Part shown: piece after piece, positions 1 through 64,000 of the stretch
Numbering within the stretch: position 1 is the first letter of the stretch
Layout: the number at the start of each line of letters is the position of its first letter
Assembly (NCBI RefSeq): GCF_021155765.1
Contig: NC_060116.1
Location: 17,486,584-17,550,583 of the forward strand
Direction: 5' to 3'
Source: Diprion similis
Lineage: Eukaryota > Arthropoda > Insecta > Hymenoptera > Diprionidae
Length of the DNA: 64,000 nt
Notes under the pieces: generated by a model
What the model saw: only the letters and a program-made list of their open reading frames with translations
Databases searched by the model: none
Told to the model about the DNA's origin: nothing
Program-made: the position numbers and the translations under genes

Positions 1-1930
1 ATCAATCATATTTTATTCTAAAATTAAATTGACGTTCGACAGATATCAGGCAACGGATCAGTTGTGTTTTCTGACAAATCGTCTATTAGTTGAAATGGAA
101 AATGTTGTGCTCGCCAAAATACGCATTTCTATCGCATCGCGAGTTATACAGCTTTTTTCTCATTGTCAGTATGAGGCCTCAGGCCGTGTCGTTTTTGTCA
201 CGTTTTTGTACCGCCCCGCGTAGTGCGTCCACAGTATTGTACTTATTTGGGAAAGGGACTGTGAGGTCATACGTCCAGGGGTGTAAGACATACATGAATT
301 AAATATGGCAGGAAAAGTGTAGGGTCCATTTTATGGGAAATGGTATATAATGCATACCGTTATGCTGCCGCGATAGTGTGAAGTTTATACCAAGAAACAT
401 TTGGTCGCGTATCAATAAATTTTGTACAGCCTCAACAAGTAAAAAGTTCTAATTATTAAACAAACAAAAGTTAAACCCAACGTAGTTAGTACGGCTATTG
501 AAATGTTGGTCAGCATTTATAAGTTATAAGGTGTGAAGCCTGGATGACCACCAACTGCAAGATCACTGTGTCAAGGTGAAGTATTAGATTGCGTAATTAA
601 GTGCACTTGCATTAATTATGTTTATCAGTGCTTCTGGTATATGCAATTTTTATTGGAGTGAAATAACACAGAACACACTGCAGAGCTATTTATTTATAGT
701 TGGGTACCATTTCAAAAATGTCGCTCGTAATGTAGGGAGGGGGCAGACGATATCGGCATGAGATAGGCTTCACGAGGGAGTGTGGAAGAACGGAACGTTT
801 GATATTTTGTGGATATGAAATTTTCAATAGTCTGGGTCTAGGGACTGATTTTTTTTTGCGTCGGCTCTATGAGTCTGAAATATTTTCGGTAAGGTAAGGG
901 GGGGAATATTTATGTTTCATATTATTTTAGGGAGTGGCAGTAAGCTATTCATTGTTACTGGGGGGTCTCTTACAATCTTCACAAAGTGTGACGCATGCAA
1001 CGATTTTATCCAGCGACCGCATTAAGCGGTTCGCTCACTGAATGGCCAGCGTTCGGCAGGACCAATTATACATGACCCTGTACGTCGTAGAAATTCTGCA
1101 TTTATTTCACTATGTGTCAATGATTTTACACTACTATCAAGTAAATACTGCACAGTGATTGATTTTACCATCGAGCTCGTGGTTGAATCTGTAATAATTA
1201 TGTATCGTATGTAATAAATGTGCATATTGGTTGTAGTGATTAAAATTAAACCCACTTCTCCTCTTTGGCCTCAACTCGGAAAGGTCGGACGAAGTTCATA
1301 CGTTTGCTTCACTGCTGCAGAATTCCATGAACGAAGAGCGTCTAGAAGCGCTAATAATTTAGTAGAATTATTAATACGACTTTTAGGTTCCACGGAGATT
1401 AAGCGATCTCGTATTTTTGTCTAGCTGGTCGTGAAAAGTTTAATATCTGCCGGTCGCTTTATGGAAACTTTAATCCAATAGTATACGTAAATACTGAGCG
1501 TTGGTTGTTAACGAACTTGAAAAATGTTGGATACAATTCTCAGCCACATGAGAATATGAAAATTACCGAACCCATTTGCTTCAGGGTTAAACTAATAGAA
1601 TATGATTAGAGGTGTCGTAGGAATAAAAATTTACGTGCGCCACAATTGCTACCACTCAATGATCCTAAAATAATAATCGGTTTAAATCGTGTGACTAATC
1701 GCTAGTCTAGGGGAATTTCGATCAGTTTCAAGAAGACATGTTTTACTCAATAATTTCTGTAATAATAACTTCCATATCACAAGTAATGGCATTTCTACCC
1801 GCTATACGATACGATTGCAGCGTAACATTCCCCATTATTGCCCATTGTTTTCGAAAAAGATTCACAACTTCCATGAGTTCAACCAACCGAAAATCGAATA
1901 GGTACCCAGCCGGGCTGAGAACTTTCCGAG

Positions 1931-1952
1931 CCCCCCCCCCCCCCCCCCCCCC
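1931..1952. repeat. Poly-C/poly-G homopolymer tract (22 nt)
   Basis: An uninterrupted run of 22 C on the + strand, followed by a GCCCACCCACCC stretch. The complementary G-rich strand could form a G-quadruplex. Length is likely polymorphic or uncertain in the assembly. Confidence 0.9.
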
Positions 1953-2245
1953 GCCCACCCACCCGTCGCGATTTGTTTGTCTACTCAACCCTATATACCT
2001 GGAAGCAGCAGCTGATTGTGAGTGAGCAATCGCAAGCAAATGAGTAAGAGAGCTCAAAGTTGACCGTTTCAAAAGTTTACTGTACACGTAAGTGTTACAG
2101 TGCAGATAACGCACATCGACCGCCTAAGCTTATTTTGCCGAGATCAAAGGTCGCGACCCATACGGCGTCACTCGTTTTACTGCAGAAAAGCATGTCCGGA
2201 CTTTGCGCGCCCTTGCACAGCTGTCCAAGTTCCCTTTATGAAATG

Positions 2246-2264
2246 TATATATATATATATATAT
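2246..2264. repeat. (TA)n microsatellite
   Basis: An alternating TA run of about 19 bases, flanked by a G-rich tract. Simple-sequence DNA with no evident function. Confidence 0.85.
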
Positions 2265-2500
2265 GTTTGTATTGGTGGGAGGGTGGGAGGGGGGAGGGGG
2301 TGAACCAATCAGACAGAGATAGGCGGACTAAGATACAGAAAGAGAAAGAAAAATGGAGTGAGAGAGATAGAGTAGAAGGAACATGCATCAATATATCCCT
2401 CCCCTCCTTCTAGTGTCACACTAGTCTGTCTTCACCGATAGCGGAAAGTTTTACCGCAAGATTCGCTCCGCGAAGAGGTTCGAGAGCGCGAAGTTGTCCG

Positions 2501-2506
2501 TCAGTC
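2501..2506 (+). promoter_or_regulatory. Candidate P5CS initiator (Inr)
   Basis: TCAGTC matches the arthropod initiator consensus TCAGTY. It lies 108 bp upstream of the P5CS start codon in a locally GC-richer segment, a sensible distance for a short 5' UTR. No TATA box is evident upstream. A hexamer can occur by chance, so this is only a candidate transcription start. Confidence 0.3.
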
Positions 2507-2610
2507 CGTTGTTGTTTGGTGCCGCGATCGGCTCGTGCATATTGTGAGATTCGTATTGCAAACTGTTGAATAGAGCATTTATATCATCTGTACAAATCCA
2601 CAATACGAAA

Positions 2611-5600
2611 ATGTACGCGGGTCGCTTATCCAGGATCGCGAGGACAGCACTCAGTCCCATGAAGTATCGCCACATTCGTCTGGCCTCATCTTCGACGGGG
2701 TTGTGGCTATCGCATGCTCAACCAGTAAGTAACCCATTTTCCTTACCTACTTTCGAGAATTGAATCATTGAAATAGAAGACAAGGAACTGTTATATCACA
2801 ATAGATTTATTTGTCGAAGTAGAGGAAGCACGGTTTTATAAAATCAAAGCTGAAAGTCAATAACTGGTGCTCTACGAGGATGGTGTAGCTTTAACGGAGA
2901 ATAACAAATCTCTATCGTCTTGAAATATTTTGATTAACATTTTTCTGCTTACATGTTTATTCGCCGTGAGTCCGTGATAAAAATCTATAATACCACCTTC
3001 ACCCCATTGGGAGATTCTCTGCTACTTACCGCGGAAATCACAAATAATAACGCATTTGTACCTATAATGATTTATTTATATACGATTCTTATACACAAAA
3101 TAAGTCAAATACAAATTATCGGTCCAGGGTAGTCAGATTGCTGGTATGCGGCGAGCTCTTCAGACTTCGGACAGGCCGAGAAGAGCAACGTTCACGGACC
3201 GTAGCCAGTTGAAATACGCGCGACGTTTGGTTGTCAAGTTGGGAAGCGCGGTAATAACTCGGGAAGATGAGCATGGTCTGGCTCTAGGTCGCCTGGCTTC
3301 GATCGTCGAACAAGTAGCCGAGTGTCAAAATGAGGGACGTGAGTGCATCATGGTAACCAGTGGAGCTGTAGCTTTCGGAAAGCAAAAGCTAACACAGGAA
3401 CTTCTCATGTCTCTTTCCATGCGCGAGACGCTGAGTCCCGCAGATCACACTCGTGAGCACGCAGGTAACATCTACTTTGATTTTTTGCCTTTCTTTGTTT
3501 TCTTTTATTATATCCTGGTCAGTTCGACTTTGCTGTCATCAATAACTGTCATTATAAGCTACGACAAAAGAAATATTCAATAAACAATTTATACGTGATG
3601 ATGGTAAACCAATAAAGTACGGTTGAGTATGCGATAGACAATTAATTAGGAATGCGCGTAATTTCTCCTGCTCCTTTATTGAGGGATTTGAACTTATTTT
3701 CGTACATAGAATGAGTCATACACTTTGATTTTCCGAACTTTATACAATCATGCATTATTAGAAGCAATGCAACCATATCTGAGTCATTTCACGCCAAGCT
3801 GCACGCTTTTGGTACTAAATTTATATCGATATTTTCAAGTGACATTAAAGTTTGTGACTATGTTGTTTTCGCCTCGAGAAGATTCCTCTGATTTTTATCG
3901 CATTTCAGTGTCGGTATTTTCGAAGATAGTGTACTTCATATACACATATCGGAGTGCATTGTTAGTTCCCTTAAAACGAGCTTTATCCGGATCCTCTACG
4001 ATGAACAGATCCGGAGATATGAGGGTTTTTTTTTTTAATTTTCGATACCGTCCAACTCCGAAAATACTGACACTGGAATTCTAAAAAACTATGTGTTTTC
4101 GTTTGGGCCAAAGAGAATGTACCTATTTACGAACTTTCATAAAATTTGAAAATCTGACCGTTTCGAGACTGTGCGGTTTGACGTGAAATAATTCATTTAT
4201 GCGAGACGATATTAGGATACTCGTTCTTATCATTACCCATGGTCAAGTTATTGTTCCTCTTTTGACACGTTTATACGATACGAATGCTGAAGTGGACGAG
4301 CGTTATACGAATTACTACTTATTTTCCGGCTAGATCAGGTTTGAAATCTGTTGAAAACAATAGAATCTTAGCAATACCGATTAAAGTTAAGTCGGATACA
4401 ATTGAATCATGTGATAAACCTGTAGGTATACAGAGCTGTTGGTTGCTGATAGAGAACCAACAAGAATTATCTACAACTGTTACTAATATTGGATCTTGAA
4501 TATTATCAGATCGAATGATGTTGATAAGATGCATCATACAGTAAACGATAGAAACTGACAGTTAGTTAAAAGAACATAAATCCGACCAAAAACTAACGGA
4601 AACTATTCTTTTTTTAAACCACAGAGGACAAACGCCTCACCTTATATATTTTCAAGAATATTTTTAAACCCTTAATTGAGCCACGGCACGTGTGTACCGT
4701 ACACTTACAGACGTTAACCACACTCGTGCTATAAAACTGCGTCCACTGTACAATTGAATCAAATATTAAACAAGCTTGTAGACTCCATGTGATGCAGTAT
4801 TTGACCTATATCATGGAGCAGCGGAGTGGGAACAAATGTACTGAATTATGTGACGTCAGAAACGAGAGAATTCGACATTCGCTTGAGTAACCGTACAGTG
4901 TTATGCGTGGATTTGATTTCTTTGCGTTTCTGAAGCCACGTAGGACGTTAATTCATATTTCATACATGGCACTTATATATCATGTATAGACCAGGATGGA
5001 ATACTTTTTGATTTTTGATAAGTGAAAATCCTGACCTGTACATGACCATCGCTTCATGGTTTGATTGTGAGACACTTGTGGTCTCCGGATATTTTTTCTA
5101 CGAATAGTTATAAGTCTCAGCGGTGATTCCGGCAGTAAAGTTCACCTCTTTCAGGTACGTTGCTAGAGCCTAGAGCGGCTGCTGCAGTTGGACAGTCTGG
5201 ACTAATGTCCCTCTACGATGCCATGTTTGCACAATACGGAGTGAAGCTGGCTCAAGTACTGGTTACCAAACCCGATTTTTACAACGAAGAAACCCGCAAG
5301 AATCTTTTCAGCACACTCAGCGAGCTGATTAGCCTGAACATAGTGCCGATTATAAATACAAACGATGCCGTTTCTCCACCACCTCAAGCCGACGAGGAGG
5401 TCGCCGGGTCGGGAGGTCGGAGAGGAATCTCGATCAAGGACAACGATTCCTTGGCGGCGATGCTCGCGGCGGAGGTACAAGCGGATCTTTTAATCCTGAT
5501 GAGTGACGTGGATGGAATTTATAATCTACCACCATGGCAAGACGGAGCCAAACTGCTTCGTACCTTCAGTTCCGATCAGAGGGGCAATATTAAGTTCGGT

Positions 5601-7402
5601 CAGAAGTCCAAGGTTGGAACCGGCGGCATGGACTCCAAGGTGAACGCGGCGACGTGGGCGTTGGACCGTGGTGTTTCGGTGGTAATATGTAACGGGACGC
5701 AGGAGAAGGCGATCAAGAGTATAATGGCGGGTCGAAAAATCGGTACCTTTTTCACGGACACTAGCGGGCCGTCGGCGCCTGTTGAAGTAGTTGCGGAAAA
5801 CGGTAAGCCTTCTGCGGTCACTTTTAACTGCACGCTCGCAATGACTATTCTCCCTTTTCGTCACGTTTTCTTTCATATTATATTCTTCTTCCAGCCCGGA
5901 CCGGAAGTCGAGTCATGCAGTCTTTGCGGCCGGAGGAAAGAGCCAGCGCTATAAATACCCTGGCAAACCTGCTTGAGTCAAGGCAAGGTGACATATTGGA
6001 TGCGAATAACAAAGACTTGGAGGAGGCGCAAAAGTCCGGCCTGGCGAAACCTCTGCTCTCGCGATTGTCTCTGACACCATCGAAGCTGAAATCGCTGAGC
6101 GCCGGTCTGCGTCAGATTGCCGACAGCTCCCATCAGAACGTTGGTAGGGTTCTGAGGAGAACCAAGCTTGCCGATGGACTGGAATTGAAGCAGATCACCG
6201 TGCCTATTGGTGTTCTCCTGGTCATATTCGAGTCGCGACCTGACAGCTTACCGCAAGTCGCAGCCCTAGCGATGTCCAGTGCGAACGGGCTGCTGCTCAA
6301 AGGTGGAAAAGAGGCGGCTCACAGCAACAAGTACCTCATAGAACTCGTCAAGGAAGCTCTAAACACTGTCGGGGCGTCGAACGCGATTTCTCTGGTTTCA
6401 ACGCGCGAGGAAATAGGCGACCTTCTCTCCATGGAAAAGCATATTGATCTCATTATTCCCAGGGGAAGTTCTGAGCTTGTCAGAAGCATCCAGGAACAGT
6501 CTAAGCACATTCCAGTTCTAGGACACGCTGAAGGGATATGCCACGTGTACGTTGACAAAGATGCCGACATTGAGAAAGCGTTGAAGATAGTCCGTGACTC
6601 CAAGTGTGACTATCCGGCGGCCTGCAATGCTATGGAAACGCTCCTGTTACACGAGGAGCACTTAAATGGCACCTTCTTCGCTGATGTTTGCAACATGCTC
6701 CAAAAAGAAGGAGTGAGTAAACAAGTTCAATTCCCCAGAGGTTAATCTAAAGTCCATGATGTTTTTATTAGATTTTTCTAAAATCAACGATATACTTTTA
6801 GGTCAAGATCAATTCGGGACCGAGGCTTCGACAGCAGTTGACGTTTGGTCCACCAGCTGCAAAGAGCATGAAGACGGAATACGGTGCCCTCGAGTGCACT
6901 ATCGAGGTTGTTTCCGACTTGGAAGAAGCCATAAACCACATTCATCGATACGGCAGCAGTCACACCGAAGTTATCGTCACGGAGGACAGTCGGAGTGCGG
7001 CGCACTTCCAGCGTCAGGTTGATAGCGCCTGCGTCTTCCACAATGCCAGCAGCAGATTCGCCGATGGCTTCAGATTCGGTTTAGGCGCAGAGGTTCGTAA
7101 AAAAATAGACGCGCATACAAAAATTACATGTCCATGAATAACATGCATGTTTATGTCCATAAAATGTGCATATTTATTTGCATTGTCTTGATGGTTATCA
7201 TGCTGATGTTTAAGTACCATGCCTTTTTCCAATACAGGTCGGCATTTCCACGGCACGCATTCACGCTCGAGGCCCTGTCGGTGTCGACGGGCTTCTAACG
7301 ACGAAGTGGATCCTGCAAGGTGACGGTCATGCAGCCTCCGATTTTGCTGAAAACGGGACCCGAACGTTCTTGCACGAGTCACTTCCTCTTCAGGACGCAT
7401 GA
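2611..7402 (+). CDS. P5CS: Delta-1-pyrroline-5-carboxylate synthase (ALDH18A1 homologue), mitochondrial
   Basis: Six coding exons join in frame: 2611-2724, 3137-3464, 5155-5802, 5895-6712, 6802-7092 and 7238-7402, giving 787 aa (human ALDH18A1 has 795). The enzyme is bifunctional. The N-terminal glutamate 5-kinase phosphorylates glutamate, and the C-terminal gamma-glutamyl phosphate reductase uses NADPH to make glutamate semialdehyde/P5C for proline, ornithine and arginine synthesis. Residues 1-35 are Arg-rich without acidic residues, like a mitochondrial presequence. The kinase part shows [33 protein letters not shown] and IKDNDSLAA. The reductase part shows [39 protein letters not shown] and [12 protein letters not shown], with the catalytic Cys at about residue 607. 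The end ([22 protein letters not shown]) is typical. The ATG at 2611 was chosen because the frame upstream opens only at a TTG. The last donor (GTTCGT) is weak, but both flanks align with the family. Confidence 0.97.
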
Positions 7403-8499
7403 ATAATCTCGGGCCCTGATGATCCTCTTTACGTTGTGACTGCTGACCATTGGCGATATCGGCACAGCAACGCTTGGAATCTTAAGGGCTACATACGACG
7501 ATTCGTTGAATTGATGAAAATTTATCTTTTTAAAAAAAAGCGGTCGGACGGTACCTGATTGCTGTTTGTGCTCTTACAACTCTAATAAAATCACGAAAAT
7601 ATGTTTTGTGGAATGAAGTTGGAGAAATTGGAAAACAAAAACAGAGATTATGGTTTGAATTACATGAACATGTATGAATTTCGTTTAAAAGTGAGACATT
7701 TTTCGTTGTTTGATTCATATCTAGCACTTAAAGAGTTGTAGGTTATATGCTACTGCCACGAAAGCTAAGCCAAGTTTACAAACACCATGTCAGATTTTAA
7801 TGTATAAAATGGAGAGTCTACGTATTTTCTGTATGATAGGATATTGTAAAATAGCGTATCACATAGGTGTGTACAGTCTAGCAGTTAGTGAAAATTGCAG
7901 TATAGGTATTATAAGTAGGGAAAATATTGTATTTTTATAAGTAGGGATATTTACAACGAATGAGGCGTGTGCGCAATAATGGTACCAAAGATTTGCAACA
8001 GAGCATACATGAGATCACTCAATCATCTTATCAACTTCAAACAAATTTATTAATATTGTTCTGGTCCTAACGAAATAAACATGCGTTTGTTACATGCCTA
8101 TACTATGGACTCTATGATTCACCAACGATTACAGCTATGAAAAAATATTGCTTCAATACATCGTGGACCAATGTGTATTGCAGGAAATGCTTGAAATATC
8201 TATTCGTTGATTATTCAGCTGAATTTGCATGGGTGGATTTTTCTACGGTTATGACAGCATAGTCCATACGTGAAATATTGCCGTATGTACAGGGCCTTTC
8301 GTCTGATCTCTCAAAAATAATACGAGAGATATCGATACTTATTTCATTTCAATGCACTATATGTACAACGATTCTAGAAGGAAGAGGAGGAGTTGAATTA
8401 TTTTCTTGTATCTCTAAAAGCTACTCACAGAGCGTATAGATAAACTCTGTAGCATACGGAGCAAGCAGTGTGTGAATTAGGAGTTACAGATAAATAACG
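7403..8499. other. P5CS 3' UTR and flank
   Basis: AT-rich DNA following the P5CS stop. It contains a canonical AATAAA at 7584-7589 and a second AATAAA near 8075. No gene was recognised. The right-hand end merges into the first strongly diverged satellite monomer at about 8500. Confidence 0.6.
7584..7589 (+). promoter_or_regulatory. Candidate poly(A) signal of P5CS
   Basis: AATAAA, 182 bp beyond the P5CS stop codon. It is the first canonical hexamer downstream and would give a short 3' UTR. A later AATAAA near 8075 is an alternative. Confidence 0.5.
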
Positions 8500-9368
8500 T
8501 CAGATTTCCTTGGTAATTTCTCTGCTGTCAATCGTGAAGCTACTTTTTCAGCGTTTTCTGTATTCCTAGGGGTCCAATTAGTGTAGGAAGGGTCACACAA
8601 ATCTAGTCGGGGTGAAAAAAATTTTCGTCAAAAAAAGTGAGGCTTAACCCTTTGGATATTTGACTATAATTTCGACGATTTTGGAAAGTGCTGCAATCAA
8701 TTTTTGCGTGCCCTATTTCGACGTAATTTGGCGAGAGGAATCGATTAAGCGACGTCCCAATACGCTGCGAGCAATGGCTGAAAAGTTACGGCCTAAAAAC
8801 TCATGACTTTCATCGTCATTTCTCTGCTGCTGGTCCTACGCTCTTTTTGATGTGTTTTCTGAGTTCCTGGGGGTCGAATTACTCTAGAGATGGTCATACA
8901 AATCGATTCCGAGACGAGAAATTTTCGGCTCCAAAAATGACCAAAAAAGTAAGGCTTACCCCTTTGGTTTTTTGGCGAAAATTTCAAGGATTTTGAAAAG
9001 GGCTGCAATCAATTTTTGCAAGCCCTATTTCGACGTAATTTTGCGAGAGGAATCGTTTGAGCGCAGCCTCAATACGCTGCGAGCGATAGCTGAAAAGTTA
9101 CGGCCTAAAAACTCATGATTTTTATCGTCATTTCTCTGCTGCTGGTCCTACGCTTTTTTTGATGTGTTTTCTGAGTTCCTGAGGGTCGAATTACTCTAGA
9201 GATGGTCATACAAATCGATTCCGAGACGAGAAATTTTCGGCTCCGAAAATGACTAAAAAAGTAAGGCTTACCCCTTTGGATTTTTGGCGAAAATTTCGAC
9301 GATTTTGAAAAGAGCTGCAATCAATTTTTGCATGCCCTATTTCGACGTAATTTTGCGAGAGGAATCGA
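8500..9368. repeat. Diverged left edge of the satellite
   Basis: The leftmost monomer (about 8500-8800) is recognisable only through scattered blocks, for example the TTTCTCTGCTG, GTTTTCTG, TTCCTAGGGGTC and CTATTTCGACGTAATTT equivalents. The next two carry many substitutions, such as a GACGTCCCAATACG variant and CCTCAATACG in place of the core sequence. Divergence falls steeply towards 9369, the usual edge behaviour of arrays homogenised by unequal exchange. Confidence 0.9.
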
Positions 9369-12300
9369 TTAAGCGCAGTGCCAATACGCTGCGAGCGATA
9401 GCTGAAAAGTTACGGCCGAAAAAGTCATGATTTTCATCGTCATTTCTCTGCTGCTGGTCCTACGCTCTTTTTGATGTGTTTTCTGAGTTCCTGGGGGTCG
9501 AATTACTCTAGAGATGGTCATACAAATCGATTCCGAGACGAGAAATTTTCGGCTCCGAAAATGACCAAAAAAGTAAGGCTTACCCCTTTGGATTTTTGGC
9601 GAAAATTTCGACGATTTTGAAAAGAGCTGCAATCAATTTTTGCATGCCCTATTTCGACGTAATTTTGCGAGAGGAATCGATTAAGCGCAGTGCCAATACG
9701 CTGCGAGCGATAGCTGAAAAGTTACGGCCGAAAAAGTCATGATTTTCATCGTCATTTCTCTGCTGCTGGTCCTACGCTCTTTTTGATGTGTTTTCTGAGT
9801 TCCTGGGGGTCGAATTACTCTAGAGATGGTCATACAAATCGATTCCGAGACGAGAAATTTTCGGCTCCGAAAATGACCAAAAAAGTAAGGCTTACCCCTT
9901 TGGATTTTTGGCGAAAATTTCGACGATTTTGAAAAGAGCTGCAATCAATTTTTGCATGCCCTATTTCGACGTAATTTTGCGAGAGGAATCGATTAAGCGC
10001 AGTGCCAATACGCTGCGAGCGATAGCTGAAAAGTTACGGCCGAAAAAGTCATGATTTTCATCGTCATTTCTCTGCTGCTGGTCCTACGCTCTTTTTGATG
10101 TGTTTTCTGAGTTCCTGGGGGTCGAATTACTCTAGAGATGGTCATACAAATCGATTCCGAGACGAGAAATTTTCGGCTCCGAAAATGACCAAAAAAGTAA
10201 GGCTTACCCCTTTGGATTTTAGGCGAAAATTTCGACGATTTTGAAAAGAGCTGCAATCAATTTTTGCATGCCCTATTTCGACGTAATTTTGCGAGAGGAA
10301 TCGATTAAGCGCAGTGCCAATACGCTGCGAGCGATAGCTGAAAAGTTACGTCCGAAAAAGTCATGATTTTCATCGTCATTTCTCTGCTGCTGGTCCTACG
10401 CTCTTTTTGATGTGTTTTCTGAGTTCCTGGGGGTCGAATTACTCTAGAGATGGTCATACAAATCGATTCCGAGACGAGAAATTTTCGGCTCCGAAAATGA
10501 CCAAAAAAGTAAGGCTTACCCCTTTGGATTTTTGGCGAAAATTTCGACGATTTTGAAAAGAGCTGCAATCAATTTTTGCATGCCCTATTTCGACGTAATT
10601 TTGCGAGAGGAATCGATTAAGCGCAGTGCCAATACGCTGCGAGCGATAGCTGAAAAGTTACGGCCGAAAAAGTCATGATTTTCATCGTCATTTCTCTGCT
10701 GCTGGTCCTACGCTCTTTTTGATGTGTTTTCTGAGTTCCTGGGGGTCGAATTACTCTAAAGATGGTCATACAAATCGATTCCGAGACGAGAAATTTTCGG
10801 CTCCGAAAATGACCAAAAAAGTAAGGCTTACCCCTTTGGATTTTTGGCGAAAATTTCGACGATTTTGAAAAGAGCTGCAATCAATTTTTGCATGCCCTAT
10901 TTCGACGTAATTTTTCGAGAGGAATCGATTAAGCGCAGTGCCAATACGCTGCGAGCGATAGCTGAAAAGTTACGGCCGAAAAAGTCATGATTTTCATCGT
11001 CATTTCTCTGCTGCTGGTCCTACGCTCTTTTTGATGTGTTTTCTGAGTTCCTGGGGGTCGAATTACTCTAGAGATGGTCATACAAATCGATTCCGAGACG
11101 AGAAATTTTCGGCTCCGAAAATGACCAAAAAAGTAAGGCTTACCCCTTTGGATTTTTGGCGAAAATTTCGACGATTTTGAAAAGAGCTGCAATCAATTTT
11201 TGCATGCCCTATTTCGACGTAATTTTGCGAGAGGAATCGATTAAGCGCAGTGCCAATACGCTGCGAGCGATAGCTGAAAAGTTACGGCCGAAAAAGTCAT
11301 GATTTTCATCGTCATTTCTCTGCTGCTGGTCCTACGCTCTTTTTGATGTGTTTTCTGAGTTCCTGGGGGTCGAATTACTCTAGAGATGGTCATACAAATC
11401 GATTCCGAGACGAGAAATTTTCGGCTCCGAAAATGACCAAAAAAGTAAGGCTTACCCCTTTGGATTTTTGGCGAAAATTTCGACGATTTTGAAAAGAGCT
11501 GCAATCAATTTTTGCATGCCCTATTTCGACGTAATTTTGCGAGAGGAATCGATTAAGCGCAGTGCCAATACGCTGCGAGCGATAGCTGAAAAGTTACGGC
11601 CGAAAAAGTCATGATTTTCATCGTCATTTCACTGCTGCTGGTCCTACGCTCTTTTTGATGTGTTTTCTGAGTTCCTGGGGGTCGAATTACTCTAGAGATG
11701 GTCATACAAATCGATTCCGAGACGAGAAATTTTCGGCTCCGAAAATGACCAAAAAAGTAAGGCTTACCCCTTTGGATTTTTGGCGAAAATTTCGACGATT
11801 TTGAAAAGAGCTGCAATCAATTTTTGCATGCCCTATTTCGACGTAATTTTGCGAGAGGAATCGATTAAGCGCAGTGCCAATACGCTGCGAGCGATAGCTG
11901 AAAAGTTACGGCCGAAAAAGTCATGATTTTCATCGTCATTTCTCTGCTGCTGGTCCTACGCTCTTTTTGATGTGTTTTCTGAGTTCCTGGGGGTCGAATT
12001 ACTCTAGAGATGGTCATACAAATCGATTCCGAGACGAGAAATTTTCGGCTCCGAAAATGACCAAAAAAGTGAGGCTTACCCCTTTGGATTTTTGGCGAAA
12101 ATTCCGACGATTTTGAAAAGAGCTGCAATCAATTTTTGCATGCCCTATTTCGACGTAATTTTTCGAGAGGAATCGATTAAGCGCAGTGCCAATACGCTGC
12201 GAGCGATAGCTGAAAAGTTACGGCCGAAAAAGTCATGATTTTCATCGTCATTTCTCTGCTGCTGGTCCTACGCTCTTTTTGATGTGTTTTCTGAGTTCCT

Positions 12301-15300
12301 GGGGGTCGAATTACTCTAGAGATGGTCATACAAATCGATTCCGAGACGAGAAATTTTCGGCTCCGAAAATGACCAAAAAAGTAAGGCTTACCCCTTTGGA
12401 TTTTTGGCGAAAATTTCGACGATTTTGAAAAGAGCTGCAATCAATTTTTGCATGCCCTATTTCGACGTAATTTTGCGAGAGGAATCGATTAAGCGCAGTG
12501 CCAATACGCTGCGAGCGATAGCTGAAAAGTTACGGCCGAAAAAGTCATGATTTTCATCGTCATTTCACTGCTGCTGGTCCTACGCTCTTTTTGATGTGTT
12601 TTCTGAGTTCCTGGGGGTCGAATTACTCTAGAGATGGTCATACAAATCGATTCCGAGACGAGAAATTTTCGGCTCCGAAAATGACCAAAAAAGTAAGGCT
12701 TACCCCTTTGGATTTTTGGCGAAAATTTCGACGATTTTGAAAAGAGCTGCAATCAATTTTTGCATGCCCTATTTCGACGTAATTTTGCGAGAGGAATCGA
12801 TTAAGCGCAGTGCCAATACGCTGCGAGCGATAGCTGAAAAGTTACGGCCGAAAAAGTCATGATTTTCATCGTCATTTCTCTGCTGCTGGTCCTACGCTCT
12901 TTTTGATGTGTTTTCTGAGTTCCTGGGGGTCGAATTACTCTAGAGATGGTCACACAAATCGATTCCGAGACGAGAAATTTTCGGCTCCGAAAATGACCAA
13001 AAAAGTAAGGCTTACCCCTTTGGATTTTTGGCGAAAATTTCGACGATTTTGAAAAGAGCTGCAATCAATTTTTGCATGCCCTATTTCGACGTAATTTTGC
13101 GAGAGGAATCGATTAAGCGCAGTTCCAATACGCTGCGAGCGATAGCTGAAAAGTTACGGCCGAAAAAGTCATGATTTTCATCGTCATTTCTCTGCTGCTG
13201 GTCCTACGCTCTTTTTGATGTGTTTTCTGAGTTCCTGGGGGTCGAATTACTCTAGAGATGGTCATACAAATCGATTCCGAGACGAGAAATTTTCGGCTCC
13301 GAAAATGACCAAAAAAGTAAGGCTTACCCCTTTGGATTTTTGGCGAAAATTTCGACGATTTTGAAAAGAGCTGCAATCAATTTTTGCATGCCCCATTTCG
13401 ACGTAATTTTGCGAGAGGAATCGATTAAGCGCAGTGCCAATACGCTGCGAGCGATAGCTGAAAAGTTACGGCCGAAAAAGTCATGATTTTCATCGTCATT
13501 TCTCTGCTGCTGGTCCTACGCTCTTTTTGATGTGTTTTCTGAGTTCCTGGGGGTCGAATTACTCTAGAGATGGTCATACAAATCGATTCCGAGACGAGAA
13601 ATTTTCGGCTCCGAAAATGACCAAAAAAGTAAGGCTTACCCCTTTGGATTTTTGGCGAAAATTTCGACGATTTTGAAAAGAGCTGCAATCAATTTTTGCA
13701 TGCCCTATTTCGACGTAATTTTGCGAGAGGAATCGATTAAGCGCAGTGCCAATACGCTGCGAGCGATAGCTGAAAAGTTACGGCCGAAAAAGTCATGATT
13801 TTCATCGTCATTTCTCTGCTGCTGGTCCTACGCTCTTTTTGATGTGTTTTCTGAGTTCCTGGGGGTCGAATTACTCTAGAGATGGTCATACAAATCGATT
13901 CCGAGACGAGAAATTTTCGGCTCCGAAAATGACCAAAAAAGTAAGGCTTACCCCTTTGGATTTTTGGCGAAAATTTCGACGATTTTGAAAAGAGCTGCAA
14001 TCAATTTTTGCATGCCCTATTTCGACGTAATTTTGCGAGAGGAATCGATTAAGCGCAGTGCCAATACGCTGCGAGCGATAGCTGAAAAGTTACGGCCGAA
14101 AAAGTCATGATTTTCATCGTCATTTCTCTGCTGCTGGTCCTACGCTCTTTTTGATGTGTTTTCTGAGTTCCTGGGGGTCGAATTACTCTAGAGATGGTCA
14201 TACAAATCGATTCCGAGACGAGAAATTTTCGGCTCCGAAAATGACCAAAAAAGTAAGGCTTACCCCTTTGGATTTTTGGCGAAAATTTCGACGATTTTGA
14301 AAAGAGCTGCAATCAATTTTTGCATGCCCTATTTCGACGTAATTTTGCGAGAGGAATCGATTAAGCGCAGTGCCAATACGCTGCGAGCGATAGCTGAAAA
14401 GTTACGGCCGAAAAAGTCATGATTTTCATCGTCATTTCTCTGCTGCTGGTCCTACGCTCTTTTTGATGTGTTTTCTGAGTTCCTGGGGGTCGAATTACTC
14501 TAGAGATGGTCATACAAATCGATTCCGAGACGAGAAATTTTCGGCTCCGAAAATGACCAAAAAAGTAAGGCTTACCCCTTTGGATTTTTGGCGAAAATTT
14601 CGACGATTTTGAAAAGAGCTGCAATCAATTTTTGCATGCCCTATTTCGACGTAATTTTGCGAGAGGAATCGATTAAGCGCAGTGCCAATACGCTGCGAGC
14701 GATAGCTGAAAAGTTACGGCCGAAAAAGTCATGATTTTCATCGTCATTTCTCTGCTGCTGGTCCTACGCTCTTTTTGATGTGTTTTCTGAGTTCCTGGGG
14801 GTCGAATTACTCTAGAGATGGTCACACAAATCGATTCCGAGACGAGAAATTTTCGGCTCCGAAAATGACCAAAAAAGTAAGGCTTACCCCTTTGGATTTT
14901 TGGCGAAAATTTCGACGATTTTGAAAAGAGCTGCAATCAATTTTTGCATGCCCTATTTCGACGTAATTTTGCGAGAGGAATCGATTAAGCGCAGTTCCAA
15001 TACGCTGCGAGCGATAGCTGAAAAGTTACGGCCGAAAAAGTCATGATTTTCATCGTCATTTCTCTGCTGCTGGTCCTACGCTCTTTTTGATGTGTTTTCT
15101 GAGTTCCTGGGGGTCGAATTACTCTAGAGATGGTCATACAAATCGATTCCGAGACGAGAAATTTTCGGCTCCGAAAATGACCAAAAAAGTAAGGTTTACC
15201 CCTTTGGATTTTTGGCGAAAATTTCGACGATTTTGAAAAGAGCTGCAATCAATTTTTGCATGCCCTATTTCGACGTAATTTTGCGAGAGGAATCGATTAA

Positions 15301-15608
15301 GCGCAGTGCCAATACGCTGCGAGCGATAGCTGAAAAGTTACGGCCGAAAAAGTCATGATTTTCATCGTCATTTCTCTGCTGCTGGTCCTACGCTCTTTTT
15401 GATGTGTTTTCTGAGTTCCTGGGGGTCGAATTACTCTAGAGATGGTCATACAAATCGATTCCGAGACGAGAAATTTTCGGCTCCGAAAATGACCAAAAAA
15501 GTAAGGCTTACCCCTTTGGATTTTTGGCGAAAATTTCGACGATTTTGAAAAGAGCTGCAATCAATTTTTGCATGCCCTATTTCGACGTAATTTTGCGAGA
15601 GGAATCGA

Positions 15609-16856
15609 TTAAGCGCAGTGCCAATACGCTGCGAGCGATAGCTGAAAAGTTACGGCCGAAAAAGTCATGATTTTCATCGTCATTTCTTTGCTGCTGGTCC
15701 TACGCTCTTTTTGATGTGTTTTCTGAGTTCCTGGGGGTCGAATTACTCTAGAGATGGTCATACAAATCGATTCCGAGACGAGAAATTTTCGGCTCCGAAA
15801 ATGACCAAAAAAGTAAGGCTTACCCCTTTGGATTTTTGGCGAAAATTTCGACGATTTTGAAAAGAGCTGCAATCAATTTTTGCATGCCCCATTTCGACGT
15901 AATTTTGCGAGAGGAATCGATTAAGCGCAGTGCCAATACGCTGCGAGCGATAGCTGAAAAGTTACGGCCGAAAAAGTCATGATTTTCATCGTCATTTCTC
16001 TGCTGCTGGTCCTACGCTCTTTTTGATGTGTTTTCTGAGTTCCTGGGGGTCGAATTACTCTAGAGATGGTCATACAAATCGATTCCGAGACGAGAAATTT
16101 TCGGCTCCGAAAATGACCAAAAAAGTAAGGCTTACCCCTTTGGATTTTTGGCGAAAATTTCGACGATTTTGAAAAGAGCTGCAATCAATTTTTGCATGCC
16201 CTATTTCGACGTAATTTTGCGAGAGGAATCGATTAAGCGCAGTGCCAATACGCTGCGAGCGATAGCTGAAAAGTTACGGCCGAAAAAGTCATGATTTTCA
16301 TCGTCATTTCTCTGCTGCTGGTCCTACGCTCTTTTTGATGTGTTTTCTGAGTTCCTGGGGGTCGAATTACTCTAGAGATGGTCACACAAATCGATTCCGA
16401 GACGAGAAATTTTCGGCTCCGAAAATGACCAAAAAAGTAAGGCTTACCCATTTGGATTTTTGGCGAAAATTTCGACGATTTTGAAAAGAGCTGCAATCAA
16501 TTTTTGCATGCCCTATGTCGACGTAATTTTGCGAGAGGAATCGATTAAGCGCAGTGCCAATACGCTGCGAGCGATAGCTGAAAAGTTACGGCCGAAAAAG
16601 TCATGATTTTCATCGTCATTTCTCTGCTGCTGGTCCTACGCTCTTTTTGATGTGTTTTCTGAGTTCCTGGGGGTCGAATTACTCTAGAGATGGTCATACA
16701 AATCGATTCCGAGACGAGAAATTTTCGGCTCCGAAAATGACCAAAAAAGTAAGGCTTACCCCTTTGGATTTTTGGCGAAAATTTCGACGATTTTGAAAAG
16801 AGCTGCAATCAATTTTTGCATGCCCTATTTCGACGTAATTTTGCGAGAGAAATCGA
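15609..16856. repeat. Satellite four-monomer block, copy 1
   Basis: Four consecutive monomers carry a distinctive series of private changes: TTTCTTTGCTG plus GCCCCATTT in the first, none in the second, GGTCACAC plus ACCCATTTGG plus CTATGTCGAC in the third, and GAGAGAAATCG at the end of the fourth. The same series recurs at 23097-24344, 24 monomers (7488 bp) away. Confidence 0.85.
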
Positions 16857-19800
16857 TTAAGCGCAGTGCCAATACGCTGCGAGCGATAGCTGAAAAGTTA
16901 CGGCCGAAAAAGTCATGATTTTCATCGTCATTTCTCTGCTGCTGGTCCTACGCTCTTTTTGATGTGTTTTCTGAGTTCCTGGGGGTCGAATTACTCTAGA
17001 GATGGTCATACAAATCGATTCCGAGACGAGAAATTTTCGGCTCCGAAAATGACCAAAAAAGTGAGGCTTACCCCTTTGGATTTTTGGCGAAAATTCCGAC
17101 GATTTTGAAAAGAGCTGCAATCAATTTTTGCATGCCCTATTTCGACGTAATTTTTCGAGAGGAATCGATTAAGCGCAGTGCCAATACGCTGCGAGCGATA
17201 GCTGAAAAGTTACGGCCGAAAAAGTCATGATTTTCATCGTCATTTCTCTGCTGCTGGTCCTACGCTCTTTTTGATGTGTTTTCTGAGTTCCTGGGGGTCG
17301 AATTACTCTAGAGATGGTCATACAAATCGATTCCGAGACGAGAAATTTTCGGCTCCGAAAATGACCAAAAAAGTAAGGCTTACCCCTTTGGATTTTTGGC
17401 GAAAATTTCGACGATTTTGAAAAGAGCTGCAATCAATTTTTGCATGCCCTATTTCGACGTAATTTTGCGAGAGGAATCGATTAAGCGCAGTGCCAATACG
17501 CTGCGAGCGATAGCTGAAAAGTTACGGCCGAAAAAGTCATGATTTTCATCGTCATTTCACTGCTGCTGGTCCTACGCTCTTTTTGATGTGTTTTCTGAGT
17601 TCCTGGGGGTCGAATTACTCTAGAGATGGTCATACAAATCGATTCCGAGACGAGAAATTTTCGGCTCCGAAAATGACCAAAAAAGTAAGGCTTACCCCTT
17701 TGGATTTTTGGCGAAAATTTCGACGATTTTGAAAAGAGCTGCAATCAATTTTTGCATGCCCTATTTCGACGTAATTTTGCGAGAGGAATCGATTAAGCGC
17801 AGTGCCAATACGCTGCGAGCGATAGCTGAAAAGTTACGGCCGAAAAAGTCATGATTTTCATCGTCATTTCTCTGCTGCTGGTCCTACGCTCTTTTTGATG
17901 TGTTTTCTGAGTTCCTGGGGGTCGAATTACTCTAGAGATGGTCATACAAATCGATTCCGAGACGAGAAATTTTCGGCTCCGAAAATGACCAAAAAAGTAA
18001 GGCTTACCCCTTTGGATTTTTGGCGAAAATTTCGACGATTTTGAAAAGAGCTGCAATCAATTTTTGCATGCCCTATTTCGACGTAATTTTGCGAGAGGAA
18101 TCGATTAAGCGCAGTGCCAATACGCTGCGAGCGATAGCTGAAAAGTTACGGCCGAAAAAGTCATGATTTTCATCGTCATTTCTCTGCTGCTGGTCCTACG
18201 CTCTTTTTGATGTGTTTTCTGAGTTCCTGGGGGTCGAATTACTCTAGAGATGGTCATACAAATCGATTCCGAGACGAGAAATTTTCGGCTCCGAAAATGA
18301 CCAAAAAAGTAAGGCTTACCCCTTTGGATTTTTGGCGAAAATTTCGACGATTTTGAAAAGAGCTGCAATCAATTTTTGCATGCCCTATTTCGACGTAATT
18401 TTGCGAGAGGAATCGATTAAGCGCAGTGCCAATACGCTGCGAGCGATAGCTGAAAAGTTACGGCCGAAAAAGTCATGATTTTCATCGTCATTTCTCTGCT
18501 GCTGGTCCTACGCTCTTTTTGATGTGTTTTCTGAGTTCCTGGGGGTCGAATTACTCTAGAGATGGTCATACAAATCGATTCCGAGACGAGAAATTTTCGG
18601 CTCCGAAAATGACCAAAAAAGTAAGGCTTACCCCTTTGGATTTTTGGCGAAAATTTCGACGATTTTGAAAAGAGCTGCAATCAATTTTTGCATGCCCTAT
18701 TTCGACGTAATTTTGCGAGAGGAATCGATTAAGCGCAGTGCCAATACGCTGCGAGCGATAGCTGAAAAGTTACGGCCGAAAAAGTCATGATTTTCATCGT
18801 CATTTCTCTGCTGCTGGTCCTACGCTCTTTTTGATGTGTTTTCTGAGTTCCTGGGGGTCGAATTACTCTAGAGATGGTCATACAAATCGATTCCGAGACG
18901 AGAAATTTTCGGCTCCGAAAATGACCAAAAAAGTAAGGCTTACCCCTTTGGATTTTTGGCGAAAATTTCGACGATTTTGAAAAGAGCTGCAATCAATTTT
19001 TGCATGCCCTATTTCGACGTAATTTTGCGAGAGGAATCGATTAAGCGCAGTGCCAATACGCTGCGAGCGATAGCTGAAAAGTTACGGCCGAAAAAGTCAT
19101 GATTTTCATCGTCATTTCTCTGCTGCTGGTCCTACGCTCTTTTTGATGTGTTTTCTGAGTTCCTGGGGGTCGAATTACTCTAGAGATGGTCATACAAATC
19201 GATTCCGAGACGAGAAATTTTCGGCTCCGAAAATGACCAAAAAAGTAAGGCTTACCCCTTTGGATTTTTGGCGAAAATTTCGACGATTTTGAAAAGAGCT
19301 GCAATCAATTTTTGCATGCCCTATTTCGACGTAATTTTGCGAGAGGAATCGATTAAGCGCAGTGCCAATACGCTGCGAGCGATAGCTGAAAAGTTACGGC
19401 CGAAAAAGTCATGATTTTCATCGTCATTTCTCTGCTGCTGGTCCTACGCTCTTTTTGATGTGTTTTCTGAGTTCCTGGGGGTCGAATTACTCTAGAGATG
19501 GTCATACAAATCGATTCCGAGACGAGAAATTTTCGGCTCCGAAAATGACCAAAAAAGTAAGGCTTACCCCTTTGGATTTTTGGCGAAAATTTCGACGATT
19601 TTGAAAAGAGCTGCAATCAATTTTTGCATGCCCTATTTCGACGTAATTTTGCGAGAGGAATCGATTAAGCGCAGTGCCAATACGCTGCGAGCGATAGCTG
19701 AAAAGTTACGGCCGAAAAAGTCATGATTTTCATCGTCATTTCTCTGCTGCTGGTCCTACGCTCTTTTTGATGTGTTTTCTGAGTTCCTGGGGGTCGAATT

Positions 19801-22800
19801 ACTCTAGAGATGGTCACACAAATCGATTCCGAGACGAGAAATTTTCGGCTCCGAAAATGACCAAAAAAGTAAGGCTTACCCCTTTGGATTTTTGGCGAAA
19901 ATTTCGACGATTTTGAAAAGAGCTGCAATCAATTTTTGCATGCCCTATTTCGACGTAATTTTGCGAGAGGAATCGATTAAGCGCAGTTCCAATACGCTGC
20001 GAGCGATAGCTGAAAAGTTACGGCCGAAAAAGTCATGATTTTCATCGTCATTTCTCTGCTGCTGGTCCTACGCTCTTTTTGATGTGTTTTCTGAGTTCCT
20101 GGGGGTCGAATTACTCTAGAGATGGTCATACAAATCGATTCCGAGACGAGAAATTTTCGGCTCCGAAAATGACCAAAAAAGTAAGGCTTACCCCTTTGGA
20201 TTTTTGGCGAAAATTTCGACGATTTTGAAAAGAGCTGCAATCAATTTTTGCATGCCCTATTTCGACGTAATTTTGCGAGAGGAATCGATTAAGCGCAGTG
20301 CCAATACGCTGCGAGCGATAGCTGAAAAGTTACGGCCGAAAAAGTCATGATTTTCATCGTCATTTCTTTGCTGCTGGTCCTACGCTCTTTTTGATGTGTT
20401 TTCTGAGTTCCTGGGGGTCGAATTACTCTAGAGATGGTCATACAAATCGATTCCGAGACGAGAAATTTTCGGCTCCGAAAATGACCAAAAAAGTAAGGCT
20501 TACCCCTTTGGATTTTTGGCGAAAATTTCGACGATTTTGAAAAGAGCTGCAATCAATTTTTGCATGCCCCATTTCGACGTAATTTTGCGAGAGGAATCGA
20601 TTAAGCGCAGTGCCAATACGCTGCGAGCGATAGCTGAAAAGTTACGGCCGAAAAAGTCATGATTTTCATCGTCATTTCTCTGCTGCTGGTCCTACGCTCT
20701 TTTTGATGTGTTTTCTGAGTTCCTGGGGGTCGAATTACTCTAGAGATGGTCATACAAATCGATTCCGAGACGAGAAATTTTCGGCTCCGAAAATGACCAA
20801 AAAAGTAAGGCTTACCCCTTTGGATTTTTGGCGAAAATTTCGACGATTTTGAAAAGAGCTGCAATCAATTTTTGCATGCCCTATTTCGACGTAATTTTGC
20901 GAGAGGAATCGATTAAGCGCAGTGCCAATACGCTGCGAGCGATAGCTGAAAAGTTACGGCCGAAAAAGTCATGATTTTCATCGTCATTTCTCTGCTGCTG
21001 GTCCTACGCTCTTTTTGATGTGTTTTCTGAGTTCCTGGGGGTCGAATTACTCTAGAGATGGTCACACAAATCGATTCCGAGACGAGAAATTTTCGGCTCC
21101 GAAAATGACCAAAAAAGTAAGGCTTACCCCTTTGGATTTTTGGCGAAAATTTCGACGATTTTGAAAAGAGCTGCAATCAATTTTTGCATGCCCTATTTCG
21201 ACGTAATTTTGCGAGAGGAATCGATTAAGCGCAGTTCCAATACGCTGCGAGCGATAGCTGAAAAGTTACGGCCGAAAAAGTCATGATTTTCATCGTCATT
21301 TCTCTGCTGCTGGTCCTACGCTCTTTTTGATGTGTTTTCTGAGTTCCTGGGGGTCGAATTACTCTAGAGATGGTCATACAAATCGATTCCGAGACGAGAA
21401 ATTTTCGGCTCCGAAAATGACCAAAAAAGTAAGGCTTACCCCTTTGGATTTTTGGCGAAAATTTCGACGATTTTGAAAAGAGCTGCAATCAATTTTTGCA
21501 TGCCCTATTTCGACGTAATTTTGCGAGAGGAATCGATTAAGCGCAGTGCCAATACGCTGCGAGCGATAGCTGAAAAGTTACGGCCGAAAAAGTCATGATT
21601 TTCATCGTCATTTCTCTGCTGCTGGTCCTACGCTCTTTTTGATGTGTTTTCTGAGTTCCTGGGGGTCGAATTACTCTAGAGATGGTCATACAAATCGATT
21701 CCGAGACGAGAAATTTTCGGCTCCGAAAATGACCAAAAAAGTAAGGCTTACCCCTTTGGATTTTTGGCGAAAATTTCGACGATTTTGAAAAGAGCTGCAA
21801 TCAATTTTTGCATGCCCTATTTCGACGTAATTTTGCGAGAGGAATCGATTAAGCGCAGTGCCAATACGCTGCGAGCGATAGCTGAAAAGTTACGGCCGAA
21901 AAAGTCATGATTTTCATCGTCATTTCTCTGCTGCTGGTCCTACGCTCTTTTTGATGTGTTTTCTGAGTTCCTGGGGGTCGAATTACTCTAGAGATGGTCA
22001 TACAAATCGATTCCGAGACGAGAAATTTTCGGCTCCGAAAATGACCAAAAAAGTAAGGCTTACCCCTTTGGATTTTTGGCGAAAATTTCGACGATTTTGA
22101 AAAGAGCTGCAATCAATTTTTGCATGCCCTATTTCGACGTAATTTTGCGAGAGGAATCGATTAAGCGCAGTGCCAATACGCTGCGAGCGATAGCTGAAAA
22201 GTTACGGCCGAAAAAGTCATGATTTTCATCGTCATTTCTCTGCTGCTGGTCCTACGCTCTTTTTGATGTGTTTTCTGAGTTCCTGGGGGTCGAATTACTC
22301 TAGAGATGGTCATACAAATCGATTCCGAGACGAGAAATTTTCGGCTCCGAAAATGACCAAAAAAGTAAGGCTTACCCCTTTGGATTTTTGGCGAAAATTT
22401 CGACGATTTTGAAAAGAGCTGCAATCAATTTTTGCATGCCCTATTTCGACGTAATTTTGCGAGAGGAATCGATTAAGCGCAGTGCCAATACGCTGCGAGC
22501 GATAGCTGAAAAGTTACGGCCGAAAAAGTCATGATTTTCATCGTCATTTCTCTGCTGCTGGTCCTACGCTCTTTTTGATGTGTTTTCTGAGTTCCTGGGG
22601 GTCGAATTACTCTAGAGATGGTCACACAAATCGATTCCGAGACGAGAAATTTTCGGCTCCGAAAATGACCAAAAAAGTAAGGCTTACCCCTTTGGATTTT
22701 TGGCGAAAATTTCGACGATTTTGAAAAGAGCTGCAATCAATTTTTGCATGCCCTATTTCGACGTAATTTTGCGAGAGGAATCGATTAAGCGCAGTTCCAA

Positions 22801-23096
22801 TACGCTGCGAGCGATAGCTGAAAAGTTACGGCCGAAAAAGTCATGATTTTCATCGTCATTTCTCTGCTGCTGGTCCTACGCTCTTTTTGATGTGTTTTCT
22901 GAGTTCCTGGGGGTCGAATTACTCTAGAGATGGTCATACAAATCGATTCCGAGACGAGAAATTTTCGGCTCCGAAAATGACCAAAAAAGTAAGGCTTACC
23001 CCTTTGGATTTTTGGCGAAAATTTCGACGATTTTGAAAAGAGCTGCAATCAATTTTTGCATGCCCTATTTCGACGTAATTTTGCGAGAGGAATCGA

Positions 23097-24344
23097 TTAA
23101 GCGCAGTGCCAATACGCTGCGAGCGATAGCTGAAAAGTTACGGCCGAAAAAGTCATGATTTTCATCGTCATTTCTTTGCTGCTGGTCCTACGCTCTTTTT
23201 GATGTGTTTTCTGAGTTCCTGGGGGTCGAATTACTCTAGAGATGGTCATACAAATCGATTCCGAGACGAGAAATTTTCGGCTCCGAAAATGACCAAAAAA
23301 GTAAGGCTTACCCCTTTGGATTTTTGGCGAAAATTTCGACGATTTTGAAAAGAGCTGCAATCAATTTTTGCATGCCCCATTTCGACGTAATTTTGCGAGA
23401 GGAATCGATTAAGCGCAGTGCCAATACGCTGCGAGCGATAGCTGAAAAGTTACGGCCGAAAAAGTCATGATTTTCATCGTCATTTCTCTGCTGCTGGTCC
23501 TACGCTCTTTTTGATGTGTTTTCTGAGTTCCTGGGGGTCGAATTACTCTAGAGATGGTCATACAAATCGATTCCGAGACGAGAAATTTTCGGCTCCGAAA
23601 ATGACCAAAAAAGTAAGGCTTACCCCTTTGGATTTTTGGCGAAAATTTCGACGATTTTGAAAAGAGCTGCAATCAATTTTTGCATGCCCTATTTCGACGT
23701 AATTTTGCGAGAGGAATCGATTAAGCGCAGTGCCAATACGCTGCGAGCGATAGCTGAAAAGTTACGGCCGAAAAAGTCATGATTTTCATCGTCATTTCTC
23801 TGCTGCTGGTCCTACGCTCTTTTTGATGTGTTTTCTGAGTTCCTGGGGGTCGAATTACTCTAGAGATGGTCACACAAATCGATTCCGAGACGAGAAATTT
23901 TCGGCTCCGAAAATGACCAAAAAAGTAAGGCTTACCCATTTGGATTTTTGGCGAAAATTTCGACGATTTTGAAAAGAGCTGCAATCAATTTTTGCATGCC
24001 CTATGTCGACGTAATTTTGCGAGAGGAATCGATTAAGCGCAGTGCCAATACGCTGCGAGCGATAGCTGAAAAGTTACGGCCGAAAAAGTCATGATTTTCA
24101 TCGTCATTTCTCTGCTGCTGGTCCTACGCTCTTTTTGATGTGTTTTCTGAGTTCCTGGGGGTCGAATTACTCTAGAGATGGTCATACAAATCGATTCCGA
24201 GACGAGAAATTTTCGGCTCCGAAAATGACCAAAAAAGTAAGGCTTACCCCTTTGGATTTTTGGCGAAAATTTCGACGATTTTGAAAAGAGCTGCAATCAA
24301 TTTTTGCATGCCCTATTTCGACGTAATTTTGCGAGAGAAATCGA
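23097..24344. repeat. Satellite four-monomer block, copy 2
   Basis: Repeats the variant series of 15609-16856 in the same order and spacing. The two blocks therefore most likely descend from a single multi-monomer duplication rather than independent point mutation. Immediately to its right, homology to the core drops, marking the array edge. Confidence 0.85.
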
Positions 24345-25610
24345 TTAAGCGCAGTGCCAATACGCTGCGAGCGATAGCTGAAAAGTTACGGCCGAAAAAG
24401 TCATGATTTTCATCGTCATTTCTCTGCTGCTGGTCCTACGCTCTTTTTGATGTGTTTTCTGAGTTCCTGGGGGTCGAATTACTCCAGAGATGGTCATACG
24501 AATCGATTCCGAGACGAGAAATTTTCGGCTCTGAAAATGACCAAAAAAGTAAGGCTTACCCCTTTGGAATTTTCGCGAAAATTTCGACGATTTTGAAAAG
24601 AGCTGCAATCAATTTTTGCATGCCCTATTTCGACGTAATTTTGCGAGAGGAATCGATTGAGCGCAGTCCCAATACGCTGCGAGCGATGGCTGAAAAGTTA
24701 CGGCCTAAAAAGTCATGATTTTCGACGTCATTTCTCTGCTGCTGGTCCTACGCTCTTTTTGATGTGTTTTCTGAGTTCCTGGGGGTCGAATTACTCTCGA
24801 GATGGTCATACAAATCGATTCCGAGACGAGAAATTTTCGGCTCCGAAAATGACCAAAAAAGTAAGGCTTACCCCTTTGGATTTTTGGCGAAAATTTCGAC
24901 GATTTTGAAAAGAGCTGCAATCAATTTTTGCATGCCCTATTTCGACGTAATTTTGCGAGAGGAATCGATTAAGCGCAGTGCCAATACGCTGCGAGCGATA
25001 GCTGAAAAGTTACGGCCTAAAAACTCATGATTTTCATCGTCATTTCTCTGCTGCTGGTCCTACGCTCTTTTCGATGTGTTTTCTGAGTTTCTGGGGGTCG
25101 AATTACTCTAGAGATGGTCATACAAATCGATTTCGAGACGAGAAATTTTCGGCTCCGAAAATGACCAAAAAAGTAAGGCTTACCCCTTTGGAATTTTGGC
25201 GAAAATTTCGACGATTTTGAAAAAAGCTGCAATCGATTTCTGCATGCCCTATTTCGACGTAATTTTGCGAGAGGAATCGATTGAGCGCAGTCCCAAAACG
25301 CTGCGAGCGATGGCTGAGAAGTTACGGCCGAAAAAGTCATGATTTTCATCGTCATTTCTCTGCTGCTGGTCCTACGCTCTTTTTGATGTGTTTTCTGAGT
25401 TCCTGGGGGTCGAATTACTCTAGAGATGGTCATACGAACTAATTCGGGGACAAAAATTTCCTGGTCTCAAAAAGTAAGGCGTTCGCAATTTTAATGAAAA
25501 TTTTGATGACTTTCAAAAGTGCTGGAAGCAATTATTTGGTGCACTGGATGGACGTAATTTTGCGAGAGGAATGGACTCGCGATTGCGTCCGAATACGCTG
25601 CCAGTTACGG
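24345..25610. repeat. Diverged right edge of the satellite
   Basis: Monomers from 24345 onward accumulate changes (GAATTTTCGCG, CTCCAGAGATGG, TTCGACGTCATTT, TTTTCGATGTG, CCCAAAACGC). The final partial copy, from about 25430 to 25610, keeps only blocks such as GGACGTAATTTTGCGAGAGGAA and AATACGCTGCC. This mirrors the left edge. Confidence 0.9.
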
Positions 25611-26666
25611 AATCTCTCTTCTTCATTTCGTACATTTTTTTACATGTCTTAATACCAATCCCAGAAATGGTAATTCTTTGAATACACATGTAATCGAGAT
25701 TCTCCGACCTATACAACCACGTAGGTTCCTTTGCGCGGCATTTAGGCGTTGCGCTCAATCGATAAAAATATCAAAATATTGACGATTGGTGATCAGATAC
25801 GTGGATGGAACGGGTTATTCCCGTTAATCCCTTAAGACGTAAGAAGCTCGAAAAAAACCTGCTTGGTCCGCTGTTCACAGCGAGTCGAGATTGTGCGCTA
25901 CGAATCTTTCCTGTAAAATTACGTCGATACACAGTCGGAAAGAATTGATTTCAGCTGTTTTCAAAATCCGCTACAAATGGACTTAAACATTTAAAGCGGT
26001 TAGCCGTCGTTGTTTTGCAATTTTCTCGAGGTCACAAACTTCGCTACTCAGAATTAATTTTCAGAAGCTTTCTCTCACAAATCGAACTCTGCGGACTTCC
26101 ATAAAGGCATCTAGAACATTGTTGGTTCAATAGCTGAGAAAATACAATTAAACTATTCCGCTTATCGTCACCAACTTTAAAATTTGATCTCAACAATTGG
26201 TGTTCGTTTGTTATCTTTTTATCCTGCAAATCCTGCTGATACGGCGTTATAGAGCTCGATTGATTCTAGCGTTTTCTGAAAAATTGCACGTGTTTGATTT
26301 TAGAAATGACGCGTGTCTCCGGTTTCGAGTTGAGGTTTTTGCTATAGTCTGTCGCGCACGTTTGATCGCCTACAACTCTGGTTACCAAATTATAAAGTTT
26401 TCCATCTCAGAAAATAGTGTTCAGCGACAAATGTATACTCACCACGTCGTTTGATACTGTAAATCATACAAGATACACCACTCAGGTTGTTACTGGTACA
26501 ACAGTACAACAATGAAACAATGTTTCATTACGAATCGTTAACCATCACAGATTTGATTCGCGTAACAATATATGGTAGCCCTAGTTTCTCCACTCAGTCG
26601 AATCTACTTATAGCAGGAGAAACGGTGACTGAAAATTTTCACTAAAAATGATGAGCATTTACAGTA
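25611..26666. other. Intergenic DNA between satellite and PRPF4
   Basis: AT-rich sequence with two short unrelated open frames (26044-26229 on -, 26197-26454 on +) that resemble nothing I recognise. No RNA gene or mobile element was identified. It separates the satellite from the PRPF4 3' end by only about 1.1 kb. Confidence 0.5.
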
Positions 26667-26672
26667 TTTATT
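26667..26672 (-). promoter_or_regulatory. Candidate poly(A) signal of PRPF4
   Basis: TTTATT on the + strand reads AATAAA on the - strand, 21 bases after the PRPF4 stop. A second TTTATT abuts the stop codon at 26687-26692. Either would give a very short 3' UTR. Confidence 0.45.
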
Positions 26673-26692
26673 GACAACATTTCGGTTTTATT

Positions 26693-28797
26693 TCACATAT
26701 TTTCAGGTGCCCAGAGCTTAAATGTTCTATCATACGAGCTAGTAACTATAAATTTATGGTCAGGGGAGATGTCGCAGCACATTACTTTGCCATCATGTCC
26801 GGGCAATGTCTTCAATGGTTGCCACGTTTTATTGGACCAAATTTTTGCGGTATTATCATACGACGCTGTAACCAAATACTGCCCTTCGGTACGCTGATAC
26901 TTCACGTCTGATAATAAATTGGTGTGTGCTGGTATTGTGTAAATACACGATCTTTTTCTCAAGTCCCATATTTTGCACGAATTATCCTCGCTTGCAGTAG
27001 CCAGGTGAAAACCATTAGGCGAAAAATCAACTCCGAAAATAGATTTCAAGTGACCCTCCATAAACATAATACAGCGGCCTGTTCTCAGGTCCCAAACTCT
27101 GCCAAAGGAATCGTGGCCTCCCGTAGCAACAACGCTGCCATCACATTGGAAGCTGAAAAAAGAAACCTTTTTTTCAATCAACCATTGTTTCTGCCACTCC
27201 ATCAAAAAGCACTGACAAGATTTATTCAAGAATAGTAAAACTATATTATAGTATTAACCTTATGCAATGTACTGCCTTGGCGTGACCCTCTTGATGCAAA
27301 ACTTCAGCTTGTTGTTCTAGGTCCCACAGTCGCCAAGAAGCATCGTGGCAACAGGTTCCTAAAAAACGACCCGATGGATGAAATGCAATCCTTGATACTC
27401 TGTGGGGCTCATGGCCTTCAACTTCTGCTAATGGCTCTTCACTGTTGCCTCCACCCCACAGCTTGACACTTCCTGGGAGAACATGAAGACAGAGATGAAA
27501 CTATAAATAAACTAGCTGAGCAGAAGACCAGTCATAATGCGATCTTATAATTTCAGAAGCTGAGCATCCACTTCATAAGAATGAGCAAGTCAATCATTGA
27601 CTGATAATATCACCGATTTGAGAATACATAGATGAATTTATTCATGCAAATGTGCAATACTTATTCATGCAAATAAGCAGTATAATTTCAATGTGCGACA
27701 GCCTTCCTGATGCATCAGGAGTCCTGGTGAACCATAGAAATATCTTTTGTCTAATTGCAAAATAGATGCTTTTCTGCGTGGGTCATCAACACATGTCCTT
27801 CACCAGCCTAATAATTACCATCTGAAGCACAGCTTGCTAGAACGCATGTAGGTGATGCATTTTCCCCCAGCATCTCTTCAGAGAGTGTTGCTTTTGGATG
27901 GAAAACAATACAGCTTACATTACAGGTATGACCCCTGAGAGTTCTGGCAATTGAGCACTCAGGTACAGACCAAATTTTGCAAAGCCCAGACCAGGAAGAT
28001 GTTGCCAATAATTTTGAATTCGGACTGAATTGGCAAAATGATATGGGGCGGCTGTCTCCAATTTGGGAGCAATAAATGCTCAAAGCTTGTAATTTTTTCA
28101 GGAGTTCCTGTCGACGTGCCGTACGTGTAGCCCCTGGAAGCTCTAATTCTTCTCTGGATTTTTCAAGCCGGTCTCTGGCCCTGGGAAGTGAATATGCTAA
28201 AAAAAAAACGGAACTGTAATATAATGTAAACCATTAATTTTGAGTCAATACTTCTTGATACTTACATGCTATCCACGAGCGGGCAATTTGAAGAGAATCT
28301 GGTCCTTCGTGGTACCAAGTTGATTCCGCATCTCGTTCTGTCTGATGCGATGGCCGCTCCTCGTCCTCATGCTTTTTTTTGATAGCGTCTTCACCTAAGC
28401 TGGCCAATAATTCTCTCAGCCTAGACCTTCTGTCTGCTGGGCCTTCTCCAAACAAACAAATTGGTTCCCCCAGTTGGCGCAAGTTTTTTTTTACTTCTGA
28501 ATCATCCGTCGAAACATTAATCTGTCTGGCTTTTTTTCTCCGCTCAAATTCTTCAAGCAGAGCCTGCCTATCTTTAGACATCTCATCTTCAAGTTCCATG
28601 TATTCATTTGATATGTGTACATTGCCCAGGGCAGAACCTGTTGTCGGTGTATCTGATGGACTCCTATTATGATCTCTCTCTTCATCCGAAGATTCTGCAG
28701 ATGTAGCTGTGAGTCGGGCACGTTCAGCTTCCTCAAGGGATCCATAATGCACGGTTTTTTGCTTTTTCACATAAACCAGATCCTCGTCGTCAGACAT
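26693..28797 (-). CDS. PRPF4: U4/U6 small nuclear ribonucleoprotein Prp4 (WD40 protein)
   Basis: Four exons on the - strand join in frame: 28797-28266, 28196-27819, 27472-27259 and 27152-26693, giving 527 aa (human PRPF4 has 522). The protein is a U4/U6 di-snRNP component that binds PRPF3 and the cyclophilin PPIH, and it is needed for tri-snRNP assembly in the nucleus. Residues 1-85 are charged and low-complexity, with the family's [13 protein letters not shown]. Residues about 90-135 form the SFM/PRP4-like motif ([34 protein letters not shown]). [18 protein letters not shown] then spans to the first splice junction. From about residue 225, seven WD40 repeats follow, including [63 protein letters not shown] and the terminal [13 protein letters not shown]. 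The ATG at 28797 starts [14 protein letters not shown]. Donors are GTAAGT, GTAATT and GTTAAT. The gene is convergent with P5CS across the satellite. Confidence 0.97.
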
Positions 28798-28880
28798 TTC
28801 GATTATATTTAAGTATAAAAATTTACATATACGTTATTTTTTTAAATATTTCACAAACTTCGGCTGCAAACGTTTATAAT

Positions 28881-28890
28881 TTAGGTTAGG
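28881..28890. promoter_or_regulatory. TTAGGTTAGG decamer upstream of PRPF4
   Basis: Two exact copies of the canonical arthropod telomere unit TTAGG, 84 bp upstream of the PRPF4 start codon. Two units are too few to be a telomeric tract. The position suggests a promoter-proximal element, but I cannot name the binding factor. Confidence 0.25.
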
Positions 28891-29483
28891 CTACCACCAC
28901 TCAGTTCTTAATTAAAGATCTACAGAAATACTGTAAAGTATAGCAAAGTATTCTTTGATTACAGTAATTACAGTAGCTGAAATGAATTCATCTTTTCTCG
29001 AACGAATATTAAGAGTTATCCAGTGACATTATCGTAAGTTATTATATGTATGTAAATTATCATAATCGCCATACTGGACGCTATTCGAAGCATAGACTAC
29101 GTTTCCACCGTGGGTACAAGTGGTACAAACCACGGTCGTACAAACTGAATGCGAGTGGGGTCTGCTCGACTGTGGCGAGTTCACATAGGCGCATTCACGC
29201 GGAGCTCCGTTGGACGGTAACCGATCGCAACGCATAAAATCTCTAGTAAACACAATTTTTTTTTTTTAAACAGAGTATTTTTTTTTTGTTGAAAACCTAA
29301 ATATTTCTTTTTATTTATCGTCTCGTTCCGAATATAACTATAACATAGGTATCCTATATCATAGATATAATAATTTGAAATATAGATAGACTGGAAAACG
29401 TATTACAAAATTAGCAATTAATTGGGGATGCGTAAAAAAAGAACGATTTTATTTTACAGGTAAAAGAAACATTTATAAAACAA

Positions 29484-29503
29484 ATATATATATATATATA
29501 TAT
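29484..29503. repeat. (AT)n microsatellite
   Basis: An alternating AT run of about 20 bases in AT-rich intergenic DNA. Confidence 0.85.
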
Positions 29504-29722
29504 CAATTACAAATGCGACAATAATATGCCTCAGCGTCGCCATCGGCAAGAACCAGAACTATTATTGGCTGGAATTTCGGCCGCAGCTAGTTTCATGTAA
29601 GAAGCGCTGAGTGGGGCCTCCTTTTCTCTACCCTCTATGCTGCAAAGTATGAAGACGTTCCGTCATTATCGAGAATTCAGTGCCTGTCACAGTGTTTTGC
29701 TGCCTAGTTTTTGACGAATAGG

Positions 29723-29790
29723 AATGCCAATAAAATAGGAAATTCGCACTCAGTGCGCATCAAGTGACGCTTCCCTGTTTTATTGGCATT
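29723..29790. ncRNA. Candidate pre-miRNA-like hairpin
   Basis: The arms AATGCCAATAAAATAGGAAA (left) and TTCCCTGTTTTATTGGCATT (right) pair over 20 positions. There is a 13-bp perfect base, one U-G wobble and one mismatch. The stem can continue inward with CG:CG and CACU:AGUG to a loop of about 12 nt. The 68-nt size and stem with small internal loops resemble an animal pre-miRNA. I do not recognise a known miRNA seed. A small inverted-repeat mobile element remnant is the main alternative. Orientation is undetermined. Confidence 0.28.
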
Positions 29791-30372
29791 ACAATTGGTC
29801 AATTTACAATATTAAAAATAATTAAGCAAGGCCTCGCACAGTCTTATGCAAGTAGACTTTATCTCTTCAGTCCAGTATTCGTACTCGTAGCTACAACCAC
29901 GTTATTGCACACTGGTATAACGCTATTGCGACTGGTTTACCATAGTCCATGCTCAGTATTCAATATGCTGGTGAAAACTTGGCGATGCTATGAATCATTA
30001 GTCCTTGGCCTAACGAGATATAGCCATGAATAAAGAAAGAAGACGCTATACATATCTTGCGGTGCGATAAATATGTTTCCCCCACTTTTCCTGTCGAAAA
30101 ATTCAAAATTCCCTGACCTTTTCGCATAAAACGTAGGTGATGTTAGGTGGATTTTATGACCAAAAGCTCCAGAAACTACGCAACTTCAATATATAAAATA
30201 TTTGTTGGATTCAGAACACAGTGGGGCATCGTTTCACACAAATAATTAGAAATTAAACAACACCATTTCCGAATGTAAGCTTAGCTGAATTTACGAAGCA
30301 CTGTTGAAGTTGAAAACTATTCATAAAAAAGCATGTTTTTTCCCTGTGGTACATCATAATTCCCTGACTTTT

Positions 30373-31865
30373 CCTAATAATCGAAAGGGTATAGCCGGAT
30401 TTGTATGGGAAATTTGCCCCCGCGGCTGTTTTGATTTGCACTTGGCGGGATCGATTTGACATCAAATAAAAATAATTCAGCTAAATCTTTAGATTATTAT
30501 CTCAAACAGTTTTCAACATTTTCGAAAAAAACTTTTTTCGATTTTATTTTTTTTTGCATTAGTAAAATTCAAAATTAACGAATGGTGATTTTACACTCCT
30601 AATTCTTAGGATTAAACGGGATAAAAAAACATTTTCATTGCGAGTCTCAAGTGGAAATCCGATTTTTAAGAACAGAAATAAAACGATAATGATTTTTTTT
30701 ACCGTGATATTTACAAGTGTCCACCGCCAAACTTTGTCAGAAAATGTCTTTTATACCCCTTTACACTCAAGAATTTTTTCATTTTTTCAAAGTGGTGGAA
30801 CATTATGAAAAAAAATAAAAACCAATTTTTTTTTTTCAATCCTGCATCAAGGGGACACTTCAGTGAAACTCCAAACTTGTTCGATTTGCTTGAAACTTGA
30901 ACTCATAATAAAGCTCCATAAAACAAGTGGTTTTCACTCGGTTCCAATCAGTTACGTTTCACACGTGTCCAGTATTATTTATAACAATGTGAAAAAATGG
31001 TGTTTTCGAAAAGCTCCTTGTATCAAAATTCTTATCATGAGAATCTGAAAAAATTCCACAGCTATTAGAGGAGCGTAGAGAACAAAAGTTACCATGGAAA
31101 TTACAATCCGACAAGTTATCACATAATTGACAATTTTCACAAAAATTGTCAATGACTGATTATTGGGACAATTAGGTCGTAACTTGTTGGATCGCAATTT
31201 CTGTGCTAACTTATGTTCTCTACGCTCCTCTAATAGCTGTGGAATTTTTTCAGATTCTCACGATAAGAATTGTGATGCAAGGAGCTTTTCAAAAACACCA
31301 TTTTTTTACATTATTTTAAATAATAACTGGACACATGTGGAACGTAACTGACTGGAACCGAGTGAAAAGCACCATACACTGACGTGTTCCCTCAACGCAA
31401 GATTTTGTAAAAAAAAAAAAATTTCTTTTTAATTTTTTTTTTCATAATGTTTCACCACTCCAAAAAAAATGAAAAAATTCTTGAGTGTAAAGGGGTATAG
31501 AAGACATTTTCTGACAAAGTTTAGCGGTGGACACTTTTAAATAACACGGAAAAAAAATGATTATAGTTTTATTTCTGTTCTTAAAAATCGGCTTTCCACT
31601 CGAGATTCATAATGAAAATGTTTTTTCATCCCGTTTACTCCTAAGAATTGGGGAAAAAACCACCATTCGTTAATTTTGAATTTGACCACTGAAAAAAAAA
31701 GTAAAATCGAAGTTTTTTTTCGAAAATTTCGAGACCTGTTTGAGATAATGAGCTACAAATTTAGATGAATTATTTTTATTTGATTCCAAATCGATCCCCC
31801 AAGTGCAAATCAAAAAAGGGCAGATTTCCCATACAAACCCGCCTATACCCTTTCCTGATGATTCC
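30373..31865. mobile_element. Foldback / long inverted-repeat element (non-autonomous)
   Basis: Two arms of about 770 and 720 bp, meeting near 31140, are reverse complements with scattered mismatches. AAAGGGTATAGCC at 30386 matches the complement of GGCGGGTTT...CCTATACCC at about 31838-31853. CCTTTACACTCAAGAATTTTTTC at 30760 matches its complement at about 31470-31495. The AGCTATTAGAGGAGCGTAGAGAAC region at about 31060 matches its complement at about 31216-31239. The centre is a perfect 12-bp hairpin, ATTGACAATTTT/AAAATTGTCAAT, with a 4-nt loop. The right arm lacks roughly 65 bp present in the left arm. No transposase ORF is present. Such structures are typical of foldback-type DNA elements or of an inverted duplication. 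No clear target-site duplication was seen. Both flanks carry ATTCCC-G-rich motifs in the same orientation. Confidence 0.7.
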
Positions 31866-32196
31866 CGGTTTTCCCGGACTGTCACCACCCTATCTGTCAT
31901 CTGTGTATGCATAGTGAAGCCCTAAACACTTTTTTAACGAGTTACGGCACAGACTGTTACCTCAGCAAAGTAAGTATTCGAACCTTTACAACACTTGTAT
32001 TTTTAGAATGGTCAGTAGTAAAATTAAAAATAAAAAGAAACTAGTACATATGTTACCTAAATATTTAATACTATTATGAGATTATCACTTGATAATGGTC
32101 TGCTCTTACATAAGTCTTGTTTTTACCGCGATAAAAACTTTGACTGATTTTAATGAGATAAATATGAAGCACATCCAAGGTGCAATATTTTCCCAA
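31866..32196. other. Intergenic DNA 3' of the NRBF2-like gene
   Basis: AT-rich DNA between the foldback element and the stop codon of the NRBF2-like gene. It should contain that gene's 3' UTR. I did not find a clear AATAAA on the - strand. Confidence 0.5.
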
Positions 32197-33261
32197 TTAC
32201 GGAGTGGCAAAGTCAAAACATGGCATTTCCAGCGGGGCAAGTGGTGGCAATGGGGAAAGACTTATTGAACTATCTTCATTGTTTGAGTTGTCGGACTCCT
32301 TGTCAGGGGCTGTCGCTGCTCTCAATTGTTCAGTGAGTACTTTAATCTGTTGTTGACTAGAATCGAGCTGGTTCAATAGCGTTCCAATTAATAACCGCAA
32401 CTGGCCGTTAACTGTTCGGAGTTCTTCCAGCACAACAGCTGGATCTTTCGGACGTTTTACTGGTATGGTGTCATTCTGCGGTGTCAATATTAGATCTATC
32501 AAACTGTCTTGTTCATCCATTGCTCTATCGATAGCTTGATGAAGAAACTTCTCATCTTTGTCGACAGTGACAAAGTTCTTGGTACTCGGTTTTGCGGATT
32601 GCTTCACAATCTGCTTAGAAAGCATCTCTTTTTCGTGCGTTTCCAATGCTGATTTGTACTCTTCGTATTGAACCTGCTTCATTCTGTAAAAGTAATCAAA
32701 GTGTTCAGATACATCGTATCACTGTCAAAATCAAAACTAGAAGCTTCTGAAAGTTGTAACAGTTGAATGAGACAAATTTGCAAAAAATGTCTATTTACGG
32801 TGAGATGAGGAAACAATAATCCTTCTAACAATGCTAGAACCGTTGCTATACTAAACTTTAATGCAGTGAAATTCCAATGTTTGTAAAAATAATATTAGGA
32901 TGTATAGAAATTGTGGAGTTTAATGACAAATCTATATGTATGTATATGGCACGTGTGAATTAGATTACCTAACAAATGCTGCCTGTTTGCGATGGTAATC
33001 TCGTTGCAGCTGGATGGATTCGACAGCAGTGTGTAATTGAGATGACCTTGTCAAGTGGTCCGAATTTCGGGTAGATTCCTCAACGTCGAAACTCCGTACG
33101 TTGTCAAGGTTAGGCATTTGTATCTTTATATGGATTTCAGAAAATAGCTGGGCAGCTTGTTCGTGACACCTCGCGGCCTCCTCAAACCTCCTCTCGTGGA
33201 CTAACGCCTCGGCCCTTCGTTCCGCGGCATGGGCCTTCATCAGATCCCCCCCCCCCGTCAT
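32197..33261 (-). CDS. NRBF2: Nuclear receptor-binding factor 2-like protein (MIT domain, Atg38/NRBF2 family)
   Basis: Two exons on the - strand, 33261-32969 and 32683-32197, join in frame across a 285-bp intron (donor GTAATC, acceptor TTTTACAG) to give 259 aa (human NRBF2 has 287). The family, with yeast Atg38, binds the ATG14-containing class III PI3-kinase complex and modulates autophagy. Residues about 8-105 match the N-terminal MIT domain: AHAAERRAEALVHERRFEEA and ARCHEQAAQLFSEI align with human AHQQSRRADRLLAAGKYEEA and ISCHKKAA, then ESIQLQRDYHRKQAAFVRMK aligns with SLELQRDSHMKQLLLIQERWK. Residues about 180-220 are a predicted coiled coil (LEELRTVNGQLRLLIGTLLN, QIKVLTEQLRAA), the family's dimerisation segment. 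The C-terminus is acidic and then Pro-rich (SPLPPLAPLEMPCFDF). The first ATG is followed by an 11-G run, and Met8 is an in-frame alternative start. Confidence 0.85.
33246..33256 (-). repeat. G11 homopolymer inside the NRBF2-like coding start
   Basis: Eleven consecutive C on the + strand (G on the coding strand) directly follow the ATG-AC of the NRBF2-like gene. They encode part of Thr, three Gly and part of Asp. A length change not divisible by three would break translation from Met1 but not from Met8. Confidence 0.9.
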
Positions 33262-33808
33262 CGACCCACACCGTGATAAAGTGACATAAATAATTCGTTG
33301 TTATTATTATTCCTTGCACCATTGTTATTATTATTCAAAAATACGTAATAATGTTTGTTTAGACGGGATTAAACAACATTTTTACTAGCGTGACTACTCA
33401 CCGCGTTCAAGGTACATCCTTCCATTATCACAATTAATTATGGCTCAGTGGATGTTTCACTGTTCGAAGAAAACATAGCATGCGTAAATAGAGTTGCCAA
33501 TCACTATGTATGTACGTAAATCGGTAGGCCCAGAAAATGCTTTTTCACATCACAACCGAGTCAAGTTCGTGAGACATTCTCTACTTTGGATATACACATA
33601 CATTGCATGTACAAACACAAGCATACATACATCACATATACCCTACTCGTGTGTGATTGAAGCGCCACGCTCGTAGCTGCCATCAGCTGCCACAGTGTAA
33701 GGAGTTAGGAACGTGAGCTTGTTATTCTCTTCATAGCTTGCTATATGCTCTATGGTCTATGGCTCAGTCGCAGATTTTCGAACGAACCAATAGAAAAGTT
33801 ACGCCAGT

Positions 33809-33816
33809 TGACGTCA
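33809..33816. promoter_or_regulatory. Perfect CRE palindrome
   Basis: TGACGTCA, the full CREB/ATF consensus. It lies about 0.55 kb upstream of the NRBF2-like start codon and could belong to that promoter. Position and match are the only evidence. Confidence 0.3.
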
Positions 33817-34192
33817 CAATAGGCGGTTGATTCAAAACTGTTAGAGATTCAAAGGTAGATTAGAATGTTATACAGATGAAGAGTTGACTGAATTCTTGAG
33901 TCCACGCCTAGTGGAAATGTGAATACTTTTACGTCTGCAGGTCCCACCACGATTCTTACGGATCTTATAGTTGAAGATCCGTGTAGCCTACCAAACGCAA
34001 CGCTCAGTAACTGCGAGCCAATCACTAACGAGTTTCTGTTGTATCCGCTAGAAGCTCCGATAGAAAATAACGAATGACAAGTTGCGGACATCGACGTTAG
34101 GGCATCGTGCTTTGACCATAGAGATATCTATGGCTTTGACTGCAGCCCATATACTGCTTGTGATACACCCACTAAAAGAGACAGGACGCACG

Positions 34193-34236
34193 TTCGGCCC
34201 TTAGAGCACATACAGTATATGCTCTAAGGTTCGGCC
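34193..34236. mobile_element. 30-bp palindrome flanked by 7-bp direct repeats (possible mini-insertion)
   Basis: TTCGGCC occurs at 34193-34199 and again at 34230-34236. Between them lies a 30-bp segment whose ends, CTTAGAGCA and TGCTCTAAG, are reverse complements, with an inner ATAC-A-GTAT. This is the shape of a drastically deleted inverted-repeat transposon with a target-site duplication. The size is small enough that chance cannot be excluded. Confidence 0.35.
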
Positions 34237-37200
34237 AATCTCCATTTTTCGCAATGTGCTACGTTGCCGCAGATAAGAAAGATATAGATATTGGCCGCAC
34301 TTGCGTTCTGTCTTTTTTTTGGCGCGGGACACATTTTTCTCCAAATGAGCGCTGTGATGATGGCTGCCAATATTCCAGGCCACTCAACGCCTGGCAGGAT
34401 GGCACAGCATGTGCACAGCAGGGAAGGAAGAGGCTCCCGTGCGTGTGCAATACATTGAATTACTCGTGAATCGATACTGTACCGATAGATGAAAACTTAG
34501 TCGGATACAGCGTTGCAATGAAGCTTCGCGACCGTCGGTAAATATTCTGTACCTACTGGTAGATACGCAACCAACAACCTCAGCTATGTTTCAACTCACA
34601 AATAGCTGACAGTATTGTCAATAAGATTATGATTTTTGGGTTGGCCAGGAAACAATTAACAGAAAATTGTCATCGCATACATAACGACTACTATTGAGAT
34701 TGTTAAAAAGTTTGCTAAAGAGCACTCTAACACTATTGAGAGATTGCGAAAAAGTTATAATGAAATGGTATGTAGCTGTTACAAAAAGATTTTTCGTTTC
34801 AGCTCCATCTGATCAATTGCTGAGACAATAGCTACCTTGCTTGAGTATATTATTACATTGTTTCTATGTTGATCCCTTTGGCCGAGAGAAAAGCATGAGA
34901 CGAGTCAGAGTTTACCTGACTAAGGTTTTGCAACGCACTGAAGAATGTGATGCATCGGAGTTATGTGATTTTCGAAAGTGTCTATTAGTTTCGCCTTCAA
35001 ATGCCCGCGTCAAAAGCCCGCAATCGTCGACGTCGTCGAACTGATCATTCAGAATTTTTTAAATAGGTTTCAATCAATATTTGTGGAACTTGACTCGTTC
35101 ACACGAAGAGATACCTATATTTGATCTGGTCAATCAATGATTTCAACAAACCGTTGCGATCCACTACACATATTTGACAAATAATGAGGACGAACAATAT
35201 ACATACCTGTGCGCGTATGTAAGTCGTATTTCATCACGATCGAACGGAGCTGCATACCTGTACGAACATTTTAATTTTGAATAAATAAATATCACAGTAA
35301 TGACCGCAATCGCGATCTCGAAGATACGTATACATATATATGTATTAACATATCATGTATATGATGCGGATGGTTGCCCTCGGTAGTGCGTCTCCGAGTC
35401 CTCGGGCAGTCTGCCGCGTTTTCCTTATACCTCTACTTTTTGGCGCTATCTGCGTTGGTAGCGCAAACACTGAAACCGAGAGGTCAAACACTGCGGTGTA
35501 TGTGCAGACGAGTATACACCGTACGCAGGTAGTCATCGGTGACGCTAGGCTATCGTTGTGTTTGCCACTGTCTTTACCACGTGGGTTCATTGTATATTTG
35601 AAGAATCACCTGCAAAAAACTGAACACGCATCTGTGAGCTTGAAACCGTAAAAAAATTAAATTAAGTGAGATTGAAATTTTTTAAGAATTTCCCCGGGTT
35701 TGATATGTCTACCTGCACGCATTATCACACGTGTTAGTTATTCCCACCCTTTAAGCTAGACGATTCTCAAACAAGTCCAGAAAATCTTCAATGTTTTTAC
35801 GAAGCTCATTCAGAAGTTGCGAAACTCAAAGGGCACGATAGTAAAGGACAGTTAATTAAAATGAGTTCAATATTTTCGAAATGAGCTCTCTGCTCAGGTT
35901 TTTACAGCAGTTATGTCTACTCTACGAATCTTATTGAACAGTGTCCAATTCCAAGTGTTTAAATTCGAACATGCTCGTGGCGTACATCATCGACGCAAGA
36001 AATCCCCTCGCACAAACGTTGCGACACCCACTAACTGTTTCACTCCTCTGCGCCTATATGATCTACGAAGCCTCTTATGTAATTTCGCCCGTGAGTAGAT
36101 GCTGCCACGTCCTAGCAGAGAGGAAAGGACCAGAAAATTTGTCTTGCGTGGGCGACCGGAAACGATGGCCCCTGCCACCTCCTTCCCGCCCGTGCCGCCA
36201 CGTCCCTGATCCTTCCTTTCGATCATACAGTAACTTCTGGCCTTGAGGAGAGATGCAGCGGGCAGCGCGAGCTTGTTTTAGTCAAATAGACTGGAAGGGC
36301 GAAAGCCATTCGGATGTAGAAAGGTGATGACCTCGATCCTACGGGAGGACTAGAGAAGAGGTACGTCTGAGAGTTGCGGAGAGACGCGGAGAGACGCGTG
36401 CCACACTCATCTACCCACGCGAGTTATACATGTGCATACATGTGTACCTATTATAAATGGCAGTGTATATGTATTATAAATTATAATGCATGTATATGTA
36501 TACCTACACGTATATAGACGTGTATGTCTATCTGTCTCTTATCTGCACGTATATCTATATTTACTATGAATGAATTTCATTCATGATTGGTCCACCGTGA
36601 GTCAAGCGAGCCAAGGTGTGAGAGGCAACGCAGAACGAACGCGTACCCATACCTGATCAATTAATCCAATCGAATGTAAATTTCGATTGTGCACAGTACG
36701 AAGCAAATGGGTGTTTCGTTTTGGAAATGCAAAGAAGAGTGACAAGTATATTACACATACCCTGGTATTGCTTTATTCGAAAATATTCTTAATATCATAA
36801 AGTAGGTTTGATAATACCTCGGGACAGGATGACAAAGTCGACGCAGTTACTCCGCTGCCCGATGAGGGTGAAACATGGTCGACGACGGCAGGACTGCAAA
36901 ATTTAGTTCCATATTTTATACACAAACGCCAAAAGCATCTTGATCCCACATTAGGTTTTGCCATATGGTTGTGGTGTGTACAGTGATTCCCAAGTACGAC
37001 AACAAATAAAGCCCGAATTATTCATCCCTCGGCGGTGAAAACGTACAAGCACAGTTTTCTCACACATTTATAAAAATCCGAATGAACCACAACTACCATA
37101 TGAATGTGAAATTTCCTCGCATAAATAAAAATGAAAAGACTGCATCACCACTGTTTTCAAATATGTTTCCATCGGATGGAACTGGTTCATATAGAGTACC

Positions 37201-40200
37201 AAATTGTTCGCAAATAGTTATAGATCAGGCTAAAAACGTATCACAACTCGTGTTATCTTCATTGATATCATTGATATTTTTTCATTGGCTCTGAAACATG
37301 AAAAGCATAATTACTGCAAGCATGAAATGACGACTTGTGCCTCGAAAATTGTCAGCACCATTCTGACGAGATTATGTGATTATGAATTATGCATTTGAAC
37401 TTTTCCCCAATGTATCGTTTGTACCTACGGCTACTTCATATTGATTCTATAGAGTCAGGTGATACGACGGTTATAATTTCCCAAGCGCGCATTGCCGGAT
37501 TTTACGACTGTTCATTATTTTCTTTACCGCGTCTTCAAGCAAGTGATGAGTGAAATCATTTTAAAAAATTCTCACGATCACACCCAAGTTCTCGGGAGGA
37601 TGCAGCCGAGAGGTATCTAAGAAGAAGCTTTATAGCTTCCATTTTCGTTATCTTGACAACATTATAGCGCGAACTGGACCAATCATCAGCTCAGCAGCTT
37701 GAGACCGGTAATTCTGAAAATACTTATATAGTTATAGAACTAACTCAGCGCTCTGTCTTTCCTCACGGCAAGAGCCGACAGTCGTAGTTTCGTTATCAAT
37801 GATCCGACATTACTACCAACGACGCAAAGCCAGGTAAACTACGATTAATGAAATCATCATAAACATTGATCTATAGACACGAGAATTTTACGAAGTGTTC
37901 ATAAGAATCGTGTTTACTTCCTCAAGTCACATTTTGTAAATTATGCTAATTGTGAACGCAAGATCGTTTCAATCGTTGAAGTAAAGATTATTGGAAAATC
38001 TAGATTTGATTTGACCCTGGTATCAATAACAACACTCCCCGCACACGTATTCGGATCTCATTTTTTTAGAATACCCGCATATCGTAAGGAGATTGCGACA
38101 CGGAGTCTGCTATGTGTTGCACAAGACTTTCACCGTACAGCAGCCGTTCATTCATAAATTTTTTATTGGTCTCTCGCAAGCCTTTCTCGCTGTGAAAATT
38201 AAACTGCGATTCCGCCCCGAGCGTAATCCTATTGAGATAACGAACACGTACAGGTAGCAGCCCCGAAACATCCTTCCTCATTTGCCTTAGTGTAAAATAA
38301 AAAATTACATTTATGGCAATATACATGATATTCAATTCAGTTCGATATTCATTCTAGAAAGCTGCACCTAACGGTTGTAATAAGTTCAAGTAGAGTTGTA
38401 CGAAACAATACGTATAGAACGAAAAGATTTTCAGAAAAATTTTTAGTGAGCCGTTAACACAATTTGTGCACAAGACGGGTATATATGCATAGATTTAAAT
38501 GTATCATATAACATCATAGACGCACAGGTAGGCATATTATAGGTGCAGGGGACGCGCGTGGCACACACGTGCCCTGGATAATTTGCCATGATACTCCGGT
38601 TGCCTGGTGCTTGGGCCTGCTCGTTCGTACCTAGCCGGCAGTAATACGGGTAGGTAACTTAACTGAGGTGGGTAGGGCCGCACCCTGTTCCTCAAACATC
38701 CACTACATACGGAGAGACGGAGAATCAGTGGAGAGTGAGAGAGAGAGAGAGAGACAGTAACGAAGATACGGTTGCAGCGCGGGTGCGAGGGAGAGAGACG
38801 AAGCGAAAGAAAGCGAGAAAGAGACCCGGGCTCTGATGCAGACATGCACACATGCACACATGCACGCGAGAGAGCCCGAGCGCATGGAAACGCCAAGGTA
38901 TACGGGCATCTCGTTGCATCGGTTACGTGTGAGGCGCATACGTAGGTATATACACGGCACACGCACACCTCTATCCGCGGTACAGCCAGCGAGGTGAACG
39001 CCCCTCACATATCTTAAATCCATGCAGGTATATAATATACCTGCGTTTCACGTATGATTGTGTATGCACTCGCCGCCCCACTCGTACAGCTAGATCGCAG
39101 GCAGGTACGGGTTTGGGTTCGGGTTCAGTTCGGGTTTGTCCAGTTTTCCCATGGGATATAGGTACGCATATATGCATACGTCTGTCAACCTAGGTATGTG
39201 TGCACGTATTATGCGCGCTACTGTTATACCTACGCATACGCTGTATCACCGTTATTATTTTTCATATTTACGAATATTTTCTTAAACTTTTTCATCAACA
39301 ATCGCAAACACGGCGTGAAGAGGTTGGTTCGTAAATTGCGAAACAGAATCGTGTAAAATTGTATATCGCAGTTATTTATACCTATAATGAGAACGACGAT
39401 CACGATTGTTCACAACAATAATAACAATACTAATGATACGGACGTGAAAACGATGATAACTATTAGCGGCTGGTACGTGGGAGTCAATCGAATCTTTAGC
39501 TTGAACCACAGCACCGTGTTATTTTGCTGCTGTTGAACGTTTATCGAATTACACACTGGGAACATTTGACGAAAGAGTCCACCAACACCAAGGAGAGGAT
39601 CATCCTGCCGCTGTATTGCAGGACAGAACGGTCACCTCGACTGAGCTTCAGTAGCTATTTTCATGAAATATTCCCTCTATCTATACTCCAGTTTACACAA
39701 CCACCTACTTGCAGAGGCGCGCATTCGCTGCTTCTCTCTTGTTGTCTAATGCACACGAAATATTCAGGGACCATTTATCGCAGGTAACAAGTTTCCGCTG
39801 CGTTGATCTGTGTTCAAAAAATCGTAGAGCGCCGAGATGTAAAAGGTATATTCGCAACACTCGCAAGATCTCATTACATAATTTGTTGTCTTTGTATGAT
39901 TGCTCAATTTCGATTTTCCGAAGCGCGCCACGTATTCGTGGATAGAACAGGTCCATTCATCATATTCCGTATATTTGTGTGTGACGTAGTATAAGAAAGT
40001 ATTCAGTCGCCAGAGTTCGACGAGGTATTATCGAGTGCACGTGCCATTGTTTACAAGTTGTTAATTCTAACATATATATACAATGTGATGCTGTTATAAG
40101 GCAGCTAGGAGCGTGAAATTTGGTTGATTGCGAGTCCCCGCCACCCTCGCGATTCTTTGCTGCAGAAGATCAGGGTCTTGGGTGACGCGGACGGGCGCGG

Positions 40201-41285
40201 GAGGTGATTTAAACCGATCGTGAATCGGCGGCGTCACACATACGGTTACCGCGTCGACTCCGCATCTCCGTGGGCCGGGAGATTCGAATTCCAATTGGGT
40301 GCGACGACACCGCTGCATATATGCTGTCGAGGAGTGACGAAGGCACTGTCAAGTGACGATTACGACTATGCCACAGTGACGCGGCACGCGCCTGATGTGT
40401 ACCGCGGTGCAACGAGATGTATTTACGTTTCATTATGAATTTTGCTATCCGATTTGCGTGACGCCGGTGCACGGTATAATAAAATAACATTTAGGTATAA
40501 GGTAGGAGTATGCTACTTTCAATCAAGCAGTCCGCGCAGGATTTTTGTAACCATAGTATTGAGTACGTGTTCACGGAAAAAGATCGCTTACACGTATCGC
40601 TGATGACGATAACTACATTGGTTGTCGTTTATCCTGACTTATAATCAGTATATAGTTTAAGTTTCGTTCATCGGAGGTTATACTTAAACGCAACAGTCTG
40701 CCATGTCTGCTGATAAAAAAATCAGGGAGAATTTTGAAACAAAGTACGTCTTCTTAATCAGTACATGTCAAGAAATGTTATACGAGTGGTAAAGAGGACT
40801 TTTCGTACGAAAAAATAGAACATAATAAAAAAAACATATACATGTTATTCTTCTTTTCTACCCCAAACCGGTGAATTCCTGACTCATGGACATATGTAAG
40901 ATCGGTAAATTATTGGGATTGTTATTATTTGATTACCCCGGGAACCAGAGAGATTCTTTGGTTCCCTGAGCATTTAAACTCTGTGTCTTTGGCCAAGCCG
41001 ATAGCGAAGCCGAGCTGAGCTGGGCTCTCGAAGAGCCCGTGTATCCGCCACGGACTGAATACCCAGATGGAAAGAAAAGAGGTGTGGTCGCCCTCGCATT
41101 GTCCGCCCGTATAACGTAGCACTCCGGCAGACTGGTCCATGCAGCATCCCAATCTATCTACATACAACATACCATACATATATTATGCGTACGTACGCAC
41201 GTCGTGTGAGCCTACCAACACGCAGAGAGGTCTGACCGGTATTCAGAGTTAGTGCCGGTGTGGAGCGGCGCGATGAGGAAGGAGA

Positions 41286-41330
41286 GGAGTGGAGTGGAGT
41301 GGAGTGGAGTGGAGTGGAGTGGAGTGGAGT
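41286..41330. repeat. (GGAGT)9 pentanucleotide repeat
   Basis: Nine perfect GGAGT units, followed by a long GA-rich purine tract to about 41430. Translated frames over it are low-complexity artefacts. Confidence 0.95.
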
Positions 41331-41576
41331 GGAGCGGCGAGGAGAAGAGAGAAAAAGAGAGGAGAGAGGAGAAGAGAAGTAAGAAGAGAGGAGAGGAGAA
41401 AAGAGGAGAGGGAAGGAGAGGGACCAAGAGGGTTCGGCACGAGCCTAGCTGCAACCTCAACCCACGCGCGACGACTATCTCCTTTCCGTCCGTTCGTCTG
41501 TCGGCCGTCCTGTCCCGTCCTTATATACTCACTAACACCCGGTTACCACACCGTACATCCCTAACCATTATATACA

Positions 41577-41705
41577 TGTGCCCCTTCTTCTTTTTCTTCT
41601 TCGTCTTCTTCTTCGTCTTCTGCTTTTTCCTCTTCTTTTTCGTCTTCTTCTTCCTCGCCTTCTTACTTTTGCTGTTCTTTTTCCTCTTCTTTTTCTTCAT
41701 TTGGT
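41577..41705. repeat. TTC/CTT polypyrimidine tract
   Basis: About 130 bases almost wholly C and T on the + strand with TTC periodicity. This explains the Phe/Leu-rich and Lys-rich open frames read here on either strand. Confidence 0.9.
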
Positions 41706-43560
41706 CACTGTTCTCTTTTCCCTCATACTCCCCACTCTGGGATACTCGCAGAGGTATCAGCCGCGCGCTCACGTTTAACGCTCCTTATTTCTTCAATATC
41801 CGCGGAAAGAAGTTGTCGAAACAAGGAAACAGATACTATAAAAAGACGAGCAGAACTTGAACAAAGGAGCGCGCTTACGGTTTAACTGATTGAGCTCGTA
41901 TTCGTATATAAACTACCACACGTCACGTCCGGCTGAAATTTATCTTCCCATCCTCCTCCCCCCTGCGCCCCATAACCCTGCAGATGAATGACAGGCGCAT
42001 GCTTGGTGTAACTAAACGGAAGACCATTTCACGAACGAACGCCTTCCATGCACCAGCATCTGCAGCAGTCGCAGCTCGAACGATAAGTTTTCGTCTCGCA
42101 GGAAGATGCGTATGTTAGCACGCGTGCTCTTATTAACGCAGATATACCAAGTGGATACATAGGTATATACACCAAAGGCACGATCGCATGAATTTTAATT
42201 AAGCATAATTAGTATTCCACACTCCGGAAAGTTTCGGAAAAAATCTCAATGAGCAAAGCAGACTAAGCTTATAGCTTCTCTACGTATTTAAAAGAGAAGG
42301 GCAGACAAAATGATTTTTGTTAGTCCAAAGAAATTATGTGAACGAAAATAACGTCATTCCTGCACGGTTTAGTTTATTTTAAATTTTTATCCGATCAAGT
42401 GTATTGAATATGCTGAAAGATAATGCCTACCAAGGACCAACTGACAACTATATGCGACATTTACTCGGAAAATTGTAAATCGGTTTACATAGTGCAACTT
42501 TCTTGACGACAGATCTGAATCATCTGTATAGTATTTCCGTACTGGACTTGTCAACATACGTATACAAATGTTTCAATAGTTTAGACTCGGTGATGCTTCT
42601 ATATCTGATGACTCCCGTAAAGTTTAACGTTTCAGCGTACAATGCATGACGGGATCTGTTAAATCAACAAGCGGCTCGGTTCAATCGGAATGTCCAGCCC
42701 TCAAGAGAAAAGCTATCAATAATAGAACAAAATCTATATAATCTGATGAAATGCTTGACACATTTGTATTTCGAGGTATCTCTAAATACAGAAAATTAAA
42801 TTTCTCGTAAAAATTTATATTTTTAAAACTTTCAGAAATGGACCTCCATTTTTTCTTTTCTCGTGGATTGTCAGGGCTGAAAAAAAAATCAGGAATCGCA
42901 TCCGACGCAAAGGGGTTATCACAATATTAGATGCCCATGGTGATGTTGGAAGACAATGCAAGAAAATATTAGGAAGTTATCCGAAATTTTATAATACAGT
43001 GAAAACATTTGAAAAACTTTCGCTAGTGATGCAGAAAGATATTACAAAGCGACGTTCCGAAAGGGTTTTTGGCAATTTTTGAAAGAAGAAAATGCAGTAG
43101 AACTAACAATTTGGTTAGTGATTCAGCCCTCGATCAGAAGTAGAGTGAAAGATTGTTCCCGTGCAATACAACAGCCGTTTACTAATATATATCAGCCCTT
43201 TTATTTTCTACATGAAAACCATGCTCGTTGGCTTATAATGGACATACGTATATAGGTAAGTACCACTGGCGCATTCTACGCAAACGAATTTATTGCGTAT
43301 ACATGTACGGTCTGAAACCAATGGAATATGAGACAAAGAAAGGGGGGAAAAGAGACTAGGAGGTAATGCTATGTGAAGGATTTGAATCGAGCAAGTGGGA
43401 CCGGTTGAAAATCAAAGTAGGAGGAGCCAATCGGTAGTCAAATTTAATGGCGGAGTATTTCGATTCGCCAATCGCGTACGCGTAGGTACGGCAAACATCG
43501 TGGTGCTCCGAGGACCGTGTCGAGTGGTGTCAAATTGAGGACTGGCTTTAATAATATCGT
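41706..43560. other. Gene-free AT-rich interval
   Basis: No coding, RNA or mobile-element signature was recognised. Composition changes from AT-rich to CpG-rich at about 43.4-43.5 kb. Confidence 0.45.
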
Positions 43561-44776
43561 TATACGCTTATCGCGACGATTGACGACGGCCAGCTGAAGA
43601 AACCCGTGGGACAGCGTGGCGCGTGCCCACCGCCCTGCTCCCCGCTCGCTCGCGTGCCGTATACCACACTAAACATCCGCTACCTGGTACCACAGCCGTA
43701 GTGCAGACCAACCCGATGTAGTACCTATACATGTAGTATTTGCGCAGTGTAGAAATAAGTGCACGACTTGTGCAGAAATAAAAGCGGCTGTGACGGCCGG
43801 AGACGGAAAAGATCACGTTTGCGTACCGGTAATTGTTTATGTGTCGAAGGGGGCCTTTCAGAATCCTTAGTCCTGGACTTGGCGTTTCTCGAACGCCTTG
43901 TGTTGCGGTATTACTTTACTGCGCGTTGTGCTTTTGATGCGTATGAAGCGGGTGGCGAGCGAGGGACGGGAAGAAGAGGGGGCCTACCAGGGGGGTGGGG
44001 GGAGGAGGAGTAGGAGCGGAGAGGAGAGGAGAGGCGAGATGGATGATTATGGTCAGGGCCCGGTCGCCGCCGTTGCAGAGAACGGGCAAGGGATAGCCGG
44101 CGGAGGGTACTCGGCACACGCCACACGCCACACGCCGTCGTAATGAAATAACGAGGCAAGAGGACGGCGGCAATCGCGTAGGCACCTCACCCGCGAGTCC
44201 GCGACTTTATATGTACGCCGCGTAAAGTAGGTACGTGCCGGACGGCTGTGCGCGTGCATTATAGGTGTGATGACGGTGGTTACGCGCGAGACTCGAGCCG
44301 GGGGGACGTCGTGTAAGATAGAACGAATTGAGCAAATCAGAGCGACATCCGCGATGAGGTCATTCTTCGCGTGCCGCGAGCCGGTCCAGCGCAAGTCTCG
44401 TTCCGAGGATGGAGACTGGATGCGGCCCGTTGCTCTTGTTGTAGTCACTGTTGCTTCTGCTTCTGCTCTTGCCGTTTGCCGTTTCCCCGGTACTTACAGC
44501 TAGGGTATCTCGTCTGGCACGGTTCTCCGCGAAGCGTTGTGCCGAGAAGATGTTCGTTGAGAGCACGTGACCCCGGGAGCCGAGAGTCAACTGACTCAAG
44601 TAGCCGGGCTCTGCCCTCTGGCCCCTAGCAATTTCAAATTATCTCAGCTATATCGAGGCAGAGAATTTTAAAATGAGATCCTAATGTATACCTACATATA
44701 CACATGTGTTTTATGATATTAACGTAATGGCACTTAAAAGGTGTGCTACACGGCGGAACCGCTGCCGCGTCGTTGC

Positions 44777-44820
44777 GAGGCAGAGGCAGAGGCAGAGGCA
44801 GAGGCAGAGGTAGAGGTAGA
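44777..44820. repeat. GAGGCA hexanucleotide repeat
   Basis: Five GAGGCA units followed by two GAGGTA units. Simple repeat in CpG-rich upstream DNA. Confidence 0.9.
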
Positions 44821-45592
44821 TCTGACGAAGGTACACGCAAAGTACGGCGCGCGGAAGGTGAGGCAAGGTGAGTTGCGTTTAGCCCACGTAAGTCAAGTCT
44901 TGCCAGATATGGCATGTGCCGCTGCTCGGTTTGAGTCAATCGCCCTCTATCCCTACTCCGTTCTTGCTTTCCGCGATACACCCCGCGCCTTAACCCCACT
45001 CCCCCGTGGCCCCTGCCCACCCTCCGAGTCCTGTATGTCTGGCGTGTCGCGTCACGTGTTGTCTTTCGCCTCTTTTCCAAACAGATAATATATATAGGTA
45101 TACACATGGTGCACGGATGCAGGAGGGGGGAGAGGGTCTTTGGCTGGCGCTGCTACCTTCTATCCATTTATCTGACCACCTCTCTGTATTCGGGCATGGT
45201 ATTAGCGTCAATGGTCTCACCCTCCCTCTGAAGCGGCTATAGATTCCCTTCCCCTTCCCCCTCGCCTAGCTGTATCATCTAGTACGGACGCCTACCTGCC
45301 TGCTGCCTACGTGCAAGTAAACAGATCATAGGTAAATATGTAGAGAAACGCTGCAGAGACTAGGTATACGGAGCGGTATAGACATATCACCGCGGCTGAA
45401 TGACATTGTCCGCCACTGCTTACCGCCTTAACCCCTTGTGCGACCGGGCGGGTCGGCTTCGACCAGCCACCTGAGGGGCGGTCAAAACTAGCCTGTGTAT
45501 AGTAACGGACTCTAGAATGGAGAAGCAGTCGCGGGTGCAGAGCCGGCGAAGAATAAGGACGGCGTGTTGTGAGGGGGTGCGCCCACGTCGAG

Positions 45593-45600
45593 TGACGTCA
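45593..45600. promoter_or_regulatory. Perfect CRE palindrome upstream of stripe/EGR
   Basis: TGACGTCA, the full CREB/ATF site, lies about 1.7 kb upstream of the stripe start codon in CpG-rich DNA. EGR genes are classic CREB/SRF-responsive immediate-early genes in vertebrates, so the placement is plausible. Function here is inferred only. Confidence 0.35.
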
Positions 45601-47269
45601 CCCGGTGAACGCCACCGCTATACCCGCACACTTTCCTCCCTCTCTTTCTCCCGCCCGTCGTCTTTGGATCTTGTATCTTTTAGATCCACGCGGTCCTTCG
45701 CGCGCGCATAAAACCTCATCTGCAATGGCACACTGTAACGTAAACTTAACAGTAACGTAACCGATCGCTTAACTTTTTGACGAGTCCACGCATGACGTGC
45801 ACTTGGATCATGGTACTTACATTTTAATAAACGTTGCCCTCTCTTCGAGTCATAGTATGTGAAAGTTGAGAAATAAAACGATATAATCAGCATATATAGT
45901 TTAATTACCTATAAAAATGGCAAACTTCGCGTCGATGACAAAATGCAACTGCCACGGCAACATTTAACGCCTCATCTCGATAATGGTGCTGTTCAGCGCG
46001 CACTTTGATCATACCTACGCCTACATTTTTGCCACTTGTTGTACCGAGCCAGGCTGGGGGTGGGGTAAAGTGGCAAGGGGGAGGGGGGTGAGGGGCTAAA
46101 CGCAATCGCGTTACAAAATACGGTGCATGGCTCGTCAAGGGTGGGAGCTGTTACACATCATACGTCCGCGCGAGACGCCTGAATGGAGGACCTACTGCGG
46201 ACGGATGCGTAGGCAGAGAAAGGACTTCGGGGCCGTCGAAGAATCGCTAGGAAGACGCGTGTCGACGCGACGCCGTCACCGGCCACCTAGAGCAGGGGTG
46301 GTTGTTGACGTCCCTTTGATGGCGTGCATATACCTCCCCCTAAGGATACCGAGTGATCCATGGCAATGGGTGTCTTCGCGTGTCTTCGCCGTCCGGGGGT
46401 CCGGGTGAGTCCGCGAGACCGTCTCCCTCCCTCCCTCCAGCCCCGCCTCCCTCCCGCGCCGGCTTGTCCGCTTGTCCGCTTACCCGTCCGTCCTCCCGCT
46501 CGCTCGCTAGCTTGCTCGCTCGCTCGCTCGCCGAGTTTGCCCGTTCACTCGCTTCCACTTTATTAGTCTCGCGTCTCGCGCGGACCACCGCGAACCCCTG
46601 CGACCACGACGCTCTCCTCAACCACTCAACAACGCCGACCGACGACCGACAACCGACAACGACGCAGCCACAATTTGCGTACCTCAACCCGGACAACTGC
46701 TTCCTAGGCCGGGACGTGTGCGGGATGAGAAGTTACCTTCGTCTTTGCTGTGCCGCCTTGACTGTCTGACTTGTGGAAGAACTGGAAGCGACGATCGAGA
46801 CCGAGACCGAGACCGCGACCACGACCACTGTATTACAAAAGAAATATTGTACACCGAATACACTGAATTATCCGCGGTCCCGGTCCGTATTAGCTGGATT
46901 ACTGGATTATTATACCGTTTAATCATTCCGCGTGTAATTGTGCACGTAAATGTGATTCCCATCCGTTCGATTCTACTCACGTGCGTGTGCTGAGTTGTGA
47001 TCGGGGGTCGCGAAAAGTGGATGCTGATAAATGGTCCTCAGTGTCATGTGCAGTGTTCCAGTGCATCAAATAACTATTCGGTTAGCACTTCGTGCCCCGC
47101 CAGATCCTCCGCAAAGTACAAGAAAGGTTGTCCTGGTAAAGAACCAGGCGTCCAGTGTCGCCCCGTGTTCCAGACCAGCGCGTTACGGCGTGCCGGATAA
47201 TACTGCGTGTATAACGAAATTCTTTGCGTCGGAAATCTCTAGGGGGAGGGCGACGAGTTGAGTAAAAAA

Positions 47270-55400
<8,131 letters not shown>

Positions 55401-56700
55401 AAAGCGCGATACATGCGTTCATCCTCAATACCCATCCCAAAAACACTTTCATTTTTAAGTCTTGTCTTCCCTGTCGTTCTCTTCTCTTCCTTTTCTTCTT
55501 ATTCCCTTAAATATCGCTGTACTCTCGCTCCACCTACATACTCACGCGACTGATTTGATTTTTATTCTTCATAGTTATCATTATTATTGTTATTATTATC
55601 ATTCGCATTGTCATTGTCATTATTTTTATTTTTACTATTAATATTATTATTATTATTATCATTATTAGTATTTTATTATTAGTGTTATTATTGTTATTAT
55701 TACTATTATTGTTATTATTATTACTGCTATCGTCATCATTGTCATCATCATCGTTACTCTTTCATCTTTTTTATAAAAATTACATTGTCATTGCCAATCA
55801 CCGTGCCCTCCCCCTACGATTACGAGGTCTTGATACAGCAAAACCGTGTTGCCGGACACGCTAAACCCGGCCTCAGTGTTCTATCGAAATCGCTCGTCTC
55901 GTCTCCTCTCATCTCTATATGATTTTTCCCCGTTTTCCCGGTGGCTGTATACCGTCCGTCCGTTCCGAGCGTGACCCTATATGTATGTATCCATGTACAG
56001 GCGACCCGCCGCACCCATTCATCTCTTATGCCTCTCGAAACCTCACCACGTGCTGTAATTACTCTCAATCGATACATACATATCTATGTATCGATACGCA
56101 CACACTGTAGGTATGAAATTATATGTGTATGATATATTTACGTAGATACATCTAATATATGGTGCGTCTGTATATTATGTGTATACATACGAATATACGT
56201 TGCATAATGAGCTCTGTAAAATGTTACCCGGCATATACGTTCTCAAAATTATATATTGTTGATTATAAGAATCAAATTAATATTATGTATATGTTGATCT
56301 ATTTATTAACACACGACGTACTGCTAAGGTGAAACATTAATAATAATAATTTTTACTATAGTATATATATGTAACGCAACTCGCAAAATTGCATTAAAAA
56401 TTGAGGGAAAATTGTTAAAAACAAACAAAAAAAAAAAAGAGATACCGTACTGTACCTATTACTATTATAATATTACCAAGATAATTTTTTACAAATGATA
56501 TTATTCTATCGTTATATATTATATATTATGTAGCTATATAGTATATAAATGAATGTAATGGTGCTCTGGAGTGCAACGGACGCGAAAAAAAACCATCTAT
56601 TTGTAATATTTTGTCGCCCAATCGCTATCGTCAAAATACGGACGCCTCCACGATAATTATTAACAAGAAAAAAATACAAGTTAACAATCATTCCTCAACG
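55401..56700 (+). other. Stripe 3' UTR / 3' flank
   Basis: AT-rich sequence after the stripe stop with long ATT/GTT-type imperfect microsatellites (about 55570-55760). No canonical AATAAA was found. ATTAAA at 56393-56398 is a possible variant poly(A) signal. Frames here encode only Leu-rich artefacts. Confidence 0.45.
55575..55755. repeat. Imperfect (ATT)n microsatellite
   Basis: About 180 bases dominated by ATT, GTT and ATC trinucleotides in the probable stripe 3' UTR. Confidence 0.85.
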
Positions 56701-56909
56701 TCTTTCATTGCATCCACACTTGTAAATACAGCAGAATCTCGATTGTCTGGATAGGCGGAACCAGCGCGGGTGGTACAGTCAGTCCGAAAGCACATAAATT
56801 TTTTACTGATTAAGAAAATCTGTCAACATGTTCTCACGTTTAGACTAAACGGATATTTTCAAACTCGAATGGATACTTACAGCATATTTCGAAAATCACT
56901 CATACTCGA

Positions 56910-56952
56910 TTGTTTGGTTTGGGAAAATTTCGTAATTTCCCAAACCAAACAA
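56910..56952. other. Perfect 17-bp stem hairpin
   Basis: TTGTTTGGTTTGGGAAA at 56910-56926 is exactly complementary to TTTCCCAAACCAAACAA at 56936-56952, with a 9-nt loop. It lies 1.5 kb downstream of the stripe stop. It could be a transcript 3'-end structure or a mobile-element scar. No associated T-run or gene was seen. Confidence 0.6.
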
Positions 56953-59379
56953 CATTTCTAAGATCTTACACAAACCGATAAACCAGTTTTTACTCTTCTG
57001 GCACACTCTTTACTCACGTTTCATAATGAAGCACTGGAATTGTTTCAACCAATCGTATACGTATCATTCAGCACAATATCCTCAAATACCGATAAAAAAA
57101 CATGCACGTATAATCCGACGCCCAGTTAATCAATGTCTTGCAGTTAATCGGGCTTCTACTCAATTCTACTCTATTTCGATATTCGTATCTTTCGAACGGT
57201 GCGTAAAAACATCATTCATATACCTATTTTCACGGCCTAATTACAGGTATATGCAGCGCCGGCCATTCCTTACTGTCAATGGGGAAAACACGAGTGCGAA
57301 TGGGAACACCTGACTTTTACCTGAATTTCACATCAATCCCTCTATCTCAAACTGGACACAGCTTGCTGCCTGCTTGTTTATTTTATCTGACCCTTGATCG
57401 ATAGAGACCCGTTTACGAGCACTCCAGGTAAAATGAGATGTTCTTACTGGTAGGTAGGATTCATGTGACCCCATGTGCAGTAACGAATGGTTGGCCCTGT
57501 AATTAAATATTATAACAACAATTTCGCATTTTGCCGAATTCTCAATTCCCAATAGCCACATTGGCTACCACCTCGGAACGAATAATACCTGCACATGATC
57601 GCACGCGCCTGAGAGGTAAGTAAATATAGGTATACATAAATGGTACATGCATGCAATGGATATAAATATATGCGTTACAGGTTAAAAGCGCTGTCGGATA
57701 AAGGTATACCCTTCTACGAGTAATAGAACGCGGACGAAACTGAGGTCGCAGCAGTTGAATCTGGAATGACTACGGTAGGGTCCGAAGCGCTGCAAGATGA
57801 TGCGGGATGGGAATTGTGTGATAATACATGGACCACGTATAGCATGCATACACATAACCAACCACATGTAGGTAGGTGGGTGTAGGACTCTGTGCGTCCC
57901 ACCTATAAGACAAGATGCAAGAAGTGGACGAGAAGGCTGTGAGAACACGTCTATAAATAGGCCCAGGACTGGGATGAGACCTCCTCCAGAGTTCGCGGTC
58001 CCTTCTCCTTCCATCCCTCCCACGCCCACTCGACGTCCCCCCCGTCCCTCGCCTCACCGACCGGCAGCTTCCTCCGCCACGACGCGAGGCGTGCGCCTCT
58101 CACTTGCGCTCGCCTGCTCTCGCCCAAAGGCTAAGACGACGTGTGCTGTACGGGCCATCGGACTCACGCCTATCTAACAATAAGTCCCTACAATATCTGT
58201 ATACGCTGCGCATCCGTATAATGCACACCGCTTATGCATGCAGCGCAACACATGGCTCGTGCCGTTTCTGGCTATTAAACTCAGATATGATCAACCTTTG
58301 GCGAATTGCTGCAATTTAGTAATATATGAGTGTGATTTGCTCGGAGACCAGTTGTGTAGGGATCATCAGAGAGACGAAGACAGTGCCACGGGGAGCCGAA
58401 GGGCGACTTTGACCATACAATTAGAGAGAAGATTGTACTTTATAGATATAGGTATGTAGGCGAGTATGCGTATATGCGCCGGTAGTATCTCGGATCACGA
58501 GAGTCGAAACCCACAGCCACACCCCGGCAGCGCGGTTAAACCTGTTGCTTCGTCACAATCGTTGTGTTCTTACCCAGCTGGTCGGTAGTTAGTCGGGGGT
58601 TGTGGAAAGTGGCCGGCCGTCCGCAATCGCGTTCCTTTGCCGTTGCATTCGGCATTTTAAAGAATTACCGAATTAAAGAATGCAACCCGGGTTTGAACCG
58701 ACTAGTTTGCACACATTGTGTTACTTATTGAAACTCTGTTCGTATTTGTCTTCCGTTCCGGGACGCGTTACGCTGTCAAGTCAATCGATACAGAATATAA
58801 AAAACCCATTCATAAACGATTCCAACGACGCATGGTTGATGATCTGAAGTAGAAAAAAAGGTCCTATTTCAGGGTTGGAAATCTAAGTCCTTGAAAATGG
58901 TACACTCGCTTGTAAACTCGTAAATTGAATTAGTATAATATATTGATGAAATTAAATTTAACTAGCGAGTATGTATTGTACATTATGTATACATGTATGT
59001 GAGTGATGGGATATGAAGTACAACGAATTTGCGACTCAACGCCGTACCCGTCCGACCTAGGGTCATGAGGGAGCGGGCAGGGGGTTGCGGGGTAGGAGAT
59101 TCATTCAGAACTGGCACGTGTCCGTGGTGGTATATATATTCTGCTATGCACAAGTATACGCGGGTGTCTTTCCGTATACATGCCTAGCTTGTACATGTGG
59201 ATGCGCCCCAACACCTGCACGGCACGCAAGTACCCGCGATAGCAAATCCACGACGGCGTTCCTGGGGGTATAGCGAGGGTGACGGTAAGGGGTTGCTTGC
59301 TGGAGGGGGTTGTTGCCAGGCGACGATGCCCAGGGCCGCGGGTTGCCCCTGGTGACTGTTGCGTCACTGCGGCGTCGCG

Positions 59380-59387
59380 TGACGTCA
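59380..59387. promoter_or_regulatory. Perfect CRE palindrome
   Basis: TGACGTCA within a CpG-rich patch with further GTCAC repeats (59360-59395). No nearby gene was identified on either strand, so a target cannot be named. Confidence 0.25.
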
Positions 59388-59469
59388 CGCGGCGCCAATG
59401 CCCTTGACCGACGGAGGGAGCAACGACGCAGCCTGCTGCTAACAACCCCAAGCTGCCACGCTCCTACTC

Positions 59470-59520
59470 TACCCTACCCTACCCTACCCTGCCCTACCGT
59501 ACCCTATCCTACCCTACCTC
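59470..59520. repeat. Degenerate (CCCTA)n repeat
   Basis: About ten CCCTA-type pentamers with single-base changes. This is not the arthropod telomere unit CCTAA, so I treat it as an interstitial microsatellite. Confidence 0.85.
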
Positions 59521-61339
59521 ACCCCGTGACATTCTGGCCTACCCTTTGGGACTCTAAATTCTAGAATGATCCACCGGCTGTTCGCAGCAGTATAGTGCAT
59601 TGAGTGAACCGAGGTCACGCAATGCGTGACGAATTTGCTCTTAAGTCTAAGGGATGCATATCAATTGTGGACGTTACGAGAATCGATGGAACGCAAATAG
59701 TAAATTGCTAAAAGCTGCGGGAGAAAAATGTAAGGAATAGATAGATATACACTGCATAGCTTCCATCTCTATACTACACGAGCAGTGTGTGGATTACCAA
59801 CGATAAGTGGGGATAAACGGGCTCTCGGAGAGATACTACGTTATGTATAGCTCGGAAGCCCATATTTATCAGCTCTCATTTAAATTTAAATTTCACTTAA
59901 ATTTCGAGTGACGGTGACCAATACCTTCCTACTGTCTGATTATTATATGGAGTTTAATGAGCTTCATCACCTTTGCCCGCACGGTGTATGAAAGACTGCT
60001 CTCAGGGGCTCTTGCGGTCTTCCTTGGTATAGTCGCGCTGCACACCGCAGTACATATACCTGCTACGGATTATGGCACCTGGGACTGGTTAGAGGACCAA
60101 CACCCCCAGCTCTAAATATCCCAATAAAAATTTTTTCCGTGCGTTAAATACACTCCGGTAGGTATACAGAATGAATGTTCCGTCTATAAATTTATTTTTA
60201 TTTTTCGGATATTTATTGATGCGAGAAACCTATACCCAAAATATATTTGTTCCTGAAATGGTACGGTTTTTTGTTGGACACAATTACATTGTTTATTTTA
60301 CTATAGTAGCGAATACATAGGTGCTACGGAAAACAATTTAAAACAAAAATTGTTCGACTTGAAATTTTCCACGGAACTGGTTTTATGCCTTTTTTAACGT
60401 CAATAGTTACTGAAATATTTGCGATCGAAATTTATAATTCTAGTATCCTTTAGTGCTTCACTTTGTCTGTCACACTGCCATCGAATGCTTTACAATCATT
60501 GATATTGGTAACTATATTAAAGATTTGAGACAATTATTGTCAAAAATCCAAGGACAAGAATTGTTAGTTTGTCATTCTTTTCGTTGGGCCACCATAACGG
60601 TTTAAACGATTAAAGTATTTATAACAGAAAAGGAGACCATTTGCGGAGAATATAATTCTTAGATTCAGATTACGCGTGTCGAAGTACAAGAAAAACAACT
60701 ATCGAAATGACACTATTTTGTATAGGTATGTATATGAACAATCACTGATATAAATTTAAAATTTATCTCGCACGTATTTACTCTTACTTCATTCAGCACG
60801 GTTGCAGAGATACTTTTTCTGAGGCCTGCTTGGGAAGTTCCGTTTTCAAAACCTGAGGAGCGTGCGTAAATTGTGCCCCGATTCCGAACAGTGCGGTAAA
60901 ACGACGTCGGCTTATGGCCACAACTGAATTGCTCGATTTTACACACTAGGGCGTTCTTTCGCGTATGAGCACCTTTGAATAACCTAATTTTGCGCGCTTT
61001 GCAAATGAGCGCAAGTTCCCGAGCACAATTTTATGAGTTGACAGTCAACTTCACTTGACAGGTGTTGGAAAGAATAGCAATACAGGTTCTCTTATTGATT
61101 TCGTATTAGAATAGACGCTAGAAAGACTCAACTGATAATAATGCCATCATGCGGTCAACCCTATTAGTGTGGAACCCCATTCGGGCTTAGCACACAAGTG
61201 TGAGTACAGGCCGCTCGCGTATGTGTTAGCTAATTCGAATTCATATCTATATTCTGCACAAACGGAAGATAGATTTTTAGCTGCCCGAGGCGTCGGGACT
61301 CACCGCACAAATTTTTTATTCTTGCTTCCCGCGGAACAG

Positions 61340-61364
61340 CCCCCCCCCCCCCCCCCCCCCCCCC
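61340..61364. repeat. Poly-C tract (25 nt)
   Basis: An uninterrupted 25-base C run, the longest homopolymer I noticed in the window. It is probably length-variable and capable of quadruplex formation on the G strand. Confidence 0.9.
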
Positions 61365-64000
61365 ACGCCCCAGAAGGGTACTTTGGGCAGGCGCCACGCT
61401 CGCCTACCCCTAGGTACGGCGCTGCATTCGTAATCGTATTAGACTACTAAATAGCCTGAACACAATTTCGCCTGCACAAAGACGAAATACCAAAAACGAA
61501 GAAAGTTAATATGCACGAGCGTTGTGCGGGCAAACCGTTTGTGCGCGCAAAAATGGTCGAGTCAGTACGCGGACTAAGATCTTTGACAAAAGTGGTGAAC
61601 CTCCCTAATAAGGCGGGGAACACCTTGGGTCATGCAATGCAGTTTCCGCGTGGGCAGATCCGGCGGTTCGTAGATGCGAGCGTTTTCTCGCTCCATCGGT
61701 CCTTCCTTAGCTGGTTCTGTCGATCGGCCCGTTGATCGTCCGTTTGGTTCATTCATGAAACGCAGTTCAGTGCGCGCATGCGCCGCGTCATTGAAGCTCC
61801 CACTCCGTTGTTTGAAAATGTACGTACATACATTAAAATACTTACTGTGCGTATAAGTGTGAGTTGTACATGCATACTGAACACAGGTACGACAGATGGT
61901 GTGAGTAAGCAACTGTGCGATTTTGGTATGTGTTGTATACGCAGAGTCTAGAAGTATTGCTTTTGATTATGATAGGTTTCCTCGAGTTTTTCACAGGGCA
62001 AATGGGCGGGACCAAGAGCTCAGGGTACTCGAGCGATACATACGACATCATACACCTCCAAATAAGTAGACGATTTTCGTTCAATCGATTCGTTCACCCG
62101 GCCGGAATCGATGTATAAGCATGTTAGAATTTTATGCTAAAATACACGCATAACAATAATCAATCGATTGCCTACGCATGCTTGTGAAGTCGTTGTCATT
62201 CACACTTGAATCGTTCTATACATCCTGCTTGAGAAATAATATATCTATAATATGATAAATGTTGACATTTAAATGAAAATTTGAACGGTATCGATTATTC
62301 TCGTTATTGTCTGACAATGTGATTGATAAAGAAGCTGGAGTGGATATGCAACCAACATAATATTCCCGTAATGAGTATAGGATATTAAGCTTGCTTTCGG
62401 GACATACATGAAATATTTACGTATCGAAATTATTCAATTGAGGCGGTGAGCCTGCCATAATTGCGGCAACGCATTGAAAAATGCCAATGGGCGCGGAATA
62501 TATTCACTATTATTTCATCTATTGATTATTAATCCCCCCAAACAACTCTGATGGCAAAGATTAGTAGGTTCCTACTGTTAAAGCACAGTCATGGTCCACT
62601 TATCAGACGGTTATGGGGTTAATCTAAATAATTATAAGTATGTTGAACGGCGGAAAATTGTATTATGATTTGTCTTTAACGGGTGTCATCAATTGTGGTT
62701 GACGGTGTATAGGTAGCGTACTTTTTACTCAGATCTCCAAATTAATTGAATTTTTTTATTTGTGGGTATTTGAGTCATCTCGATGCAGTTTGTAATCCCT
62801 CTTTCGGCATATTAATTTTCCATTTAATCTAATTCGAAATTTATATGTTCAAAAATACAAACCTGATCGATTCACTCTGCCGTACGCTTCACAATACGCA
62901 ACCTGTTGACACATGATTAGTTCACGGTTTACAAGCACTGTTTAGGATGGCGCCATCAACTGGTATCGAGTAGAGAACCTAGGTAACGGGCTAGCGGAGT
63001 CCGGTCACCCTCCAAATTGGGGGAGTAAGAGACATATTCATATCGTATCGGTGATACGGACCTTAGACCACACATATACACATAAGGGAAGCATCACAAT
63101 GAAGAAACTGGAAGAAACGTCTCGAGTAGACAAGTGAGAGGGATATAGTAAAACTACATGCCTCTCTTTCTACGGCAGAAGCGTACCTATTGTGATCAAA
63201 TGCCCCAGGCACTAATCGTAAGTTGACATAATCCGAATAATGTATGGGGATTATGGAGGTATTGAATCTGCTTTTTCCCTGAACTTTCGAGGCTTTATGG
63301 TTCATTAATGAGTAAACGACCGCATCAAACAAAATCATTGATACAGAGGCAGTATCAGTTATTACGTGTATCGATTATTCAGGGACTGGCAATATGATGA
63401 TTTCAATTAAAAAAAAAAAATTAAAATTCACACAACGATCAATGCCTAGCAAAATCTTCTATAAGATAAGGCGTATATACATACATACAAGCGATTAGTG
63501 AAGAATACAAGACACAGCGAAGCCCAGGCACCAACGCCCTATGCTACGAGCGTGATTGCGCGGAGTGCTGGCGAGACTTGACCAATCACAGCCTGCTAGA
63601 CAAAGGAGGGACGTGATCTACTACTTCCTTCTCTAAAGTATGCCATGCTTCCTTCATGACTGTATTCCTCCGAGGGTACAAATCGGGTTGAGAGTCGGGT
63701 TTACTCGACTGTTTTCCCGGACCGTAGTGTAGAGCTAAGTTCAATCCCGTTCGTAGCGCCGAAGTAAGCCAACTCCACTCTTATCGTTTACACCGATTGC
63801 TTTTTTGACTCCGAGTAGAAATTTTTTAAAGTAGAGTCGGGTGAAAAGTTGGTATTTCCACCGCGACAGCGCTCACCGCCAACCCTACTCTGATCCGAGT
63901 GCTACACTCGCTGGAACGTAGTTTATGTGTATCCATCACTGATATATACTCATAGATACTGCACTGGATAGAGGATTGCCTATACTTTGCGCGCTAGCGA

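Follow-up and report, generated by a model that had tools for sequence, protein, structure and literature searches.

Satellite DNA that derives from transposon interiors is already known, as in Tetris and in MITEs of Xenopus. Tetris is a foldback transposon of Drosophila virilis whose internal tandem repeats, the TIR-220 satellite, are described as having grown into long, homogeneous arrays, the largest with 66 copies (PMC4079207), and a review describes the Xenopus MITEs miDNA4 and Xstir as carrying an interior monomer that is either single or arrayed (PMC12628747). Dispersed satellite arrays are reported within non-autonomous mobile elements of the Pacific oyster, the Cg_HINE Helentrons (PMC7492417), and in euchromatin near genes in Tribolium castaneum (PMC3411249, PMC5844308). 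The origin of dispersed satellites and their presence in gene-rich DNA are an open question. We describe here a satellite array from Diprion similis that is very probably the expanded interior of an old, non-coding copy of a TIR transposon (MITE or foldback-like); its scale and gene-rich setting are unusual.

The array between P5CS and PRPF4

The window, that is, the whole 64-kb stretch of DNA analyzed, contains the following features.

3104..7402, plus strand: P5CS exons, the convergent left neighbor (Pfam AA_kinase, Aldedh)
8009..8453, plus strand: X1, a dispersed unique block directly 5' of the array (profile match and relatives)
8454..25610, plus strand: satellite array, 55.0 units of 312 bp, starting at monomer coordinate 181 and stopping at 198
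25614..25764, minus strand: right terminal inverted repeat, immediately beyond the 3' end of the array, with a weak extension to about 25865
25867..26277, minus strand: decayed monomer relic, inverted (profile match, 76 bits)
26693..28833, minus strand: PRPF4, the convergent right neighbor (Pfam PRP4, 1.2e-15; WD40)

The original prediction had described about 55 head-to-tail 312-bp copies at 8500-25610, about 1.1 kb from both genes, and the array proved real by two methods: TRF on the window returned 8631-25435 (period 312, 53.9 copies, 99% matches, 0% indels), and a profile HMM widened the bounds to 8454-25610, with 55.0 units, every one of them on the plus strand. The predicted bounds are within 50 bases of the profile HMM result, and since P5CS ends at 7402 and PRPF4, on the minus strand, at about 26693, the gaps measure 1.05 kb (P5CS) and 1.08 kb (PRPF4). 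P5CS was recognized by Pfam AA_kinase and Aldedh matches across four ORFs, the match of the fourth falling under the cutoff; its stop codon ends at 7402 and an AATAAA follows at 7584. The AATAAA-type signals of both genes lie outside the array, whose contig is 17.8 Mb long and ends about 304 kb away. A euchromatic-looking satellite between two convergent genes, as had been proposed, is supported. No Rfam match was found in 7000-27000 and no tRNA gene in the whole window.

Diversity among the units was counted on the 48 core monomers, the five edge monomers among the total of 53 being left out, and came to 1.58 differences per pair (pi, 0.5%), with 23 of the 48 identical to the consensus. Rare variants within the array reappear 16 and 24 units apart, and the array edges show gradual decay. 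A coding array was considered and rejected: no open frame runs through the array, and each of the six frames of the consensus contains stops. The monomer contains a local inverted repeat that scores 45 (maximum in 100 shuffles, 40), and the dyad score of the whole monomer was equaled in 16 of 300 shuffles. In the predicted hairpin, 97.6% of cells are kept across 21 locus consensuses with no compensatory changes (0 to 2 in slid versions), and the folding z was -1.0 for the plus strand and -2.0 for the minus strand, for which 1 of 100 shuffles was equally good. This symmetry is real and unexplained, and we infer no function from it. Autocorrelation peaks at 149 and 163, which come from a run with no shuffle control, gave the idea of two halves of about 156 bp; local scores of half against half were 16 to 22.

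Abundance and spread of the monomer

Across the genome, a 24-base monomer core matches at 43,683 places (control, 0), and monomer DNA amounts to about 13.6 Mb, or about 5% of the 269-Mb genome. Arrays are dispersed along the chromosomes, and some adjoin ordinary genes. Among the matches listed, at least 62 clusters lie on 12 contigs, spread along the chromosomes; a centromeric satellite with one major cluster per chromosome was rejected on this ground. Mean identity inside arrays ranges from 0.904 to 0.986 (21 loci). The 312-bp repeat is satellite DNA, being abundant, head-to-tail, homogenized, and non-coding. The original prediction had left a choice between a general satellite present at many loci and a local expansion at a single one; the search across the assembly bears out the former, and the latter falls away.

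A separate 191-bp satellite forms a cluster in the middle of C1 and gave no profile match to the monomer at E 10; 2 of 20 sampled arrays adjoin it, both mid-chromosome. The 191-bp repeat would be a better centromere candidate than the 312-bp monomer. TTAGG repeats, which are typical of insects and other arthropods, were also found in the genome. Searches of the literature with short monomer words returned no paper, exact monomer patterns had no match in viral and genome contig collections (where records of this genome itself may be missing), and among the papers returned by literature searches we recognized none on this family. We therefore do not take the sequence to be undescribed.

An inverted-repeat element family around the monomer

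The setting of the array within transposon parts is new here and was absent from the original prediction. The X1 profile scores 386 bits over 8009-8623 (the window copy being a member of that profile), and the window X1 is 76-78% identical to four relatives. The right inverted repeat was found in the 64-kb window with an E of 2.9e-12 by a model built without the window, the best E in the reversed control being 1; the outer left inverted repeat is not recognizable in the window copy. Elsewhere in the genome, the element reads left inverted repeat, X1, monomer or monomers (with a second block, X2, in some copies), and right inverted repeat, the inverted repeats being about 240 bp long, and the window array occupies the monomer slot of this order, flanked by X1 on one side and by the right inverted repeat on the other. 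Some copies are free of the monomer, and others contain it once or as an array; L016, L049, and L050 are monomer-less and have both inverted repeats. When inverted-repeat models were built with the test copy held out, the window, L034, L014, and L016 were still found.

The junction of X1 and monomer is constant at monomer coordinates 179-181 in the window, L010, L013, L014, L036, and L042; at L052, X1 meets the monomer at coordinate 74 instead of 180. L014 is a single-monomer copy that spans coordinates 180-194 and then passes directly into the inverted repeat, and the borders in the window are near-equal (181-198). At several loci, X2 breaks the monomer near coordinate 228. Among sampled array edges, X1, X2, or an inverted repeat lies within 1 kb at 4 of the 11 left edges and at 7 of the 12 right ones, the rest having none; the X1 counts are biased, as L036 and L042 were chosen through their X1 match.

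A 21-mer from the terminus, with up to 3 mismatches allowed, has 72 matches in the genome (control, 0). All 11 pairs of neighboring termini up to 60 kb apart are oriented inward, against a mean of 0.4 and a maximum of 3 at random. Two of these pairs, of 93 and 132 bp, leave no room for two full inverted repeats, and 50 of the 72 termini are without a partner inside 60 kb. The monomer is present in four of six pairs inspected and absent from the C11 pair (L050) and a 2.9-kb C3 pair (L051, read in part); blind probes at previously unseen places in three pairs found it in all three. In the 40.2-kb pair C3:5529934/5570159, monomer arrays were seen at the two ends (L036, up to 5.537 Mb, and matches at 5566750-5569358).

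Identical 3-bp target duplications were found in three of eight copies (TAA, TAT, and AAA, once each), and L049 has GTGTC at both ends with a one-base offset. The PIF/Harbinger superfamily has a 3-bp TWA target duplication and a related transposase. The longest open frames in the stretches of L014, L016, and L036 (left part only) are 114, 59, and 70 aa. The element family is a non-coding, non-autonomous TIR transposon of the MITE or foldback type with paired inverted termini. Helitrons and Helentrons are not known to have long terminal inverted repeats, and the inverted repeats of about 240 bp argue against them.

Discussion

With X1 and an inverted repeat beside the array, termini in inward pairs, the monomer inside such pairs, and rare variants that recur along the array, an expanded and recently homogenized transposon interior is the most likely origin of the array. 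Against this origin count the unrecognizable left inverted repeat of the window copy, the array edges free of element parts, the unpaired termini and the two very short pairs, the two pairs in which no monomer was seen, the deviating junction of L052, and identical target duplications in no more than three of eight copies. Long ago, transposition would have spread the monomer, whether an original part of the transposon or captured by it, to many sites, and copies may later have lengthened where they stood, through unequal exchange or through replication-based duplication. The array units were probably homogenized recently, since the core units are 99.5% alike while X1 is so much less like its relatives. 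The window array would be neutral or selfish DNA outside both transcripts, with no termination or insulation role.

It could also be that circles or recombination dispersed an ordinary satellite and that a separate MITE often landed in or beside its arrays. The many array edges without any transposon part fit this, as do the X2 breaks, which look insertion-like; however, the fixed junctions, the single-monomer copy with near-equal borders, the uniformly inward pairs, and the blind probes all speak against it, and we consider it unlikely. A function in insulation or transcription termination between P5CS and PRPF4, which the original prediction had raised, would suit an array 1.05 kb from each of two convergent genes and an imperfect monomer dyad whose local score exceeds 100 of 100 shuffles and which is kept in 21 locus consensuses, but found no support here: the polyadenylation signals stay outside the array, there is no Rfam match, the dyad is without compensatory change, and at four of the five other loci where a recognized gene adjoins an array, its 5' end is towards the array. 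Such a role is very improbable.

We think even less of a pericentromeric or other heterochromatic satellite, another of the earlier suggestions; two arrays do adjoin the mid-chromosome 191-bp satellite, but the window array sits near a contig end, among genes, and that unrelated satellite, clustered in the middle of C1, is probably the one to look to for a centromere. Equally hard to credit is an assembly artefact, with the array collapsed or misplaced, given gradual edges, variants resolved well enough to recur at fixed lags, and element parts that match on both sides of the array.

Expansion of a transposon interior at this locus leads to a broader reading, towards which we lean with some reserve: the genome's dominant satellite (at least 13.6 Mb) may be the runaway interior of one non-autonomous TIR family, which would have placed a 312-bp module at hundreds of sites. 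Its copies, among genes and still bracketed by their inverted repeats, would go on turning in place into satellites 10 to 40 kb long, and the stages from empty to single monomer to giant array could be read in one chromosome-scale assembly. Apparent intermediate stages do occur together in this genome, including arrays enclosed by paired transposon ends some 10 kb apart and, in one case, 40 kb apart, which makes models of growth in place and of spread by circles testable in one genome. An array that adjoins two genes need not mean function.

Tetris and the element described here are both non-autonomous, with long inverted repeats and inner tandem repeats grown into long arrays. In the Tetris account, the tandem repeats lie within the inverted repeats, whereas the monomer here is an interior module that follows X1 and precedes the right inverted repeat; amplification is placed mainly in beta-heterochromatin, whereas several arrays here are beside genes, and the Tetris repeats are put at 0.08% of the assembly, against about 5% of the genome here (PMC4079207). 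By description, miDNA4, assigned to Tc1/mariner, is likewise a MITE with a single or arrayed interior monomer, and its short direct-repeat flanks may have a counterpart in the 3-bp duplications here; its host, Xenopus, differs (PMC12628747). Cg_HINE shares genome-dispersed satellite arrays inside non-autonomous mobile elements, but is described with Helentron ends and arrays mostly of up to 5 units, the longest having 29, in contrast to the long inverted repeats and many-kilobase arrays here. The likeness to Tribolium castaneum, again by description and not in sequence or carrier, lies in arrays that are euchromatic and near genes.

The 312-bp array at its locus

A tandem 312-bp array had been predicted between the convergent genes P5CS and PRPF4, about 1.1 kb from each, and both TRF (8631-25435, period 312, 53.9 copies, 99% matches) and a profile HMM (55.0 units at 8454-25610, all on the + strand) place it there, with measured gaps of 1.05 and 1.08 kb.

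7402, stop codon of P5CS, with AATAAA at 7584; 1.05 kb from the array
Near 26693, minus strand, stop codon of PRPF4, with signals at 26667 and 26687; 1.08 kb from the array

Elsewhere in the window, an NRBF2 MIT domain lies in a gene at 32965-33300 (-), and a zinc-finger gene with C2H2 zinc-finger Pfam matches and long Q/H tracts lies at 53736-55400 (+); judging by eye, we take it to be EGR/stripe-like.

Diversity was measured on 48 of 53 phased monomers, omitting two at the left edge and three at the right. In this core, pi was 0.5% (1.58 differences per pair), 23 of the 48 monomers were identical to the consensus, and there were 16 variants, five of them singletons. Identity between successive units declines gradually at both array edges, and some rare variants are shared at a lag of 16 units (11/27 and 12/28) or 24 units (25/49 and 26/50), which is the trace expected from duplicated multi-unit segments. 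An imperfect dyad at monomer coordinates 16-107 is retained in the locus consensuses, without compensatory changes.

Abundance and gene context of the monomer

The original prediction had distinguished a general satellite, with many chromosomal loci, from a single local expansion, and the search of the whole assembly (60 contigs, 269 Mb; the window is C12:17486584-17550583) returned many loci, spread along chromosomes. A 37-base monomer word gave 5,217 matches at ≤2 mismatches (control pattern, 0), and a more conserved 24-base core gave 43,683 at ≤3 mismatches (control, 0), 22,583 on one strand and 21,100 on the other; at 312 bases each, the latter amount to 13.6 Mb, or 5.07% of the assembly. 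Among the matches listed there were at least 62 clusters on 12 contigs, distributed along chromosomes, including a few single distant matches that are not arrays. Distant relatives are mostly 66-73% identical, with spacings of 311, 314 or 654 bases; the 654-bp spacing is seen at C11:11.115-11.155 Mb, possibly a two-unit repeat.

Around monomer matches, 20 stretches of 10 kb each were retrieved, and all 20 contained arrays, with a period of 304, 311 or 312; handles beginning with L denote retrieved stretches in general. Across 21 loci, mean pairwise identity inside a locus was 0.904-0.986, the window having the top value, and identity between locus consensuses was 0.80-0.96; monomer subfamilies are common to different chromosomes. 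Host Pfam domains passing the curated threshold (thioredoxin, TrmO, WD40, GCN5L1, PH and TRAM/LAG1/CLN8) were found in 6 of 20 array-flank open frames from 15 loci tested, in five loci; a 1,223-aa open frame adjoining the array at L029:1-3669 (-) had no Pfam family above cutoff. The nearest host-domain gene points its 5' end at the array in L030, L034, L037 and L044 and its 3' end in L038; these arrays thus lie near genes and not specially between convergent 3' ends.

An inverted-repeat transposon as probable carrier of the monomer

Relatives of the window's left flank were found next to other arrays. Profiles place the junction between this flanking block, X1, and the monomer at coordinate 181 in the window and L013, 180 in L010, L014 and L036, and 179 in L042. 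An inverted piece of X1 follows monomer or X1 in L014, L034 and L016, and reverse-complemented right flanks, the window's among them, align to the outer X1 of other loci (window right flank: E 1e-9 against L010, E 4e-14 against the L014 right flank). Aligned, the inverted repeat measures some 240 bp. A profile of this repeat built without the window had its sole significant place in the 64 kb at 25614-25764 (-), beginning 4 bases past the array end (E 2.9e-12; runner-up, E 6.9; best in the reversed sequence, E 1), and held-out profiles also recovered L034, L014 and L016. The left inverted repeat was not recognisable in the window. Across loci, an element part lay within 1 kb of 4 of 11 left and 7 of 12 right array edges.

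Element copies vary in content. L016, L049 and L050 have both inverted repeats and no monomer match; in L014 a single monomer (coordinates 180-194) separates X1 from the right inverted repeat, and no left inverted repeat was found; and L052 runs from left inverted repeat through X1 and one monomer, joined at coordinate 74 and not 180, to the second block, X2. The longest open frame in the stretches of three copies is at most 114 aa. X2, about 420 bp, is flanked by monomer coordinates 214-233 and 226-228 in L031, L032, L042 and L043 and, less exactly, by 282 and 230 in L034; L036 and L042 were picked through their X1 match, and X2 played no part in the choice of loci. X2 may belong to an extended form of the element, or it may be a nested insertion. 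One full-length X2 variant (74-100% identity) recurs in inner chromosome regions and looks like a later amplification there; in L043 it adjoins an array of an unrelated 191-bp satellite.

L043:5400-5720, X2 variant
C2 5.6-10.1 Mb, C4 11.5-14.0 Mb and C7 8.87 Mb, 15 further places of the variant

A 32-mer from the element terminus gave 20 matches at ≤3 mismatches (control, 0), and a 21-base version gave 72 (control, 0). Neighbouring termini no more than 60 kb apart formed 11 pairs, all 11 pointing inward and none in any other orientation, against a mean of 0.4 and a maximum of 3 in 2,000 trials of random placement on 20-Mb contigs; 50 of the 72 termini had no partner within 60 kb. The closest pair spans 93 bp and the widest 40.2 kb; at 93 and 132 bp, two of the pairs leave no room for two full inverted repeats. 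Identical 3-bp flanks, candidate target duplications, occur at three of eight copies and not at the other five.

C8 25.57 Mb, candidate target duplication TAA
C4 23.68 Mb, candidate target duplication TAT
L050, candidate target duplication AAA
C3 5529934 to 5570159, the 40.2-kb terminus pair

Six of the 11 pairs were inspected, and monomer was present in four of them. The 40.2-kb pair has an array at its left end, which in L036 starts at about 5.531 Mb and continues as far as that stretch reaches (5.537 Mb), and monomers at 5566750-5569358 in its right part, with some 30 kb between the two ends unread. As a prediction test, a 161-base probe was taken from the interior of each of three further pairs, spanning 10.3, 12.9 and 9.3 kb, and all three matched monomer (E 8e-34 to 2e-55); in the 10.3-kb pair, a monomer near the left end was already known from L052. 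No monomer was found in L050 (a 0.6-kb pair on C11) or in L051, the first 1.4 kb of a 2.9-kb pair on C3.

Chromosomal position

C12 is 17,816,656 bases long, which leaves about 304 kb of contig beyond the right edge of the array. TTAGG repeats abound in the genome and, among the matches listed, occur at the start of C1. The 191-bp satellite is 98% homogeneous in L030 and L043, at mid-chromosome places, with 3,784 matches at ≤3 mismatches (control, 0), the first among those listed being at 8.15, 9.93 and 10.36 Mb of C1 (18.1 Mb) and a further site in L043, at 13.4 Mb of C4; TRF did not find it in the 64-kb window. We infer that it is a better candidate for the centromeric repeat than the 312-bp unit.

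L030:5463-10000 and L043:5945-10000, 191-bp satellite

Origin of the arrays and known systems

The window X1 is 76-78% identical to four relatives and the core array is 99.5% homogeneous; on these figures the insertion looks old and its last homogenisation recent. Arrays would have grown through unequal exchange or replication error. By eye, the monomer borders carry a short imperfect direct repeat, AATACGC...AGC, at coordinates of about 180-195, resembling the microhomology described as proposed for miDNA4 of Xenopus in a review (PMC12628747). We think that the window array has no function at its locus.

Satellite growth inside inverted-repeat transposons is already known, and the 312-bp family probably adds another case. 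Satellites grow inside the inverted-repeat transposon Tetris of Drosophila virilis, where an array can reach 66 copies (PMC4079207), the same review reports such growth in Xenopus MITEs, Helentrons of the Pacific oyster carry short arrays inside (PMC7492417), and euchromatic satellites are described as common (PMC10048060). Beside these, the 312-bp family stands out for its scale, for arrays still bracketed by paired termini many kilobases apart, and for its gene-side setting.
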